The notes below the pieces were generated by a model. The model worked only from the letters and a program-made list of their open reading frames with translations, was not told where the DNA came from and made no database searches. A DNA stretch of 64,000 nt, taken from NCBI RefSeq assembly GCF_900107965.1, contig NZ_FNVU01000017.1, positions 62,001-126,000 of the forward strand, read 5' to 3'. Origin of the DNA: Actinacidiphila yanglinensis. Lineage in GTDB: Bacteria; Actinomycetota; Actinomycetes; Streptomycetales; Streptomycetaceae. Shown piece after piece: positions 1-64,000 of this stretch (within the stretch, counting starts at the first letter, position 1; each line of letters starts with the position of its first letter). The position numbers were made by a program, and so were the translations under genes.

Positions 1-2
1 AC

Positions 3-419
3 CCCGGCGGCATCCACTGGCTGCGCACGCTGCTGCGGGAGTTCGCCGACCGCGGGGGGTGCGTGCTGCTGTCCTCGCACCTGCTGCGCGAGGTCGAGGT
101 GATCGCCGATCTCCTGATCGTCATCGGCCGCGGCAGGGTCGTCGCCCAGGGCGCCAAGCAGGAGTTGCTGGCCGCGGGCGGCACCGTGGTGCGCGGCAGC
201 GACGCCGGCACGCTCGCGGCCGCGCTGGCCGCCGCGGGCATCGCCGCCACCCGTACCGGCGACGCGTTCCTCGCGCAGGCCGAACCCGAGCAGGTCGCCC
301 GGGCCGCCGCGGCCGGCGGCGTGGTCGTCCTCGAACTGCGCCCGGCCGGCACCGACCGGCTGGAAAGCCTCTTCCTCCAGCTCACCGCCGACGACTCCCG
401 CGAAACGGTGCGACGATGA
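3..419 (+). CDS. ABC transporter ATP-binding protein, C-terminal part
   Basis: This is the 3' end of an ATP-binding cassette protein; its N-terminus (Walker A, signature motif) lies before the window. The frame is open from the first bases. The visible part begins just after the Walker B region and carries the switch histidine in LLSSHLLREVE, followed by IGRGRVVAQG, the usual closing strand of drug- and lantibiotic-export ATPases. The last 70 residues are Ala/Gly-rich and resemble the poorly conserved C-terminus of the family. Its TGA overlaps the ATG of the permease (ATGA), so the two are translationally coupled and form one exporter. The substrate cannot be deduced. Confidence 0.9.
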   Translation, partial: PGGIHWLRTLLREFADRGGCVLLSSHLLREVEVIADLLIVIGRGRVVAQGAKQELLAAGGTVVRGSDAGTLAAALAAAGIAATRTGDAFLAQAEPEQVARAAAAGGVVVLELRPAGTDRLESLFLQLTADDSRETVRR

Positions 420-1213
420 CCACGCTCACCCTTCCCCCGGCGCTCGAACCCGCGCCGCTCGCCGGCCCGGCCGGCGTGCCCTTCGGCCGCCTCGTCCGCG
501 TCGAGCTGCGCAAGCTCGTCGACACCCGGGCCAGCCGCTGGCTGCTCGCGGGCATCGCGGCGCTCACCCCGGTCATCGTCGTGGTCATGCTGGTGGCGGT
601 GAAGCCGCACGACCTGACCTACGAGAAGTTCGTCGACTTCACCCAGGCCCCGCAGAAGTACCTGCTGCCGGTGCTCGGCATCCTGACCGTCACCAGCGAG
701 TGGAGCCAGCGCACCGGCCTGGTGACCTTCACCCTCGCCCCGAACCGCGGCCGGGTGCTGTGCGCCAAGGCCGCCGCGGCGCTGCTGGCCGGTCTGCTGG
801 TCATCGTGCTCGCCTTCGTCGCCGCGGCCGCCGGCAACGCGCTCGGCGGGCCACTGCGCGGCGGCGACGGCAGCTGGTCGTTCGGCGCGGGCGGCTTCCG
901 CGACATCGTGCTCGTGCTGCTCATCGGGCTGGCCCAGGGCCTGGCCTTCGGGATGCTGCTGCTGGTCAGCGCCGCTGCGATCGTGACGTACTTCGTGCTG
1001 CCCAACGTCTCCAGCGTCGTCTTCAACACCGCGCCCGGGCTGAAGGCCGACGAGAAGTGGTTCGACCTCAACACCTCCACGAGCTCCCTCTACAGCCACG
1101 ACACCACCCCGCACGGCTGGCTGCAGATGCTCAGCGCCACCCTGATCTGGGTGGTGCTCCCGGCCGTCCCCGGGGTGCTGCGGGTCCTGCGCAGCGAGGT
1201 CAAGTCCGGCTAG
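416..1213 (+). CDS. ABC-2 type transporter permease
   Basis: A 265-residue integral membrane protein, the partner of the overlapping ATPase. The start is fixed by the ATGA overlap at 416-419. After a cytoplasmic N-terminus with the amphipathic element RLVRVELRKLVDTRASRW, typical of ABC-2 permeases, there are about six membrane segments, including residues near 40-60, 85-105, 118-140, 160-190 and 235-255. The sequence SEWSQRTGLVTFTLAPNR is characteristic of the ABC-2 family. The pair probably exports a drug, peptide or lipid. It ends 70 bases from a gene on the opposite strand, with a hairpin between them. Confidence 0.85.
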   Translation: MTTLTLPPALEPAPLAGPAGVPFGRLVRVELRKLVDTRASRWLLAGIAALTPVIVVVMLVAVKPHDLTYEKFVDFTQAPQKYLLPVLGILTVTSEWSQRTGLVTFTLAPNRGRVLCAKAAAALLAGLLVIVLAFVAAAAGNALGGPLRGGDGSWSFGAGGFRDIVLVLLIGLAQGLAFGMLLLVSAAAIVTYFVLPNVSSVVFNTAPGLKADEKWFDLNTSTSSLYSHDTTPHGWLQMLSATLIWVVLPAVPGVLRVLRSEVKSG

Positions 1214-1248
1214 CCGCGAGGTCCTTGCGCCGATTCGAGGAGGGCCGA

Positions 1249-1277
1249 CCCGCGGGGGCGGCGACCAACCCCGCGGG
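1249..1277. terminator. Bidirectional hairpin between convergent genes
   Basis: A perfect 9-bp stem (CCCGCGGGG/CCCCGCGGG, loop about 11 nt) lies in the 69-base gap between the ABC permease and the convergent septum-formation-family gene. The stem can be extended by G-C and G-U pairs past one mismatch. It has no U-tract, as is common for streptomycete terminators. Confidence 0.5.
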
Positions 1278-1282
1278 CCGGT

Positions 1283-2296
1283 TCAGACCCTCCGCACCGG
1301 CGCCGGGTCGGAGACGGTCAGGTGGAGGCTGCCGCGCGCCGCGTCGTACGGCGTGGCCGCATCGATCGCCTCGGCCGCCTTCGCGTCGCGGTCCACGGCG
1401 TTCGGCTCGCGGTCCCCGTCCGCCTTGGTCCAGGCCGCGGCGGCCCGCTGCGCCGACGCTTCCACCTGGGCGATCGGGCCTGCGGCGTCCGAGGGCCACT
1501 GGTGGGCCTTCAGTGCCCGCACCATGGCCTCCTCGGCCGAGGCCATGTGCACGGCGTACACGGTCCATTCGGACATGGCGCCGTCGGCCGTCGGGCTGTC
1601 CGGGACCTGGGCGCGGACGATGTCCAGGGCGTTCTCGGCGTCGAGGTACGCCGTCCGGTGCGGTCCGAGCACCGCGGGGTCCTGGTAGAGCGTCCCCTTG
1701 GCGCCGTTGGACTCCACGCTGCAGACGACCTGGTGGATGCCGCTGTACCGCCATCCGCTCCGGGTCGGGGCGAAGTAGCGTTCGGTGCTGCCGTCCGGAA
1801 TCCGCCAGAAGTCCCTCGCGTAGCCGTGGGTGAGCCGGTCGCACTCCTGTGACGCTCTGCTCTCGAGCGTTTCCTGGTCGTCGGGGTAGTCCGACCACGC
1901 GCGGCCGGCGTCCCACACACCGACCACCTCCCCGTCGTGCTCGCTTCCGCAGCCGACCCGCCGGACCTTGTCCAGCGTGCCGATACCGTTGTGCGGGTCG
2001 ATCTCGTGCTCGTGGGTGAGCACGTAGCACTGGTGGGCCTTGAGGTCGGTGACCGCCACCTGGTCGGAGCCGCCCGGCAACGAGATGGCCACCAGGCCCC
2101 CCACGAAGACGGCCGTCACCGCGGCGTTGATCCTGATCGCCCACAGCGCCTCGTGCCGGCCGCCCTGCCCGGTCCAGCGGATGTCCTTGAGCGCCAGGCG
2201 CCCGATGATCATTCCCACGAACGGAATCCATGACCTCCGCAGCGCCTTGACCGCTGATCTGCTGAGTTCTGGAGTCGACATGTCGATCTGGTCCAT
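1283..2296 (-). CDS. Septum formation family membrane protein
   Basis: A 337-residue protein with a soluble N-terminus, one or two membrane segments near residues 25-70 and an extracytoplasmic domain. That domain has the hallmarks of the actinobacterial septum_form family: LKAHQCYVLTHEHEID with an early Cys, then VGCGSEHDGEVVGVWDAG (the VPCSxPHDxEV motif), ASQECDRL, and the PTRSGWRYSGIHQVVCSV region giving a second Cys. The ATG at 2296 is chosen because a GGGGGG ribosome site precedes it; longer forms would run into the tRNA gene. The exact role is not known, though the family is linked to division and septation in actinobacteria. The C-terminal 90 residues are Ala-rich and not recognised. 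Confidence 0.75.
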   Translation of the reverse strand: MDQIDMSTPELSRSAVKALRRSWIPFVGMIIGRLALKDIRWTGQGGRHEALWAIRINAAVTAVFVGGLVAISLPGGSDQVAVTDLKAHQCYVLTHEHEIDPHNGIGTLDKVRRVGCGSEHDGEVVGVWDAGRAWSDYPDDQETLESRASQECDRLTHGYARDFWRIPDGSTERYFAPTRSGWRYSGIHQVVCSVESNGAKGTLYQDPAVLGPHRTAYLDAENALDIVRAQVPDSPTADGAMSEWTVYAVHMASAEEAMVRALKAHQWPSDAAGPIAQVEASAQRAAAAWTKADGDREPNAVDRDAKAAEAIDAATPYDAARGSLHLTVSDPAPVRRV

Positions 2297-2430
2297 CAAT
2301 CCCCCCCGGGAACGGCCGCGCCATGGCGGCCTCGATGTCGCACGGCCGGGACCACGCCCGTACCGTGACGCGATGGAACCACCGGACGCGGACACCAGGT
2401 GGAAGCGCGGATGGCGGCGCCGGAACGAGA

Positions 2431-2460
2431 ACGCCGCACACCTCGTGCGGTGTGCGGCGT
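2431..2460 (-). terminator. Terminator of tRNA-Ala copy 1
   Basis: A 12-bp perfect stem (ACGCCGCACACC/GGTGTGCGGCGT, 6-nt loop) lies 12 bases past the tRNA 3' end. On the minus strand it is followed by a TC-rich stretch (TTCTCGTTCC). Confidence 0.7.
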
Positions 2461-2472
2461 CGAACATCTCTG

Positions 2473-2545
<73 letters not shown>

Positions 2546-2746
2546 GCACGGGTCCCGGGGGACCCCGGCGACCTGGGGTTACTTTACACGGCGGTGGTGG
2601 TGGCGCCGCAAATCGATTGTCGGGGCGGCGGGCGCTCCGGCGGCCTCCGGGCGGGCCCGCACGGTGTTCACGAAGTCTCAATAATCGGTGCGGGGTTGGC
2701 GGGCTACGGTGGAACAGGCCGTGCGGACGAGAGGCTGGAGGCACCT

Positions 2747-3829
2747 GTGACCACCGCGTTCGACCCGATCGACCTGGGCGGGATCCGCCTGCACAACCGG
2801 ATCGCCATGGCGCCGATGACCCGCAGCCGGGCGTACGCCCCCGGTCTCGCTCCCACCGCGTCCACGGCGGCGTATTACGCCCAGCGGGCCTCGGCCGGGC
2901 TGATCGTGACCGAGGGGACGCAGCCCTCACCCGTCGGGCAGGGCTACCCGGACACCCCCGGGCTGCACAGCGCGGAGCAGGTCGCCGCCTGGCGGGAGGT
3001 GACCGCGGCGGTGCGTACCGCGGGCGGCCGGATCTTCGCCCAGCTGATGCACACCGGCCGGATCGGCCACCCCTCGCTGCTGCCGGAGGGCCTGCACCCG
3101 GTGGGGCCGTCCGCGGTGGCCGCGAAGGGATCGGTCTACACCGCGAACGGGCCGAAGCCGTTCGTGGTGCCGCGCGAGCTGACCGAGGACGGGATCTGGC
3201 AGACCATCGAGGACCACGCCGCCGCGGCCCGCAACGCCATGGCCGCCGGGTTCGACGGGGTGGAGGTGCACGCCGCCAACGGCTACCTGACCCACCAGTT
3301 CCTCGCGCCGAACTCCAACACCCGCACCGACCACTGGGGCGGCGACGACCGGCGCCGGGCCCGGTTCGCCGCCGAGCTGGTGCGGGCGGTCGCGAGCGCC
3401 ATCGGCCCGGAGCGCACGGGCCTGCGGATCTCCCCCGGCAAGCCGCTCGGCGACATCGACGAGCCGGAACCGGATGCCACCTACCTCGAACTGGTCCGCG
3501 CACTCGAACCGATCGGCCCGGCCTACCTGCACCTGGTCGAGGGGCGGGACCGGGCGCTGACCCTGGAGCTGCGCAAGCGGTTCGGCGGCGCCTTCCTCCT
3601 CAACGCCCGCGCCGAGCAGGGACATTCGGGCCCGGAGCAGCTCTCCCTGATCGAGGACGGCACCGCCGACATGCTCTCCTTCGGCGCCCTCTTCCTCGCC
3701 AACCCCGACCTGCCGCGCCGGCTGCGCCTCGGCGGCCCGTACAACTCCCCCCAGCGGGAGACGTACTACGGCGGCGACGACCGCGGCTACACCGACTATC
3801 CGGCGCTGCCCGCCACCGAGGAGCAGTAG
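2747..3829 (+). CDS. Old Yellow Enzyme family NADH:flavin oxidoreductase (NemA-like)
   Basis: A 360-residue FMN-dependent ene-reductase with a TIM-barrel fold. Such enzymes reduce activated C=C bonds of enones, nitroesters or maleimides with NAD(P)H. The whole length matches the classical OYE family: LGGIRLHNRIAMAPMTRSRA at the N-terminus, QLMHTGRIGHPS (FMN and substrate contacts), and HAANGYLTHQFLAPNSNTRT, the family signature. GALFLANPDLPRRLRLGG is the C-terminal phosphate-binding region. The GTG start at 2747 has a good site (GGAGG) six bases upstream and gives the normal family length. It sits alone between tRNA-Ala copy 1 and the convergent MFS gene, so its in vivo substrate is open. Confidence 0.92.
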   Translation: MTTAFDPIDLGGIRLHNRIAMAPMTRSRAYAPGLAPTASTAAYYAQRASAGLIVTEGTQPSPVGQGYPDTPGLHSAEQVAAWREVTAAVRTAGGRIFAQLMHTGRIGHPSLLPEGLHPVGPSAVAAKGSVYTANGPKPFVVPRELTEDGIWQTIEDHAAAARNAMAAGFDGVEVHAANGYLTHQFLAPNSNTRTDHWGGDDRRRARFAAELVRAVASAIGPERTGLRISPGKPLGDIDEPEPDATYLELVRALEPIGPAYLHLVEGRDRALTLELRKRFGGAFLLNARAEQGHSGPEQLSLIEDGTADMLSFGALFLANPDLPRRLRLGGPYNSPQRETYYGGDDRGYTDYPALPATEEQ

Positions 3830-3903
3830 CGCCCTCGTACGGACGCCCGCATGCGCGCCCGTACCGACGCCCGCACCGGCCGGAGCAGGCCCGCACCCGC
3901 CGG

Positions 3904-3933
3904 GAGGGGCCCCGGGTGGACCCGGAGCCCCTC
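3904..3933. terminator. Bidirectional terminator between OYE and MFS genes
   Basis: GAGGGGCCCCGGG pairs with CCCGGAGCCCCTC: a 13-bp stem with a single C/A mismatch that becomes G-U on the minus-strand transcript, and a 4-nt loop. It lies in the 129-base gap between convergent genes. Confidence 0.65.
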
Positions 3934-3958
3934 GTCCGTACCGCGCCGCGCCTCCGCC

Positions 3959-5473
3959 TCAGTCGCGCCTGCGGGCCAGGGCGACGAGCGCTCCTCCCGC
4001 CGCGACCGCGGTCAGCGCCACCGAGGTGACGGTGAACGCGTGGGCCGAGGCGTGCAGCCCGCCCGAGCCGAGCCGGTTGAGGAACAGCGTGCCGAGGGTG
4101 GCCACGCCGATCAGCTGGCCGAGCTGCGTCACCGTGGCGAGCAGCCCGCTGGCGTCCGCCGCGTCCTGCGGGTCGACCTTGGCCAGCGCGAGGGTGAAGG
4201 TCGGGCTGAACGACAGGCCCAGGCCCGCACCGAGGAGCACCAGGCCGACGTAGATCAGCGCGCCGCCGTGCCCGCCGCCGTGCAGGGCCAGGCCGATGCC
4301 CGCCAGGGCGACCGCCGACAGCGCCATGCCCACCGAGGCCAGCCGGGGCCACCACGCGCGCGGCAGCCGCCGCCAGTACAGCCCGGCGCCGCCGAAGGCC
4401 ACCGCGGTGGCCGCGAAGGTCAGCCCGGTGCGCAGCGCGCTGAAGCCGAGCCCGGTCTGGAGGTGCAGCGCCACCGCGAACAGGAAGCCCGCGTTCACCG
4501 CCATGGTGAGCATCAGCACGGTCACCGAACGGGTCATCCCCGGCGCCCGCAGCACCCGGCCGGACACCAGCGGGGCGCCGCCGCGCCGGGCCAGCCGCGA
4601 CTCGATCACGACGAACGCGCCGAACAGCAGCACGCTCAGCGCCAGGCAGCACCAGCCCCACACCGGCCAGCCCTCCTCCTGCCCGAGCACCAGCGGCACC
4701 GTGAAGAGGGTGACGGCCGCGCCCAGCACGACCAGGCCCGGGAGGTCCAGGCCGCGCCGCCGCTCGGGGTCGGTGGGCCGGTCCTTGGGCAGCACCTTCG
4801 GCGCCACCACCAGCATCACCGCGCCGATCGGCACGTTCACCAGGAACACCGGCCGCCAGCCGCTGCCGAACAGGTCCGCGCTGACCAGCACCCCGCCCAG
4901 CGACTGGCCGAGCGCCGCGCCCGAGGAGAGCACGGCCGCGTACACGCTCATCGCGCGGGTGCGGGCCTCGCCGCGGAAGTTCAGCTGGAGCAGGCTCAGC
5001 ACCTGGGGGATCATCAGCGCGGAACCGGCGCCCTGCACGAAGCGGAAACCGATCAGCTCGCCCGTGCTCTGCGCGAGACCGCAGGCCAGCGAGGCGGCCG
5101 TGAACAGGGCGAGTCCGGCGACGAACAGCCGCCGGTGGCCGAGCAGGTCACCGAGCCGGGCACCGGTGATGAGGAGGACCGCGTAGGCGATGGTGTAGCC
5201 GGCTATCACCAGTTGCAGGCCCGCGCCCGAGGCGTGCAGGTCGGTCCGGATGGTGGGCGCCGCCACGTTGACGATGAAGACGTCGAGCAGGGCCATGAAC
5301 TGGCCGGTGAGGATGATCGCCAGCAGCATCCCCGGCCGTGGCCCGGCCCGGCCCGGGCGTCCCGTGCCGGGATGGTCGACGTGCCGGCCCGATCCGGGCA
5401 CGGTGGAATCCGTGGCGGAGGTCGTCGGGGAAGCGGTCGCGGGGCTGGCTCCCGCCAGCGTCTCGTTGGTCAT
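3959..5473 (-). CDS. MFS transporter, DHA2 (14-TM drug:H+ antiporter) family
   Basis: A 504-residue multidrug exporter of the EmrB/QacA type. After a 45-residue Ser/Thr/Pro-rich cytoplasmic tail come 14 predicted membrane segments. Motif D1, LLDVFIVNVAAPTI, is in TM1; motif A, GARLGDLLGHRRLF, follows TM2; and the antiporter motif C region GAALGQSLGGVLVS is in TM5. The ATG at 5473 is preferred because the coding sequence starts with the usual hydrophilic leader. The site upstream is weak, which may mean low translation or a leaderless transcript. It is divergent from the XRE regulator at 5575 across 101 bases, the standard arrangement of a drug exporter and its local repressor. Confidence 0.92.
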   Translation of the reverse strand: MTNETLAGASPATASPTTSATDSTVPGSGRHVDHPGTGRPGRAGPRPGMLLAIILTGQFMALLDVFIVNVAAPTIRTDLHASGAGLQLVIAGYTIAYAVLLITGARLGDLLGHRRLFVAGLALFTAASLACGLAQSTGELIGFRFVQGAGSALMIPQVLSLLQLNFRGEARTRAMSVYAAVLSSGAALGQSLGGVLVSADLFGSGWRPVFLVNVPIGAVMLVVAPKVLPKDRPTDPERRRGLDLPGLVVLGAAVTLFTVPLVLGQEEGWPVWGWCCLALSVLLFGAFVVIESRLARRGGAPLVSGRVLRAPGMTRSVTVLMLTMAVNAGFLFAVALHLQTGLGFSALRTGLTFAATAVAFGGAGLYWRRLPRAWWPRLASVGMALSAVALAGIGLALHGGGHGGALIYVGLVLLGAGLGLSFSPTFTLALAKVDPQDAADASGLLATVTQLGQLIGVATLGTLFLNRLGSGGLHASAHAFTVTSVALTAVAAGGALVALARRRD

Positions 5474-5574
5474 GCACCGATCGTGCGGCCCGCGCGGTAC
5501 CGGTAACGAGAGCCCAGTGATCCTGGTACTGACACCACCTGGCACCCGCGGCGCCGCCCGTCCAGGATGGAAGC
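5474..5574. promoter_or_regulatory. Divergent promoter/operator region between MFS exporter and XRE regulator
   Basis: This 101-base spacer must hold both promoters. It contains two GGTAC direct repeats (5496-5500 and 5525-5529, inside CGGTACCGGTAA and CTGGTACTGACACC), good candidates for regulator half-sites. GGATGGAAG just before 5575 is the ribosome site of the regulator. Operator assignment is inference from the geometry. Confidence 0.4.
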
Positions 5575-6543
5575 ATGGCATCGCCAGAAGCCCAGCCCGA
5601 CAGCCGGAAGCAGAGCCCGCAGCGCCGCAGCGAGCTCGCGGCCTTCCTGCGCAGCCGCAGGGCCCGGATCGGCCCGGAGGACGTCGGCATGCCGCCGGGG
5701 CTGCGCCGCCGCACCCCCGGCCTGCGCCGCGAGGAGGTCGCGCAGCTCGCCGGGGTCGGCGTCACCTGGTACACGTGGCTGGAGCAGGGCCGCCCGATCA
5801 ACGCCAGCGTCCAGGTCCTGGACGCGGTGTCCCGGGTGCTCCAGCTGGACGTGACCGAGCGCGACCACCTCTACCGGCTGGCCGGCATCCCCTTCGTCCG
5901 CGAGCCGGTCTCCGACGCGGAGGTGGTCGGTGAGGAACTGCTGGGCGTGCTCGGCTCGCTGGACCCGCTGCCGGCCGCGGTCTACAACGCGCGCTACGAC
6001 GTGCAGGCCTCCAACGAGACCTACCGCGTGCTGTGGCCGATGACCGCGCTCGTCGAGCGCTGGGAGCGGAACGTCCTGTACAAGCTGTTCACGGTGCCCG
6101 AGTGCTGCTCGACCTTCGTCAACAGCGCCGACGAACTGCCGTGGATGGTGGCCCAGTTGCGGCGCAGCTACGCGCGGCACATGGGCGAGCCGGCGTGGGA
6201 GAACTTCGTCCAGCTGCTGATCGAGGAGAGCCCGACGTTCGCGCAGCTGTGGGCGAGCGGCAACGTCGCGGCGCCGGGCCGCCGCGTCAAGGTCTTCCGG
6301 CACGCGGAGGTCGGCATCATCAACATGACCTCGATGTCGCTGAGCATCGACGGCATGGCCGAGCACCGGATCGTGGTCTACACCCCGGTCGAGGAGGAGG
6401 ATCAGCTCCAGATCGAGCGGCTGCGGGCGATCGACGACCCGATCATCGGCTGCGCGCGGCACGCCCGCCGCCTGTCGGTGTCCCTGGCCGCCCGCGCCGA
6501 CGCGGCCCGCGCAGGTCAGGAGCAGCGCGCCACCGCGACCTGA
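5575..6543 (+). CDS. XRE-family transcriptional regulator with MmyB-like ligand-binding domain
   Basis: A 322-residue regulator. Residues 18-85 form the helix-turn-helix domain typical of streptomycete MmyB-type proteins: ELAAFLRSRRARIGPEDVG, RRTPGLRREEVAQLAGVGVT with the recognition helix, and WYTWLEQGRPINAS. Residues 115-310 match the MmyB ligand-binding domain (PAAVYNARYDVQASNETYR, the PAS-like fold reported to bind fatty-acid-like ligands), ending in a short Ala-rich tail. The start has a GGAUGGAAG site. It very likely controls the divergent exporter, and possibly itself. Confidence 0.9.
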   Translation: MASPEAQPDSRKQSPQRRSELAAFLRSRRARIGPEDVGMPPGLRRRTPGLRREEVAQLAGVGVTWYTWLEQGRPINASVQVLDAVSRVLQLDVTERDHLYRLAGIPFVREPVSDAEVVGEELLGVLGSLDPLPAAVYNARYDVQASNETYRVLWPMTALVERWERNVLYKLFTVPECCSTFVNSADELPWMVAQLRRSYARHMGEPAWENFVQLLIEESPTFAQLWASGNVAAPGRRVKVFRHAEVGIINMTSMSLSIDGMAEHRIVVYTPVEEEDQLQIERLRAIDDPIIGCARHARRLSVSLAARADAARAGQEQRATAT

Positions 6544-6618
6544 GGCGGGCGCACCCCCGGAACCCCGCCGAGCCGGAAACAGCCGCGCACGCGAACGGCC
6601 CCGCCCGTACCCGCCGCA

Positions 6619-6645
6619 TGTCACAGAACGCCGGGCTGTCCCGTC
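6619..6645 (+). promoter_or_regulatory. ECF41-type promoter upstream of the SigJ-like gene
   Basis: TGTCACA at 6619-6625 is separated by 16 bases from CGTC at 6642-6645. This matches the -35/-10 pair described for ECF41 sigma factors (TGTCACA - about 16 bp - CGTC). It lies about 100 bases upstream of an ECF41 gene and therefore looks like its autoregulated promoter. No second copy was seen in the window. Confidence 0.75.
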
Positions 6646-6748
6646 GTGTAGGGAGACGGACTCCGGAGGCGGGAAGGGTGAGGGCCATGCGGCAACGGGT
6701 GGCGGGTGGGACCGGCGGCGGCGCGGCACGCGATGCGGAGGGGCCGCG

Positions 6749-7672
6749 GTGACGCCGGCCGAGGAGTTCCAGGAGCTGCGGCCGCTGCTGTTCTCGATCG
6801 CCTACCGCATCCTGGGCAGCGTGAGCGAGGCGGAGGACGCCGTCCAGGAGACCTGGCTGCGCTACGAGGGTGCCGCGACCCGGCCCGCCTCCACCAAGGC
6901 GTTCCTGTCGGCGGTGGTCACCCGGATCTCGATCGACGTCCTGCGCTCGGCCCGGGTCCGCCGGGAGCAGTACGTCGGGGAGTGGTTCCCCGAGCCGCTG
7001 CTGGCCGACCCCTACCAGGACCCGGCGCGCTCCACCGAGCTGGCCGACTCGGTGTCGATGGCCGCCCTGCTGCTCCTGGAGCGGTTGAGCCCGCTGGAGC
7101 GGGCGGTGTTCGTGCTGCGCGAGGTCTTCGGGTTCGGGTTCCCCGAGATCGCGTCGGCGGTGCGGCGGTCGGAGCCGGCCTGCCGCCAACTCGCGGTGCG
7201 GGCACGGCGCCACATGGACGAGGGCCGGCCGCGCTTCGAGGCCGATCGCAAGGAGCGCAGGGAACTCGCCGAGCGCTTCTTCGACGCCTTCCGGGAGGGG
7301 GACGTCGACGGGCTGCGGGACCTGCTGGCCTCCGACGTGGCGATGGTCGCCGACGCCGGCGGCAAGGCCCCGCTGTGGGGCCGGGGCGTCTTCGGCGACG
7401 GCAACGTCGCCCGGGTGCTCGCCGCGATGGCCGCGCCCTTCGACCGGATCGGCGGCGTGGTCCAGCCGCACGAGATGAACGGGCAGCCGGGCGCGATCTT
7501 CCGCGACCGGGACGGCCGGGTCGTCAACACGCTGACGCTCGACATCTACGAGGGCCGGATCCAGACGATCCGCTCGGTGCTCAACCCGGACAAGCTCGGG
7601 CACGTGGGTCCGGTGGCGGACGCCTGGGCGGTCGTCCGGGAGGCGAACGACGCGCGCCGCCCCACGGATTGA
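6749..7672 (+). CDS. sigJ: ECF41 / SigJ-type RNA polymerase sigma factor
   Basis: A 307-residue extracytoplasmic-function sigma factor. Sigma2 is at residues 5-70 (LRPLLFSIAYRILGSVSEAEDAVQETWLRY) and sigma4 at about 105-160 (LSPLERAVFVLREVFGF, EIASAVRRSEPACRQLAVRARR). A SnoaL-like C-terminal domain follows at 170-290 in place of an anti-sigma factor. The ECF41 hallmarks are visible: GEWFPEPL in the linker (WLPEPL motif), ADAGGKAPLWGRGVFGD (DGGGK motif, here AGGK) and SVLNPDKL near the end. The GTG start follows GGAGGGG. ECF41 genes usually neighbour a carboxymuconolactone decarboxylase, oxidoreductase or epimerase gene; none is adjacent here, the nearest oxidoreductase being the OYE gene 3 kb upstream. 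Confidence 0.92.
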   Translation: MTPAEEFQELRPLLFSIAYRILGSVSEAEDAVQETWLRYEGAATRPASTKAFLSAVVTRISIDVLRSARVRREQYVGEWFPEPLLADPYQDPARSTELADSVSMAALLLLERLSPLERAVFVLREVFGFGFPEIASAVRRSEPACRQLAVRARRHMDEGRPRFEADRKERRELAERFFDAFREGDVDGLRDLLASDVAMVADAGGKAPLWGRGVFGDGNVARVLAAMAAPFDRIGGVVQPHEMNGQPGAIFRDRDGRVVNTLTLDIYEGRIQTIRSVLNPDKLGHVGPVADAWAVVREANDARRPTD

Positions 7673-7675
7673 CCG

Positions 7676-7695
7676 GGCGCCTGAGGACAGGCGCC
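7676..7695 (+). terminator. Short hairpin after the sigma factor gene
   Basis: GGCGCCT pairs with AGGCGCC around a 6-nt loop, starting 4 bases after the stop codon. There is no U-tract, so this is a weak terminator candidate. Confidence 0.35.
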
Positions 7696-7742
7696 GCCGT
7701 GCGGCCGCCGCTCCCCGGGAGGGGCGCGGCCGGAAAAGCAGC

Positions 7743-7783
7743 GAGCGGGACCCGTCCGCATTTCTCTCGGACGAATCCCGCTC
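7743..7783 (-). terminator. Terminator of tRNA-Ala copy 2
   Basis: On the minus-strand transcript GAGCGGGAUUCGUCCG pairs with CGGACGGGUCCCGCUC: 16 bp with two central U-G wobbles and a 9-nt loop. It lies 9 bases past the tRNA 3' end and is followed by GCTGCTTTTCC. The wobbles make it directional for the minus strand. Confidence 0.8.
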
Positions 7784-7792
7784 ACCTACGCG

Positions 7793-7865
<73 letters not shown>

Positions 7866-7965
7866 GCGTCCGACCCGGCAGCGCCGGCGACGAGAAGAAG
7901 CATAGCCGGTGGACGGGCCGGAAACGAAATCGGCCGCACGGCCCGCCGGGAAGCCCGGGATGCCG

Positions 7966-8613
7966 TCACACGTCGTCGCCGAGCACGGGTTCCGGCAGGG
8001 TGCCGGCGTTGTGCTCCATCAGCCGCCAGCCGCGGGCGCCCTCGCCCAGCACCGACCAGCAGCAGTTCGACAGCCCGCCCAGCGACTCCCAGCTCACCGG
8101 GTCGAGGTCGAGCAGGCGGCCGATGGTGGTGCGGATGGCACCGCCGTGACTGACCACGACGAGCACGCCCCGGTCGTCGAGCTTGTCGGCGGCGGCCAGC
8201 ACCAGCGGCGCGGCGCGGTCGGCGACCTCGGTCTCCAGCTCGCCGCCGCCGCGCCGCACCGGCTCGCCGCGCTTCCACGCCGTGTACTGCTCGCCGAAGC
8301 GGGCCAGGATCTCGGTGTGCGTCAGGCCCTGCCACTCGCCCGCGTAGGTCTCCCGCAGGCCCTCGTAGTGCGTGACGGGCAGGCCGGTGAGGGTGGCCAG
8401 CTCGGCCGCGGTGTCGGCGGCGCGGCGCAGGTCGGAGGCGATGATCGCGTCCGGGCGCAACGCGGCGAGCAGCCGGGCGGCGCGGCGGGCCTGGGCCACG
8501 CCGGTCTCGGTGAGCGGGATGTCCGTGTCGCCCTGGAAGCGCTGCTCGATGTTCCAGGCGGTCTGGCCGTGGCGCCACAGGACGATACGGCGGTGGCGGT
8601 CGGTCCCGGTCAC
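7966..8613 (-). CDS. Histidine phosphatase (phosphoglycerate mutase-like) family protein
   Basis: A 215-residue member of histidine-phosphatase branch 1. The catalytic motif is in LWRHGQTAWNIEQRFQGD (nucleophile His within RHGQT). The family features DIPLTETGVAQARRAA and ASDLRRAADTA follow, then the second catalytic region ETYAGEWQGLTH with the acid Glu, and the second catalytic His in VVSHGGAIRTT. The GTG at 8613 follows the rsfS stop by seven bases, so the two are co-transcribed. The substrate is not known; family members dephosphorylate phosphoglycerate, sugar phosphates or small phospho-metabolites. The pairing with rsfS is conserved in Streptomyces. Confidence 0.92.
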   Translation of the reverse strand: MTGTDRHRRIVLWRHGQTAWNIEQRFQGDTDIPLTETGVAQARRAARLLAALRPDAIIASDLRRAADTAAELATLTGLPVTHYEGLRETYAGEWQGLTHTEILARFGEQYTAWKRGEPVRRGGGELETEVADRAAPLVLAAADKLDDRGVLVVVSHGGAIRTTIGRLLDLDPVSWESLGGLSNCCWSVLGEGARGWRLMEHNAGTLPEPVLGDDV

Positions 8614-8620
8614 CCTGCGC

Positions 8621-9064
8621 TCACGCGTCCTCGCGCTCGGCGGCGACGGCGGCCGCCTCCGCCGCCTCGGCGTGGGCCGCGCCCTTGCCCCGGGTGGCCA
8701 CGGCGTCCGCGGGCAGCTCGATCTCCGGGCAGTCCTTCCACAGCCGCTCCAGCGCGTAGAAGACCCGCTCCTCGGAGTGCTGGACGTGCACCACGATGTC
8801 GACGTAGTCCAGCAGCACCCAGCGGCCGTCCCGCTCGCCCTCCCGCCGCACCGGCTTGGTGTCCAGCTCCTGGAGCAGGTGTTCCTCGATTGCGTCGACG
8901 ATCGCCTTGACCTGCCGGTCGTTGGGCGCCGAGGCGACCAGGAAGGCGTCGGTGATGGAGAGCACATCGCTGACGTCGTAGGCGATGATGTCGTGCGCGA
9001 GCTTGTCGGCGGCCGCCTGTGCGGCGGCGCGGGTCAGCTCAAGGGAACGGTCAGTGGCGGTCAC
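8621..9064 (-). CDS. rsfS: Ribosome silencing factor RsfS (Iojap family)
   Basis: A 147-residue RsfS. The family binds ribosomal protein L14 and blocks joining of the 50S and 30S subunits when nutrients run low. The conserved core runs from DIIAYDVSDVLSITDAFLVASAPNDRQV through WVLLDYVDIVVHVQHSEERVFYALERLW. The C-terminal tail is Ala/Glu-rich and variable. The GTG at 9064 is preferred over a GTG 30 bases upstream because GGAAAG lies 8 bases ahead of it and the product then begins VTATDRS, the usual streptomycete N-terminus. It is followed closely by the phosphatase gene and preceded by the LCP gene, both on the same strand. Confidence 0.96.
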   Translation of the reverse strand: MTATDRSLELTRAAAQAAADKLAHDIIAYDVSDVLSITDAFLVASAPNDRQVKAIVDAIEEHLLQELDTKPVRREGERDGRWVLLDYVDIVVHVQHSEERVFYALERLWKDCPEIELPADAVATRGKGAAHAEAAEAAAVAAEREDA

Positions 9065-9177
9065 GGATGCGGCTTTCCGGTCGGGGACTGTCACCTCAAG
9101 GGTCTCACGACCCTCGGACAGACCCCGACCGGAAATCGGGCGGCGCCGCTGACCTGCGGCGCCGCCCGGTTCGCCGG

Positions 9178-11070
9178 TCAGTCGCCGGAGGTGCTCGGCT
9201 TGTAGTCCTTGCCGAGCACGACCGAGATGTCCGCGTTGGACGGGACCGTGCCCTTCTTCACCGCGCTCGTCGGCAGGCCCAGCGTGGCCGCCACGTCCTT
9301 GGCCGCCGCCGCCCGGGCCGGGTCGGTGTAGAGCACCTGGGACACCGCCTGGGTCGTGGTGGACTTGCCGCCCGCCACGTAGGTGTAGGTGCCGCCGTTG
9401 ACGATCGCGGCCTGCGCCATGGTCGCGGACTTGGAGTTGCCGCTGGCGTCCTTGACCGAGACCCTGGCCGCCGCGGAGGAGCCGGTGCTCTGCTTCACGC
9501 TGCCGCCGAGCACGTCCTTCACGATGCTGTCGGTGGCCTTCGTGTCGAGCGTCCCGTCCTTCTGCACCGGCAGCATGGTGGTGGAGTACTGGCCGGTCTT
9601 GGCGAGGTCGGCGAGTTCGGCGAGCGAGGCCCCGAGCTGCTTCTCGGTGAGCGACGGGTCGAGGATCTGGGCGAGCGCCTGCACGGTCTTGGTCGCGTCC
9701 GGCGCGTCGCTCGGCATCTTCTTCAGCACGGCCTGCATGACCTGGCCGAAGCGGGCGAGCTGGTCGGTCTGCGACTCGCCGGGCCCCTTGTAGGTGGCGT
9801 AGGTCACGGCGGCCTGACCGTTCAGGTCCTGCTGCTCGCCCTTGGGGACGAGCACCTTGTCCTTGTCCTTGCCGGTGCCCTTGATCTCGGTGTTCGTGTC
9901 GACGAAGACGTCGCCGAGGGAGTCGACCAGCAGCTCCAGGTACGGGGAGTCGAGCCGCCAGCTGCCCTTGATGTCGGTGCCGAGCAGGGTGTTGAGGGAG
10001 TCCCGGGTGGGCCCGACGCCGTTCGCGACCGACTTGTCCAGGGTGGTCGCGGAGCCGTCGTCGTCGGTGAGCTGCACGCTCCCCGGTATGAGCACGGTGG
10101 TGCCGTGCTTCTTCGTCGTGTTGTCCACCAGCAGCGCGGTGGAGCTGGCGCCGCCGTTGACGGGCAGCATGTGCACCACGATCACGTCGCGCCGCTGGTC
10201 GCCCCCGGTCGCGGCCGCCGCCGTGGAGTTCTTCTTCAGGCCGGGGATCTTGCCCGCCTGCCAGAGGTAGCCGGCGCCGCCGAGCAGCGCGAGCACGAGT
10301 ATGACCACCAGCCCGGACGTGCGTTTGCGTCCGCGCCGCTTGGCCTCCTCCCTGCGCTCGGTGCGCGACTCGGAGAACTTCAGCCAGTCGATGACCTCTT
10401 CGGACTCCTCCGACTCCTCGTCGACGAAGGCGAACTGATCGGTCCCGTCGTCCCGCGCCGTCTGCTGCTCGGCCGCCGGGGGCTGCTCGCCCTGGTACAC
10501 GGGCTGCTGGCCGGTCTCGTACGCCGGCTGCTGCCCGGTGTCGTACGCGGGCATCTGCCCGGTCTGGTACGCCGCCTGCTGGCCGGTGTCGTACGTCGGG
10601 ATCTGGCCGGTCTCGTACGTCGGGATCTGGCCGGTCTCGTACGTCGGAATCTGGCCGGTCTCGTACGTCGGGATCTGGCCGGTCTCGTACGTCGGAATCT
10701 GGCCGGTCTCGTACGTCGGGATCTGGCCGGTCCGGTACACGGGCTGCTGGCCGGTCCCGTAGTCCTGCTGGTAGCCCTGCGGGGGGTGGACCGGGTGCTG
10801 GCCGGTGTCGAACTGCTCGTAGTACGGCGGCGCGGCCTGCTGGGGGATGTCGTAGCCCTGCGGCCGGCCGCCGCCGTAGGTCGACGACGGGTCCTGGTAC
10901 GGCGGTTGGGCGTAACCCTGCTGCGGTGGCGCGGGCGGCGGCGGCACCGGGCGGCCGTACTCGTCGTAGTCGTAGCGCTGCTGCTGGTAGTAGGGGTCCT
11001 GCGGGTAAGGGTCTCTCTCGTTGTCCTGACCGCCCTCGGCATAGTGCCTGCGGGGGTTTGCGTCGTTCAC
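9178..11070 (-). CDS. LytR-CpsA-Psr (LCP) family protein with octapeptide repeat tail and degenerate active site
   Basis: A 630-residue membrane protein. Residues 1-105 are rich in Pro, Gln, Tyr and Gly. Residues 106-193 are 11 tandem octapeptides of the TGQIPTYE type, followed by an acidic stretch (about 215-230) and a basic one (238-251). One membrane segment spans about 253-270. The outside part holds an LCP domain (about 290-480) and a LytR_C domain (about 530-625). LCP enzymes attach glycopolymers to peptidoglycan. Here the usual IPRD is IPGS and the second arginine cluster (YxRxR...R..RQ) reads TYATYKGPG...LARFGQ, so catalytic Arg residues appear lost. It sits between nadD and rsfS; in Streptomyces an LCP protein from this locus (PdtA) affects sporulation, and orthology is inferred from synteny. 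Confidence 0.88.
   Translation of the reverse strand: MNDANPRRHYAEGGQDNERDPYPQDPYYQQQRYDYDEYGRPVPPPPAPPQQGYAQPPYQDPSSTYGGGRPQGYDIPQQAAPPYYEQFDTGQHPVHPPQGYQQDYGTGQQPVYRTGQIPTYETGQIPTYETGQIPTYETGQIPTYETGQIPTYETGQIPTYDTGQQAAYQTGQMPAYDTGQQPAYETGQQPVYQGEQPPAAEQQTARDDGTDQFAFVDEESEESEEVIDWLKFSESRTERREEAKRRGRKRTSGLVVILVLALLGGAGYLWQAGKIPGLKKNSTAAAATGGDQRRDVIVVHMLPVNGGASSTALLVDNTTKKHGTTVLIPGSVQLTDDDGSATTLDKSVANGVGPTRDSLNTLLGTDIKGSWRLDSPYLELLVDSLGDVFVDTNTEIKGTGKDKDKVLVPKGEQQDLNGQAAVTYATYKGPGESQTDQLARFGQVMQAVLKKMPSDAPDATKTVQALAQILDPSLTEKQLGASLAELADLAKTGQYSTTMLPVQKDGTLDTKATDSIVKDVLGGSVKQSTGSSAAARVSVKDASGNSKSATMAQAAIVNGGTYTYVAGGKSTTTQAVSQVLYTDPARAAAAKDVAATLGLPTSAVKKGTVPSNADISVVLGKDYKPSTSGD
10492..10755 (-). 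repeat. In-frame 24-bp tandem repeats in the LCP gene
   Basis: Eleven consecutive 24-base units encode octapeptides of the consensus TGQ(I/Q)P(T/A)Y(E/D). Six central units are TGQIPTY followed by E or D and are nearly identical at the DNA level (alternating GTCGGGATCTGGCCGGT and GTCGGAATCTGGCCGGT on the plus strand), which suggests recent slippage or unequal exchange. The frame is preserved. The Tyr/Gln/Gly-rich cytoplasmic tail is probably disordered. Confidence 0.9.
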
Positions 11071-11100
11071 GAGGAACCCCTTCTTGTTTGCTGTACGCCG

Positions 11101-11700
11101 CTACCCGGTCTCGTGCCGGTAGAGCGCGCGCTTGTCGATGTAGCGCACCACACCGTCCGGAACCAAGTACCAGACCGGATCCCCCTTGGCCACCCGCTGG
11201 CGGCAGTCGGTGGACGAGATCGCCAGCGCCGGGACCTCCACCAGCGACACACCGCCTTCGGGGAGCCCCGGGTCCGACAGCGTATGCCCTGGACGTGTCA
11301 CGCCGATGAAGTGCGCGAGCGCGAAGAGTTCCTCGGCGTGCCGCCAGGACAGGATCTGCGAGAGCGCGTCGGCCCCGGTGATGAAGAACAGCTCAGCATC
11401 GGGATGCTCGGCCCGCAAGTCCCGCAGGGTGTCGATGGTGTAGGTCAGGCCCCCGCGGTCGATGTCGCTGCGGCTCACCGAGAACTGCGGGTTGGACGCG
11501 GTGGCGATCACCGTCATCAGGTAGCGGTCCTCGGCGGCCGAGACCTTGCGGTCTTCCTTCTGCCAGGGCTGACCGGTGGGCACGAAGACGACCTCGTCGA
11601 GGTGGAAGAGGCTCACCACCTCGCTCGCGGCCACCAGGTGCCCGTGGTGGATGGGGTCGAAGGTACCGCCCATCACACCGATGCGCTTCTTCTCTGACAT
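11101..11700 (-). CDS. nadD: Nicotinate-nucleotide adenylyltransferase
   Basis: A 199-residue NadD, which transfers AMP from ATP to nicotinate mononucleotide in the last shared step before NAD synthetase. The nucleotidyltransferase motif is [16 protein letters not shown], containing Hx[17 protein letters not shown] carries the ISSTxxR signature that binds the phosphates, and LIxxDxL is present as [13 protein letters not shown]. The ATG at 11700 gives the standard N-terminus [12 protein letters not shown]; upstream alternatives lack family similarity. It is followed 30 bases later by the LCP gene and preceded by a 47-residue membrane protein gene. Confidence 0.97.
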
Positions 11701-11708
11701 ACGGACCG

Positions 11709-11852
11709 TTAGTCCCGGTTGAAGCGGGTGACGACCCACAGCAGGAGCAGCAGGGCACCCAGCGCGCCGAAACCGGTCAGGTACGGGCTCAGGCTGGGGT
11801 GGTTGCCGCCCTCGGCGAGAGTGGTCAGGGTGGTGACTGCGGGGCTCGACAT
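11709..11852 (-). CDS. Small single-pass membrane protein (47 aa)
   Basis: A 47-residue reading frame starting [19 protein letters not shown], with one membrane helix at about 22-42 ([19 protein letters not shown]) and a short basic end RFNRD. AAAGGG lies about 8 bases before the ATG. It precedes nadD by 8 bases, so it is probably in the same transcript. The hydrophobic pattern, ribosome site and tight spacing support a real gene. The function is unknown; comparable micro-membrane proteins occupy this place in other streptomycetes, to my recollection. Confidence 0.7.
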
Positions 11853-11987
11853 TCGGCTGACCCTTTGCGTTCTCGGGGACGGACGGGAAGACTCACGCCA
11901 CATGGTACGGGCGGCGCCCGGGGAACTTCGCGCAGGCTCCGCGCGTCCAGCACTGTGTAACGGTTGGCGAGCAGGGGGTTGGCCCAC

Positions 11988-13136
11988 GTGTCCGAATCGT
12001 CCCAGTCGAAGAAACCGAAGAAGGACGGGCCCGGCGGAAAGGGCTCGGCAGGGAAGGGTTCGGGCGGTGGTTCGGGCGAGAAACTGCCCAGCCGCACCCG
12101 TCGCCGCTTCCCCGACATCTCGTCGCGGGCGTACGAACACCCGGCCGACAAGTCGGCGCTGGTGGCGCTGCGGAAGCTGACCGGATTCGACACCGTCTTC
12201 AAGGCGTTGAGCGGCCTGGTGCCGGAGCGCAGCCTGCGGCTGCTGTTCCTGTCCGACTCGGTGCGGGTCAGCGACGAGCAGTTCCCCCACCTCAACGCGA
12301 TGCTGCGGGACGCCTGTTACATCCTGGACCTGGAGAAGATCCCGGCGTTCTACGTCTCCCAGGACCCGCAGCCGAACGCGATGTGCATCGGCATGGACGA
12401 GCCGATCATCGTGGTCACCACCGGTCTGGTGGAGCTGCTGGACGAGGAGGAGATGCGCGCGGTCGTCGGCCACGAGGTGGGCCACGCGCTGTCCGGCCAC
12501 TCCGTCTACCGGACGATACTGCTGTTCCTGACCAACCTGGCGCTGCGGGTGGCCTGGATCCCGCTGGGGAACCTCGCGGTGCTGGCCATCGTCACCGCGC
12601 TGCGCGAGTGGTTCCGCAAGTCCGAACTCTCCGCGGACCGGGCCGGCCTGCTGGTCGGCCAGGACCTCCAGGCGTCGATGCGCGGCCTGATGAAGCTGGC
12701 CGGCGGCAACCACCTGCACGAGATGAACGTCGACGCATTCCTCAAGCAGGCCGACGAGTACGAAGCCGCCGGCGACCTGCGCGACTCCGTCCTGAAGATC
12801 CTCAACGTGCTGCCGCGCAGCCACCCCTTCGCCGCCGTGCGCGCGGGCGAGCTGCGCAAGTGGGCGGCCAGCCGCGACTACCAGCGGCTGATGGACGGCC
12901 ACTACCCGCGGCGCACCGAGGACAAGGACGCGTCCGTCTACGACTCCTTCAAGGAGTCGGCCAACCACTACGCCGATCGGGCCAAGCAGAGCAAGGACCC
13001 GCTGGTCGGTCTGATCCGCGACTTCGGCAACGGCGCAGGGGACATCGGCGGCAAGTTGCGCGACAAGTTCACCGGTTCAGGAGCGAAGGGCGACCCGGGT
13101 CCGGACACGTCGGGCGCCACGCCCGAGGGCGCGTAG
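11988..13136 (+). CDS. M48 family zinc metalloprotease, membrane associated
   Basis: A 382-residue protein. The first 45 residues are a basic, Ser/Gly/Lys-rich tail. The catalytic motif is VVGHEVGHALSGH (HExxH at about residue 165), with the third zinc ligand Glu in SELSADRAGLL. Hydrophobic stretches between them (about 175-215, LLFLTNLALRVAWIP and NLAVLAIVTALREW) are membrane segments, as in HtpX-like M48 enzymes. The GTG at 11988 follows AGGGGG, and longer starts lack support. It is the only plus-strand gene in this block and its last 169 bases overlap the 3' end of the opposing membrane-protein gene. Probable role: quality control of membrane proteins. Confidence 0.9.
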   Translation: MSESSQSKKPKKDGPGGKGSAGKGSGGGSGEKLPSRTRRRFPDISSRAYEHPADKSALVALRKLTGFDTVFKALSGLVPERSLRLLFLSDSVRVSDEQFPHLNAMLRDACYILDLEKIPAFYVSQDPQPNAMCIGMDEPIIVVTTGLVELLDEEEMRAVVGHEVGHALSGHSVYRTILLFLTNLALRVAWIPLGNLAVLAIVTALREWFRKSELSADRAGLLVGQDLQASMRGLMKLAGGNHLHEMNVDAFLKQADEYEAAGDLRDSVLKILNVLPRSHPFAAVRAGELRKWAASRDYQRLMDGHYPRRTEDKDASVYDSFKESANHYADRAKQSKDPLVGLIRDFGNGAGDIGGKLRDKFTGSGAKGDPGPDTSGATPEGA

Positions 13137-14368
13137 CGGACGTCGACCGCGGTCCGCGCGAGCGGGATCGCGGCCGGCGCACTGGACGCTGCGGACGCAG
13201 AAGAGGCGATGGACGCGGTGGTCGTCGCAGCCGTGGTCCCGGGCGCGGCTGCGGTCGGGCCGGTGACGGTGGCGGCGGGCGCCGTGGCGCCGGCCGTCGC
13301 GCTGCCGGTCGGGCCGGCGCCGGCGGTGTCCAGGGTGGTGCAGACCGAGCCGGCCGTGCCGTCGGGGTGGTACGGGTCGGTGCCGTTGACGGCGCCGCCG
13401 CTGCCGCCGGCCAGTATCGGCCGGAAATAGCTGCCCACGCTGTCGGTGCAGCCCAGCGGTCCGGCCTGGACATCGGCGTCGACCAGCTCGATGTGGTGCT
13501 GCCGCAGGTCGGAGTGGTCGAAGTGGAAGGTCAGCTGGCGCCGCACCGTGAACAGCGACACCCCGGTGTTCGGAGTGCCGTGCAGGGCGTAGACGAAGGT
13601 GTAGTCGGAGACGATCTCCAGCGCGTTCCCGGCCGCGGCGGTCCGCACCTTCCCTTCGTTCACCCGGACCCCCTTGCCCGCGCCGACCAGGGCGATCCCC
13701 GCGGTCGGGTCGAAGCGCACCAGCCAGCCGGTGGCCGCGTGCCGGCCGTCGTCGCTGGGCTGCGAGAGGGTGTCGTCGAACTGGTCGAGCTGGCTCGGGC
13801 TCAGCAGGTCGCGTACCGGCTCCAGGTCGCCGTCGATCACCGTGCCGGGGTCGAGGGAGGTGTCAGTGAGGTACTCCTTGGCGGTGTCCAGCGCCTCCTG
13901 GACCTCGCTCTGCGCGTAGCCGCCGATCCGCCGGGCCGCGTCGCTCGGCAGGATGACGGTGCGCTGGTAGCCCTCCGCGCCGGTGCCGGCGAACGGCGTG
14001 CTCGCGGACACCTCGGGCACCGTGCCCTTCGGTACCAGCGGTATCAGGTTCACCCGGATCTGCTCGCTGACCGCGGGGGCGTGGGTGCGGTACGGGTGCC
14101 GCACCCCCATGTAGACCGCGAAGCCGAACGCGACCATGATCAGCAGGAACATCGCCAGTGCCTGGCGGGCGATGCCGCGCGGCATCGCGTGCCGGATGTG
14201 CACCGCGTGCGTCGCGTCGTCGAGCCGCTCCCGCGCGGAGTACTCCTGGATGCGGGCAGCCTTGACGAACGACTCGTCGAACACGACGGATCGGTACTCG
14301 TACTCGTCGTCTCCCCCGGCCGGTACGCCGTCGGGCGTGCCCTCGGGAGGGTCCTCGTGCCCGCTCAT
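12968..14368 (-). CDS. Single-pass membrane protein with conserved cytoplasmic SVVFDESFV motif
   Basis: A 466-residue protein not assigned to a characterised family. The cytoplasmic N-terminus carries YRSVVFDESFVKAARIQEYSA and ER. One membrane helix spans about 68-90 (ALAMFLLIMVAFGFAVYMG). The large outside domain (about 95-350) is well structured, with QRTVILPSDAARRIGG and TGWLVRFDPTAGIALVGAG. A Thr/Ala-rich low-complexity linker (about 350-415) precedes ARTAVDVRYAPSG, and the frame then reads on into the 3' end of the M48 gene. The last 45 residues may be a recent extension past an ancestral stop near RYAP. It shares its N-terminal motif with the next gene. The position beside LCP and mre genes suggests a wall-related role (inference). 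Confidence 0.75.
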   Translation of the reverse strand: MSGHEDPPEGTPDGVPAGGDDEYEYRSVVFDESFVKAARIQEYSARERLDDATHAVHIRHAMPRGIARQALAMFLLIMVAFGFAVYMGVRHPYRTHAPAVSEQIRVNLIPLVPKGTVPEVSASTPFAGTGAEGYQRTVILPSDAARRIGGYAQSEVQEALDTAKEYLTDTSLDPGTVIDGDLEPVRDLLSPSQLDQFDDTLSQPSDDGRHAATGWLVRFDPTAGIALVGAGKGVRVNEGKVRTAAAGNALEIVSDYTFVYALHGTPNTGVSLFTVRRQLTFHFDHSDLRQHHIELVDADVQAGPLGCTDSVGSYFRPILAGGSGGAVNGTDPYHPDGTAGSVCTTLDTAGAGPTGSATAGATAPAATVTGPTAAAPGTTAATTTASIASSASAASSAPAAIPLARTAVDVRYAPSGVAPDVSGPGSPFAPEPVNLSRNLPPMSPAPLPKSRIRPTSGSLLCLARSA

Positions 14369-14432
14369 ATCACAAGGTTAAGTCCGCGGGGACATGAGTA
14401 AACGCTCCGGTGACGGTCACGTTGACGGAGAA

Positions 14433-14855
14433 TCAGGGCCGGGCCGAGAAGACCGGCGGCGAGACGGCCTGCGAGCCGATCGGCGGGTGGGTCGGCGGCG
14501 GGGTGGACGAGCGCCCGCTGCCGGCACCGCGATAGACCGCGGCGAAGGTCAGGGCGACCACGCCGATGCCCATCACCACCGCGAGCGCCCAGGCGACCGG
14601 CCGGTGCCAGCGGGTGCTGCTGCCGCGGTACGGGTGGCCGGCCGAGTACAGGTCGTCGGGTTCCAGGACGGACTCGGCGTCCGCCTCGGGTATGGCCGCG
14701 GCCCGGCTCGCGTGCCGTCCGGGGCGTCCGGGCGGCAGCGCAGGGCCCTCGGCGACGGCGAGCATCCGTTCCGTGGCCGTGGGCTCATGGAACAGGGCGG
14801 ACCGTACGAAATCTTCGTCGAGGACTACGGAGGCGAACTCGTCATCGTCCGGCAT
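14433..14855 (-). CDS. Small single-pass membrane protein, N-terminal paralogue of the downstream gene
   Basis: A 140-residue protein. Its start MPDDDEFASVVLDEDFVRS aligns with YRSVVFDESFVKA of the neighbouring 466-residue protein, and TATERML aligns with SARERLD. One membrane helix lies at about 88-110 (VAWALAVVMGIGVVALTFAA), followed by a short Pro/Ser-rich outside tail. The ATG at 14855 is chosen by that alignment; the ribosome site is weak and an upstream start at 14933 is possible. It precedes the 466-residue gene by 64 bases on the same strand, so the pair is probably co-expressed. No enzymatic motif is visible. Confidence 0.7.
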   Translation of the reverse strand: MPDDDEFASVVLDEDFVRSALFHEPTATERMLAVAEGPALPPGRPGRHASRAAAIPEADAESVLEPDDLYSAGHPYRGSSTRWHRPVAWALAVVMGIGVVALTFAAVYRGAGSGRSSTPPPTHPPIGSQAVSPPVFSARP

Positions 14856-14950
14856 CTGTTCAGGGTAATCCGGATGGGGCCCTTTTGGGCAGGGGATTCC
14901 TGGCCCACTGTGCGGAGACCGTGCGGCGGCCATCCGGCTGTGATAAGGCT

Positions 14951-14975
14951 GCCGTCCCGGGGCGGCTGGGACGGC
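14951..14975 (-). terminator. Terminator after proA
   Basis: GCCGTCCC pairs perfectly with GGGACGGC around a 9-nt loop, extendable by two pairs. It lies 21 bases downstream of the proA stop codon. Confidence 0.55.
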
Positions 14976-14996
14976 GGTGCAGCCGTGGGGCCCGGG

Positions 14997-16283
14997 TCAG
15001 CGGATGTGGCCGTCGCCGGTGACGACGTACTTGGTGGAGGTCAGCTCCGGCAGGCCCATCGGCCCGCGCGCGTGCAGTTTCTGGGTCGAGATGCCGATCT
15101 CGGCGCCGAAGCCGAACTGGCCGCCGTCGGTGAACCGGGTGGAGGCGTTCACCATCACCGCCGCGGCGTCGACCAGCCGGGTGAAGCGGCGGGCGGCGGC
15201 CTGCGAGGAGGTGACGATGGCCTCGGTGTGCCCGGAGGACCACAGCCGGATGTGGGCGACGGCCGCGTCCAGCGAGTCCACCACGCTGGCCGCGATGTCG
15301 TACGACAGGTACTCCGTCTCCCAGTCCTCGGCGGTGGCCGCGACCACGGTGGCCTTGCTGTCGTACGCCCGCGCCGCGGCCTGCACGTGCTGGTCGCCGT
15401 GCACGGTGACACCGGCCTCCGCGAGCGCGTCCAGCGCGCGCGGCAGGAAGCGGTCGGCGATGGCGCGGTGCACGAGGAGGGTCTCGGCGGAGTTGCAGAC
15501 GCTGGGCCGCTGGGCCTTGGAGTTCACCAGGATGCGGACGGCGGTGTCCAGGTCGGCGTCGGCGTCGACGTACACGTGGCAGTTGCCGGTGCCGGTCTCG
15601 ATCACCGGCACGGTGGAGCCCTCGACGACGGCCCGGATCAGTGCGGCGCCGCCGCGCGGGATCAGCACGTCGACCTGGCCGCGGGCGCGCATCAGCTCCT
15701 GGACGGAGTCGCGGCTCTCGCCGGGGACGAGCTGGACCGCGTCGGCGGGCAGCCCGGCCCCGCCGATCGCGTCGCGCACCACGGTGACCAGGGCGGTGTT
15801 CGAGGCGTACGCCGAGGAGGAGCCGCGCAGCAGGACCGCGTTGCCGGACTTCAGGCACAGCGCGGCGGCGTCCACCGTGACGTTCGGCCGGGCCTCGTAG
15901 ATGATGCCGACGACGCCGAGCGGGACCCGGACCTGCCGCAGGTCGAGGCCGTTGGGGAGGGTGGAGCCGCGCAGCACCTCGCCGACGGGGTCGGGCAGCG
16001 AGGCGACGTGCCGCACGTCGGCGGCGATCGCGGCGACCCGCTCCCGGGTCAGGGTGAGCCGGTCGATGATGGACTCGCTGGTGCCGGCGGCCTTGGCCCG
16101 CGCCACGTCCTCGGCGTTGGCCGCGACGATCTCCTGGGTGCGGACGATCAGCGCGTCCGCGATGGCGAGCAGCGCGTCGTCCTTCGCCGCGCGGGCCAGC
16201 GGCGCGAGGTCCGCAGCGGCCGCACGGGCGCGGTAGGCCGCGAGGAGTACGGGGCTTTTGGGGAGCGGCGAGGACAGGTCCAT
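14997..16283 (-). CDS. proA: Gamma-glutamyl phosphate reductase (glutamate-5-semialdehyde dehydrogenase)
   Basis: A 428-residue ProA, which reduces gamma-glutamyl phosphate to glutamate semialdehyde with NADPH in proline synthesis. Visible features are [38 protein letters not shown] and [14 protein letters not shown]. The catalytic Cys lies in [17 protein letters not shown], and [12 protein letters not shown] and [21 protein letters not shown] follow near the C-terminus. The ATG at 16283 gives the normal start [20 protein letters not shown]. ProB, which makes its unstable substrate, is encoded about 950 bases upstream on the same strand, with one small gene and a repeat-rich spacer between. 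Confidence 0.97.
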
Positions 16284-16360
16284 GCGGTGCAGGGTACCCC
16301 TGACCCCCGGGGCTGCCCGCGTCTGTTTGTCGAGGGACCACCTGCCGGTGGCCGGTTGCT

Positions 16361-16380
16361 CGCGCCGTTCCCCGCGCCCC
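16361..16380 (-). repeat. Dispersed intergenic element, copy 1
   Basis: The core reads CGCGCCGTTCCCCGCGCCCC on the plus strand and is preceded by GGTGGCCGGTTGCT. It has one base different from the consensus GGGGCGCGGGGAACTGCGCG on the minus strand. Confidence 0.8.
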
Positions 16381-16440
16381 TCGGGGATACGCCGTTGCCC
16401 GCGCCGATGCGTGCCGACCTCGCCACGGTGACCGGTTGCC

Positions 16441-16460
16441 CGCGCCGTTCCCCGCGCCCC
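16441..16460 (-). repeat. Dispersed intergenic element, copy 2
   Basis: Same core as copy 1, preceded by GGTGACCGGTTGCC. It can pair with copy 3, 58 bases downstream, to form a stem of about 20 bp with one mismatch. Confidence 0.8.
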
Positions 16461-16517
16461 TTCGGGGCGCGTCACGGTGGGGCGAGCTTCTATTCGCGGA
16501 GGGAGCCGCGCATAGCC

Positions 16518-16540
16518 AGGGGCGCGGGGAACTGCGCGAC
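16518..16540 (+). repeat. Dispersed intergenic element, copy 3
   Basis: AGGGGCGCGGGGAACTGCGC followed by GACAAGCCACCG. It faces copies 1 and 2. The same extended sequence recurs at 53379-53400. Confidence 0.85.
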
Positions 16541-16603
16541 AAGCCACCGCGGACCGCGAGGTCCCGCAACTCGCAGCGCGGGGCAGCCGGGCGGGTCAGG
16601 GAG

Positions 16604-17032
16604 CTAGTAGGGGTGGACGCCGAGGGGGATCGCGGGGGGTGGGCCGTAGCCCTCGGCCAGGCGCTGGTGGTAGGTGGTGCGGTCGATGACTTCGAGCCCG
16701 ACCGTCTCCCAGGGGGGCAACCCCGCGGTGGAGCGGTGCTCCCCCCACAGGCGCAGCGCGAGCGCCGCCGCGTCGTGGAGGTCCCGCGCCTCCTCCCAGT
16801 AGCGGATCTCCGCGTGGTCCGTGGCGTAGCGGCTGGTGAGGAGGAAGGGATGGTCGTGGGCGAGCTGTTCGAGCCCGCGTCTGACCTCGGCGAGGGGCGC
16901 CCGCGGCCCGGAGACGCTGAGGGTGACATGCCACAACCGGGAGAGCGGCCGTTCCTCGTGACGGGTGGCCGCGTCGTCAGCGCTGCTGCCGGTGCCGCCG
17001 ACGGCCGTTCCGGCGTCGTGCCCGCTGTTCAC
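16604..17032 (-). CDS. Hypothetical protein (142 aa) between proB and proA
   Basis: A small soluble protein of unknown function. The conserved-looking part runs from SRLWHVTLSVSGPRAPLAEV (about residue 31) through LEQLAHDHPFLLTSRYATDHAEIRYWEEARDL to PPWETVGLEVIDRTTYHQR. The mix of a short beta-strand and helix pattern resembles a small alpha/beta fold, but no family is recognised. The GTG at 17032 (VNSGHDAGTAVGG) is the most plausible start, though no strong ribosome site is visible and the true start may be nearer residue 25. Its place between proB and proA recurs in streptomycetes as far as I recall; a link to proline synthesis is unproven. Confidence 0.65.
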   Translation of the reverse strand: MNSGHDAGTAVGGTGSSADDAATRHEERPLSRLWHVTLSVSGPRAPLAEVRRGLEQLAHDHPFLLTSRYATDHAEIRYWEEARDLHDAAALALRLWGEHRSTAGLPPWETVGLEVIDRTTYHQRLAEGYGPPPAIPLGVHPY

Positions 17033-17235
17033 GCTGACCAGCGCACGTCCCGACGCCCCCTTGGACGACTGCCCTGGGCGCCCTCGTTTCACCGGTGGCC
17101 TCCCTGTGGGTGACGTGACCGAGTGCCGCCCGCACACTGCCCGCAGACGACTCCTCCGCATCACAGTTGACCAGGCTCCGCGGCCGGGCGGGGCGTTTTC
17201 CCGGAGATTGGCCGAGGAGCGGAGGGTGCCTTCGG

Positions 17236-18366
17236 TCACTGATTGCGACGGAGCAGGACGAGGTCGTCGCGGTGGACCACCTCGCGTTCGTACGCCGGGC
17301 CGAGTTCCCTGGCCAGGTCGTGGGTGGAGCGGCCGAGCAGCCGGGGGAGCTCGCGGGCGTCGAAGTTGACCAGGCCCCGGGCGACCGCGCGGCCGGACTC
17401 GTCGAGCAGGTCGACCGGGTCGCCGGCGGTGAAGTCGCCCTCGACCGCGGTGAGTCCGGCCGGCAGCAGCGAGCTGTGCCGCTCGGTGACGGCCCGGACC
17501 GCGCCCGCGTCCAGGCGCAGCGAGCCGCGCGGCGCGGAGGCGTGCGCGAGCCACAGCAGCCGGTCGGCGGAGCGTTTCCCGGTGCGGTGGAAGTACGTGC
17601 CGGTGGCGCGGCCGGCCAGCGCGTCGGCGGCGTGCGCGGCGGAGGTGAGGACGACCGGCACCCCCGCGCCGGTGGCGATCGCGGCGGCCTCGACCTTGGT
17701 GACCATGCCGCCGGTGCCGACACCGGCGCGGCCCGCGCTGCCGATGGTGATGCCGGCCAGGTCGCCGGGGCCCGTGACCTCGCCGACCAGCCTGGTGCCA
17801 GGGGTGCGCGGGTCGCCGTCGTACAGGCCGTCGACGTCGGAGAGCAGCACGAGCAGGTCGGCCCGGACCAGGTGGGCGACGAGGGCGGCGAGCCGGTCGT
17901 TGTCGCCGAAGCGGATCTCGTCGGTGGCGACGGTGTCGTTCTCGTTGACGATCGGCAGCGCGCCCATGGCGAGCAACTGGTCCAGCGTGCGGTAGGCGTT
18001 GCGGTAGTGGCTGCGGCGGCTGACGTCGTCGGAGGTGAGCAGCACCTGGCCGACGCGGATGCCGTGCCGGGCGAAGGAGGCGGTGTAGCGGGCGACGAGC
18101 AGTCCCTGGCCGACGCTCGCGGCCGCCTGCTGCCGGGCCAGGTCGCGGGGGCGGCGCGGCAGGCCCAGCGGGGCGAGCCCGGCGGCGATGGCGCCGGAGG
18201 AGACGAGGACCACCTCGCGGTCCTCGCGGGTCTTGGCGAGGACGTCGACGAGGGCGTCCACCCGGTCCGCGTCCAGCCCGCCGGCGGCCGTGGTCAGCGA
18301 CGAGGAGCCGACCTTGACCACGACCCTGCGGGCCTGGACCACTTCCTGCCGTGCCGCCGCTGTCAC
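17236..18366 (-). CDS. proB: Glutamate 5-kinase with PUA domain
   Basis: A 376-residue ProB, which phosphorylates glutamate in the first, feedback-regulated step of proline synthesis. The amino-acid kinase domain covers about 1-260: RRVVVKVGSSSLTT, VLVSSGAIAAGL, ALPIVNENDTVATDEIRFGDND, VLLSDVDGLYDGDPR and GTGGMVTKVEAAAIAT. A PUA domain follows at about 285-370 (RGSLRLDAGAVRAV, GDFTAGDPVDLLDESGRAVARGLVNFDA). The GTG at 18366 follows GAGGGACGGGG and starts VTAAARQEVVQARR, as in related genes. No obg gene is directly upstream, unlike the common obg-proB order; the glycopolymer cluster sits between them. Confidence 0.97.
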   Translation of the reverse strand: MTAAARQEVVQARRVVVKVGSSSLTTAAGGLDADRVDALVDVLAKTREDREVVLVSSGAIAAGLAPLGLPRRPRDLARQQAAASVGQGLLVARYTASFARHGIRVGQVLLTSDDVSRRSHYRNAYRTLDQLLAMGALPIVNENDTVATDEIRFGDNDRLAALVAHLVRADLLVLLSDVDGLYDGDPRTPGTRLVGEVTGPGDLAGITIGSAGRAGVGTGGMVTKVEAAAIATGAGVPVVLTSAAHAADALAGRATGTYFHRTGKRSADRLLWLAHASAPRGSLRLDAGAVRAVTERHSSLLPAGLTAVEGDFTAGDPVDLLDESGRAVARGLVNFDARELPRLLGRSTHDLARELGPAYEREVVHRDDLVLLRRNQ

Positions 18367-18499
18367 GTGCCCCGTCCCTCTGTCCGCTGTTCCTCCCCAG
18401 CCTGGCGGCTGGGAGGTGCCCCCAGCGCCCCCGCCGCCCGGCACGGGCCTGCCGCCCGGCGCGAGCCTGCCGCACCGGCCGCCGCGCCGTGCGCCGCCG

Positions 18500-19468
18500 T
18501 CATGCCGGGTGGTGCAGCCGCCAGCCCGCCCATGCCGAACCCACCATCTGCCGGACGTCGTACCGTGCCCGCCAGTCCAGCTCGCGGGTGATCGCCTCGG
18601 CCGAGGCGATGACGCGGGCCGGGTCGCCCGGGCGGCGCGGGCCGATCTCGGGCGTGAGGCCAGTGTGGCCGGTTTCCTCGGCGATCACCGCAACCATCTC
18701 GGCCACCGAGACGCCGCGGCCGGTGCCGATGTTCAGCACCAGGGACGCCTCCGGGTCGCGGGCCAGCCGGCGGGCGGCGGCGACGTGCGCGGACGCGATG
18801 TCCTCGACGTGGACGTAGTCCCGCACGCAGGTGCCGTCGGGGGTCGGGTAGTCGTCACCGAAGATCCGCGGCGGCAGGCCCTCGCCGAGCCGGCGGAAGA
18901 CCATGGGGACGATGTTCGAGACACCGGTGTCGGCGAGCTCGGGGGTGGCGGCGCCGGCCACGTTGAAGTAGCGCAGCGAGGCGGTGGCGAGGCCGTGCGC
19001 CCGGCCGGCCGCCGCGAGCAGCCACTCGCCGGCGAGCTTGGTCTCGCCGTAGGGGCTCATCGGGGCGCAGGGCAGGTCCTCCGTGACCAGGTCGGCGTCG
19101 GTGGGTCCGTAGACGGCCGCGGAGGAGGAGAAGACGATGCGGCGCACCCCGGCGCCGACGGCCGCGTCCAGGACGGTGCGCAGACCCTCGACGTTCTCCT
19201 GGTAGTAGTACAGCGGGCGTTCGACGGACTCGGCGACCTGCTTGCGGCCCGCGACGTGCACGATGCCGTCGACCGCGTACCGGCCCAGCACCCGGTCGAG
19301 CAGCGGGCGGTCGAGCACCGAGCCGCGCTCCAGCGGCACTCCGGCGGGCAGCCGGGCCGGATCGCCGGTGCTCAGGTCGTCCAGTACCACGGTGTCCTCA
19401 CCGGCGGCGGCCAGTGCCCGCACCACATGTGAGCCGATGTACCCCGCACCGCCAGTGATCAGCAACAT
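18500..19468 (-). CDS. galE: UDP-glucose 4-epimerase
   Basis: A 322-residue extended short-chain dehydrogenase. The NAD-binding motif is MLLITGGAGYIGSHVVRAL, followed by LDDLSTG, VHVAGRKQVAES and SSSAAVYG. The catalytic YxxxK is in SPYGETKLAGE, and LRYFNVAGA and DGTCVRDYVHVEDIA are the UDP-sugar contact regions. It interconverts UDP-glucose and UDP-galactose (or the N-acetyl forms). It begins at ATG 19468 and is divergent from the large glycosyltransferase at 19802. The position at the edge of the wall-polymer cluster suggests that it supplies a galactose-type donor. Confidence 0.93.
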   Translation of the reverse strand: MLLITGGAGYIGSHVVRALAAAGEDTVVLDDLSTGDPARLPAGVPLERGSVLDRPLLDRVLGRYAVDGIVHVAGRKQVAESVERPLYYYQENVEGLRTVLDAAVGAGVRRIVFSSSAAVYGPTDADLVTEDLPCAPMSPYGETKLAGEWLLAAAGRAHGLATASLRYFNVAGAATPELADTGVSNIVPMVFRRLGEGLPPRIFGDDYPTPDGTCVRDYVHVEDIASAHVAAARRLARDPEASLVLNIGTGRGVSVAEMVAVIAEETGHTGLTPEIGPRRPGDPARVIASAEAITRELDWRARYDVRQMVGSAWAGWRLHHPA

Positions 19469-19801
19469 CGGCCCACCCTAACAAGCGCCGGTCCGGTGCC
19501 GGACCGGCACTTGCGGGGTCCCTCGTCCGGGTGATTCGACTCAGGGCCGCCCGCCACGGCCGGCCGCGCCACCAGCGCCGTCGCCCGCCTGCCGGAGTCG
19601 CCACGCGGGACCCGCTCGCGACCCACACAACGGGCACAGGTCACCGTCCTAGACTCCGGGACCGTAGCCCCTCGATCCATTTTGCGGCGCTTGGGTGCTG
19701 TTTGGCCTGCCCTTGTGCCTGCGTGATGCGGCGGTCACCCCGGCGCCGCCGTGACGACAGCACGAAGAACCCGGACAGAACAGAAAGAGGCGTACTCCCG
19801 C
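19469..19801. other. 333-base divergent spacer between galE and the glycosyltransferase gene
   Basis: No credible gene. It should contain the promoters of galE and of the plus-strand glycosyltransferase/rmlC/methyltransferase run. A lower-GC patch around 19676-19700 (CATTTTGCGGCGCTTGGGTG) is the likeliest plus-strand promoter or leader region. AAAGAGG at about 19785-19791 is the probable ribosome site of the downstream gene, slightly far from the ATG. Confidence 0.4.
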
Positions 19802-21964
19802 ATGGCGGTCAAGGTCAGCGTCATCGTCCCGGTCTACAACCCGGGCAAGTACATCGAGCCGTGCCTGGCCTCGCTGCTGGGCCAGACGCTGCCCGCCGAG
19901 GAGTGGGAGCTGCTCCTCGTCGACGACGGCTCGACCGACGACACCCCCGCGATGCTCGACGCGCTGGCCGCCGAGCACTCCCACGTACGGGTGATTCACA
20001 TCCCCAACTCCGGCTGGCCGGGCAAGCCCCGCAACATCGGCGTCACCGAGGCCCGCGGGGAGTACGTGCAGTTCGTCGACCAGGACGACCACATGGGCGA
20101 GGACGCGCTGCGCCGGCTGTACGAACTCGGCCACCGCAACGGCTCGGACGTGGTGATCGGCAAGGTCGCCAGCAACTTCCGCGGGGTCCCGCACGGCGTC
20201 TTCCGGCTCAACCGGGACACGTGCACGATCCACGACGCCCCGCTGTACGACAGCCTCACCCCGCACAAGATGTTCCGCACCGCCTTCCTGCGCGACAACG
20301 GGATCAAGTACCCCGAGGGCAAGCGGCGGTTGGAGGACCAGCTCTACATGATGCAGGCGTACTTCGCCGCGCGGGCGGTCTCCATCCTCGGCGACTACAC
20401 CTGCTACCACTACAGCAAGCGCGACGACGGCAAGAACGCCGGCTCGGCGCGGATCGTGCCCGCGCAGTACTACGACAACCTTCGCGAGGTCCTCGACGTG
20501 GTGATGGCCAACACCGAGCCCGGCGAGTTCCGGGACCGGGTGCTGCGCCGCTTCTACCGGGTGGAGATGCTCGGCCGGCTCAGCGAGCCGTCGGTGCTGA
20601 CGTACGAGCCCGACTACCTGGACCAGATGGTGGTGGCCGTGCACGGCCTGGCCAAGGGCTACATGGGCGACGGCGTGCACGACGGGCTCGGCGCGCTGCC
20701 GCGGATCCGCTCCACGATGCTGCGCCGCGAGGACACCGCCGCGCTGCTGGAGACCGCCCGCCGCGCCTCGGCGGTCAAGGGCCACGCCCGGCTGGAGGAC
20801 TTCCGCTGGGTGAACGGCCGCGCCGCGATCACCGTCACCGCCCGGCTGCGCCACGAGGACGGGCGGCCGGTCACCCTGCTGCGCCGGGACGGCCGCTACT
20901 TCCTGCACCCCGATTTCCACCAGGGCCTCCTGGACGACGGGGAGGAGGCGGACGTCACCGGCGAGATGGACGCCTTCCGCGCGGAGGTGCAACTGCGCAA
21001 CCGGGAGACCGCGGTGGAGTGGTCCTGCCCGGCGGAGTTCGAGATGCACGTCGAGGACGTCAGCGACACCGAGGACAACGACGACAACGACGACGTCGCG
21101 GCCGCCGCGGACACCCCGGACACCCCGGACACCCCGGGCGCCTCGGACGGCCAGGACGACAGGACCGCCCGCCCCGCCGGAACCCGTTGCCACGTGGTGA
21201 TAAAGGGTGTCGCCTACCTCGACCCGAAGAAGGTCAGGACGCGTCCGGCGCTGACCCGCGGGATGTGGGACGTGTGGGTGCCGGTACGCGGTCTCGGCCT
21301 GGTCCGCAAGGCCCGGCTCGGCGCCGACCGCTCCCCCTCGGTCGACGGCCACTGCCTGCCGGCGCTGCTGGGCACACCCGCCCGGATCGCCGTGCCGTAC
21401 TTCACCAACCCGCACGGCAACCTCACCCTCGACGTCGACCGGCGCGGCAAGAAGCTCGGTGTCGCCCTGGCCGGCCGCCAGGTGCTGCGGATGCCGGGCA
21501 CGCACCGTCTGGAGGTCGAGCTGAGCGCGATCACCCACCCGGGCACCGCGCCGGCCGACGCGACGCTCCGGCTGCGGGCGGAGAGCGGCGGTGACGTCGC
21601 CGCCGAGCTGCCCGCCACGCTGCTGCCGGTGGGCGGCCGGGTGCACCTGCGGGCCGACGGACGGCTGGACGCCGCGGCGCAGGCCACGGTGGGTGCGGGC
21701 ACCTGGACGCTGTCGGCCTGCCTGGACGGCGCCAAGGCCCCCGAGCTGGAGATCGGGCCGGTGCAGGTGGACCGGCACGGGCGGATCCGGCTGTCGGACG
21801 GCCTCGCCGTGGTGGCACCGTCAACCGCGCGTGACGCGCGCCGGCAGCGCCGCAGGGCCGCCTTGCGGGCGGTGCTGCGGCAGGTCGGTGGGCCGCTGGT
21901 ACGGCGGATGGGACCGGCCGGACGCAAGCGGGCCCGGCGGTGGGCGGGGAAGCTGGGGGCGTAG
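19802..21964 (+). CDS. Family 2 glycosyltransferase, TarS/TarP-like, for wall polymer
   Basis: A 720-residue enzyme. The GT-A fold domain occupies about 1-230: VSVIVPVYNPGKYIEPCLAS, LLLVDDGSTDDTP, RNIGVTEARGEYVQFVDQDD with the metal-binding DxD, then MFRTAFL and RLEDQLYMM with the probable catalytic acid/base. The remaining ~490 residues contain beta-rich segments, an acidic low-complexity linker (about 420-450, with DTP repeats) and a basic C-terminus. The arrangement is like poly(ribitol phosphate) glycosyltransferases of the TarS/TarP type, but this is similarity of layout. ATG 19802 (MAVKVSVIVP) is preferred over a GTG 51 bases upstream. RmlC and a methyltransferase follow on the same strand. 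Confidence 0.85.
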   Translation: MAVKVSVIVPVYNPGKYIEPCLASLLGQTLPAEEWELLLVDDGSTDDTPAMLDALAAEHSHVRVIHIPNSGWPGKPRNIGVTEARGEYVQFVDQDDHMGEDALRRLYELGHRNGSDVVIGKVASNFRGVPHGVFRLNRDTCTIHDAPLYDSLTPHKMFRTAFLRDNGIKYPEGKRRLEDQLYMMQAYFAARAVSILGDYTCYHYSKRDDGKNAGSARIVPAQYYDNLREVLDVVMANTEPGEFRDRVLRRFYRVEMLGRLSEPSVLTYEPDYLDQMVVAVHGLAKGYMGDGVHDGLGALPRIRSTMLRREDTAALLETARRASAVKGHARLEDFRWVNGRAAITVTARLRHEDGRPVTLLRRDGRYFLHPDFHQGLLDDGEEADVTGEMDAFRAEVQLRNRETAVEWSCPAEFEMHVEDVSDTEDNDDNDDVAAAADTPDTPDTPGASDGQDDRTARPAGTRCHVVIKGVAYLDPKKVRTRPALTRGMWDVWVPVRGLGLVRKARLGADRSPSVDGHCLPALLGTPARIAVPYFTNPHGNLTLDVDRRGKKLGVALAGRQVLRMPGTHRLEVELSAITHPGTAPADATLRLRAESGGDVAAELPATLLPVGGRVHLRADGRLDAAAQATVGAGTWTLSACLDGAKAPELEIGPVQVDRHGRIRLSDGLAVVAPSTARDARRQRRRAALRAVLRQVGGPLVRRMGPAGRKRARRWAGKLGA

Positions 21965-22133
21965 CACCGGCCGGACGCGCGGTAGCCTCTCGAAGAGTGG
22001 CATCCAGGAGAATTCCCGCTGTCACGGCGGAGTCGAACGGATGACACCCGATCGGGTCCGACCGGGGCCGCACGTCCGCCCCCCGGCTCGGCCCGGCCCG
22101 TCAGCGGCAGAGCGAGCGAAGGAAACGACACCC

Positions 22134-22736
22134 ATGCGGCCACTGGACATCGAAGGCGCCTTCGTGCACGAACCGAAGGTCTTCCCCGACGACCGGGGCA
22201 GCTTCCACGAGTGGTTCAAGGCCGGGGACTTCCAGGAGTCCCTCGGCCACCGGCTCGACCTGGCGCAGGCGAACTGCTCGGTCTCCCGTCGCGGCACCCT
22301 GCGCGGCGTGCACTTCGCGGACGTGCCGCCCAGCCAGGCGAAATACGTCAAGTGCGTGCGCGGCGCGGTCCTCGACGTGATCGTCGACATCCGGGTCGGC
22401 TCGCCGACGTTCGGCCGCTGGGAGGCGGTCCGGCTCGACGACGAGCAGCACCACGCGGTGTACCTGTCGGAGGGCCTGGGCCACGCCTTCATGGCGCTCA
22501 CCGACGACGCGACCGTCGTCTACCTCTGCTCGACCGGGTACGCGCCCGGCCGCGAGCACGGCATCAACCCGCTCGACCCGGAGCTGGGCATCGCCTGGCC
22601 CGAGGACGTCGAGCCGCTGCTGTCGGAGAAGGACGCCCAGGCGCCCGGCCTCGCCGAGGCACGCGCGCAGGGTCTGCTGCCCGCCTACGAGGACTGCAGG
22701 CGCTTCGCGGCGGAACTTCGTGCCCGAAGCGTGTGA
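22134..22736 (+). CDS. rmlC: dTDP-4-dehydrorhamnose 3,5-epimerase
   Basis: A 200-residue cupin-fold RmlC, which epimerises dTDP-4-keto-6-deoxyglucose at C3 and C5. Visible features are FPDDRGSFHEWF, the catalytic His in GTLRGVHFADVPPSQAKYVK, GAVLDVIVDIRVGSPTFG and EGLGHAFMALTDDATVVYL, with the active-site Tyr nearby, then INPLDPELGIAWP. AAGGAAA lies 8-10 bases before the ATG. It completes the rhamnose pathway together with rmlABD, which are encoded 6-9 kb away on the other strand, an unusual split. A methyltransferase gene follows 100 bases downstream. Confidence 0.95.
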   Translation: MRPLDIEGAFVHEPKVFPDDRGSFHEWFKAGDFQESLGHRLDLAQANCSVSRRGTLRGVHFADVPPSQAKYVKCVRGAVLDVIVDIRVGSPTFGRWEAVRLDDEQHHAVYLSEGLGHAFMALTDDATVVYLCSTGYAPGREHGINPLDPELGIAWPEDVEPLLSEKDAQAPGLAEARAQGLLPAYEDCRRFAAELRARSV

Positions 22737-22836
22737 GGTTCAGACAAACTTCCGCTGAACGATGTCCGTACGGCCATGCAAGCGCTAGCGTCGCTCCATC
22801 ACTTTCCCGCCATCTTTCACAGCGAAGGGTTATTCA

Positions 22837-23625
22837 GTGCACCGTCACGAGTTCCTGCGCAGGCTGCACAAGGTCTACAAGCCGCGCAACTACCTGGAGA
22901 TCGGCGTCAACGACGGAAAGAGCCTGGCACTGTCCCGGGTGCCGTCCGTCGCCATCGACCCGGCCTTCAAGGTCACCCAGTCGATCAGCTGCGACGTGCA
23001 CCTCGTGCGGGACACCAGCGACGCGTTCTTCGGCCGCAAGGACCCGCTGCTGCACCTGCGCCCGGGCCGCAACCCGTTCCGTGCGCTGGGCCGCCGGGAC
23101 CCGCTCGCCCTGGTCGGCGACCCGAGCCTCGAGCTCGCCTTCATCGACGGCATGCACCTCTTCGAGTTCGCGCTGCGTGACTTCATGAACGTGGAGAAGC
23201 ACTCCCGCTGGTCCAGCGTGATCGTCTTCGACGACATGCTGCCGCGGAACGTCGACGAGGCCGCCCGCAACCGCCACACCGGCGACTGGGCCGGCGACGT
23301 CTACAAGGTCGCCCAGGTGCTGCGCCGCTACCGCCCCGACCTGACGGTCGTCGACGTGGACACCGTGAAGACCGGTGTCACCGCGATCTTCGGCGCCGAC
23401 CCGACCAACACGGTGCTGCAGGACAACTACGACAAGATCCTCGAGGAGTTCGTCACCGAGGACCCGCAGGACATCCCGCAGGAGATCCTGGTCCGCAAGA
23501 ACGCGGTCAACGCCGAGACCCTGCTGCGCGCCCCTTTCTGGCCGTCGCTGGTCCGCGCCCGCAACCTGCACCGCGGCCGCTCCTCGTTCGGCTCGATCCG
23601 CCGGCAGATCGAGGCCGTGAGCTGA
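22837..23625 (+). CDS. Class I SAM-dependent methyltransferase (Methyltransf_24-like)
   Basis: A 262-residue protein. The SAM-binding motif I is NYLEIGVNDGKSLALS, followed by SVAIDP (motif II acidic residue). LAFIDGMHLFEFALRDFMNV and SVIVFDDMLPRN form the GMH...DD pattern of methyltransferases acting on sugars and related cluster products. GAAGGG precedes the GTG start by about 9 bases. It is the last gene of the plus-strand run and its stop is two bases from that of the opposing membrane protein. A likely job is O-methylation of a sugar in the wall polymer (inference); the substrate cannot be read from sequence. Confidence 0.82.
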   Translation: MHRHEFLRRLHKVYKPRNYLEIGVNDGKSLALSRVPSVAIDPAFKVTQSISCDVHLVRDTSDAFFGRKDPLLHLRPGRNPFRALGRRDPLALVGDPSLELAFIDGMHLFEFALRDFMNVEKHSRWSSVIVFDDMLPRNVDEAARNRHTGDWAGDVYKVAQVLRRYRPDLTVVDVDTVKTGVTAIFGADPTNTVLQDNYDKILEEFVTEDPQDIPQEILVRKNAVNAETLLRAPFWPSLVRARNLHRGRSSFGSIRRQIEAVS

Positions 23626-23627
23626 GC

Positions 23628-25253
23628 TCACGCCCCACGTCCCGTCACCGGCGCCGCGTCCTGGTCGCCCTCAGCGGGCGGCCGGGCCGCGGCCCCAGGG
23701 GTGTGCGACGCGCGCCACGGGCGCCGGGGCGGCCCGCCGCGACCACCGAGCAGCGCCAGTACGGGCACGGTGAGCATCCCCAGGAAGAGCGAGGCGCACA
23801 TGTAGCGCCACAGCGGTGAGGGGTTGGCCGCCAGGACCGTGAGCTGGAGCGCGAGCGGCAGCACCGCGAGGGCGAGCAGCTCGTACCGGCGGCGGCGCAA
23901 CGCGACCAGTGCCACCACCAGGTAGCCGAGGTAGGTCCAGTTCACCCCGCGCCACAGGAAGGGCGCGCGGTGCGGGGTCTGCGTCCAGTTGAAGGCCCTG
24001 GCCGCGGCGTGGTGGAGCTTGTACGACAGCGGGTTGTCGGGCAGCGAGGAGTGGTACGGCAGCTCCTTGACCGAGGACAGGCCGAACCCGCTCCAGCGGG
24101 TCACCACCGACGTGTTGGACGGTGCGTACTTGCCGGTGTGGCCGGTGAAGGCCCAGGCGATGTCGGCGCGGCACAGCCTCGCGCCGATGATGAGCCCCGG
24201 ATGGTGCTCCAGGATGCGCGCCCACAGCGCGAGCAGCTTCCCGTTCTCCTGGCCGGCCTTGATCCGGTTCATCGGCTTGCGCATGATCGGGTCCGCGACG
24301 TGGCAGTTGCCGCCCGGGCCGCGCCAGTGCGACAGCGGCGCGATGCCTTCGAGCAGCTTCAGGTCGGAGGCGGTGAAGATGCCTGGCTGCTTGGAGTAGG
24401 CCACCCCGATGTCGGCGTAGTTGAAGGCGTAGACCTCGTCGGGGCGGGGCTTCTGGACGCCGAGCGCCGGGTAGAGCACGTTGTTCATCAGCAGGGTCAC
24501 CACCAGCGGCACCGCGACCGCGGCGGCCATCCAGCGGCGCATGCCCGGCAGCAGCGCCACCAGCAGCACTCCGGCGGCGATGAGGACCGGGAAGCCGTTG
24601 TTGCGGAACAGCCCGATGCCCAGGCAGCCCGCGGCCAGCACCAGCATCTCGCGCCGGAACGCCCGGCCGTGGTCGCCCTGGTCGCCGCGCAGCCGGCGCG
24701 CGGTGAGCTGCATGACCGCGCCGAACGCGACGATCGCGGAGATGGTGAAGGCGACGTCCTTCCAGACGTACACCGTGAACGAGCCGGTCATCGACGCCGC
24801 GGCCACCACCACGACCGCGAGCAGGCCCCAGCGCCCGCGCACGCCCAGGTCCCGCAGCGCCACGCTCACGTACGCCAGCGCAGCGGCCATCGCGATGGTC
24901 TGCGCGAACGTCAGGGCCGCGATGCCGCCGGTGAGTTGGAGCGAGATCCACAGCAGCGCGTCGTAGGCCACGGAGTGGTCCGAGCGCCAGTGGGAGGTGC
25001 TGACCTCGTAGAGGTAGGTGAGGCTGTCGCCCGAGATCAGGCCGGGGCGGAAGGCGGCCCACCAGCCGAACAGCAGCACCTGGCAGGCCGCGTACGCCGC
25101 GAGCGGCAGCCGCCAGTGGACGGGCAGCCGGGACGGCGACCAGCGGCGCGCCGCGGGCGGGGCGCCGCCGGCGCCGGCCGGCTGGGGTGCGGGCGGGCCG
25201 GACGGCAGCCCTTCGAAGGGGTGCGGCTCGGGTGGCTGCGACGCCTCGCTCAC
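23628..25253 (-). CDS. Polytopic membrane protein, GT-C-like (DUF6020-like)
   Basis: A 541-residue protein with a 45-residue Pro-rich cytoplasmic start and about 11-12 membrane helices. The first outside loop contains ISGDSLTYLYEVSTSHWRSD, with acidic residues placed as in lipid-dependent GT-C glycosyltransferases, and a large loop lies at about 270-390 (VYAFNYADIGVAYSKQPG, LCRADIAWAFTGHTGKYA). The GTG start overlaps the stop of the preceding glycosyltransferase (GTGA). It is the last gene of the minus-strand cluster. The likely role is transfer of a sugar from polyprenyl phosphate to the polymer outside the membrane, as the third partner of a GT2/DUF2304 system. The family assignment is by architecture only. 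Confidence 0.7.
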   Translation of the reverse strand: MSEASQPPEPHPFEGLPSGPPAPQPAGAGGAPPAARRWSPSRLPVHWRLPLAAYAACQVLLFGWWAAFRPGLISGDSLTYLYEVSTSHWRSDHSVAYDALLWISLQLTGGIAALTFAQTIAMAAALAYVSVALRDLGVRGRWGLLAVVVVAAASMTGSFTVYVWKDVAFTISAIVAFGAVMQLTARRLRGDQGDHGRAFRREMLVLAAGCLGIGLFRNNGFPVLIAAGVLLVALLPGMRRWMAAAVAVPLVVTLLMNNVLYPALGVQKPRPDEVYAFNYADIGVAYSKQPGIFTASDLKLLEGIAPLSHWRGPGGNCHVADPIMRKPMNRIKAGQENGKLLALWARILEHHPGLIIGARLCRADIAWAFTGHTGKYAPSNTSVVTRWSGFGLSSVKELPYHSSLPDNPLSYKLHHAAARAFNWTQTPHRAPFLWRGVNWTYLGYLVVALVALRRRRYELLALAVLPLALQLTVLAANPSPLWRYMCASLFLGMLTVPVLALLGGRGGPPRRPWRASHTPGAAARPPAEGDQDAAPVTGRGA

Positions 25254-26182
25254 CGGCCCACCACCGGGTCGGCCGGCCGGGCCGGGCGTGGCACCCGGGC
25301 GAAGGCGTGCCCGGCCAGCTCGCGGGCGGTGCCGAGCCGGCGGTGGCGCAGCGCGCCCGGCACCATCAGCAGCGCGTGCAGCCGGGTGGACAGGTGGCGG
25401 CGGGCCGTCCGGGCGGCACGGTGCCACCCGAGCGCGTCGAAGTCGGCGGCGAGCTCGATCAGCAGCCGGCGGGTCTCCTCGAACCGGGAGCCGCTGACGG
25501 CCTGCGCCGAGGACTCGCTGGCCCGGTGCCGCCGGTAGTCGAAGCAGACGGCCGGGTCGGTGACCAGTTCCTCGCCCCGCAGCAGGAGTTCCACGGTCAT
25601 CGCGAGGTCCTGCACGACCGTGAGGTCGGTGCGGAAGCCGACCTCCTTGAGCACGTCGGAGCGCCAGCACATGGCCGGGAAGTAGAGCCAGTTGCCGCGC
25701 AGCAGGCTGACCGCGAGCGCTTCGCCGCGCATCCGGGCGCGCCGGTCGGGAGCCGCCGAGTACAGCCGTCGCTTGGCGGTGTCGACCAGGGTCCGCACCG
25801 GGCGGCCCTCGCCGTCGATGACCCGGACACCCGGCTGGTACATCGCGGCGCCCGGCATCTCGGCGCGGGCCGCGCGGACCGTGGCGACGTAGCCGGGGCG
25901 CATCAGGTCGTCGCAGCCCATCATCACCGTGTAGGGGAAGTCCACGAGTTCGGTGCAGCGGCGGAAGTTGCCGGTGACGCCGAGGTTGCGCGGGTTGCGG
26001 AAGTAGCGCACCCGGGGGTCGCCGAGGCCGGCGAACCACTCGGGCACGCCGGGTCTGGTGTCGTCGTCCACGACGGTGAGCCGCCAGTCGGGGTCGGTCT
26101 GCGCGAGGACGCTGCGCACCGCGTCGCGCATCAGCGCGGGGTCTCCGTAGTAGGGAAGCATGATGTCGAGCGTGTCGGTCAC
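25250..26182 (-). CDS. Family 2 glycosyltransferase
   Basis: A 310-residue cytosolic GT-A enzyme. DIMLPYYGDPALMRDAVRSV opens the fold, WRLTVVDDDTRPG binds the nucleotide, and NPRNLGVTGNFRRCTE precedes the metal-binding MMGCDDLMRPG (DxD variant CDD). LKEVGFRTDLTVVQDLAMTV carries the ED-like acceptor motif as QD. The C-terminus (about 240-310) is Arg-rich, consistent with membrane association. The GTG start overlaps the DUF2304 stop and its own stop overlaps the next start, both as GTGA. Acceptor and donor are unknown; a rhamnosyl- or galactosyltransferase for the wall polymer is plausible from context. Confidence 0.88.
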   Translation of the reverse strand: MTDTLDIMLPYYGDPALMRDAVRSVLAQTDPDWRLTVVDDDTRPGVPEWFAGLGDPRVRYFRNPRNLGVTGNFRRCTELVDFPYTVMMGCDDLMRPGYVATVRAARAEMPGAAMYQPGVRVIDGEGRPVRTLVDTAKRRLYSAAPDRRARMRGEALAVSLLRGNWLYFPAMCWRSDVLKEVGFRTDLTVVQDLAMTVELLLRGEELVTDPAVCFDYRRHRASESSAQAVSGSRFEETRRLLIELAADFDALGWHRAARTARRHLSTRLHALLMVPGALRHRRLGTARELAGHAFARVPRPARPADPVVGR

Positions 26183-26553
26183 TGGGAGCGTTCGCCTTCC
26201 ACGGCGGCCAGCGGCCGCTCGGGCTCGGGGCGGTGGGCCGTGCGCAGGGCGGCGTCGCGGGCCAGTTCGGTCAGCCGGCGCTCCATGGCACGGAAGCGCA
26301 GGTAGGTGTTGAGCGCGAGAGCGGTCACGCCGACCACCAGGAGGTAGAGCACCAGGTCGGTGCCGCGCCCCACGCCGAGGAGGTGGGCGGCCCTGGTGGT
26401 GTCGCCGGGCCGCAGGACGGCATAGGCGTTGACGAAGCAGAAGCCGAGGAAGGCGATCCGCTTCCACGCCCGGGTCCTGGTGGTGTTCCAACTCCGCATG
26501 AACACGGCGAGCAGCACCACGACGGCGGAGATCAGGATGAACTGGATGAGCAC
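26179..26553 (-). CDS. DUF2304 family small membrane protein
   Basis: A 124-residue protein with three membrane helices at about 2-19 (IQFILISAVVVLLAVFM), 33-50 and 66-86 (LVLYLLVVGVTALALNTYL), separated by the basic loop RSWNTTRTRAWKR. The last 35 residues are soluble and coiled-coil-like (RFRAMERRLTELARDAALR). This matches DUF2304, a family encoded beside dolichol-phosphate-mannose-synthase-like glycosyltransferases. The GTG start lies 3 bases after the stop of such an enzyme. It may help present or flip the polyprenyl-phosphate sugar, as GtrA-like proteins do (inference). Confidence 0.85.
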   Translation of the reverse strand: MLIQFILISAVVVLLAVFMRSWNTTRTRAWKRIAFLGFCFVNAYAVLRPGDTTRAAHLLGVGRGTDLVLYLLVVGVTALALNTYLRFRAMERRLTELARDAALRTAHRPEPERPLAAVEGERSQ

Positions 26554-26556
26554 CGG

Positions 26557-27285
26557 TCAGCCCTTCTCGCGGTTCATGGACAGGTCGAAGAGGATGTTCA
26601 CGCCGTTCATCAACGACTGACCCTTGGCCCGCGAGTAGTCGGTGTAGCGGATCGACACCGGGGACTCGATGACCCTCAGGTCGGAGCGCGCCAGGAAACC
26701 GGTGATCTCCGAGGCGTGCGCCATGCCGTTCATGGTGATGTTCACCCGCGCGGCGGCTGCCCGGTTGAACAGCCGCAGCCCGTTGTGCGCGTCGGACAGT
26801 CTGAGCCGGCGTGCGGTGGGGCTCAGCGCGGCCGCGGTGCGCAGCACCAGGCGCTTGGTCCAGGGCACGTCGAGGCGTTCGCCGCCCGGACGCAGGAAGC
26901 GGGAGCCGAGCACCACGTCGGCGTTGCGGGCCCGGGCGACCGCCAGCATGGTGACGACGTCCTCCACCCGGTGCTGGCCGTCGGCGTCGAAGGTGACGAA
27001 CCGTTCGGCGCCGGGCTGGCTCAGCGCGTAGCGCAGCCCGGTCTGGATCGCCGCGCCCTGGCCGAGGTTGACGGGGTGCCGGACCAGGTGGGCGCGGGTG
27101 CTCGCGACCGACTCGGCGGAGCCGTCCCGGCTGCCGTCGTCGACGCACACCACGTTGGGAAAGGTGCGCAGTGCCTCGGTCACCACACCGGCGACCACGG
27201 GTGCTTCGTTGTAGACCGGGATGATCAGCCAGACGTCGCTGAAGCTGCGGTTCCTGGCCAGGTACGGCGCGCCCGAGTTCACCAT
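26557..27285 (-). CDS. Polyprenyl-phosphate glycosyltransferase (DPM1/GtrB-like GT2)
   Basis: A 242-residue GT2 enzyme, expected to move a sugar from a nucleotide donor to polyprenyl phosphate. VWLIIPVYNEAPVVAGVV, VVCVDDGSRDGSAE, NLGQGAAIQTGLRYAL and RFVTFDADGQHRVEDV (DxD) are classical, followed by VLGSRFL and DAHNGLRLFNRAAA. It has no C-terminal membrane helices; the DUF2304 protein next door may supply the membrane anchor. The ATG at 27285 is preferred because GAAAGG lies about 12 bases upstream; a GTG at 27297 touches that site directly and is unlikely. Confidence 0.9.
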   Translation of the reverse strand: MVNSGAPYLARNRSFSDVWLIIPVYNEAPVVAGVVTEALRTFPNVVCVDDGSRDGSAESVASTRAHLVRHPVNLGQGAAIQTGLRYALSQPGAERFVTFDADGQHRVEDVVTMLAVARARNADVVLGSRFLRPGGERLDVPWTKRLVLRTAAALSPTARRLRLSDAHNGLRLFNRAAAARVNITMNGMAHASEITGFLARSDLRVIESPVSIRYTDYSRAKGQSLMNGVNILFDLSMNREKG

Positions 27286-27308
27286 GGGGTAGCGCACCCT
27301 TTCGTCAG

Positions 27309-28925
27309 CTATTCAACCGATTGCGGACGCTCCGCGGAATCCGGGAAGTTGGTCCCCTGTACGGCATCCGTCCACCCAGCTTGACGGTCGAAGTGACGCT
27401 GAGGTTGCTTCCGGATGGCATAAGTCACCCGGATGGAGAGCAGGATCGCGGTGAGCGCCGCGCCGACGGCGTAGGCGATTTCGACCCGGTCACGGATCGG
27501 CAACGGACTGAACGTCACCCCGAGCAGTGCCGCGGTGCCGACGGCCCACGACAGCAGCTGCCGGCCGTGGCCGCCGGTGGTCTGCAGCGCCTGGCCGAGC
27601 ACCGAGGCGAGCATGTAGCAGAGGGTGCCGGCCGACAGCCACGCGAAGTCGGTCCAGCCCAGCAGGTCCGGCGAGCCGAACAGCCGCGGCACCAGCCACG
27701 GCCCCAGCGCCACCGCCACCACCCCGCCGGTGCCGCCCAGCAGCACGGTGAACGAGGCCGTCCGCAGCAGCAACTGGCGGTACGCCGCGCGATCGCCGGC
27801 CGCCACGGCCGCGGACAGCCCGCGCAGCAGCGACGCCTGCAGTGAGCCGAAGACGAACAGCGGCACCCGGGCCAGCACCACCGCGGAGAGCAGTGCGGTG
27901 ATGAAGTCGGTGTCGTCCGGGGCGAGCAGCTTCACGCTGATCACGGAGATGTTCACCAGGAGTTGGGCCAGCAGCGTGGAGGGGATCAGCGCGATCAGCC
28001 CGGACCACAGCGCCCGCCACGGCAGCGGCGGCGACGGCCGGCGACGGGCGTCCGCCGGGCGCCCCGGGTCGGCCCCGCGCCCCGGGTCCGCCGCGCCGTC
28101 ACGCGCCGCCCGCCGCACCCACGGCAGCGTCGCCACCACCGACAGCAGCGTCGGCACCGTGAGCACCGCGGAGAACGCCAGCGGCGAGTGCGAGCCGGCC
28201 AGGGCCAGCACCACCGAGAAGACCACCCGCAGCACCCCGTCGAGCGCCAACTGGGTGCCATAGGCGAGGAACCGGCCGGTGCCGGCCAGCATGCCGCGGG
28301 TCACGTAGGCGACCGACAGCGCACCGAAGGCCGCGCACAGCGCGCCGACCAGCGAGGTGTCGCCGTCGAACAGCCGGTTCGCGATCGGGTGCGCGAACAC
28401 CGCCACCGGCACGCACACCGCGGCCAGCAACCCCAGCGAGGTGGCCGCGCCCCGGCGCAGCACCGGGCCGGTGCCCTCCTCCGCCACCACCCGGGCGGCG
28501 ACCAGCCGGGTCATCTCCTGCTCGATCGGGAAGAACAGGCCGAGCCCGACCGAGAAGACCAGCGTCCACAGCACCGACACGCCCGCCATCCGGTCGGACG
28601 GCAGGGAGCGGCCGGCGGCGGCGAGTTGGATGTAGCTGGCCAGGCCCAGCACCGCGGTGCCCGCGCCGACCAGCGCGGTGCCCGGCGGCAGCACCGCGAG
28701 CAGTCGGCGGCTCAGCCGCCGGCGCCCGCCGCCCGGGCCGGTGCCCTCGCCGCCGCCCGCGCCCGCAGCGGGCGCGCGGCGGCTGCCGGTACCGGCGCCC
28801 GCGCCGGCATCCGTCCGGGACCTTCCTGCGGGCGGGTCGCGGTCGTCCTCCGCACCCGGACCCTCGGCCCCTCCCCCGCCTTCGCTGTCGGCCTCGCCCC
28901 CGTTGCCGGCCGCGGCCTCAGCCAC
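27309..28925 (-). CDS. MOP-superfamily polysaccharide flippase (Wzx/MurJ-like)
   Basis: A 538-residue membrane protein. The first 75 residues are a hydrophilic Gly/Ala/Arg-rich cytoplasmic tail. Twelve or so helices follow, with segments such as LPPGTALVGAGTAVLGLASYIQ, VLWTLVFSVGLGLFFPIEQE and LLAAVCVPVAVFAHPIANRLF. A charged loop (about 285-315, ARDGAADPGRGADPGRPADA) divides the two halves. The pattern and cluster context fit a flippase for a lipid-linked oligosaccharide. The GTG start overlaps the rmlD stop by 8 bases. The 3' neighbour is the polyprenyl-phosphate glycosyltransferase. A MurJ role is unlikely because a housekeeping murJ is expected elsewhere in the genome. Confidence 0.82.
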   Translation of the reverse strand: MAEAAAGNGGEADSEGGGGAEGPGAEDDRDPPAGRSRTDAGAGAGTGSRRAPAAGAGGGEGTGPGGGRRRLSRRLLAVLPPGTALVGAGTAVLGLASYIQLAAAGRSLPSDRMAGVSVLWTLVFSVGLGLFFPIEQEMTRLVAARVVAEEGTGPVLRRGAATSLGLLAAVCVPVAVFAHPIANRLFDGDTSLVGALCAAFGALSVAYVTRGMLAGTGRFLAYGTQLALDGVLRVVFSVVLALAGSHSPLAFSAVLTVPTLLSVVATLPWVRRAARDGAADPGRGADPGRPADARRRPSPPLPWRALWSGLIALIPSTLLAQLLVNISVISVKLLAPDDTDFITALLSAVVLARVPLFVFGSLQASLLRGLSAAVAAGDRAAYRQLLLRTASFTVLLGGTGGVVAVALGPWLVPRLFGSPDLLGWTDFAWLSAGTLCYMLASVLGQALQTTGGHGRQLLSWAVGTAALLGVTFSPLPIRDRVEIAYAVGAALTAILLSIRVTYAIRKQPQRHFDRQAGWTDAVQGTNFPDSAERPQSVE

Positions 28926-29814
28926 GCTCGGCTGCCACCAGGGCGGGGAACGCATCTGCCAGCGCCGACTGCCAGTCGCGGATCGGCTCGATACCGGCCG
29001 ACCGCCACCGGTCATGGCCCAGCACGCTGTACGAAGGGCGCGGCGCGGGCCGCGCGAACGCCGCGCTGGTGGTGGGCCGGACCCGCTCCGGGTCGGCGCC
29101 GAGCAGCCGGAAGATCTCCCGGGTGAAGTCGAACCAGGTCGTCTCGCCCGCGCTGGTGCCGTGGTAGACGCCGGCCGGCGCGTCCCCGGCGAGCGCGGCC
29201 ACACCGAGCCGGACCAGCCGGTCGGCGAGGTCCGCGGTCCAGGTGGGCTGCCCGCGCTGGTCGTCCACCACGTCGAGGGTGTCCTTGACGCCCTCCAGCC
29301 GGATCATCGTGCGGACGAAGTTGCCGCGCGCCGCTCCGTACAGCCACGCGGTACGCACCACGTAGCCGTCGTCGGGGAGGATGTCGAGCACCGCCCGCTC
29401 GCCGGCCAGCTTGGTGCGCCCGTAGGCGCCGCGCGGGCCGGTGGGCGCGTCCTCGGCGTACGGACTGCCCGCGTCGCCGGCGAAGACGTAGTCCGTGGAG
29501 ACCTGGATCATCTTCGCGCCGGCCTTCGCACACGCCTCGGCGAGGTACCGCGGCCCGTCGCCGTTGATCCGCGCGGCGTCGGCCTCGCGGCTCTCCGCGT
29601 CGTCGACCCCGGTCCAGGCCGCGCAGTTGACGACCAGGACCGGCTGGTGCTCGGCGACGGCGGCGGCGACCGCCTCGGGGTCGGTGATGTCCAGGGCCGT
29701 ACTGCCCAGGGCCACCACCGCCGTGTCCGGCTCGGTGCGCAGCCGGACCAGCAGGTCCTGGCCCAGCATCCCGGCGGCGCCGGTCACCAGCCAGGTCGCG
29801 TTCGGCGGTTTCAC
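28918..29814 (-). CDS. rmlD: dTDP-4-dehydrorhamnose reductase
   Basis: A 298-residue SDR-type reductase that makes dTDP-L-rhamnose with NADPH. WLVTGAAGMLGQDLLVRL binds the cofactor. VVNCAAWTGVDDAE, QVSTDYVFAGDAGSPY and the catalytic YGRTKLAGE are typical. VRTAWLYGAARGNFVRTMIRL and GVYHGTSAGETTWFDF complete the family pattern. The GTG start at 29814 overlaps the rmlB stop (GTGA). It is the third gene of the rmlABD run. Confidence 0.96.
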   Translation of the reverse strand: MKPPNATWLVTGAAGMLGQDLLVRLRTEPDTAVVALGSTALDITDPEAVAAAVAEHQPVLVVNCAAWTGVDDAESREADAARINGDGPRYLAEACAKAGAKMIQVSTDYVFAGDAGSPYAEDAPTGPRGAYGRTKLAGERAVLDILPDDGYVVRTAWLYGAARGNFVRTMIRLEGVKDTLDVVDDQRGQPTWTADLADRLVRLGVAALAGDAPAGVYHGTSAGETTWFDFTREIFRLLGADPERVRPTTSAAFARPAPRPSYSVLGHDRWRSAGIEPIRDWQSALADAFPALVAAERG

Positions 29815-30794
29815 AGTGCGGCGCGCTCCTTCAGCGGCTCCCACCAGGCCCGGTTGTCCCGGTACCAGGCGACGGTCTCGGCCAGGCCGGTCGCGAAGTC
29901 CTTGCGCGGCTCGTAGCCCAGCTCGGTACGGATCTTGCTGCAGTCCACCGAGTAGCGGCGGTCGTGGCCCTTGCGGTCCTCGACGTACGCCACGCTGTCC
30001 CAGCCGGCGCCGCAGGCCTCCAGCAGCAGGCCGGTCAGCTCCTTGTTGGACAGCTCGGTGCCCCCACCGATGTTGTAGACCTCTCCGGGGCGGCCGAGGT
30101 TCCGTACCAGGTCGATTCCCTGGACGTGGTCGTCGATGTGCAGCCAGTCCCGGACGTTGCCGCCGTCGCCGTAGAGCGGGACCTTGCCGCCGTCCAGCAG
30201 GTTGGTGATGAACAGCGGGATGACCTTCTCCGGGAAGTGGTGGTGCCCGTAGTTGTTGGAGCAGCGGGTCACCCGCACGTCGAGGCCGTGGGTGCGGTGG
30301 TAGGCGAGCGCGATCAGGTCGCTGGACGCCTTGGCCGCGGAGTACGGCGAGTTCGGCTGCAGCGGGTCGGTCTCGGGCCAGGAGCCCTCGGAGATCGAGC
30401 CGTACACCTCGTCGGTGGAGATGTGCACGAACGTCTTCACGTCGTTGCGCAGCGCGCCATCCAGCAGGGTCTGGGTGCCGGCCACGTTGGTGGTGATGAA
30501 CTCGGTGGCGCCCAGGATCGAGCGGTCGACGTGCGACTCGGCGGCGAAGTGCACCACCTGGTCGTGCTCGGCGAGCAGCTTGTCGACCACTGCCGCGTCG
30601 CAGATGTCGCCCTGCACGAAGCGGAAGCCCGGGTGCTGCCGGACCTCGTCGAGGTTGGCCGGGTTGCCCGCGTAGGTGAGCTTGTCCAGGACGGTGATCT
30701 CGACATCGCCGGGCCCGGTCGGGCCGAGCAGGGTACGGACGTAGTGGGAGCCGATGAAGCCGGCCCCGCCGGTCACCAGTATGCGGTCGGTCAT
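29811..30794 (-). CDS. rmlB: dTDP-glucose 4,6-dehydratase
   Basis: A 327-residue extended SDR that converts dTDP-glucose to dTDP-4-keto-6-deoxyglucose with bound NAD. LVTGGAGFIGSHYVRTLL is the cofactor site. HFAAESHVDRSI, HISTDEVYGSI (Asp/Glu catalytic pair) and SPYSAAKASSDLIALAYHRT (YxxxK) follow, then RCSNNYGHHHFPEKVIPLFI and GNVRDWLHIDDHV. The ATG overlaps the rmlA stop (ATGA). Length and motifs are entirely standard. Confidence 0.97.
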   Translation of the reverse strand: MTDRILVTGGAGFIGSHYVRTLLGPTGPGDVEITVLDKLTYAGNPANLDEVRQHPGFRFVQGDICDAAVVDKLLAEHDQVVHFAAESHVDRSILGATEFITTNVAGTQTLLDGALRNDVKTFVHISTDEVYGSISEGSWPETDPLQPNSPYSAAKASSDLIALAYHRTHGLDVRVTRCSNNYGHHHFPEKVIPLFITNLLDGGKVPLYGDGGNVRDWLHIDDHVQGIDLVRNLGRPGEVYNIGGGTELSNKELTGLLLEACGAGWDSVAYVEDRKGHDRRYSVDCSKIRTELGYEPRKDFATGLAETVAWYRDNRAWWEPLKERAAL

Positions 30795-31858
30795 GACGAG
30801 ATCTGCACCTTGCTGTGATCGCCGAGCACCAGCCGGTGCGCGGCAGGGTTACGGGGGGCCGGGGTCACCTCGACGTTGCGCCCGATGAGGGACGCCTCGA
30901 CCCGGCGGACGCCGGTCAGCGAGGAGTCGCGCAGCACTATCGAGTACTCGATCTCGCTGTCCTCGATCCGGCAGTTCTCCGACACGGAGGTGTACGGGCC
31001 GACGTAGGAGTCGCCCACCACCGCGTCCTTGCCGATGATGACCGGGCCGACGATCCGGCTGCCGGTCACCCGCGCGCCGGCCTCGATCCTCACCCGGCCG
31101 ATGATCTCGCTCTCCGCGTCGACCTCGCCGAGGACGACCGGCTCCAGCGTGTCGAGCACCGACCGGTTGACCTCCAGCATGTCGGTGACGTTGCCGGTGT
31201 CCTTCCAGTAGCCGGAGATCGTGGTGGAGCGCACGTCGCGCTTCTCGTCGATCAGCCACTGGAGGGCGTGGGTGATCTCCAACTCGCCGCGCCAGGACGG
31301 CTTGATGGAGCGCACCGCCTCGTGGACGGCCGGCGTGAAGAGGTAGACACCGACCAGCGCCAGGTCGCTCTTGGGCTGTTTCGGCTTCTCCTCCAGGTTC
31401 TTCACCCGGCCCTGCGCGTCGAGTTCGGCGACGCCGAAGGAGGTCGGGTTCGGCACCTTCGTGAGCAGGATCTGCGCCTCGGGGCGCTGCGCGCGGAACT
31501 CCTCGACGAGGCCGGTGATGCCGCCGACGATGAAGTTGTCGCCGAGGTACATCACGAAGTCGTCCTCGCCGAGGAATTCGCGCGCGATCAGCACCGCGTG
31601 CGCCAGCCCGAGGGGCGCCTCCTGCGGGATGTACGTGACGTTGATGCCGAGGGCGGAGCCGTCGCCGACCGCCTCCTTGATCTCCCCGGCGGTGTCGCCG
31701 ACGATGATGCCCACCTCGGTGATGCCGGCGTCGGCGATGGCCTCCAGCCCGTAGAAGAGCACCGGCTTGTTGGCCACCGGCACGAGCTGCTTGGCCGAGG
31801 TGTGGGTGATCGGTCGGAGGCGGGTTCCCGCCCCTCCGGAGAGCACAAGTGCTTTCAC
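30791..31858 (-). CDS. rmlA: Glucose-1-phosphate thymidylyltransferase, long form
   Basis: A 355-residue enzyme that joins dTTP and glucose-1-phosphate. MKALVLSGGAGTRLRPITHT is the nucleotide-binding loop, SAKQLVPVANKPVLFYGLEA the second signature, and FVMYLGDNFI the metal site. EKPKQPKSDLALVGVYLFTP and GYWKDTGNVTDMLEVNR are conserved. Unlike the ~290-residue form, it carries a C-terminal left-handed beta-helix of hexapeptide type (about 250-340: VDAESEIIGRVRIEAGARVTG, IIGKDAVVGDSYVGP), which marks the long form common in actinomycetes. It starts 83 bases after the TagF-like gene and heads the tightly overlapping rml run. Confidence 0.95.
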   Translation of the reverse strand: MKALVLSGGAGTRLRPITHTSAKQLVPVANKPVLFYGLEAIADAGITEVGIIVGDTAGEIKEAVGDGSALGINVTYIPQEAPLGLAHAVLIAREFLGEDDFVMYLGDNFIVGGITGLVEEFRAQRPEAQILLTKVPNPTSFGVAELDAQGRVKNLEEKPKQPKSDLALVGVYLFTPAVHEAVRSIKPSWRGELEITHALQWLIDEKRDVRSTTISGYWKDTGNVTDMLEVNRSVLDTLEPVVLGEVDAESEIIGRVRIEAGARVTGSRIVGPVIIGKDAVVGDSYVGPYTSVSENCRIEDSEIEYSIVLRDSSLTGVRRVEASLIGRNVEVTPAPRNPAAHRLVLGDHSKVQISS

Positions 31859-31941
31859 GTTACGTGTCCCATGCAGATGGATTCAGGGGGCGGTCACTGC
31901 GGGCCGCGACCCGCGCCCCCGGCTTGGAGCATACCCGGGCT

Positions 31942-34104
31942 TCACCCCGCGTTTCTCTCCTGGACATCCGCGGCCAGCTCGTCCTCGGCGCGCCGTTCCG
32001 GAGCCGCCTGCTCCATTTCAGCCCGTGCCTGGGCGCTCGTCTCCTGCAACGGGTCGATCTCACCCGACTGGCCCAACGCGGCCTGCTGGATGAGCCGGAC
32101 GTCCGCCTTGTGCGCGAGTTCCCGCACGGCCTGCGAGAACCGCTCGATGGAGCTGGGGTGGTCGGGACCGAGCAGGTACTGCTTGATCTCCCGGCGCGGG
32201 CCGGTCAGCGGGTCGCGCTCGGGGGCGACCACGGCCGCCACCAGCTCGCCGACCCGGCTTGCCGAGTTGCCCAGGACGAGGGCGGCGCGGGCGGCGGTGT
32301 TCTGCCGCTTGAACTCCTCCTCGCCCAGCTCGGCCGAATCGGTGATGGCGTACGGCTTGCCGGTCGCCACGAAGTCCGAGACGACGCTGGAGATGTCCGA
32401 GACCATCGCGTCGGACTCGTTGAAGCACTCGTACAGGTGCGGCATCGGGCCGGTGACGACCTTGTGCTCCCACGAGCTCAGCGACTTCCAGTACGCGGCG
32501 TTCCACCGGGCGCGCAGCGCGGCCAGCCGCGCGGTCAGCTCCGGGTCGGTGATCGAGTCGCGGGACATTATCGCCATGTCCCCCTCGGTGGAGGTCGCCT
32601 CGGAAACCAGCGAGTCCAACTCGGCCTGGATAGCGGCGAGTTCGGTACGCGCGGCGGCCTGCGCCGCCTTGCCCTCGGCGATCCGCGCGGACCACGCCGG
32701 GTCCGCGGCGCGCTCGGCGTTCGCCTTGACCAGCACGGCGACGACCTTGTCGTGGGCCTTCTTCGCCTTCGGGTTCACGGTGCCGGTGAAGGGGTGCGGC
32801 TTGTACAGCACCCGGACCGGGGTCGCGGACTTCACCAGGCCGCGCACGATGTTCGCGCCGGCCAGCATCAGCGAGGTGTTGCCGGGCTCGTCGGTCCAGC
32901 CCTCCCAGGTCGGCGCGTACAGCACGGTCGGGACGCCGCTGGCGGCCGCGCCGTCCCAGGCGGCGATCCCGGCGAGCTGCGGACGGCCCACCTCGACCAC
33001 GTCCTCGTCGCGCACGCCGACGTCGGCCAGCGCGTACCGGTCGCGACCCGCCTTGCCGGCCGTCCACACCTCGTCGTACGCCTTGCTGAACGGGTTGATG
33101 CTGGCGACCTTGTCGCTGTCGCCGTGGCCGACGAAGACGTGCTTCATGCTCGGCACCCGCAGCAGGTGGATGTTCTTGCCGACGTTCGCCGGGTACAGCG
33201 CCACCCGCACGGTCGACAGGTCCATGTTCATCAGGTGCACCGCGCCGGGCACGCACAGCACCGGCACCGCGGTGTCGGCGAGCTGCAGCAGGATCGCCCG
33301 CTCGCGCAGGATCACCAGCGGCCGCTCGTCGCCCTTCAGGTCCGCCATCGTGTCCAGCCACATGTTGACCTGGTACGCGGAGTCGGCGGAGCCGGAGAAG
33401 TACAGCACCGTCGTCGGCCGGTAGGCCCGCAGCCAGGTGTCCATGAACGCCAGCGCGTCGTCGGTCTGCGCCGGCAGCCTGCGGCGGGTGAGGTACGGCG
33501 CCAGGGCCAGCGTGTAGACGATGCCCAGGCCGAGGGTCAGCGCGGCGCCGAGGTAGACGAACGCCATGTGCCCGGCCTTCGCGTAGACCAGGAATCCGGC
33601 CATCGCGAACACGTCGAGGTGCAGCATCTTCTCCGCGGACCGCGAGGTCAGCACGGACGGCGGGGCGCTGGTGATGCGCAGGCCGCCCAGGTCGATGTTG
33701 CGGGTGCCGAACGGCAGCTTCCGGCGGTTGCGGATCAGCGTGACCAGGGCCGAGTGCGGCGCCTGCATGCCGTAGAAGACCAGGAAGCAGACGATGGCCG
33801 CGGAGAACGCGCGGTTGTTGGCGAGGTTCAGCTGGGCCATCAGCAGCACCAGGGTCAGCTCGCGCAGCAGGAAGCGCAGCGACAGCCCGGCGCGGGCCTT
33901 GCCGAGCCGGTTGATCAGGTACGAGCGGCGCTGGTGCAGGAACCAGTCCGCCACGTAGCTGACCACGGCGACCGCCACGAAGAACCACAGGCTCGGCAGC
34001 AGTGCGGCGATCACCAGGCACGGATAGCTGAGGAGCATGAGCAGCGCCGCGGCGAGTTCGCCGCCGGACGCCACACGGGCCATGCGAATGGCTTTTGAGA
34101 TCAC
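31942..34104 (-). CDS. Membrane-anchored CDP-glycerol/CDP-ribitol polyol-phosphate transferase (TagF/TarL-like)
   Basis: A 720-residue protein. The N-terminal 210 residues hold about five or six membrane helices (around 19-57, 80-120 and 165-205). The C-terminal domain (about 225-640) is the CDP-glycerol glycerophosphotransferase family: VFVGHGDSDK (catalytic His), NPFSKAYDEVWTAGKAGRDRY, TVLYAPTWEGW, LYKPHPFTGT and DAMVSDISSVVSDFVATGKP. A helical, Ala/Glu-rich insertion lies at about 480-520. It should polymerise polyol phosphate onto a lipid-linked primer. The GTG at 34104 lacks a strong site, and an ATG 21 bases in is possible. With the CDP-ribitol-type enzyme upstream, ribitol phosphate is the likelier unit. 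Confidence 0.88.
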   Translation of the reverse strand: MISKAIRMARVASGGELAAALLMLLSYPCLVIAALLPSLWFFVAVAVVSYVADWFLHQRRSYLINRLGKARAGLSLRFLLRELTLVLLMAQLNLANNRAFSAAIVCFLVFYGMQAPHSALVTLIRNRRKLPFGTRNIDLGGLRITSAPPSVLTSRSAEKMLHLDVFAMAGFLVYAKAGHMAFVYLGAALTLGLGIVYTLALAPYLTRRRLPAQTDDALAFMDTWLRAYRPTTVLYFSGSADSAYQVNMWLDTMADLKGDERPLVILRERAILLQLADTAVPVLCVPGAVHLMNMDLSTVRVALYPANVGKNIHLLRVPSMKHVFVGHGDSDKVASINPFSKAYDEVWTAGKAGRDRYALADVGVRDEDVVEVGRPQLAGIAAWDGAAASGVPTVLYAPTWEGWTDEPGNTSLMLAGANIVRGLVKSATPVRVLYKPHPFTGTVNPKAKKAHDKVVAVLVKANAERAADPAWSARIAEGKAAQAAARTELAAIQAELDSLVSEATSTEGDMAIMSRDSITDPELTARLAALRARWNAAYWKSLSSWEHKVVTGPMPHLYECFNESDAMVSDISSVVSDFVATGKPYAITDSAELGEEEFKRQNTAARAALVLGNSASRVGELVAAVVAPERDPLTGPRREIKQYLLGPDHPSSIERFSQAVRELAHKADVRLIQQAALGQSGEIDPLQETSAQARAEMEQAAPERRAEDELAADVQERNAG

Positions 34105-34220
34105 GGGGTGACTGCTCCAGTGCGATGTCGAGTGAGACGTCGAATGTGAATGCGAGGGGCGGAGAGTCCTCGCCGGGAGGGGCCGGTCGCCGGGCGCCGG
34201 GGTCCCTCCACAACGGACGA

Positions 34221-34258
34221 AGTCCCTGGGCGCACCGTGTCACGCGGGCCCAAGGACT
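34221..34258 (-). terminator. Hairpin after the IspD-SDR gene
   Basis: AGTCCTTGGGC pairs with GCCCAGGGACT on the minus strand (11 bp with one U-G, 16-nt loop), starting 21 bases past the stop. It may end or attenuate transcription before the TagF-like gene. Confidence 0.55.
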
Positions 34259-34279
34259 GTCGATCCGATCGTGCCACGG

Positions 34280-35779
34280 TTACTGCTCGTCCTCCCCCTG
34301 GGCGAGGACGTGTGCCAGCGCGCGCTCGATTCCCGAGGCACCGGACAGGCCGTGCATCGGATCCTGCTGGCGGACGTCGATGACGTGCCCGGTGAGGGTG
34401 GACAGCAGGACGTCGAGCGAGGTGCGGGCGACCGCCTCCGAGGAGAGCAGGGAGCCGGCCGGTTCCTGGCCGAACGCCTTGGTGCGCATCGGGGTGGCGG
34501 TCCGCTCGGGGTTGACGCAGTTGACCCGGATGCCGTCGCCGGCCCACTCGTCGGCCAGTGCCTGGGTGAGATTCACCATGGCGGCCTTGGTGGAGGAGTA
34601 CAGGCTGTACTCGGCCCGGCCCCGGGTGTAACTGCTGGAGGTGTAGAGCAGGAGCTGGCCGCGGGTCTCGGCGAGGTACTTGTGGGAGGCGCGGGCGATC
34701 TGCACCGGGGCCAGGTAGTTGACCCGCAGCGCCTCCTCGATGGTGGCGTTGTCGGTCTCGGCGAGTCGGCCGATCCGCAGCACGCCCGCGGTGTTCACCA
34801 CGTAGTCGACCCGTCCGGTCTCCGCGTAGGCCCGCGACAGCGCGTCGTCCACGTGCTCGGGGTCCTCGACGTGGGTGCCGGTGGTGGAGCGGCCCAGCGC
34901 GAAGACCTTCGCCCCGTATCCCTCGGCCATCGCCGCGATGTCGGCGCCGATGCCGTAGGAGCCGCCGAAGACCACCAGGGTCTTGTCGGCGAGCAGCTCG
35001 CGGTAGGCGGCCTCGTCGGACTGGCCGGGGGCCGCGGTGGAGGCGAGCTGGAAGAGCTTGTCGGCGATGAAGACGTCCACCGGGGTGGTCACCTTCATGT
35101 TGTGCTCGTCACCCGGGACCACGTAGATCGGCACGTCCGGCAGGTAGCGCAGCACCACCGAGCAGTCGTCGGTCGCCTGGAAGTTCGGGTCGCCGCCGGC
35201 GATCTCGTAGGCACGGCGGATGGTGGACAGCCGGAACGCCTGCGGGGTCTGTCCGCGGCGCAGCCGGGAACGGTCCGGCACCTCGGTGATGAACTCGCCG
35301 TCGCCGCCGTGGGTGCGGGTGACGATGATGGTGTCCGCGGACGGGATCGCCACGTCCACCGCTTCGTACCGCTCCAGGGCCGCCACGCAGTCGGCGATCA
35401 CCCGCTGGGAGATCAGCGGGCGGACCGCGTCGTGGAACAGCACGTTGCGGTCCTGGCCGGGCTCCAGGTCCTCGCTCAGCGCGGCGATGGCCCGCTCGGT
35501 GGTCTCGTTGCGCGTCGCGCCGCCCTCGATCACCTGGCTGACCTTCTTCAGGCCGGCCTTGGTGACGATCTTCTCGACGTCCGGGACGTAGCCCGGTGCC
35601 ATCAGCACGATGATGTCGTCGATCGCTTCGGACTGCTCGAAGATGGCGAGCGTGTGCTCGATCACCGCCTTGCCGGCGATCTTCAGCAGTTGCTTGGGAA
35701 TCGACAACCCGACCCGCTGTCCGGTGCCGCCGGCGAGCACGACGGCGGTGGTACGGGTCTGGGCAAGGTGCTGGGACAC
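34280..35779 (-). CDS. Bifunctional cytidylyltransferase / SDR reductase (CDP-ribitol synthesis, Acs1/Bcs1-like)
   Basis: A 499-residue fusion. Residues 8-235 are an IspD/TarI-type cytidylyltransferase: AVVLAGGTGQRVGLSIPKQL, GGATRNETTERAI, VLFHDAVRPLIS and QTPQAFRLSTI. Residues 255-490 are a short-chain dehydrogenase: LVVFGGSYGIGADIAAMAEG binds NADP, NTAGVL follows, SSSY gives the catalytic Ser, and YSLYSSTKAAM the YxxxK. This order matches Haemophilus Acs1/Bcs1, which reduces ribulose-5-phosphate and makes CDP-ribitol. The GTG at 35779 follows AGGTAGG. The TagF-like polymerase is the next gene, supporting a polyol-phosphate polymer. A housekeeping IspD role is unlikely. Confidence 0.88.
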   Translation of the reverse strand: MSQHLAQTRTTAVVLAGGTGQRVGLSIPKQLLKIAGKAVIEHTLAIFEQSEAIDDIIVLMAPGYVPDVEKIVTKAGLKKVSQVIEGGATRNETTERAIAALSEDLEPGQDRNVLFHDAVRPLISQRVIADCVAALERYEAVDVAIPSADTIIVTRTHGGDGEFITEVPDRSRLRRGQTPQAFRLSTIRRAYEIAGGDPNFQATDDCSVVLRYLPDVPIYVVPGDEHNMKVTTPVDVFIADKLFQLASTAAPGQSDEAAYRELLADKTLVVFGGSYGIGADIAAMAEGYGAKVFALGRSTTGTHVEDPEHVDDALSRAYAETGRVDYVVNTAGVLRIGRLAETDNATIEEALRVNYLAPVQIARASHKYLAETRGQLLLYTSSSYTRGRAEYSLYSSTKAAMVNLTQALADEWAGDGIRVNCVNPERTATPMRTKAFGQEPAGSLLSSEAVARTSLDVLLSTLTGHVIDVRQQDPMHGLSGASGIERALAHVLAQGEDEQ

Positions 35780-35880
35780 GTGAAACCTACCTAGCGGCAA
35801 CAAGAGATTACGGGGATCGTCTCACCCCCGGTAACCGTCTCGCAAGGCGGGGTTCACCGTGGTGCCCTTGCGACGACGCC

Positions 35881-35927
35881 CCTGGCGTGCGCGGCTTCTT
35901 CTCGCGGAAGGAGCCGCGCACACCAGG
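35881..35927 (-). terminator. Long hairpin downstream of obg
   Basis: GTGCGCGGCTTCTTC (35887-35901) pairs with GAAGGAGCCGCGCAC (35907-35921) around a 5-nt loop with one mismatch; CCTGG/CCAGG extends the stem. It lies about 107 bases past the obg stop. Its right arm merges into dispersed element copy 4. Confidence 0.6.
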
Positions 35928-35942
35928 GGCGCGGGGAACTGC
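35925..35942 (+). repeat. Dispersed intergenic element, copy 4
   Basis: AGGGGCGCGGGGAACTGC, preceded by the same GGAGCCGCGCA motif that precedes copy 3. The sequence diverges after the core. Confidence 0.8.
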
Positions 35943-36033
35943 TCTGCGGAGCTTCGCCCGGAAGGCGCCCCCGCAGCAGGTCACCGGCGGAAAGTCCGGC
36001 GGCCACGCGGACGAGCGGCTCGGGCGAGCCCCG

Positions 36034-37476
36034 TCACCCCCCGAAGGGGTGGAACTCGTCGTAGGCCTCCGCCGCCTCGTCGTGCTCGGCCTGGCGGTCG
36101 CGGCGGCGCGAGGCGGCCGGACGCGGGGCGTCGAAGCGATGGTCCTCGCCGCGCCGGCCCAGCATCTCCGCGCCCGCGGCCAGCGACGGCTCCCAGTCGA
36201 AGACCACTGCCTCGTCCTCGGGGCCGATGGCGACGCCGTCCCCCGCCTTCGCACCGGCCTTGACGAGCTCGTCCTCGACGCCGAGCCGGTTGAGCCGGTC
36301 CGCGAGGTAGCCGACGGCCTCGTCGTTGGTGAAGTCGGTCTGCCGCACCCAGCGCTCGGGCTTCTCGCCGCGCACCCGGTACAGCTCGCCGTCGTACTCG
36401 ACGGTGAACCCGGCATCGTCGACCGCCTGCGGCCGGATCACCACGCGGGTGGACTCCTCGGCCGGGCGCGCCGCCCGCGTCTCGGCCACGATCCCGGCCA
36501 GCGCGAACGACAGCTCCTTGAGCCCGGCGTGCGAGACCGCGGACACCTCGAAGACCTGGTAGCCGCGCGCCTCCAGCTCGGGCCTGATCATCTCCGCGAG
36601 GTCCTGCCCGTCGGGCACGTCGATCTTGTTGAGCACGACCAGCCGGGGCCGGTCCTCCAGCCCGCCGCCGTACGCCCGCAGCTCCGCCTCGATGACGTCG
36701 AGGTCGGTCACCGGGTCGCGGTCGGACTCCAGGGTCGCGGTGTCCAGCACGTGCACCAGCACCGAGCAGCGCTCGACGTGCCGCAGGAACTCCAGGCCCA
36801 GGCCGCGGCCCTGGCTCGCCCCGGGGATCAGCCCGGGCACGTCGGCGATCGTGTAGACGGTCGACCCCGCGTGGACCACGCCCAGGTTCGGCACCAGTGT
36901 GGTGAACGGGTAGTCGGCGATCTTCGGCTTGGCCGCGGACAGCACCGAGATCAGCGACGACTTCCCCGCACTCGGGTAGCCGACCAGCGCCACGTCGGCG
37001 ACGGTCTTGAGCTCCAGCACGATGTCCCGGGCCTGCCCGGGCACCCCGAGCAGCGCGAACCCGGGCGCCTTGCGCCGGGCCGAGGCCAGCGCCGCGTTGC
37101 CGAGGCCGCCGCGCCCGCCCTGCCCGGCGATGTACTGCGTGCCCTGGCCCACCAGGTCGGCCAGCACGTTCCCGTGCCTGTCCTGGACCACGGTGCCGTC
37201 GGGCACCGGCAGCACCAGGTCGACGCCGTCCTTGCCGGAGCGGTTGCCGCCCTCGCCCGGCTTGCCGTTGGTCGCCTTGCGGTGCGGGCTGTGGTGGTAG
37301 TCGAGCAGGGTGGTCACGTCCTGGTCGACGACGAGGATCACGTCCCCGCCCCGGCCGCCGTTGCCGCCGTCGGGCCCGCCCAGCGGCTTGAACTTCTCCC
37401 GGTGCACGGAGGCGCAGCCGTGGCCCCCGTTACCCGCGGCGACGTGCAGTTCGACGCGGTCCACGAAGGTGGTCAT
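36034..37476 (-). CDS. obg: GTPase Obg (CgtA)
   Basis: A 480-residue Obg GTPase, needed for late 50S assembly; in Streptomyces it also influences differentiation. The glycine-rich Obg fold covers 1-158 ([34 protein letters not shown]). The G domain has the P-loop [14 protein letters not shown] near 164-177, switch [17 protein letters not shown] and the NKID base-recognition motif. An OCT domain (about 340-425) and an acidic/basic tail complete it. GGAGGAAG lies before the ATG. It follows rpmA and rplU on the same strand, the classic order, with a strong hairpin between rpmA and obg. Confidence 0.98.
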
Positions 37477-37533
37477 GGGTGCTTCCTCCAGAACGTACGG
37501 GTGTGTCCGGCTCTCACCGGGCTTGAACGCGCC

Positions 37534-37579
37534 GAGGGCGGCCCCGCTTCCCGGAGTCCGGGGAAGCGGGTCCGCCCTC
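37534..37579 (-). terminator. Strong hairpin between rpmA and obg
   Basis: GAGGGCGGCCCCGCTTCCC pairs with GGGAAGCGGGTCCGCCCTC: 19 bp with one internal mismatch and an 8-nt loop. It begins 21 bases past the rpmA stop and ends 58 bases before the obg ATG. It probably ends or attenuates the ribosomal-protein transcript, so obg may need read-through or its own promoter. Confidence 0.8.
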
Positions 37580-37599
37580 GAAGGTTGTCGCGGCCTGCC

Positions 37600-37854
37600 T
37601 CAGGCGGCCGGGACGATGTTGATCACGCGGCGACCGCGCTTCACGCCGAACTCGACCGCACCGGCCGACAGCGCGAAGAGCGTGTCGTCCTTGCCGATGC
37701 CGACGCCGGAGCCGGGGTGGAAGTGGGTGCCACGCTGGCGGATGATGATCTCACCGGCGTTGACGACCTCGCCGCCGAAGCGCTTGACGCCGAGCCGCTG
37801 AGCGTTGGAGTCGCGACCGTTCCGGGTGGACGATGCGCCCTTCTTGTGTGCCAT
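37600..37854 (-). CDS. rpmA: 50S ribosomal protein L27
   Basis: An 84-residue bL27. It starts [20 protein letters not shown], so no cleavable firmicute-type leader is present. [22 protein letters not shown] and [18 protein letters not shown] are fully conserved. Its N-terminus reaches the peptidyl-transferase centre. It lies 14 bases downstream of rplU. Confidence 0.99.
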
Positions 37855-37868
37855 CTCTCCTCAGTCCC

Positions 37869-38192
37869 TTACTTCGCAGCCGCAGCGGGGATGCCAGTGA
37901 TCTTCAGCGCCGTGTACTGCTGGCGGTGACCCTGGCGACGGCGGTAACCGGTCTTGTTCTTGTAGCGCAGGATGTCGATCTTCTGGCCCTTGTGGTGGTC
38001 CACGATCTCGGCCTCGACCTTGATCCCGGCGAGCACCCACGGGTCGCTGGTGACGGCCTCGCCGTCGACGACGAGCAGCGTCGAGAGCTCGACCGCGTCG
38101 CCGACCTTGCCGGTGGGAATCCTGTCAACCTCGACGATGTCGCCGACGGCCACCTTGTGCTGGCGGCCACCACTACGCACGATCGCGTACAC
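37869..38192 (-). CDS. rplU: 50S ribosomal protein L21
   Basis: A 107-residue bL21. [20 protein letters not shown], the beta-barrel core, and the 23S rRNA-binding [20 protein letters not shown] are conserved. The start is GTG at 38192. About 195 bases without a gene precede it, probably promoter and leader; no classical L21 leader structure was recognised by eye. Confidence 0.99.
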
Positions 38193-38387
38193 GCGGAACT
38201 CACTCTCTCGCTCGATTTCGAACCCCTGATGCCAGCACCCCAGTCCTGCGGCGGGGGGCCTCTCCCGAAGTGGATCCGGGAGGAATGTGCTCAGTGGAAG
38301 GCGCAGAAACGCCGAGGATCCAGGCTACGGAGTCCACCCGTCCCTGGTCAAATCCGGTCCGGGCCGGCCCGGACCGGTGCCGCGCGG

Positions 38388-38717
38388 TCAGCCGTGCGCG
38401 TTGCCGCCGCCGAGGTACAGCACCGCCACCCCGATGATGATCAGCGCGGCGCCCAGGGCCGTGGTGGGCGTGATCCGCTCGCCGTAGATCACCGCCCCGC
38501 CCGCGAGCGCGCCCACCGTGCCGAGGCCGGACCAGATCGCGTAGACCGGGCCGACGTCGAGGCTCTTGAGCGCCAGGGCGAGCAGCACGAAGGCGGCGAC
38601 GTAGCCGACGGCCACCACCACGGAGGGCAGCGGCCGGGTGAACCCGTGCGAGCCGCGCAGCGAGAGGGTCGCCGTCACCTCGGACACGATGGCGCACGCG
38701 ACCAGGACGTAGGGCAT
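38388..38717 (-). CDS. Small multidrug resistance (SMR) family efflux protein
   Basis: A 109-residue protein with four membrane helices. The essential Glu is present at residue 13 in LVACAIVSEVTATLSLRGS. GFTRPLPS, the loop before helix 2, and VGPVYAIWSGLGTVG in helix 3 (YAxWxGxG) are SMR signatures, followed by IYGERITPTTALGAALIIIGV. The family couples proton entry to export of cationic drugs, and members work as dual-topology or paired dimers. GGGGAGAGAG lies before the ATG. It stands alone between rne and rplU, so no partner is visible; a homodimer is likely. Confidence 0.93.
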   Translation of the reverse strand: MPYVLVACAIVSEVTATLSLRGSHGFTRPLPSVVVAVGYVAAFVLLALALKSLDVGPVYAIWSGLGTVGALAGGAVIYGERITPTTALGAALIIIGVAVLYLGGGNAHG

Positions 38718-38875
38718 CAGCTCTCTCCCCCCGGGCCGGGGACCCGCTGTCCCGGCCCCTCCCGCGGCGCGCCGATCCGTACGCCGTTCCGCACGTGATG
38801 CCGGACACCGCTTCGTACGCCGTCCGCTAAGTGGCCCCGTACACCGTTCCGCACGCCACACCCTCCCGCTCATGG

Positions 38876-38905
38876 GTGCGGCCCCTTCCGAGGAAGGAGC
38901 CGCAC
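38876..38905 (-). terminator. Terminator after the RNase E/G gene
   Basis: GTGCGGCCCCTTCC pairs with GGAAGGAGCCGCAC (14 bp; one C/A mismatch that becomes G-U on the minus transcript). It lies 24 bases past the stop codon. Confidence 0.7.
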
Positions 38906-38929
38906 ACGACGTCCCGCGCGACGTCTCCG

Positions 38930-41900
38930 CTACTCCGCGGAGCTGGCCGCCTTCTTGGTGGCGGCCTTCTTCGCCGTCGCCTTCGTGGTCGTCTTCTTGG
39001 CCGCCGCCTTCTTCGTGACGGTCTTCTTGGCCGTCTTCTTGGCCGCGGCCTTCTTCGCCGGCGCCTTGCGGGTCGCCCGCTTCTTGGGCTCCGCCTCGGC
39101 CTCGGCCGCCTCCGTCTCGGTGGTCGAGGACGCGGGCTCGGCGGCCGGTACGACCACCACCGCCGCCTCCTCGGCCGCGGCGGGAGCGCCCGCCGGGGCG
39201 GTCGCCTTCCGGGTCGCACGGCGACGGGTACGCGCCGGCGGCTCGGTCGACACGACCGGCTCCGGCTCCGGCTCGGCCGCGGCCTCGGCCGGCGCGGACT
39301 CCGCGCTGACCACGACCACCGCCGCCTCCTCGGCCGCGGCGGGAGCGCCCGCTGGGGCGGTCGCCTTCCGCGTGGCACGGCGACGGGTACGCGCCGGCGG
39401 CTCGGTCGACACGACCGGCTCCGGCTCGACCGGCGTCTCGACGTCGGGCTCGCTGACCGGCACGACCACGACGGCCGGCTCGGGCTCGTGGTCGGCGGCG
39501 GCCGGGGCACCCGCGGGCGCGGTGGCCTTGCGGGCACCGCGGCGCCGGCCGCGGCCACGGGAGCCGTTCGCGGCGGCCTCCGCCTCGGCGGCGCTGCCGA
39601 ACCACTCCTCCTCGGGGTCGCCGACCGCGGGCACCAGGTCCGACTCGCCGACCTCGATCGGCTCCAGCTCCGGGAGCTCGGCCTCCTCGCCCTGGGCCTC
39701 GGTCTCCACGGCCACCTCGTGCTCGTGGTCGTGCTCGCCCGCACCCGCGGCGCCGCGGCGCCGCTTGCGCTTGCCGCCGCCACCGGTGGTGGTGGCCTGG
39801 TCCATGTGGACGATGACGCCCCGGCCGTTGCAGTGCACGCACGTCTCGGAGAAGGACTCCAGCAGCCCCTGTCCGACCCTCTTGCGGGTCATCTGCACCA
39901 GGCCCAGCGAGGTGACCTCGGCCACCTGGTGCTTGGTCCGGTCCCGGCCCAGGCACTCCAGCAACCGCCGCATCACCAGGTCGCGGTTGGACTCCAGCAC
40001 CATGTCGATGAAGTCGACCACGACGATGCCGCCGAGGTCGCGCAGCCGCAGCTGGCGGACGATCTCCTCGGCCGCCTCCAGGTTGTTGCGGGTGACGGTC
40101 TCCTCGAGGTTGCCGCCCTGCCCGGTGAACTTGCCGGTGTTGACGTCGACCACGACCATCGCCTCGGTCTTGTCGATCACCAGCGAACCGCCGGACGGCA
40201 GCCACACCTTGCGGTCCAGCGCCTTCAACAGCTGCTCGTCGATCCGGTAGTTGGCGAAGACGTCGACCTCCGGCGTCCACCGCGACAGCCGGTCGACCAG
40301 GTCGGGCGCCACGTGCGAGACGTACTCGTGCACGGTGGACCACGCCTCGTCGCCGCTGACGATGACCTTCGAGAAGTCCTCGTTGAAGATGTCGCGGACC
40401 ACGCGCACGGTCATGTCCGGCTCGCCGTACAGCAGCGTGGGCGCGTTGCCGGTCTTGGACTTGCGGCGGATGTCCTCCCACTGCGACTGGAGCCGCTCCA
40501 CGTCGCGGCGCAGCTCGTCCTCGCTGGCGCCCTCGGCGGCGGTGCGGACGATCACGCCCGCGTCCTCCGGGACGACCTTCTTCAGGATGGACTTCAGCCG
40601 GGCCCGCTCGGTGTCGGGCAGCTTGCGGCTGATGCCGGTCATCGAGCCCTCGGGCACGTAGACCAGGTACCGGCCGGGCAGCGAGACCTGGCTGGTCAGG
40701 CGGGCGCCCTTGTGGCCGATCGGGTCCTTGGTGACCTGCACGAGCACCGGCTGGCCGGACTTGAGCGCGGACTCGATCCGGCGCGGGCCGCCGGACATGC
40801 CCAGCGCCTCGAAGTTGACCTCGCCCGCGTACAGCACCGCGTTGCGGCCCTTGCCGATGTCGACGAAGGCGGCCTCCATCGACGGCAGCACGTTCTGCAC
40901 CTTGCCGAGGTACACGTTGCCGACGTAGGAGGTCGACTGCTCCTTGTTCACGTAGTGCTCGACGAGGACGTTGTCCTCCAGCACGCCGATCTGGGTGCGC
41001 TCGCCGTTCTGCCGGACCACCATGACGCGCTCGACCGCCTCGCGGCGGGCCAGGAACTCGGCCTCGGTGATGATCGGCACCCGGCGCCGGCCCTGCTCGC
41101 GGCCCTCGCGGCGGCGCTGCTTCTTCGCCTCCAGGCGGGTGGAGCCCTTGATGGACTGCACCTCGTCGGAACCGGTGCCGCCCTCGTAACGGGAGCGCGG
41201 CTCGCGGACCTTGGTGACGGTGCGCTCGGGGTCGTCGGACCCGGCGGCGGTGTCGTCGCCACCGTCCGAGCCGCGGCGGCGACGACGGCGGCGACGACGG
41301 CTGCTGGACGACGAGCCGCCCTGCCCCTCGTCGTGCTCGTGGTCGTCCTCGCCCGCGGCGCCCTCGTCCTCGTCGTGGCCCTCGGCGGACTCGTCGGACT
41401 CCTCGTCGGAGCCGCCGTCCTCGTGGTCCTGGTCACCGGACTCGCCCCGGCGACGGCGGCGGCCGCCACGGCGGCGACGGCGGGACGGGCGGTCCTCGTC
41501 GTGCTCCGACTCGGCCCCGTCGTGGTCCTCCGCCTCGTCGCCTTCGTCGGCGCCCTCGTCGGTGTCCTGCGCGGACTCGACCTCGGGCTCGTCGGCGGCG
41601 ACGGCCGGCGACTGCTCGGGGGCGCTGCCGCGGCGACGGCGGCGACGGCGCGGGGTGTGGTCCTCGTCGGCCTCGGTGTCCGCCTCCGCCTCGGCGGCGG
41701 GGGCCTCGGCCTCGGCCGGTGCCTGCTCGGCGGCGTCGGGTGCCTGGAACACAGGCGGCTGGAAGACCGCCACGGCCGGGCGGGTGGCACGGCGGCGGCC
41801 GCGGGTGGGCGCGGGCTCGTCCGCCGCGGGCTCCTGCGCGGCGGCCGGCTCGGCCTCCTCGGTACGCACCTCGATCGCGATGGAGTCGACGGGGATGCCG

Positions 41901-43087
41901 AAGGCGGCGGCGAGGGCTTCGGCGGCCTCCGCGGTCGCGTCGGCCACGGTCTCGCCGTAGCCGCGGATCTCGTAGGCGTCGTCGATCTCGACGCCCCAGC
42001 CGTCGCCGTCGCGCAACGCGCGGCCGGTGTACGGGTGGTGGCCGGACGCGTCCTCCCGGGGCGCGAGCGCGCCCGGCTTCAGCCGGCGCAGGCCGTCACC
42101 CGCGGAGAAGGTCGGTACGGCGGCGCCCTTGCGGCCCCGGCGGCGCGAACGGCCGCTCTGCGGCTCCTCGGCGGCGGGGGCCCGCGCGGCTTCAGCAGCC
42201 GGTGTCTCGGCGGCAGGCGCGGCCGGCTCCTCGGCCGGGGCGGGGGCGGCAGTCTTACGGGTGGCCCGGCGACGGGTACGCGCAGGCGCCTCCTCCGCAG
42301 CCGGAGCCGCCTCCTCAGCGGCAGGCGCGGCCTCGGCGACCGGAGCCGCCTCTTCGGCAGCCGCGGGCGAACCGGCAGGAGCCGTCGCCTTACGGGTCGC
42401 ACGGCGCCGGGTACGCGCGGGTGCCTCCTCCGCGGCGGGCGCGGGCTCTTCCGCGGCCGGAGTCTCGGCGGCAGGCGCGGCCGGCTCCTCGGCCGGTGCC
42501 GGCGCGGCAGTCTTACGGGTGGCCCGGCGACGGGTGCGCGCAGGCGCCTCCTCCGCAGCCGGAGCCGCCTCCTCAGCGGCAGGCGCGGCCTCGGCAGCCG
42601 GAGCCGCCTCTTCGGCAGCCGCGGGCGAACCGGCAGGAGCCGTCGCCTTACGGGTCGCACGACGGCGCGGGCGCGCCGGTGCCTCCTCCTCCGCGGCGGG
42701 CGCGGGCTCTGCCGCGGCCGGAGTCTCGGCGGCAGGCGCGGGCGAACCGGCAGGAGCCGTCGCCTTACGGGTGGCCCGGCGACGCGGACGCGCCGGTGCC
42801 TCCTCCTCCGCGGCGGGGGCGGCCTCGGCGGCCGGGGTCTCGGCTGCCGGGGCGGCGGCCGCGGTCTTGCGGGTGGCACGCCGCCGGGGGGCGGCCGGGG
42901 CCGCGTCCTCGGTGGCGGAGGTGCCTGCGGCGTCCCCGGTGTCAGTGCTGCCGGTGTCCGCGGCGGGCGGGCCCGCCGGGCGGGACGCGGCGCGACGGCG
43001 GCGGCGGGGTGCCGCGCTCTCGTCGGCCGCGGCGCCGGATGTGGTGTCCGGGTTCGAACCCGGGGTGGTCTCGTCGTTGTCGGGCAT
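38930..43087 (-). CDS. rne: Ribonuclease E/G with long low-complexity arms and histone H1-like tail
   Basis: A 1385-residue RNase E/G, the main single-strand endoribonuclease for mRNA decay and rRNA/tRNA processing. Residues 1-300 repeat RRRATRKxxAPA blocks with Ala/Glu/Pro spacers. Residues 400-700 contain acidic and Arg-rich stretches. The S1 domain starts near 719 (VGNVYLGKVQNVLPSMEAAF). The catalytic Asp residues lie in VVDVNTG (about 979) and VVVDFIDM (about 1022), and the Zn-link is CVHCNGRG (about 1081). Three more RRATRKATAPAG blocks follow, then an Ala/Lys tail (about 1340-1385) like histone H1. ATG 43087 follows GGGAG; an ATG 126 bases upstream is also possible. The core is central with two disordered arms, as in streptomycete RNase ES. 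Confidence 0.95.
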   Translation of the reverse strand: MPDNDETTPGSNPDTTSGAAADESAAPRRRRRAASRPAGPPAADTGSTDTGDAAGTSATEDAAPAAPRRRATRKTAAAAPAAETPAAEAAPAAEEEAPARPRRRATRKATAPAGSPAPAAETPAAAEPAPAAEEEAPARPRRRATRKATAPAGSPAAAEEAAPAAEAAPAAEEAAPAAEEAPARTRRRATRKTAAPAPAEEPAAPAAETPAAEEPAPAAEEAPARTRRRATRKATAPAGSPAAAEEAAPVAEAAPAAEEAAPAAEEAPARTRRRATRKTAAPAPAEEPAAPAAETPAAEAARAPAAEEPQSGRSRRRGRKGAAVPTFSAGDGLRRLKPGALAPREDASGHHPYTGRALRDGDGWGVEIDDAYEIRGYGETVADATAEAAEALAAAFGIPVDSIAIEVRTEEAEPAAAQEPAADEPAPTRGRRRATRPAVAVFQPPVFQAPDAAEQAPAEAEAPAAEAEADTEADEDHTPRRRRRRRGSAPEQSPAVAADEPEVESAQDTDEGADEGDEAEDHDGAESEHDEDRPSRRRRRGGRRRRRGESGDQDHEDGGSDEESDESAEGHDEDEGAAGEDDHEHDEGQGGSSSSSRRRRRRRRRGSDGGDDTAAGSDDPERTVTKVREPRSRYEGGTGSDEVQSIKGSTRLEAKKQRRREGREQGRRRVPIITEAEFLARREAVERVMVVRQNGERTQIGVLEDNVLVEHYVNKEQSTSYVGNVYLGKVQNVLPSMEAAFVDIGKGRNAVLYAGEVNFEALGMSGGPRRIESALKSGQPVLVQVTKDPIGHKGARLTSQVSLPGRYLVYVPEGSMTGISRKLPDTERARLKSILKKVVPEDAGVIVRTAAEGASEDELRRDVERLQSQWEDIRRKSKTGNAPTLLYGEPDMTVRVVRDIFNEDFSKVIVSGDEAWSTVHEYVSHVAPDLVDRLSRWTPEVDVFANYRIDEQLLKALDRKVWLPSGGSLVIDKTEAMVVVDVNTGKFTGQGGNLEETVTRNNLEAAEEIVRQLRLRDLGGIVVVDFIDMVLESNRDLVMRRLLECLGRDRTKHQVAEVTSLGLVQMTRKRVGQGLLESFSETCVHCNGRGVIVHMDQATTTGGGGKRKRRRGAAGAGEHDHEHEVAVETEAQGEEAELPELEPIEVGESDLVPAVGDPEEEWFGSAAEAEAAANGSRGRGRRRGARKATAPAGAPAAADHEPEPAVVVVPVSEPDVETPVEPEPVVSTEPPARTRRRATRKATAPAGAPAAAEEAAVVVVSAESAPAEAAAEPEPEPVVSTEPPARTRRRATRKATAPAGAPAAAEEAAVVVVPAAEPASSTTETEAAEAEAEPKKRATRKAPAKKAAAKKTAKKTVTKKAAAKKTTTKATAKKAATKKAASSAE
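42204..42719 (-). repeat. Two tandem ~258-bp repeats inside the RNase E gene
   Basis: The segment 42204-42461 recurs at 42462-42719 with few changes (period 258 bases, 86 codons; a 3-base indel near the end). Each unit encodes two RRRATRK blocks with Ala/Pro/Glu spacers. The reading frame is kept. Confidence 0.85.
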
Positions 43088-43311
43088 TCGGGCATTGCTC
43101 CCGTCGTGCCCCCGGGCGCCGCGCCGGTGGTTCCGGGGCCGGCGGGCCGCTTGGATCGCGGTGGCCGGCCTCCGGGGGCGTGGGCGCCGCACGGGGGCTG
43201 CTGTGTCGCTCATCGGCCCGCCCCTGCGGGGGGCCGACGAAAGTCTCGTGTGGTCAGCGTCGCCGGACCCGGGTGGCTCCCTGGTGCGTCGGCAACGCGT
43301 CGACGCCGTAC

Positions 43312-44094
43312 CTAGGCGGAACCGGCAGGTACCGCCACGGCGTCGCGATCTGGCGCGAGCGGGTCGGTGACCGTGCCGGACTCCTCGTCGAGCGGCCCCT
43401 GCGCCAGCCTGGTCACCGCTGCGGGGACCGGCGGCGCGAGGTCGGCCGTCGCGTGGAGGCCGGACAGTACGTCGTCGGGTCGCACGGCAGGTGTCAGGTG
43501 TCGCACAACCAGCCGCAGTATCGCACAGGCATCGCCATCCGGCGCGCCTGCACCCTTTTCTGCCGCGCCCGTGTCCGTCGCGCCGCCCACCGCGTCAGCG
43601 GCGGGGACGACGTCGAACCGCGCGACGGCGGCCCGGCAGTCGAAGGTACGGACGCCGTTCTTGGTGCCGCGCTGTACTTCCACGGTCTCGGCGGCGAGGA
43701 ACGCGGCGACGGCCCGGCGGGCCTCCTCCGGTTCGACCCCGTCGAGCCGGATCTGCCACACCGACGCCTCCAGCCGGTCGGCCAGGCCCGAGGTACGGGC
43801 GTCGACCGCCTCGATCACGTCGAGACCGGTGGGCAGGGACGCGTCCAGCAGCAGCCTCAGCTGCTCGGGGTCGCGCGGCGCGGCGAGCGCGATCTCCAGG
43901 TACTCCGCCTCGCTGCCGACGCCCGTGGGCGCGGCGTTCGCGTACGACACCTTGGGATGCGGGGTGAACCCGGCGGAGTACGCCATCGGCACGTCGGCGC
44001 GGCGAAGCGCCCGCTCAAAGGCGCGCTGGAAGTCTCGGTGGCTGGTGAACCGGAGGCGGCCGCGCTTGGTGTACCGCAGGCGGATGCGCTGCAC
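43312..44094 (-). CDS. TIGR03936 / DUF2344 radical-SAM-linked protein
   Basis: A 260-residue protein of the family that accompanies a B12-binding radical SAM enzyme. The family pattern is clear: MQRIRLRYTKRGRLRFTSHR, DFQRAFERALRRADVPMAYS, GFTPHPKVSYANAAPTGVGS and EYLEIALAAPRDPEQLRLLL. The last 100 residues are variable. The partner enzyme is encoded at 49280-51232, about 5.2 kb away rather than adjacent. The biochemical function of the pair is not established; a role in RNA or translation-factor modification is only suspected. The start is GTG 44094. Confidence 0.93.
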   Translation of the reverse strand: MQRIRLRYTKRGRLRFTSHRDFQRAFERALRRADVPMAYSAGFTPHPKVSYANAAPTGVGSEAEYLEIALAAPRDPEQLRLLLDASLPTGLDVIEAVDARTSGLADRLEASVWQIRLDGVEPEEARRAVAAFLAAETVEVQRGTKNGVRTFDCRAAVARFDVVPAADAVGGATDTGAAEKGAGAPDGDACAILRLVVRHLTPAVRPDDVLSGLHATADLAPPVPAAVTRLAQGPLDEESGTVTDPLAPDRDAVAVPAGSA

Positions 44095-44452
44095 CGCCGG
44101 TGCCGGCGGCGGGCCCTCGGGCTGTCGCTTGCCCAGTGTCGCTCAGTCCTTCATGTCGCATGTGGTGCCGCTCGCCCGCGTGCCTCTCGGAAGCACCCGG
44201 ACGTTTTACCCCACCAAGGTTACGCCGAGCGCCGGGAGCCACGCGCCGCGCGCGATGCGCCCTGTGGACGGGCGGGCCGTGTCCCGGCGCCGCGGCCAGG
44301 GTTCGCCGAGGCCACGCCGGGTATGGGGTGAAATGTGCAGATATCAGGAGTCGGCCCACATGCCCCCGTCCCCACCGCCGTCGGAATCCCCGGCCGTACG
44401 ACAGCGGTCGGGCACTGCCGCACGGCCGCCGCACCGGCGAGGTGACCCGATC
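44095..44452. other. 358-base divergent spacer
   Basis: No supported gene. It separates the DUF2344 gene from the small membrane protein gene and must contain both promoters. A locally T-rich patch, ACGTTTTACCCCACC at 44201-44215, is complementary to TGGGGTGAAA at 44324-44333 (10 bp, one wobble), so a folded RNA of about 130 bases is conceivable but not shown. Confidence 0.35.
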
Positions 44453-44758
44453 ATGACCATCGTGATAGCCCTCGCCGTGATCGCCGTGGTGGCCGTCGGC
44501 GGCGTGTGGCTGCTGCGCAAGCAGGCCTCCGAGCAGCGGGAGGGCGAGCCGAGGCCGCTGGTCGAGGACGGCCCGCCGCCCAGCGCGGAGGACCGCGACG
44601 CCCCGCACCCCGCACCCGACCGCCCCTGGCGTGACGACCCCCTGGACCGCCCGGGCGACGACGGCCTGCGGAGCCACGACCTGCCCCACTCCGCCGACCC
44701 GGACGTGGTGCCCGCCACCCCCGTGCACGCCGCGCCGGAGCAGGAACGCCAGGCGTGA
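44453..44758 (+). CDS. Small single-pass membrane protein
   Basis: A 101-residue protein with a membrane helix at residues 2-21 (IVIALAVIAVVAVGGVWLL), followed by RKQASEQREG and an acidic, Pro/Asp/His-rich soluble tail. GAGGTG lies about 9 bases before the ATG. Its TGA overlaps the GTG start of the DUF5994 gene (GTGA), which supports both starts. No family is recognised. The helix may act as an uncleaved anchor with the tail in the cytoplasm, given the positive residues after it. Confidence 0.7.
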   Translation: MTIVIALAVIAVVAVGGVWLLRKQASEQREGEPRPLVEDGPPPSAEDRDAPHPAPDRPWRDDPLDRPGDDGLRSHDLPHSADPDVVPATPVHAAPEQERQA

Positions 44759-45225
44759 GCAGGGCCTCCGGCGGCGTCGGCGTGCCGCCCACCGGGCGGA
44801 CGCGCTCCGCCGCGGCGGAGGAGGCGCCGGTGCGGCTGGCGCTGAGCCCGCCGGGCAGCGGACCCCGCCTGATCGACGGCGTCTGGTGGCCGCGTTCGCA
44901 CGACCTCGGCACATCCCTGCCCGGCCTGCTGGCCGCCCTGGAGGAGCGCTGGCCCGGCGTCACCCGCGTCACCGTGGACCGCTCGGCGTGGGGTCCCTGG
45001 CCGGACTCCCTGCTGATGCCCGACGGCCGCACCGTGCGCGTCACCCGCTCCCCGGCCGCCCGCGACCGCGGGACGATCCGCCTGCTCTCCTACGGTGTCG
45101 GGCGCTGCGACCTGCGGGTCGTCCCCCCGGAAGCGGACCCCGCCGATGCCCGCCGTCCGATGGCCGCGAACCGCGCCGGTTCACGCCCTCCCGCGGCCCC
45201 GTCGAGGCGCCGGACCGAGGAGTAA
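44755..45225 (+). CDS. DUF5994 family protein
   Basis: A 156-residue soluble protein. The central part matches the actinobacterial DUF5994 pattern: LIDGVWWPRSHDLGTSLPGL, LLAALEERWPGVTRVTVDRSAWGPWPDSLLMPDG and VRVTR. Both ends are low complexity (Ala/Pro/Arg). The GTG start overlaps the stop of the preceding gene. The family has no known biochemical role. A hairpin follows 4 bases after its stop. Confidence 0.8.
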   Translation: MSRASGGVGVPPTGRTRSAAAEEAPVRLALSPPGSGPRLIDGVWWPRSHDLGTSLPGLLAALEERWPGVTRVTVDRSAWGPWPDSLLMPDGRTVRVTRSPAARDRGTIRLLSYGVGRCDLRVVPPEADPADARRPMAANRAGSRPPAAPSRRRTEE

Positions 45226-45228
45226 GGT

Positions 45229-45264
45229 CGGGAGAAACGAGGGTTTTTCGTCCGCTTTCTCCCG
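45229..45264 (+). terminator. Terminator after the DUF5994 gene
   Basis: CGGGAGAAA (45229-45237) pairs with TTTCTCCCG (45256-45264). An inner ACGA/TCGT stem encloses a T-rich loop. It starts 4 bases after the stop codon. Confidence 0.65.
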
Positions 45265-45336
45265 TATTCCCCCGCGTTCCAGCCACCCTCGTTCGTGCCG
45301 ACCCCGGCACTCGCACCAGCCGAGGAAGTGACCGAC

Positions 45337-46311
45337 ATGGTCGCCTTGATCACGGCCCTGGTGGCCGTCGTCGTCATCGCGCTGATCCTGCTCGCGATGA
45401 GCGTGCGCAACGTCCAGCAGTACGAGAAGGGCGTGGTGTTCCGGTTCGGCCGGCTGCTGCCGGACATCCGCAGTCCCGGCCTGCGGCTGATCCGCCCGGT
45501 CGGCGACCGGATGCGGAAGGTGTCGATCCAGACCGAGGTGCTCGGGGTGTCGCCGCAGGGCGCCATCACCGCCGACAACGTGACGCTGACCGTCGACGCG
45601 GTCGTCTACTTCCGGGTGATCGACCCGGTCAAGGCGCTCGTCAACGTGCACAACTACCCCGCCGCGGTCTCGCAGATCGCCCAGACCTCGCTGCGTTCGG
45701 TGATCGGCCGCGCCGACCTCGACACGCTGCTGTCCGACCGCGACCACGTGAACGCGGAGCTGAAGAAGGTCATGGACGCCCCCACCGAGGGACCGTGGGG
45801 GCTGCGCATCGAGCGGGTGGAGATCAAGGACATCGCGCTGCCGGAGTCGATGATGCGCTCGATGTCCAAGCAGGCCGAGGCGGAACGTGAGCGGCGCGCC
45901 CGCGTCATCGCCGCCGACGGCGAGTTCCAGGCGTCCCAGCGCCTCGCCGACGCGGCCTCCACCATGGCCGACACCCCCGGCGCCCTCCAACTGCGGCTGC
46001 TGCAGACCGTGGTGGACGTCTCCGCCGAGAAGAACAGCACCCTCGTGATGCCGTTCCCGGTCGAACTGCTCCGGTTCTTCGAGCGGTTCACCGACGGGTC
46101 CGGGCAGGTCGACGGGTCCGGTCCGGAGTCCGGCCAGGAGCCCTCCCGGCAGTCCGGGGGGTCCGGCGGGACCCAGGGTCCGCCGGAGCCCGGGCGGCCC
46201 GGACCGCCCGACAGGGGCCGACCCGCGGATCCGGAGCGGATCGCCGCGGCGCTGCCGGAGGTGCTCGTTCCGCCGGTCGACGGGGCCACCGGGTCCACCC
46301 GGCGCGGCTGA
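45337..46311 (+). CDS. SPFH/stomatin (slipin) family protein
   Basis: A 324-residue protein anchored by residues 2-21 (VALITALVAVVVIALILLA). The SPFH domain covers about 28-190: VQQYEKGVVFRFGRLLPDI, SPGLRLIRPVGDRMRKVSIQ, VTLTVDAVVYFRVIDPVKAL, TSLRSVIGRADLDTLLSDRD and IERVEIKDIALPESMMRSMS. A helical oligomerisation region (QAEAERERRARVIAADGEFQAS) follows, then a Gly/Pro-rich tail from about 260. GAGGAAG precedes the ATG. Slipins organise membrane microdomains and often regulate proteases or channels; no NfeD-type partner gene is adjacent. Confidence 0.93.
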   Translation: MVALITALVAVVVIALILLAMSVRNVQQYEKGVVFRFGRLLPDIRSPGLRLIRPVGDRMRKVSIQTEVLGVSPQGAITADNVTLTVDAVVYFRVIDPVKALVNVHNYPAAVSQIAQTSLRSVIGRADLDTLLSDRDHVNAELKKVMDAPTEGPWGLRIERVEIKDIALPESMMRSMSKQAEAERERRARVIAADGEFQASQRLADAASTMADTPGALQLRLLQTVVDVSAEKNSTLVMPFPVELLRFFERFTDGSGQVDGSGPESGQEPSRQSGGSGGTQGPPEPGRPGPPDRGRPADPERIAAALPEVLVPPVDGATGSTRRG

Positions 46312-46325
46312 CCGTACGCCCGGCG

Positions 46326-46365
46326 CGGCTGCCGGGTCCGCCGTCAGGGGCGGGCCCGGCAGCCG
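46326..46365. terminator. Bidirectional terminator between SPFH and permease genes
   Basis: CGGCTGCCGGGTCCGCC pairs with GGCGGGCCCGGCAGCCG (17 bp, one T-G wobble, 6-nt loop) in the 58-base gap between convergent genes. Confidence 0.85.
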
Positions 46366-46369
46366 CTGG

Positions 46370-47857
46370 TCAGACCCCGACCGGCGCGGCGCCGGCCGCC
46401 GTGTCCGCGTCCGGTCCCGCGTCCGGGTCGGCACCCGACAGGTACTCCTCCGAGATCTCCTTCGGCCCGAACGGCCAGACCTTCTCGTAGCGGGACCACA
46501 GCGCGAACGCGACGAGCCCGAGCGCCACCCACGCCAGCGACCACTCGATGGGATGGCGTCCGGGCGAGTTCTTGTCCGCGTACCCGTAGATGACCAGCCA
46601 GCCGACCAGCGCGACGATCGCCGGGACCGGGTAGAGCCAGATCCGGTACGGGCGGCGCAGGCCGGGCTGGCGGCGGCGCAGGACGCCGACCGCGAGGATC
46701 TGGGCGAGCGCCTGGACGATCACCATCACCGTGGTGAGCAACTGGATCAGCGTCTGGAGGTCGGTGTGCCGGCCGATCAGGAAACCGCCCGCGGTGACCA
46801 CGCCCATGGTGGCCAGCCCCCACACCGGAAAGCGGTGCCGCTCGTGCAGCCGGCCGTAGGGCCGGAAGAACACCCGCTCGCGCGCGGCGTCGTACGGCAC
46901 CCGGGAGCCGCCGAGCAGGCCGGTGAAGACCGAGGCGAAGGCCGTGATCAGGATGAGCACGGTGACGGTGTCGGCCGCACCCTTGCCCCAGGTCTTCTCC
47001 AGCACCGCGGAGGCGACCGAGGTGGAGGCGATGTCGTGCGGGTCGGTCATCCGGTGCCAGTCGATGACCCCGAGGGTGCCGATCTGGAGCAGGAGGTAGA
47101 TCGCCATGATGCCGACGATCGAGAAGATGATGGAGCGCGGCAGCACCCGGCCCGGCTTCCTGATCTCGGCGCCCATGTAGGCGGTCGTGTTGTAGCCGAG
47201 GTAGTCGTAGATGCCGATGGTCAGGCCGCCGGCGAAGCCGGTCCAGAAGTGGCCGGTGGTCAGCGCGAAGGCGTGCGCGGGATAGGTGAAGGCCAGGTGC
47301 CCGGAGAAGTCCGTGGCCGCGGCGACGATCACCAGCAGCACCGACACGATCATCACCGCCCACATCACGGCGGTGATCCTGGCGATGTGCTCGATGCCGC
47401 GCCACAGCAGGCCGATCACCAGCACGATCATCGCGAGCCCGATCAGGTCGCCGGTGGTCTTCCCCATGTGCGGCGCGAGGTACCCGAGGTACTGCACGAA
47501 GCCGACCACGCCGGTCGACATGATCAGCGGGATGAAGAGCATCGCCGTCCACACGAACAGGAACGGCATCAGCCTGCCGCTGCGGTACTGGAACGCCTGC
47601 CGCAGGTAGACGTAACTGCCGCCGGAGCCCGGCATCGACGCGCCCAGCTCCGCCCACACCAGGCCGTCGGCGAGCGCGAGCACGGCGCCGGCCACGAAGC
47701 CGATCACCGCCTGCGGACCGCCGAACGCGCCGACCATCAGCGGGATCGTGACGAACGGCCCGATGCCGCACATCTGGCTCATGTTGATCGCGGTGGCCTG
47801 GAAGGGGCCGATGCGGCGGACGAAGCCGCCGGCGGCGGACGGGGGGCTGCCGGACAT
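46370..47857 (-). CDS. APC-superfamily amino acid permease
   Basis: A 495-residue transporter with about 12 helices. The N-terminal substrate motif is TAINMSQMCGIGPFVTIPLM (unwound helix 1, GIGPF). ADGLVWAELGASMPGSGGSY is the conserved helix 3 region (ELGxxxPxSGG), and IYDYLGYNTTAYMGAEIRKP matches helix 6 to 7 of amino acid/polyamine carriers. GGGAG lies before the ATG at 47857. It is divergent from the ROK regulator across 127 bases, so that regulator may control it, although ROK proteins normally sense sugars. The substrate is unknown. Confidence 0.9.
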   Translation of the reverse strand: MSGSPPSAAGGFVRRIGPFQATAINMSQMCGIGPFVTIPLMVGAFGGPQAVIGFVAGAVLALADGLVWAELGASMPGSGGSYVYLRQAFQYRSGRLMPFLFVWTAMLFIPLIMSTGVVGFVQYLGYLAPHMGKTTGDLIGLAMIVLVIGLLWRGIEHIARITAVMWAVMIVSVLLVIVAAATDFSGHLAFTYPAHAFALTTGHFWTGFAGGLTIGIYDYLGYNTTAYMGAEIRKPGRVLPRSIIFSIVGIMAIYLLLQIGTLGVIDWHRMTDPHDIASTSVASAVLEKTWGKGAADTVTVLILITAFASVFTGLLGGSRVPYDAARERVFFRPYGRLHERHRFPVWGLATMGVVTAGGFLIGRHTDLQTLIQLLTTVMVIVQALAQILAVGVLRRRQPGLRRPYRIWLYPVPAIVALVGWLVIYGYADKNSPGRHPIEWSLAWVALGLVAFALWSRYEKVWPFGPKEISEEYLSGADPDAGPDADTAAGAAPVGV

Positions 47858-47903
47858 GGGGGCTCCCTGAACTGGTCGGATCACAGGCGTGGCTGGGGCG
47901 CGT

Positions 47904-47928
47904 TCAAGTTAAGTTCCTTTACTAATAG
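47904..47928. promoter_or_regulatory. AT-rich operator/promoter candidate between permease and ROK genes
   Basis: TCAAGTTAAGTTCCTTTACT followed by AATAG is strikingly AT-rich for this genome and sits mid-way in the divergent spacer. Such TTAAG...CTTTACTAA sequences are typical of ROK-regulator sites. The palindrome is imperfect, so this is a candidate only. Confidence 0.5.
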
Positions 47929-47984
47929 CGTCAAGGGGGTGCGCGACCCGGGCTTCCGGCCGCCTGCCCGCGCCATGGGCGACA

Positions 47985-49157
47985 ATGCGGACCATGAGCA
48001 GCAGCGACGGAGGTGGCGAACAGCCCTGGAACCAGCAGCGGCTGCGCAGCTCCAACGAACGCCTGCTGCTGGAGCGGTTGCGGGCCGCCCCCGCCTCGCG
48101 CGCCCAACTCGCCCGCGCCACCGGCCTGTCCAAGCCCACCGTCTCCAGCGCGCTGGCCGCCCTGGAGACGGCCGGGCTGGTCCGCGAGGCGGGCCACCAT
48201 ATCCCCGAGCGCGGTCGCGCCGCCGTGCTCTACTCCCCCGACCCGTCGGCCGGTTACGCCCTCGGCATCGACATCGGCCGCACCTGGCTGCGGGTGGCGC
48301 TCGCCGACCTCGACGGCGTGGTGGTCGCGCGCGGCGACGTCCGCAACCGGGCCCGCTCCTCCGCCGCGATGGCCGACCTGGTGGTGGCCACCGCGCACCA
48401 GGTGGTCGCCGGCTCGGCGGTGCCCGCGGCCAAGGTGGTGCACGCCGTGGTCGGCACCCCCGGGGTCTACGACCCGGCCGCCCGGCGGGTGCGCTACGCC
48501 CAGCACCTGCCCGGCTGGGGCCGCGCCGGGCTCTTCGACCGGATGCGGGACGAACTCGGCGTCCCGCTCGCCGTCCACAACGACGCCAACCTCGCCGCCG
48601 TCGGCGAGCACTCCTTCGGTGTCGGCGCCGGCAGCCGGCTGTTCGTCTACGTGATGATCGGCACCGGGCTCGGGATGGGGATCGTCGCCGACGGCCGGCC
48701 CTTCACCGGGGCGAGCGGCGCCGCCGGGGAGATCGGCTTCCTGCCCTGGCCCGGGCGCGAACCCGGCACCCTGGAGGACACCGTCTCCGCCGACGCCGTG
48801 GTCCGCGCCGCCCGCGCCCTCGGCATGACCGGCACGCTCACCGCCAAGTCCGTGTTCGCCGCCGCCCGTTCCGGCCACCCCGCGGCGGTCGCCGCGGTCC
48901 GCCAGGAGGGCGAGCGGCTCGCGCACACCGTCGCCGCCGTCGCCGCCGTCCTGGACCCCGAACTCGTCGTGCTCGGCGGCGGCGTCGGCCACAGCGCCGA
49001 CCTGCTGCTCACCACCGTCGGCGACACGCTGCGCCGGCTCACCCCGCTGCGCCCGAGGGTCGCGGCCAGCGCGCTCGGCGAGGACGCGGTGGTGCTCGGC
49101 GCGGTCGCGACCGCGCTCGACACCGCGCGGGACGTGGTCTTCGCGCAGCGCGGCTGA
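47985..49157 (+). CDS. ROK family transcriptional regulator
   Basis: A 390-residue regulator. The winged helix domain occupies about 18-80 (RLRSSNERLLLERLRAAPAS, ATGLSKPTVSSALAALETAG). The ROK sugar-kinase-like domain covers about 85-380: GYALGIDIGRTWLRVALADL, VVGTPGVYDPAARRV, VHNDANLAAVGEHSFG and VYVMIGTGLGMGIV. The zinc-binding stretch that usually reads GExGH...CxCGxxGCxE is here GEIGFLPWPGREPGTLEDT, with neither the His nor any Cys. It probably represses or activates the divergent permease gene. ATG 47994 is an alternative start three codons in. Confidence 0.93.
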   Translation: MRTMSSSDGGGEQPWNQQRLRSSNERLLLERLRAAPASRAQLARATGLSKPTVSSALAALETAGLVREAGHHIPERGRAAVLYSPDPSAGYALGIDIGRTWLRVALADLDGVVVARGDVRNRARSSAAMADLVVATAHQVVAGSAVPAAKVVHAVVGTPGVYDPAARRVRYAQHLPGWGRAGLFDRMRDELGVPLAVHNDANLAAVGEHSFGVGAGSRLFVYVMIGTGLGMGIVADGRPFTGASGAAGEIGFLPWPGREPGTLEDTVSADAVVRAARALGMTGTLTAKSVFAAARSGHPAAVAAVRQEGERLAHTVAAVAAVLDPELVVLGGGVGHSADLLLTTVGDTLRRLTPLRPRVAASALGEDAVVLGAVATALDTARDVVFAQRG

Positions 49158-49192
49158 CCCGTCCCGCAGGGGCCGCGGCGGACCCCGACACA

Positions 49193-49231
49193 CGTGATGC
49201 GGCCCCGGACGGTGTCCGGGGCCGCATCACG
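49193..49231. terminator. Bidirectional terminator between ROK and radical SAM genes
   Basis: CGTGATGCGGCCCCGGA and TCCGGGGCCGCATCACG form a perfect 17-bp stem with a 5-nt loop, the strongest hairpin in the window. Confidence 0.9.
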
Positions 49232-49279
49232 GTCCGACGAGGGGTCAGCGGGCCGCGGCGACGGCCCGCCCCGCGGGGC

Positions 49280-51232
49280 TCATGACGTGCCGGCCCCGCC
49301 GCCCGCGGAGTTGGTGACCGTCAGGGGCAGGAGCTTGCGGCCGGTCGGGCCGATCTGGATGTCCAGGTCCAGCTGCGGGCAGACCCCGCAGTCGAAGCAG
49401 GGGGTCCAGCGGCAGTCGTCGACCTCGGTCTCGTCGAGGGCGTCCTGCCAGTCCTCCCACAGCCAGTCCTTGTCCAGCCCTGAGTCGAGGTGGTCCCAGG
49501 GCAGGACCTCCTCAGCGGTGCGCTCCCGGGTGGTGTACCAGGCGAGGTCGAGGTCGTACGCGGGCAGCGCGGCCTCGCAGGCCCGCAGCCAGCGGTCGTA
49601 CGAGAAGTGCTCGCGCCAGCCGTCGAAGCGGCCGCCGTCGGCGTAGACCGCGCGGATGACGGCGCCGACCCGGCGGTCGCCGCGCGAGAGCAGGCCCTCG
49701 ATGATGCCGGGCTTGCCGTCGTGGTACCGGAACCCGATGTTGCGGCCGTACTTCTTGTCGGCGCGGATCGCGTCGCGGAGCTTCTCCAGGCGGGCGTCGG
49801 TCTCGTCGACACCGAGTTGCGGCGCCCACTGGAACGGGGTGTGCGGCTTGGGCACGAACCCGCCGATGGAGACCGTGCAGCGGATGTCGTTCTGCCCGGT
49901 GACCTCGCGGCCCTTGGCGATCACCTTGCGCGCCATGTCCGCGATCTGGAGGACGTCCTCGTCGGTCTCGGTGGGCAGCCCGCACATGAAGTAGAGCTTC
50001 ACCTGGCGCCAGCCGTTGCCGTAGGCGGTGGCGACGGTGCGGATCAGGTCCTCCTCGGAGACCATCTTGTTGATCACCTTGCGGATGCGCTCGGAGCCGC
50101 CCTCGGGAGCGAAGGTGAGGCCCGAGCGGCGCCCGTTGCGGGTCAGCTCGTTGGCGAGGTCGATGTTGAACGCGTCGACCCGGGTGGAGGGCAGCGACAG
50201 CCCGATCTTGTCGTCCTCGTAGCGGTCGGCGAGGCCCTTGGCGATGTCGGCGATCTCGGTGTGGTCGGCGGAGGACAGCGACAGCAGGCCGACCTCCTCG
50301 AAGCCGGTCGCCTTCAGGCCCTTCTCGACCATCTCGCCGATGCCGGTGATGGACCGCTCGCGCACCGGGCGGGTGATCATCCCCGCCTGGCAGAAGCGGC
50401 AACCGCGCGTGCAGCCGCGGAAGATCTCCACCGACATCCGCTCGTGCACGGTCTCGGCGAGCGGGACCAGCGGCTGCTTCGGGTACGGCCACTCGTCGAG
50501 GTCCATCACGGTGTGCTTCGACACCCGCCACGGCACGCCCGAACGGTTCGGCACGATCCGGGAGATCCGGCCGTCGGGCAGGTACTCCACGTCGTAGAAG
50601 CGCGGGACGTACACCCCGCCGGTCCGGGCCAGCCGCAGCAGGATCTCGTCCCGCCCGCCGGGCCGGCCCTCGGCCTTCCACGCCCGGATCAGCTCGGTGA
50701 CGGTCAGCACCGCCTGCTCGCCGTCGCCGATCACCGCCGCGTCGATGAAGTCGGCGATCGGCTCGGGGTTGAAGGCGGCGTGCCCGCCGGCCAGCACGAT
50801 CGGGTCGTCCAGGGTGCGCTCGGCGGCGTCCAGCGGAATGCCGGCGAGATCGAGCGCGGCCAGCATGTTCGTGTAGCCCAGCTCCGTGGAGAAGCTGAGG
50901 CCGAAGACGTCGAACGCGCGTACCGGGCGGTGGCCGTCGACGGTGAACTGCGGCACGCCGTGCTCGCGCATCAGCGCTTCCAGGTCCGGCCAGACGCTGT
51001 AGGTGCGCTCGGCGAGCACGCCGTCGCGCTCGTTGAGCACCTCGTAGAGGATCATGACGCCCTGGTTGGGCAGGCCGACCTCGTACGCGTCCGGATACAT
51101 CAGCGCCCACCGCACCTCGGCGGCGTCCCAGTCCTTGACGGTGGAGTTCAGCTCACCGCCGACGTACTGGATCGGCTTCTGTACGTGCGGGAGCAGCGCT
51201 TCCAGGCGCGGGAAGACCGACTCGACAGGCAT
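49280..51232 (-). CDS. TIGR03960 family B12-binding-domain radical SAM protein
   Basis: A 650-residue enzyme. The N-terminal B12-binding-like domain covers about 35-200 (EVRWALMYPDAYEVGLPNQG, VFGLSFSTELGYTNMLAALD, DPIVLAGGHAAFNPEPIADF). The radical SAM domain has the 4Fe-4S motif CTRGCRFC in SVEIFRGCTRGCRFCQAGMI, followed by LSLSSADHTEI and TFAPEGGSERIRKVINK. The C-terminus carries extra Cys residues (CRWTPCFDCGVC) that may hold a second cluster. The ATG at 51232 gives the family start MPVESVFPRLEALLPHVQKP. It works with the DUF2344 protein encoded at 43312; the substrate is unknown. Confidence 0.94.
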   Translation of the reverse strand: MPVESVFPRLEALLPHVQKPIQYVGGELNSTVKDWDAAEVRWALMYPDAYEVGLPNQGVMILYEVLNERDGVLAERTYSVWPDLEALMREHGVPQFTVDGHRPVRAFDVFGLSFSTELGYTNMLAALDLAGIPLDAAERTLDDPIVLAGGHAAFNPEPIADFIDAAVIGDGEQAVLTVTELIRAWKAEGRPGGRDEILLRLARTGGVYVPRFYDVEYLPDGRISRIVPNRSGVPWRVSKHTVMDLDEWPYPKQPLVPLAETVHERMSVEIFRGCTRGCRFCQAGMITRPVRERSITGIGEMVEKGLKATGFEEVGLLSLSSADHTEIADIAKGLADRYEDDKIGLSLPSTRVDAFNIDLANELTRNGRRSGLTFAPEGGSERIRKVINKMVSEEDLIRTVATAYGNGWRQVKLYFMCGLPTETDEDVLQIADMARKVIAKGREVTGQNDIRCTVSIGGFVPKPHTPFQWAPQLGVDETDARLEKLRDAIRADKKYGRNIGFRYHDGKPGIIEGLLSRGDRRVGAVIRAVYADGGRFDGWREHFSYDRWLRACEAALPAYDLDLAWYTTRERTAEEVLPWDHLDSGLDKDWLWEDWQDALDETEVDDCRWTPCFDCGVCPQLDLDIQIGPTGRKLLPLTVTNSAGGGAGTS

Positions 51233-51388
51233 CTCGGCGACTTTCGTGTGTCCTGATCTTGCGGGCGCCCCGGCGGCACGGCCGTCCGGGGGGAAGGTGA
51301 CCCTCAACAGTACCCGAGGTGCGGAGGGCGCCCGGCCGCCCCGCCTCGGGCAGCTGTGCCCACGCGCGCGGGGTGCGGACTCCCGCCG

Positions 51389-52885
51389 TCAGCCCTCGCG
51401 TTCCGCCGCGGCCCACGCCTCGGGCAGCCGGGCCTCCGTCTCCGCGGCGATCTCCCGTTCGGCCCGCACGACCGCCTCGTACGGTGCCGGGTCCTCCCCC
51501 GCCGCCTCGGCCCGGCCGCGCAGCCGGGCGACCGCGGCCCGGCACATCACGCTGTCCTGGTGCTCGCCCAGCAGCTGCTGCACCGCCTTCATCCGCGCGG
51601 TGTACGCGGCCGCCGGCGCGCCGAGCACCGGCTGGGCCGCCTCGCCGGAGTAACGGGCCCGCTTGGCGTCCTTGCGCGCCTCGTGCAGCGCGACGTCCCG
51701 CTCCCGGCCGGGCGGCAGCGCGAGCGCGGCGCGTACTGCCCCGCCCAGCCGTTTCCGGTTCCGCCGGACGGTGGCGGCGACCGCCTCGGCCGCGGGGTCG
51801 GCGGCGCCCGGCAGGTACGGCGGCTCGGCCAGCAGCAGGTCGAAGGCGTCCAGCAGCGCGAAGTAGCGGGCGCTGTCGAGGGCGCGGACGACGGCGGCGT
51901 GCGCGGTGCCCGCGTGCGGGTCGGCTCCCACCGGCAGTTCGGTGTGCACCCGGCGGCGCAGCGCGTCCACGCCTGGGCCCGGTTCGAGGTCGGCCAGGCG
52001 CCGGTCGAGGCGGGCGGCAAGTACCTCGCGGTCGCGCTCGGCGCCGAGGATCTCGGCGAGCCACTTCAGCTCGCCGCCGAGCGGGTCGGTGACGCCGCGG
52101 TCCACGACGTGCCCGAAGCTCTTCAGCGCGGAGCGGGCCCGGCGGGTGGCGACGCGCATCCGGTGCACCGCGTCCTCCTCGGCGCGCCGGACCGGCGGGT
52201 CGAGGGCGACGATCGCGGTGAGCTGGGCGCGCAGGTACGCGGTGGCGGCGTCACCCGCGGTGGCGTCCGGGCCCGGCGGTTCCGGGTGGTCGCTGACGGG
52301 TGCGGGGCGGCGGCTGCCGAGCGCGCGGGCGAGCTTGGAGGGGGCGTCGGAGCGCGTCACGCCCGCGTCGCGCAGCCGCTGCTCGACCGCGTCCAGCAGG
52401 GCTTCGTCCCCGGCGTACAGCTCGACCTCGATCTCGGACCAGGAGGGGCCGGGCTTCGCCCTGACCTCGTCGTAGGCGACCTCGGCGAGGGTGCGGCCCG
52501 CGTCGTCCAGCAGCAGCACCCGGCGGCGGGTGGTGCGCAGCCGGACGATCGGGGTGAGGATGCGGCCGCGGACCAGCGCGGCGACCTCCGCGCGGAGGTC
52601 CTCCGGGGGTGTGCCGGGGGCGGCGAGCGGGGCGTGGATCTCGGTGCGGGTGTCGGGGCGGTCGGTGGGGAGTTTCAGGTGCCAGCCGTCGTCGTCGCCG
52701 CCTTCGCGGCGGCGCAGCGTGATGCGGTGGGCCGCGAGGGTGAGGTGGGAGGTGTCGTAGTAGACCGCGTTCAGCCGCAGCGGGGCCAGGGCCCGGGTGC
52801 CGGCGGTCAGCCCGGTGAGGTCGGGCAGGTCGTGGCGGGGGCCTGTCTCGTACGTGCGTTCCGTCTCCGCGGAGGTTCGGCCCAT
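51389..52885 (-). CDS. CYTH and CHAD domain-containing protein
   Basis: A 498-residue two-domain protein. Residues 4-190 form a CYTH triphosphate-tunnel domain, with ETERTYE at the start (the E-x-E-x-x/E signature), VYYDTSHLTLAAHRITLRRR, GWHLKLP and WSEIEVELYAGDEALLDAVE. Residues 225-490 are a CHAD domain (VHRMRVATRRARSALKSFG, LHEARKDAKRARYSGE), a helical, His-rich fold that binds polyphosphate. It may hydrolyse or sense tri- or polyphosphate at polyphosphate granules. The ATG at 52885 has no clear ribosome site (CCGTCCTTGT directly upstream), so the mRNA may be leaderless. Confidence 0.92.
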   Translation of the reverse strand: MGRTSAETERTYETGPRHDLPDLTGLTAGTRALAPLRLNAVYYDTSHLTLAAHRITLRRREGGDDDGWHLKLPTDRPDTRTEIHAPLAAPGTPPEDLRAEVAALVRGRILTPIVRLRTTRRRVLLLDDAGRTLAEVAYDEVRAKPGPSWSEIEVELYAGDEALLDAVEQRLRDAGVTRSDAPSKLARALGSRRPAPVSDHPEPPGPDATAGDAATAYLRAQLTAIVALDPPVRRAEEDAVHRMRVATRRARSALKSFGHVVDRGVTDPLGGELKWLAEILGAERDREVLAARLDRRLADLEPGPGVDALRRRVHTELPVGADPHAGTAHAAVVRALDSARYFALLDAFDLLLAEPPYLPGAADPAAEAVAATVRRNRKRLGGAVRAALALPPGRERDVALHEARKDAKRARYSGEAAQPVLGAPAAAYTARMKAVQQLLGEHQDSVMCRAAVARLRGRAEAAGEDPAPYEAVVRAEREIAAETEARLPEAWAAAEREG

Positions 52886-53138
52886 ACAAGGACGGTATGC
52901 CCGTCCAGGCCCCCTGGCTATCCCCTCCGGGGGCCCAGCCGCCCCCACGGCACCCCCACGCGCAAGGGTGCCCACCCCCCGGTGAAGGGGTCCCCTCACG
53001 GGCAGAGGGTGCCCACTCCCCCCGGTGGAGGGGTGCCCTCACGAGCCACGGCCCCTTCCCCCGCCCCCGGGGGCCCTCACGGGCAAAGGATGCCCACTCC
53101 CCGTGCCGGGGTTGCCCTTGCGGGCGACGGCAACCCCC

Positions 53139-53159
53139 AGGGGCGCGGGGAACTGCGCG
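53139..53159 (+). repeat. Dispersed intergenic element, copy 5
   Basis: AGGGGCGCGGGGAACTGCGC plus G. It is perfectly complementary over 21 bases to copy 6. Confidence 0.85.
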
Positions 53160-53243
53160 CTCAGCCGGCGCGGCGCAGCCGGGGACCCGCAGGCCCAGCC
53201 CCCGCGGCGATGTCGCCGGACCACCGGCCGGTGGCCGGTTGCT

Positions 53244-53264
53244 CGCGCAGTTCCCCGCGCCCCT
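53244..53264 (-). repeat. Dispersed intergenic element, copy 6
   Basis: Inverted copy, with the same GGTGGCCGGTTGCT neighbour as copy 1. It can pair with copy 5 or copy 7. Confidence 0.85.
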
Positions 53265-53378
53265 GATTGGCACCCTCCGCCCGCAAGGGCAACCCGAGGC
53301 CGGGGAAGGGGCACCCTCTGCCCGTCAGGGCACCCCGGCACGGGGAGTGGGGCGCCCTCACGGCAGGAGGGCCCCCTC

Positions 53379-53400
53379 AGGGGCGCGGGGAACTGCGCGA
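53379..53400 (+). repeat. Dispersed intergenic element, copy 7
   Basis: AGGGGCGCGGGGAACTGCGC followed by GACAAGCCACGG. It extends the identity seen in copy 3. Confidence 0.85.
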
Positions 53401-53418
53401 CAAGCCACGGTGGCGGCG

Positions 53419-53537
53419 CACCCAACCGGCAAGGGGAGCCCCCCACACGGGGAGCGGGCACCCAACCGGCAAGGGGAGCCCGCGCACGGGGAGCGGGCAC
53501 CCAACCGGCAAGGGGAGCCCGCGCACCGGGGAGTGGG
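53419..53537. repeat. Three tandem 39-40-bp direct repeats
   Basis: CACCCAACCGGCAAGGGGAG starts at 53419, 53459 and 53498. Each is followed by CCCGCGCACGGGGAGCGGG or a close variant, and a decayed fourth unit follows. The units lie in non-coding DNA immediately downstream of rodA. Confidence 0.85.
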
Positions 53538-53606
53538 TACCCCCGCACGGGGAGGGGCGCCGGGGGGCGCGAGGGCACCCTGGGGGCGGCTGAGCCCAGC
53601 GGAGCG

Positions 53607-54806
53607 TCACGCGGACATGGGGCGCTGCATCTTCACGGACTGCAGCATCCCTATGGCCACGAAATTCGCGAACATCGACGATCCCCCGTAAGAGACAAAG
53701 GGCAAGGGAATCCCCGTCACCGGCATGATCCCCAGCGTCATCCCGATGTTCTCGAACGACTGGAAGGCGAACCACGCGACGACCCCCGCCGCCACGATCG
53801 TGCCGTACAGATCCGTGGCGTTGCGGGCGATCGTGCAGGCTCGCCAGAGGATCAGCCCGATCAGGGCGACGATGAACGCCGCGCCGACGAACCCGAGTTC
53901 CTCGCCCGCCACGGAGAAGACGAAGTCCGTCTGCTGCTCGGGCACGAACTGACCGGTGGTCTGGCTGCCGTGGAACAGGCCCTTGCCGAGCAGCCCGCCG
54001 GAGCCGATCGCGATCCGCGCCTGGCTGGTGTTGTAACCGACCCCGGAGGGGTCCAGCGCGGGGTTGGCGAACGCCGCGAACCGGTCGATCTGGTACTTGT
54101 CGAGGATGCCGAGCTGCCAGACCAGGATGGAGCCGACGATCCCGGTGCCGATCAGCCCGAACACCCAGCGGCTGGACGCACCCGAGGCGAGCAGCACCCC
54201 GAGCACGATCGCGCCGAGCACCATCACCGAGCCGAGGTCCGGCATCAGCAGGATGATCACCACCGGCAGCGCGGCCAGCGCGAGCGACTGCGTCACCCGG
54301 CGGTGGTCGGGATGCACCTGATCCCCGGCGTCCACCCGGGCGGACAGCACCATCGCCATGCCGATGATGATGGAGATCTTCACGAACTCCGACGGCTGCA
54401 CCGAGAACCCGCCGCCGATGATGATCCAGGAGTGCGCACCGTTGACGGTCGAGCCGAGCGGGCTGAGCACCGCGAGGATGCCGAGGATCGACAGCGCGTA
54501 GAAGAACGGCACGATGGTGCGCATCCGGTGGTGCCCTATGGCCATCGCACCGATGCACAGCGCCAGCCCGATCCCGGCGTTCATCACATGGCGGATCAGG
54601 AAGTAGTACTGGTCGCCGTGGGTGAGGCCGGTACGGTTGCGGGTCGCCGAGTAGACCAGCAGCGAGCCGATGAAGCACAGCAGCAGCGTGGCGAAGAACA
54701 GCAGCCAGTCCATCCGGCGCACCACGGAGTCCCGGGCGAAGAGCTTGCCCAGGGCGGAGCGTTCCGGGGTGAAGCGCCGGACCGAGTAGGTGTTCGCGCT
54801 CATCAC
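53607..54806 (-). CDS. rodA: Rod shape-determining protein RodA (SEDS glycosyltransferase)
   Basis: A 399-residue SEDS-family peptidoglycan polymerase. After a 30-residue cytoplasmic start there are ten membrane helices. Conserved stretches are GGGFSVQPSEFVKISIII, LLMPDLGSVMVLGAIVLGVL (with the essential Asp of SEDS proteins), YNTSQARIAIGSGGLLGKGL, PEQQTDFVFSVAGEELGF and GIPLPFVSYGGSSMFANFVA. The GTG at 54806 overlaps the mrdA stop (GTGA); the next codon is ATG, which could equally serve. It is coupled to its cognate transpeptidase PBP2, and in Streptomyces this complex contributes to spore wall synthesis. Confidence 0.97.
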   Translation of the reverse strand: MMSANTYSVRRFTPERSALGKLFARDSVVRRMDWLLFFATLLLCFIGSLLVYSATRNRTGLTHGDQYYFLIRHVMNAGIGLALCIGAMAIGHHRMRTIVPFFYALSILGILAVLSPLGSTVNGAHSWIIIGGGFSVQPSEFVKISIIIGMAMVLSARVDAGDQVHPDHRRVTQSLALAALPVVIILLMPDLGSVMVLGAIVLGVLLASGASSRWVFGLIGTGIVGSILVWQLGILDKYQIDRFAAFANPALDPSGVGYNTSQARIAIGSGGLLGKGLFHGSQTTGQFVPEQQTDFVFSVAGEELGFVGAAFIVALIGLILWRACTIARNATDLYGTIVAAGVVAWFAFQSFENIGMTLGIMPVTGIPLPFVSYGGSSMFANFVAIGMLQSVKMQRPMSA

Positions 54807-57046
54807 GTGTACTTCCTGCCGTACAGCAGCTTCTCGGTGCGGGTCGGGGTGAGCGCGGCCAGTTCGGGGACGGGGGCGCCGCCCTGCGGTCCGGCCGGGC
54901 TGTTCGCGAACTGGTCGGTGGCGCTGGTCACGAAGGCCGCCTGCTGGGCACTGACCGCCGCGCCGTCCGCGGAGAACTTCGGCAGCGCGGTGACCGGCTT
55001 GGGCATGATGCCCTTCTTGGGGTCGATCTTCTGGCCGTCCTTCTGGATGCCGTACATCGCCTCGTAGATCCGGCGGACCGCCTCACCGGAACCGCCGGAA
55101 CCGGTACCGCCCTGGGAGATCGTCATGACGATCGTGTAGTCCTTGGTGTACGTGTCGAACCAGGACGTGGACTGCTTGCCGGAGACCTCGGCCGTACCGG
55201 TCTTGGCGTGCAGCGGGATCGTGTCCTGCGGCCAGCCCTGGAACTTCCAGTCGGCGGTGCCCTCGGTGACCACGCCGGCCAGTGCCTGGTTGATGTACTT
55301 CAGCGTGGACTTGCTGTCGGGCAGCTTGCCGACCGCCTTCGGCTTGATCGGCGTGACCGTCTTGCCGTCGGGGCTTATCACGGCCTTGGCGATGGTCGGC
55401 TGGTACAGCGTGCCGCCGTTGCCGAGGGCCGCGTAGATCCGCGCCATCTGCACCGGGGTGACGAGCGTGTCGCCCTGGCCGATCGCGTAGTTGACCGAGT
55501 CACCGGCGCGCAGCACGTAGCCGTCGGGGCAGTTCTCGATCGCGATGGCTACCGCCAGCGACGGGTTCTTGTCGTTCTTGTGCTTCTTGGCCGTCGCGCA
55601 CCAGTCGTCCTTGTTCTCCTCCCAGAAGTCCTTCTTCCACTGGCGGTCCGGGACCCGGCCGGTGACCTCACCGGGGATGTCGATCCCGGTCTTCGCGCCG
55701 AGGCCGAAGTCGTGGGCGGTCGTGTAGAACCAGTCCTTGGGGTGCTTGGGGTCGGTCCCGCCGTCCTTCTTCCACTGGTCGTAGGAGATCCCGTAGAAGA
55801 CGGTGTCGCAGGAGACCTCCAGGGCGCGGGCCAGCGAGATGGGGCCGTAGCTCTCGTTCTCGTCGTTGTGGAAGACCTGGGAGCCGATGTTGAACGACGA
55901 GGAGCAGTCGTACGGGCCGTCCTCGGTGTAGCCGGCCCGGATCGCGGCGGAGGTGGAGACCACCTTGAAGGTGGAGCCCGGCGCCGACTCGCCCTGGATG
56001 GCGCGGTTGAGCAGCGGGTAGTTGGACTTCGCGTCGGTGAGTGCCTTGTAGTCCTTCGCGGAGATGCCGCCGACCCACTCGTTCGGGTCATAGGTGGGCT
56101 CGCTCGCCATGGCGACTATCTGACCCGTGTGGTTGTCCATCACCACCGCGGCGCCGGAGTCCGCCTTGAAGTTCTCGTGCGTGACCGGGTCGTACGTCGT
56201 GCGGGCGGCCTTCATCGCCGCGTCGAGTTCCTTCTCGGTCACCGCCTGCACCTTGGAGTCGATGCTGGTGACGAGGTTGTCGCCGGGGGTGGCCGGGGTG
56301 TCGCCGGCCTTGCCGATCACCCGGCCGAGGTTGTCGACCTGGTACGTGGTGACGCCGGCCTTGCCACGCAACTCATCGTCGTAGGTGGCCTCCAGACCGG
56401 ACCGGCCGACCTGGTCGGAGCGCAGCAGCGGGTTGCTGGTCTTCTCGGAGGCGGCGACCTCCTTGTCGGTGACCGGGGAGAGGTAGCCGAGCACCTGGGC
56501 GGCGTTGGCCTTGTCCGGGCTGGGGTAGGTGCGCACCGCGGTGGGTTCGGCGGTGATACCCGGGAAGTCCTCGCGGCGCTCCATGATCTGCAGCGCCTGC
56601 TGGGTGGTGGCCTTGTCCGTGATCGGGATCGGCTGGTACGGCGAACCGTTCCAGCACGGGCGCGGCGTGTGCGCGTCGCAGAGGCGCACCTTGTCCATCA
56701 CGTCCTGCGGCTTCATGCCGAGGACCGCGGCCAGCCGGGTGAGGACGGCGGTGCCGCCGTCCGACTGCTGGAGGAGGTCGGTGCGGCTGGCGGAGACCAC
56801 CAGCAGGGTCTCGTTGTCGGCGATCGGCACGCCCCGGTCGTCGAGGATCGAGCCGCGCACGGCCGGGGTGACGACCTGCTGGATGTGGTTGCTGTTCGCC
56901 TTGGCGTCGTACTCCTGGCCGTTGCGGATCTGGAGGTACCACAGCCGGCCGCCGAGGGTCAGCAGCAGCGAGAAGACCAGCACCTGGAGGATGACCAGCC
57001 GGATGGTGACCCGGCTGGTCCGCCCGGTTTCAGGGATGTTGCTCAT
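54803..57046 (-). CDS. mrdA: Penicillin-binding protein 2 (class B transpeptidase)
   Basis: A 747-residue PBP. A membrane anchor lies at about 14-36 (TIRLVILQVLVFSLLLTLGG). The PBP dimerisation domain follows (VRGSILDDRGVPIADNETLL, TYPSPDKANAAQVLGYLSPV). The transpeptidase domain has SxxK in APGSTFK (about 356), the second motif in VSCDTVFYG (SxD rather than SxN) and KTG in LHAKTGTAEVS (about 613). A ~75-residue C-terminal tail rich in Ala/Gln/Pro is added. It crosslinks glycan strands made by RodA, whose gene overlaps its stop codon. The mreBCD genes lie directly upstream. Confidence 0.97.
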   Translation of the reverse strand: MSNIPETGRTSRVTIRLVILQVLVFSLLLTLGGRLWYLQIRNGQEYDAKANSNHIQQVVTPAVRGSILDDRGVPIADNETLLVVSASRTDLLQQSDGGTAVLTRLAAVLGMKPQDVMDKVRLCDAHTPRPCWNGSPYQPIPITDKATTQQALQIMERREDFPGITAEPTAVRTYPSPDKANAAQVLGYLSPVTDKEVAASEKTSNPLLRSDQVGRSGLEATYDDELRGKAGVTTYQVDNLGRVIGKAGDTPATPGDNLVTSIDSKVQAVTEKELDAAMKAARTTYDPVTHENFKADSGAAVVMDNHTGQIVAMASEPTYDPNEWVGGISAKDYKALTDAKSNYPLLNRAIQGESAPGSTFKVVSTSAAIRAGYTEDGPYDCSSSFNIGSQVFHNDENESYGPISLARALEVSCDTVFYGISYDQWKKDGGTDPKHPKDWFYTTAHDFGLGAKTGIDIPGEVTGRVPDRQWKKDFWEENKDDWCATAKKHKNDKNPSLAVAIAIENCPDGYVLRAGDSVNYAIGQGDTLVTPVQMARIYAALGNGGTLYQPTIAKAVISPDGKTVTPIKPKAVGKLPDSKSTLKYINQALAGVVTEGTADWKFQGWPQDTIPLHAKTGTAEVSGKQSTSWFDTYTKDYTIVMTISQGGTGSGGSGEAVRRIYEAMYGIQKDGQKIDPKKGIMPKPVTALPKFSADGAAVSAQQAAFVTSATDQFANSPAGPQGGAPVPELAALTPTRTEKLLYGRKYT

Positions 57047-57165
57047 CTATTCGCTCTCCCGCATCGCCTGCGGCATGGGGGCGCCCCCATCTCCGCGCGC
57101 CCGGCCCGGAGCCGCGCGCTTCGTCGTCGTCTGCGGCCCGGGGGCCTGGTGTGCGCCGCGCGCCG

Positions 57166-57870
57166 TCATCGCCGCGCCCCCCTGGCCAGCACGCCGCTGA
57201 ACTTGGCCCGGCCGAACAGGCCGCGCTGCGGGGTGATGCCACCGCCCACGCCCGCCTTGGGACGGGTCCTGCCGCGCGGCCGGAACCGACCGCCCGACCG
57301 GCCGCCACCGGACCGCCCGCCGCCGAAGCCGCCACCGAACCCGCCCGCGGCGTCGTCGGCGAGCGGGTCGCGGTCGAACCGTCGGGCCAGCGCCATGACG
57401 AGCGGAACCACGAAGGGTGCCAGCAGCAGGTCGTAGAGCGTCGCGGTGAACACCAGCTTGGCCAGGCCGACATGGGCCCCGGCGGTGTCGCCGACCAGGC
57501 TGCCGACGCCCGCGTACAGCAGCGTGGTGGCGATAGCGGCGCCGATGACCACCAGCATCGGGCCCGCGGCGGTGCGCAGTTGGCCGCTGTCGGGCTTGGC
57601 GAGGCCGGCTGCGTAGCCGATCACGCACAGCACCAGGGCGTAGCGGCCGACCGCGTGGTCGGCGGGGGGCGCGAGGTCGGCGAGCAGTCCGGCGAAGAAG
57701 CCGATCAGGCAGCCGCCGACGTGGCCGTAGGTGAGGGCCAGGCCGAGCACCGTCAGCAGCAGCAGGTCGGGGACCGCGCCGGGCAGGTGCAGCCGGGCCA
57801 GCACGCTGACCTGGGCGACCAGGGCGACCACCACCAGGACGGTGGAGAGCACGATCCGGTTCAGGCGCAT
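57166..57870 (-). CDS. mreD: Rod shape-determining protein MreD
   Basis: A 234-residue membrane protein with about five or six helices (LNRIVLSTVLVVVALVAQVS, VPDLLLLTVLGLALTYGHVG and LIGFFAGLLADLAPPADHAV are the recognisable MreD start). The last 65 residues are a basic Gly/Arg-rich cytoplasmic tail (GGFGGGRSGGGRSGGRFRPR) absent from most MreD proteins and possibly nucleic-acid- or phospholipid-binding. The ATG lies 4 bases after the mreC stop. It bridges MreC to RodA/PBP2 in the elongation or spore-wall complex. Confidence 0.93.
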   Translation of the reverse strand: MRLNRIVLSTVLVVVALVAQVSVLARLHLPGAVPDLLLLTVLGLALTYGHVGGCLIGFFAGLLADLAPPADHAVGRYALVLCVIGYAAGLAKPDSGQLRTAAGPMLVVIGAAIATTLLYAGVGSLVGDTAGAHVGLAKLVFTATLYDLLLAPFVVPLVMALARRFDRDPLADDAAGGFGGGFGGGRSGGGRSGGRFRPRGRTRPKAGVGGGITPQRGLFGRAKFSGVLARGARR

Positions 57871-57874
57871 GGGC

Positions 57875-58876
57875 TCAGCCCCCGCTGGTGTAGGTCGGGT
57901 TGGGCTGCTCGGTGCCCGGAGGGAGCGCGGTGCCGGTGCTGGTGTCGGACCCGGGGGTGTCGCCCGGCGACGGGGTGTTCGTCGGCTTGGGCTTCGTCGG
58001 GGGCGGCGGGGTGGTGGGCCGCGGCGGCAGCACGCTGTCGCGCGGATCGGTGCGCGGCCCGACCACGACCACGCCCACCACGTCCAGCCGGGTGAAGCCG
58101 ACGTAGGGCTGCACCTCGACGGTCTTGGTGAGGTTGCCCGCCGACGGTTCGACGCTGACCACCTTGCCGACCGGGACACCTGGCACGAACGGCTTGTCCG
58201 CCTCCGAGCCGAAGGTGACCACCCGGTCGCCCTTGTGCACGTCGGCCTTGCCGTCGAGGAGTTGGACCCGCATCGGCCGGTTGCCCTGGCCGGTGGCGAA
58301 GCCGATCTCCTGGGTCTTCTCCAGCCGGGTGCCGACGGTGAAGTCCGGGTCGTTGGCCAGCAGCACCGTGGAGGTGGAGCGGCCGACGGTGGTGACCCGG
58401 CCGACGAGCCCGTCGCCGTTGATGACGGTCATGTCGCGCTTGAGGCCGTCACCGCTGCCGGCGTCGATGGTGACCGTCCAGGAGAAGCCCTGGGCGGCTC
58501 CTATCGCGATGACCTGGGCGCCCTTGACGGTGTACTGCCCCGCGCCGGCGACCTTGAGGAGCTTGTCCAGCTCCTTGGCGCGGGTGCGGGTGGTGTCGTT
58601 GCTGCCGAGTTGCTGCTTGAGAGCGGCGTTCTCGCGTTGCAGCCGCTTGATGGTGCTGCTGTCGTGGCCGGAGTCCCGGACCGCGTCGACGGCGTTGCCG
58701 ACCGGGTCGACGACACCGGACACCGCGTTCTCCACCGGACCGAAGGCGGACTGGGCCGCCTGTCGCGGCCGGTCGAGCGGTGAGTTCTCGCCGCCGCGGA
58801 TGTCGACGGTGATGAGCGCGAGCGCCACCACCACCAGCAGTACCAGCAGCAGCCGGCTCTCCTTTGTGTCCCTCAC
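57875..58876 (-). CDS. mreC: Rod shape-determining protein MreC
   Basis: A 333-residue protein with an N-terminal membrane helix (about 8-24, RLLLVLLVVVALALITV). A coiled coil follows at about 75-110 (IKRLQRENAALKQQLG), then the two-barrel MreC core (about 115-275: AQVIAIGAAQGFSWTVTIDA, GLVGRVTTVGRSTSTVLLAN, VTFGSEADKPFVPGVPVGKV). A ~60-residue Pro/Thr-rich tail outside the membrane completes it. The start is GTG 58876. In Streptomyces, MreC is reported to be a target of Ser/Thr kinases that adjust spore-wall synthesis. It stands 140 bases downstream of mreB. Confidence 0.96.
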   Translation of the reverse strand: MRDTKESRLLLVLLVVVALALITVDIRGGENSPLDRPRQAAQSAFGPVENAVSGVVDPVGNAVDAVRDSGHDSSTIKRLQRENAALKQQLGSNDTTRTRAKELDKLLKVAGAGQYTVKGAQVIAIGAAQGFSWTVTIDAGSGDGLKRDMTVINGDGLVGRVTTVGRSTSTVLLANDPDFTVGTRLEKTQEIGFATGQGNRPMRVQLLDGKADVHKGDRVVTFGSEADKPFVPGVPVGKVVSVEPSAGNLTKTVEVQPYVGFTRLDVVGVVVVGPRTDPRDSVLPPRPTTPPPPTKPKPTNTPSPGDTPGSDTSTGTALPPGTEQPNPTYTSGG

Positions 58877-59016
58877 GGCCGCCAGTCCGTGCCTTCCTCA
58901 TCGGACCCGCCGCCGCCGGGGCCGCGGCCGGTCAGAACTACTGTGCTGGATTGCGCCCGCATCCGTGGCCGCGGTGGATACCGCGCCTCCGGCGCTGGGG
59001 GCGGTTCAACTCTGCG

Positions 59017-60051
<1,035 letters not shown>

Positions 60052-60294
60052 GTGGATACGTCTGGCCTTCCCGAGCGTGGGCGGAGGTTCCATCGTAGTC
60101 GCGCCGGGCTGGGCGCGGTGTCGGGGTTCCGACGCCATTGTCATCAGAACACACAGCGGACCTCAGTAATGGTGACGCCGTGTCGGAGTGTTTGGTTCCC
60201 GTTCGGCCCCGGTACCTGCCGGAACGGGCAAGGCCGGAGCGGCGGTCGGACCGTGTCCGCACCGACCCCCGGGACCTTACGCGCCGCCGCGGCG

Positions 60295-60708
60295 TTACGC
60301 CAAGGAGGGGAAGAAGAGCTTGATCTCGCGCTGCGCGGACTCCTCGGAGTCCGAGGCGTGCACCAGGTTCTCACGCGTGATGGTGCCGAAGTCCCCCCGG
60401 ATGGAGCCGGGTGCGGCCGCGATCGGGTCGGTCGGGCCGGCCAGTGCGCGCACTCCCTCGATCACCCGCTCGCCCTCGACGACCAGGGCGACGGCCGGGC
60501 CGGACGCCATGAACTCCACCAGCGCCTCGTAGAACGGCCGTCCGACGTGCTCGGCATAGTGCTGCTCCAGGATGGCGCGGTCCAGCGTGCGCAACTCCAG
60601 TGCGCTGATGGTCCAACCGGCCTTGCGCTCGATCCGGCCCAGGATCTCGCCGACCAGGCCGCGGCGTACGGCGTCCGGCTTGAGGAGGACAAGGGTGCGC
60701 TGGGACAC
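60295..60708 (-). CDS. ndk: Nucleoside-diphosphate kinase
   Basis: A 137-residue Ndk that balances NTP/dNTP pools through a phosphohistidine. RTLVLLKPDAVRRGLVGEIL, RPFYEALVEFMASGPAVALV and GSIRGDFGTITRENLVHASD are conserved. The active-site His is in NLVHASDSEESAQREI, the family signature. AGGAG lies about 8 bases before the GTG start. It is encoded between DUF4233 and mreB on the same strand. Confidence 0.99.
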   Translation of the reverse strand: MSQRTLVLLKPDAVRRGLVGEILGRIERKAGWTISALELRTLDRAILEQHYAEHVGRPFYEALVEFMASGPAVALVVEGERVIEGVRALAGPTDPIAAAPGSIRGDFGTITRENLVHASDSEESAQREIKLFFPSLA

Positions 60709-60777
60709 GGGGCGACTCCTGATGCGTATGACAAGCGAATGTGACGACGAGCCTACAAGGCGCGTGCGGGTCGGTTG

Positions 60778-61113
60778 TCAGGCGGCTTGCGCGGCATGCC
60801 GGGCTCTGATCTCGTCGACCTTGCGACCGAAGTGGATCGACGCCCACCACAGGGCGGCGAAGATCACGCCGAGCACGAACATCGTACCGACCACGAAGCC
60901 GCTGGCGATCAGCCCGACCTGCAGCGCCCAGCCGATGACGACCGCGCCCGGGCGGCTGAGCACCCCGCACAGCAGGATGCACAGCGCCATCGCGATACCG
61001 CACACCGTCCACACGGTGCCCATCGACAGGTCGGGATGCTTCATCGCGACCAGCCCGGCGAAGCCGATGACGAAGAACTCGCCGATCAGCGTGCTCGAAC
61101 ACAGGGTCCGCAT
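60778..61113 (-). CDS. DUF4233 family membrane protein
   Basis: A 111-residue protein with four membrane helices: STLIGEFFVIGFAGLVAM, VWTVCGIAMALCILLCGVL, AVVIGWALQVGLIASGFVV and TMFVLGVIFAALWWASIHFG. A short basic tail ends it. The pattern matches DUF4233, almost always encoded after folC in actinobacteria. GGAAGGGGG precedes the ATG. The function is unknown; the constant link to folC hints at folate or wall physiology but proves nothing. Confidence 0.9.
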   Translation of the reverse strand: MRTLCSSTLIGEFFVIGFAGLVAMKHPDLSMGTVWTVCGIAMALCILLCGVLSRPGAVVIGWALQVGLIASGFVVGTMFVLGVIFAALWWASIHFGRKVDEIRARHAAQAA

Positions 61114-61178
61114 GCCCGGGCCCCCTTCCCTCTCGCTCTCGTGTACGTCCGCATCCCCGCTCGCATCCCGCCGCCCGC

Positions 61179-62741
61179 CTACCTGCGGGCCAGCAGCAGC
61201 CGGGCCTGCCCGACGGTGATGACCGAACCGGTGACCAGCACCCCGGCGCCGGAGTACTCGCCCTCCTCCTCCGCGAGGGTGACCGCCGCCTCCAGCGCGT
61301 CGTCGAGCCGCGGCTCGACCTGCACCCGGTCCTCGCCGAACACCTCGACGGCCAGGGCCGCCAGCGCGTCGACGTCCATCGCCCGCGAGGTGGAGTTGCG
61401 GGTGACCACGATCTCCGCGAAGACCGGCTCGAACGCCTCCAGCAGGCCGCGCACGTCCTTGTCGCCGCTCGGGCCGACCACGCCGACCAGGTGGCTGAAG
61501 CCGAACACCTCGCTGATCGCGGCCGCGGTGACCTGCGCGCCGGCCGGGTTGTGCGCCGCGTCCAGCACGACGGTCGGGCTGCGGCGCACCACCTCCAGCC
61601 GGCCGGGCGAGGTGACCGCCGCGAACGCGCCGCGCACGGTGTCCAGATCGAGGGTGCGCTGGTGCACGCTGCCGACGCCGAAGAACGCCTCCACCGCGGC
61701 CAGCGCGAGGGACGCGTTGCGCGCCTGGTGCTCGCCGTGCAGCGGGAGGAAGACCTGGTCGTACTCGCCGCCGAGGCCGCGCAGGGTCAGCATCTGCCCG
61801 CCGACGGCCACTTCGCGGTGCAGCACGCCGAACTCGGCGCCCTCGCGGGCGACGGTCGCCTCCACCTCCACCGCGCGGCGCAGCAGTTCCCGCGCCGCGT
61901 CCGGCGGCTGCTGGGCGAGGACCGCGGTGGCGCCCTTCTTGATGATGCCGCCCTTCTCCACGGCGATCTCGCCCGGGGTGGAGCCGAGCCGGTCGGTGTG
62001 GTCCAGCGCGATCGGGGTGACCACGGCGACGGAGCCGTCCACCACGTTGGTGGCGTCCCAACTGCCGCCCATCCCGACCTCGACCACCGCCACGTCGACG
62101 GGCGCGTCCGCGAAGGCGGCGTACGCCATGCCCGTGAGCACCTCGAAGAAGGACATCCGGTGCGGCTGGCTGTCGTCGATCATGCCGATGTACGGCAGGA
62201 TGTCGCGGTAGATCTCGATGAAGCGCTCGGCGGGGATCGGGGTCCCGTCCAGGCTGATCCGCTCGGTCACCGACTGCACATGCGGGCTGGTGTAGCGGCC
62301 GGTGCGCAGTTCGAAGGCGAGCAGCAGCCGCTCGATCATCCGCGCGGTGGAGGTCTTCCCGTTGGTGCCGGTGATGTGGATCGCCGGGTAGGAGCGCTGC
62401 GGCTGGCCGAGCACGTCCATCAGTGCGGCCATGCGCTCCAAGGAGGGGTCGAGCTTCGTCTCGGGCCAGCGGCCCATCAGCTCGTCCTCGACCTCGCGCA
62501 GCCGCTGGTCCAGTTCGGGGTCTTCCGGCCGGGACGGCACGTCGTCCTCGGGGGCGGGCGGGGTGACCTGGGCGCGCAGCGTACGGCTGCCGGCCTCGAT
62601 GACCGCCATGTCCGCCTCGCGCGGCCCGTCGCCGTCCCCGCTGTCGTCGAACCTGTCGTCGCCGTCGGAGGTGTCCCCGTCGACGGCGTCGCCGGCGAAG
62701 CCGTCGTCCGGGAAGTCGTCGTCCTGCCGGTGCTCGCTCAC
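61179..62741 (-). CDS. folC: Bifunctional folylpolyglutamate synthase / dihydrofolate synthase
   Basis: A 520-residue Mur-ligase-like enzyme that adds glutamate to dihydropteroate and to folates. The P-loop is IHITGTNGKTSTARMIERLL (about 119-138). TSPHVQSVTERISLDG, EVGMGGSWDATNVV, ITPIALDH-like VVTPIALDHTDRLGST, EKGGIIKKG and VVLDAAHNPAG follow. The first ~80 residues are an unusual Asp/Gly/Glu-rich extension (DDDFPDDGFAGDAVDGD) ahead of the normal start at VEDELMGRWPETKLDPSLER. The start is GTG 62741. It is flanked by valS upstream and DUF4233 downstream, the standard order. Confidence 0.97.
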   Translation of the reverse strand: MSEHRQDDDFPDDGFAGDAVDGDTSDGDDRFDDSGDGDGPREADMAVIEAGSRTLRAQVTPPAPEDDVPSRPEDPELDQRLREVEDELMGRWPETKLDPSLERMAALMDVLGQPQRSYPAIHITGTNGKTSTARMIERLLLAFELRTGRYTSPHVQSVTERISLDGTPIPAERFIEIYRDILPYIGMIDDSQPHRMSFFEVLTGMAYAAFADAPVDVAVVEVGMGGSWDATNVVDGSVAVVTPIALDHTDRLGSTPGEIAVEKGGIIKKGATAVLAQQPPDAARELLRRAVEVEATVAREGAEFGVLHREVAVGGQMLTLRGLGGEYDQVFLPLHGEHQARNASLALAAVEAFFGVGSVHQRTLDLDTVRGAFAAVTSPGRLEVVRRSPTVVLDAAHNPAGAQVTAAAISEVFGFSHLVGVVGPSGDKDVRGLLEAFEPVFAEIVVTRNSTSRAMDVDALAALAVEVFGEDRVQVEPRLDDALEAAVTLAEEEGEYSGAGVLVTGSVITVGQARLLLARR

Positions 62742-62758
62742 GGCGTCCAGTCTACGGA

Positions 62759-62788
62759 ACGGGCCCGGGCCTCTCGGCCCGGGCCCGT
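62759..62788 (-). terminator. Terminator between valS and folC
   Basis: ACGGGCCCGGGCC and GGCCCGGGCCCGT form a perfect 13-bp stem with loop TCTC, 28 bases past the valS stop and 17 bases before the folC start. It may attenuate valS transcript entering folC. Confidence 0.8.
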
Positions 62789-62816
62789 GCCGCGGCAGGC
62801 GGCGGGTCGCGCGGGG

Positions 62817-64000
62817 TCAGCCGGCCGGCAGCGCGGCCAGCTGGGCGGTGATCCGGGCGATGTCCTCGTCGGCGGCGGCCAGCCGGGTGCGGATGCCCTC
62901 GACCACCTTCTCGGGGGCCTTGCCGAGGAACGAGTCGTTCCCCAGCTTGCGCTCGGCCTGCTGCTTCTCCTTCTCCGCGGCGGCGAGGTCCTTGGCGAGC
63001 CGCTTGCGCTCGGCGGCCACGTCGATCGCGCCGGACAGGTCCAGGGCGACCCGCGCGCTGCCCACCGGGAGCGTCGCGGTGGCGTGGAAGCCCTCGCCGG
63101 CCGGCTGGAGCCGCAGGAGCTGCCGGATGGCGTCCTCGTGCGGCGGCAGCAGGGTGCCGGCCAGGGTCAGCTCGGCCGGGACCCGCTGGCCGGGCTGCAG
63201 TCCCTGGTCGTTGCGGAACCGGCGGACCTCGGTGACGAGCCGCTGGACCTCGGCGATCTCCGCCTCCGCGGCGGCGTCCCGGAAGCCGCTGTCGCGCGGC
63301 CAGTCCGCGGTGACCACGGTCTCCTTGCCGGTGAGGGTGGTCCACAGCGTCTCGGTGACGAACGGCACGATCGGGTGCAGCAGCCGCAGCGTGACGTCCA
63401 GCACCTCACCGAGCACCCGCCCGGAGACCCTGGCCGGATCACCGCCCTTGAGGAAGGTGGTCTTGGACAGCTCGACGTACCAGTCGAAGACCTCGTCCCA
63501 CGCGAAGTGGTAGAGCCCGTCGGAGAGTTTCGCGAACTGGTAGTCGTCGTAGAACGCGTCGACCTCCGCGACGACCGTGTTCAGCCGGGACAGCACCCAG
63601 CGGTCGGTCGCGGACATCTCCTCGGGTGCCGGCAGCGGACCCTCGACGGTGGCGCCGTTCATCAGGGCGAACCGCGTCGCGTTCCACACCTTGTTGGCGA
63701 AGTTGCGGGAGGCCTGGACCCAGTCCTCGCCGATCGGCACGTCCGCGCCGGGGTTGGCGCCGCGGGCCAGGGTGAAGCGGACCGCGTCCGAGCCGTAGGC
63801 GTTCATCCAGTCCAGCGGGTCCACCGAGTTGGGGTTGGACTTGGACATCTTCTTGCCGAACTCGTCGCGGACCAGGCCGGTCAGCGCGATGGTGTGGAAC
63901 GGCGCGACGCCGTCCATCGCGTAGAGGCCGAACATCATCATCCGGGCGACCCAGAAGAAGATGATGTCGTGGCCGGTGAGCAGGACGTCGGTCGGGTAGA
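62817..64000 (-). CDS. valS: Valine-tRNA ligase, C-terminal part
   Basis: The last ~394 codons of ValS; the gene continues beyond the window, and the frame is open to position 64000. DVLLTGHDIIFFWVARMMMF and GKKMSKSNPNSVDPLDWMNA (KMSKS, ATP site) fix the class I enzyme and its identity. The anticodon-binding helical domain follows (WVLSRLNTVVAEVDAFYDDY, HPIVPFVTETLWTTL). The C-terminal coiled-coil arm is AERKRLAKDLAAAEKEKQQAER. It is the most upstream gene of the valS-folC-ndk-mre strand run. Confidence 0.98.
   Translation of the reverse strand, partial: YPTDVLLTGHDIIFFWVARMMMFGLYAMDGVAPFHTIALTGLVRDEFGKKMSKSNPNSVDPLDWMNAYGSDAVRFTLARGANPGADVPIGEDWVQASRNFANKVWNATRFALMNGATVEGPLPAPEEMSATDRWVLSRLNTVVAEVDAFYDDYQFAKLSDGLYHFAWDEVFDWYVELSKTTFLKGGDPARVSGRVLGEVLDVTLRLLHPIVPFVTETLWTTLTGKETVVTADWPRDSGFRDAAAEAEIAEVQRLVTEVRRFRNDQGLQPGQRVPAELTLAGTLLPPHEDAIRQLLRLQPAGEGFHATATLPVGSARVALDLSGAIDVAAERKRLAKDLAAAEKEKQQAERKLGNDSFLGKAPEKVVEGIRTRLAAADEDIARITAQLAALPAG

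Follow-up and report, generated by a model that had tools for sequence, protein, structure and literature searches.

The LCP-LytR_C protein encoded between nadD and rsfS in the window (the whole 64,000-nucleotide stretch of DNA that was analysed) is a member of the LCP fold family and, going by its place and domain layout, the orthologue of Streptomyces PdtA, but, judged by sequence alignment, it does not have the residues that define a catalytic LCP ligase. In the alignments, two of the three catalytic arginines, R267 and R362 in the numbering of Cps2A, are absent throughout the sampled syntenic family, and the third, R374, is kept in part of it. The absence of key residues here and in the sampled relatives makes a helper more likely than the enzyme after which the protein is named. 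In the literature, attachment of PDP to the spore wall of Streptomyces is credited to PdtA; should its family be without a catalytic site, another protein must be the transferase.

Domain layout and structural model

The first-pass annotation gave the protein the span 9178-10210, which does cover the part outside the membrane, but the whole gene is longer, occupying 9178-11070 of the minus strand and encoding 630 residues. The features discussed here are as follows.

8621-9094, minus strand: rsfS, downstream neighbour on the same strand (Pfam RsfS)
9178-11070, minus strand: gene for the PdtA orthologue, 630 aa with LCP and LytR_C domains, GTG start codon (ORF, Pfam)
9202-9468, minus strand: LytR_C domain, aa 535-623 (Pfam PF13399 and model matches)
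9502-10200, minus strand: LCP-fold domain, aa 291-523 (residues 31-263 of model m9bd6875eb4a8 aligned with LCP structures)
9742-9801, minus strand: YATYKGPGESQTDQLARFGQ, aa 424-443, where YxRxR...DxxRxxRQ is expected (alignment)
10078-10089, minus strand: IPGS, aa 328-331, where IPRD is expected, with G330 at the R267 position (alignment)
10261-10314, minus strand: membrane helix, aa 253-270 (most hydrophobic stretch)
10327-10434, minus strand: juxtamembrane motif FAFVDEESEESEEVIDWLKFSESRTERREEAKRRGR, aa 213-248 (pattern search across loci)
10405-11070, minus strand: N-terminal tail, aa 1-222, rich in Tyr, Gln and Pro, predicted to be cytosolic (sequence)
10507-10761, minus strand: 10.6 tandem copies of a 24-bp unit that encodes TGQIPTYE-like octapeptides
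11101-11739, minus strand: nadD, upstream neighbour on the same strand (Pfam CTP_transf_like; also the neighbour in distant loci)

Gaps of 30 bp and 83 bp separate the pdtA orthologue from the listed ORFs of nadD, upstream, and rsfS, downstream. The LCP plus LytR_C layout is intact, as had been proposed, in that both domains score above their Pfam cut-offs (LCP, PF03816, 31.8 bits with a cut-off of 24.6; LytR_C, 34.8 bits with a cut-off of 22.2). It should be noted that the PF03816 score is far below those of the other 11 LCPs in the same genome (115-170 bits), and that the score with NCBIfam TIGR00350, 23.5 bits, is under the cut-off of 62.3. The tail of PdtA orthologues differs in length and repeats among species; the octapeptide TGQIPTYE occurs by pattern in 11 copies in the window protein, and at least four copies of this type are found by pattern in 19 of 33 loci of the genus as against 4 of 110 others.

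An AlphaFold2 model of the window protein, made with 44 of 80 named relatives in the alignment, has a mean pLDDT of 79.9 and a pTM of 0.66. With VIA-align, its residues ∼31-263 align with TagT carrying WTA precursors (6mps, Z 21.2, rmsd 2.7 over 217 residues; 6mpt, Z 20.8) and with Cps2A (3tep, Z 20.3), and the part from residue 273 onward matches 6q10, an Rv2700 orthologue (Z 8.4), and 2m5y, Rv0431 (Z 7.3); Foldseek agrees with these matches. The structure prediction that the first-pass annotation had proposed as a check gives an intact LCP fold, as far as a predicted model can indicate. A phmmer search of the PDB with the single window protein found no LCP, whereas a search with the family profile did.

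Catalytic positions in the window protein and in Streptomycetaceae

Alignment with ordinary LCPs places L302, S310, G330, T426, Q434, Q437, and F441 of the window protein at the positions of Cps2A D234, D246, R267, R362, D371, R374, and Q378, respectively, with K428 at the R364 position and R440 at the R377 position. The two sets of residues expected in a catalytic LCP ligase, the Arg triad (R267, R362, and R374) and the Mg-ligand aspartates (D234 and D246), are therefore both replaced, the former by G330, T426, and Q437 and the latter by L302 and S310. The claim that the catalytic arginines are lost is thereby upheld: IPGS is present where it had been described, TYATYKGPGE begins at aa 423 and LARFGQ at aa 438, and there is no Arg at the three positions. 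Other arginines at the same positions would speak against such a loss; in the sequence alignment, the only means by which this was checked, none aligns there, and none appears to take the place of the triad.

The Cps2A numbers were assigned to the motifs GxD, RSD, IPRD, YxRxR, and DxxRxxRQ by spacing, and the assignment is a probable one; the second Arg of YxRxR is presumably R219 of TagT. The available part of PMC7831098, which is the source of the Cps2A residue numbers and of the roles of R267, R362, and R374 as three pyrophosphate-binding arginines, links TagT R219 with catalysis and reports that conserved Arg and Asp residues matter in Corynebacterium glutamicum LcpA and that A. oris LcpA cannot do without R149 and R266.

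Ordinary LCPs keep these residues. Among the other 11 LCPs of the same genome, R267 is present in 10 and R362 and R374 in all 11. In a set of 42, composed of these 11 and of 31 picked by their score with an ordinary-LCP profile and so partly circular as a control, R267 is present in 41; R362, D371, R374, Q378, and D246 in all 42; and D234 in 38, the position being uncovered in the remaining 4. The R377 position is variable in this set (R in 25 of 42). One ordinary LCP from a cluster of the same genome (L011 / L286, G000:C9:90957-91439) has Pro at R267 and Lys at R364 but keeps R362, D371, R374, and Q378, which may be an alignment error.

None of 143 Streptomycetaceae orthologues (the 63 best-scoring loci and the best 80 of 478 relatives, a set weighted toward close relatives, with some genomes entered in two copies) has Arg at R267, R362, or R374. 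The residues found instead are N (140) or G (3) at R267, T (140), I (2), or D (1) at R362, and Q (142) or E (1) at R374, and the Q378 position is occupied by F (142) or Y (1). D234 is kept in none of the orthologues and D246 in 12. The R377 position, R440 here, is Arg in all 143, and the R364 position is basic in 119 (R in 109 and K in 10). Together with the window protein, the set contains 136 distinct sequences, for which the median column identity is 0.83 in the LCP domain and 0.62 in LytR_C. The residues that stand in for R267, R362, R374, and Q378 (N, T, Q, and F, respectively) are each present in 97-99% of these sequences, placing their columns in the 71st-81st percentile of the LCP domain, whereas conservation is lower in the columns of D234, R364, and D371 (21st-44th percentile). 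The basic residues R294, R356, R372, and R440 are conserved.

Because the replacement residues are nearly fixed and the LCP domain exceeds LytR_C in conservation, we read the pattern as selection on a changed site and not as decay. The basic residue that 119 of 143 orthologues have at R364 argues, however, against a fully dead site.

Two other explanations of the missing arginines were rejected. An error of sequencing or annotation does not fit 143 related loci, all of which are without Arg at each of the three positions. A displacement of Arg by one residue, as in the IPSR of some relatives outside the order, does not apply, since the position in question is S, A, T, N, D, or G in the 143 Streptomycetaceae loci.

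The family across Actinomycetota

A strong match to the window protein is present in all 34 genomes of the genus, its own included, and a match in 196 of 197 genomes of the order; the sole miss (G058) is a draft of ∼980 contigs that is 90% complete. Drift is rejected on these counts together with the conserved LCP domain. For loci outside the order, rsfS was used as an anchor that is independent of the protein. A relative lies beside rsfS in 23 of 58 loci of other families in the class (L090-L147), representing 18 of 32 families, and in 27 of 56 loci of other classes (L230-L285). No relative was detected in the other 35 and 29 loci, respectively, in many of which nadD adjoins rsfS. The contig of L133 ends before nadD is reached, the search of L248 gave no nadD, and the relative in L254 is 2.5 kb from rsfS. 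Scores with the family profile are weak in L240 (18 bits), L283 (22), L247 (24), and L278 (36); the ordinary LCPs of the window's own genome reach 22-65 bits with this profile but at least 197 with the ordinary-LCP profile, with which the weak relatives score 27 or nothing.

In an alignment of 57 family rows, from which eight similar rows of one family (L079, L081-L084, L086-L088) were left out, 51 have a letter in the R267 column and none of these is Arg. In the 43 rows used for a tree, R267 and R362 are present in none, R374 in 14, D234 in 2, and D246 in 5, and the R364 position is R or K in 7. Of the 33 ordinary LCPs aligned with them, 32 have R267, and the 29 that extend over R362 and R374 all keep both. 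The first-pass annotation had treated the arginine loss as an oddity of one protein and had suggested aligning all orthologues at the locus; that alignment extends the loss and removes the oddity, as neither R267 nor R362 occurs in any of the 143 Streptomycetaceae or of the 43 rows of the phylum, a rule for every sampled member of the syntenic family. A PF03816 search of 27 genomes gave 18 hits at the rsfS locus with 22-70 bits, the other hits having at least 74 except for one 26-bit split fragment; all 18 genomes with a low-scoring hit at this locus also hold at least one ordinary LCP.

In a tree of 76 LCP domains, 43 of the 57 family members and 33 of the 42 ordinary LCPs, the two groups lie on the two sides of one branch (100/100), and the same split is obtained when the motif columns are removed (SH-aLRT 99, quick search). 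The family rows left out of the tree were divergent, incomplete, or interrupted by the end of a contig (L103, L104, L133, L135, L144, L234, L235, L240, L242, L247, L262, L276, L278, and L283). It should be recognized that the tree is unrooted and flagged for long branches and odd composition, and that what it supports is one split and not an order of states. Among the matches listed in a search of the open-access literature, there was no paper on a phylum-wide family of LCPs without these arginines.

In the relatives of L234, L242, and L262, the LCP domain is reduced to its first half but LytR_C is retained, and SIPKD, SIPDK, and SIPPE occur among them where SIPRD is expected. In L233, L234, and L242, nadD and the relative are separated by a gene for an HD-domain, YqeK-like protein. 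By eye, there seems to be a second LytR_C repeat in L231, L233, and L251. In L091, L140, and L141, one long ORF lies between nadD and rsfS in each case, with no LCP or LytR_C match in Pfam; L281 has a further LCP-like ORF that scores 17.2 bits, below the Pfam cut-off, and an ORF in L282 has no match.

The juxtamembrane motif has a narrower distribution. The sequence FxFx[DE]...VIDWLxFxE[SNT]R immediately precedes the membrane helix of the window protein, and a relaxed form of this pattern is found at the expected site of the same ORF in all 143 Streptomycetaceae loci, a stricter form being found in 105. The 12 other loci of the order all have WLxF, and 5 of them have the full pattern, so that WLxF occurs in 155 of 155 loci of the order. 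Both WLxF and the full pattern are absent from the 42 ordinary LCPs, the 23 relatives in the class, and the 27 relatives in the phylum, and a search of the genome for a second copy of the motif gave a next-best match of only E 3.07. Since WLxF is present in all loci of the order and absent from the sampled relatives elsewhere, it is an addition of the Streptomycetales; that it serves in docking is a guess.

PdtA as scaffold, transferase, or receptor

By their nadD-side position and LCP-LytR_C layout, PdtA of Streptomyces coelicolor (SCO2578) and Vnz_11555 of Streptomyces venezuelae are orthologues of the window gene, and the available text of PMC11481543 describes Vnz_11555 as a PdtA orthologue and an LCP-LytR_C protein. 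PdtA is described in PMC7831098, as far as that source was available, as the PDP transferase, found in a screen of the spore-wall complex; the link with sporulation that had been suggested for the gene beside rsfS and nadD fits this identity. The primary paper on PdtA is Sigle 2016, as cited in PMC11985553; PdtA is not named in the available part of PMC6767563. The name of PdtA and the papers that cite it imply an active PDP transferase; against this speak the sequences of the family.

The window protein has its LCP fold and membrane anchor in common with TagT/TagU/TagV, Cps2A, Staphylococcus aureus LcpA, and CglA, and with CglA also the LytR_C domain, but differs from all of these in the replacement of the Arg triad, the Mg-ligand aspartates, D371, and Q378. 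In having LytR_C without a working LCP site it resembles VirR (Rv0431) and Cei (Rv2700), but these have no LCP domain, whereas PdtA keeps a conserved, seemingly dead one and has a long N-terminal tail. The available part of PMC11832169 reports that VirR, which has LytR_C only, contacts truncated LCP proteins through this domain and proposes it as a scaffold; split-GFP signal was obtained with the truncated LCPs only and not with full-length ones. In Firmicutes, the order nadD-yqeK-lytR-rsfS (PMC7549365, in part) puts a yqeK-linked lytR in the same slot before rsfS as the PdtA family, and L233, L234, and L242, with their YqeK-like gene, show this order.

The VirR precedent and the anatomy of the protein lead us to favor, on balance, the reading that it is an old non-catalytic LCP that acts as a scaffold for active LCP ligases. 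The first-pass annotation had offered a scaffold in the spore-wall complex as a possibility, and as a possibility it fits, the role being drawn from VirR and from anatomy. With the Arg triad, the Mg-ligand aspartates, D371, and Q378 replaced, the protein would not carry out LCP phosphotransfer but would act as a membrane adaptor, and its loss would lower glycopolymer attachment indirectly. A fuller version of this proposal, which we put forward tentatively and would sooner doubt than assert, is that an ancient, vertically inherited LCP pseudoenzyme resides in the nadD-rsfS cluster of Actinomycetota and that PdtA, instead of being the PDP transferase, works as a transmembrane adaptor, with WLxF inside and a dead LCP domain plus LytR_C outside, that couples the wall-synthesis complex to the true LCP ligases. 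If this is correct, the phylum would have a class of LCP pseudoenzymes with ready tests in single residues, the WLxF motif, and LytR_C, and the poorly understood LytR_C domain could be studied apart from catalysis.

Genetic evidence stands against the scaffold reading. According to the available part of PMC7831098, mutation of pdtA in S. coelicolor lowers the glycopolymer of the spore wall by 48% with only PDP affected, and the 10 other LCP homologues of this species have no severe phenotype and could not replace PdtA; these observations fit a dedicated transferase. The protein could then be an active PDP transferase with a rebuilt site, in which the basic residue at aa 428, the invariant R440, and other conserved basic residues (R294, R356, and R372) would hold the pyrophosphate. 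The basic residue that 119 of 143 orthologues keep where YxRxR has its second Arg suits such a site, and this residue, the retention of R374 in 14 of 43 rows, the IPSR of some relatives, and the loose conservation of the D234, R364, and D371 columns all count against a pseudo-ligase. We nevertheless regard an active transferase as unlikely, because R267, R362, R374, D371, and Q378 are replaced, D234 and D246 are kept in 0 and 12 of 143 orthologues, the two essential arginines of A. oris LcpA (PMC7831098, in part) set a precedent against it, a basic residue at R364 is rare in the wider family (7 of 43), and half of the LCP domain is lost in some relatives. Loss of activity in the S. venezuelae orthologue Vnz_11555 is, moreover, already suspected in print (PMC11481543, in the part available).

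A receptor function, in which the altered pocket would bind a polyprenyl lipid, a lipid-linked polymer, or a glycan without chemistry and would signal or hold it for a ligase, seems a slightly more doubtful alternative. The model fold matches entries of lipid-bound TagT and Cps2A, the replacement residues N, T, Q, and F are nearly fixed, and columns that are hydrophobic in ordinary LCPs remain so in 82% of family cells (66 columns) as compared with 31% in 169 other columns, although this measure does not separate pocket from core. In the window protein itself, just 48 of the 66 columns hold a hydrophobic residue, 7 columns are lost in the family, and the charges that bind pyrophosphate are gone. 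That the protein is a drifting remnant whose LCP domain has no function, as its low Pfam score and the lack of a detectable developmental effect of the S. venezuelae deletion (PMC11481543, in part) might suggest, is highly improbable in view of the matches in 196 of 197 genomes of the order and 34 of 34 of the genus and of an LCP domain more conserved than LytR_C. The same deletion result also counts against the scaffold that we favor.

The window also contains other genes related to the cell wall. A glycopolymer gene group at 18500-35803, between proB and obg, encodes an epimerase, a glycosyltransferase with a TarS linker, RmlD, GDP_Man_Dehyd/epimerase and nucleotidyl transferase proteins (RmlB- and RmlA-like), a Glyphos_transf match, and an IspD-SDR fusion. 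In Firmicutes the order of the corresponding cluster is obg-yhbY-proB-proA-nadD (PMC7549365, in part), and the glycopolymer group in the window lies within it. Elongasome genes for a RodA-type protein, a PBP, mreC, and mreB lie at 53607-60144 on the same strand as the pdtA orthologue. These two groups suit a role in a wall complex but prove nothing. Closer to pdtA, the gene at 12968-14368, which has no Pfam family at E 1e-5, and the gene at 14433-14933 have in common, by eye, an SVVxDExFV stretch near the N terminus.
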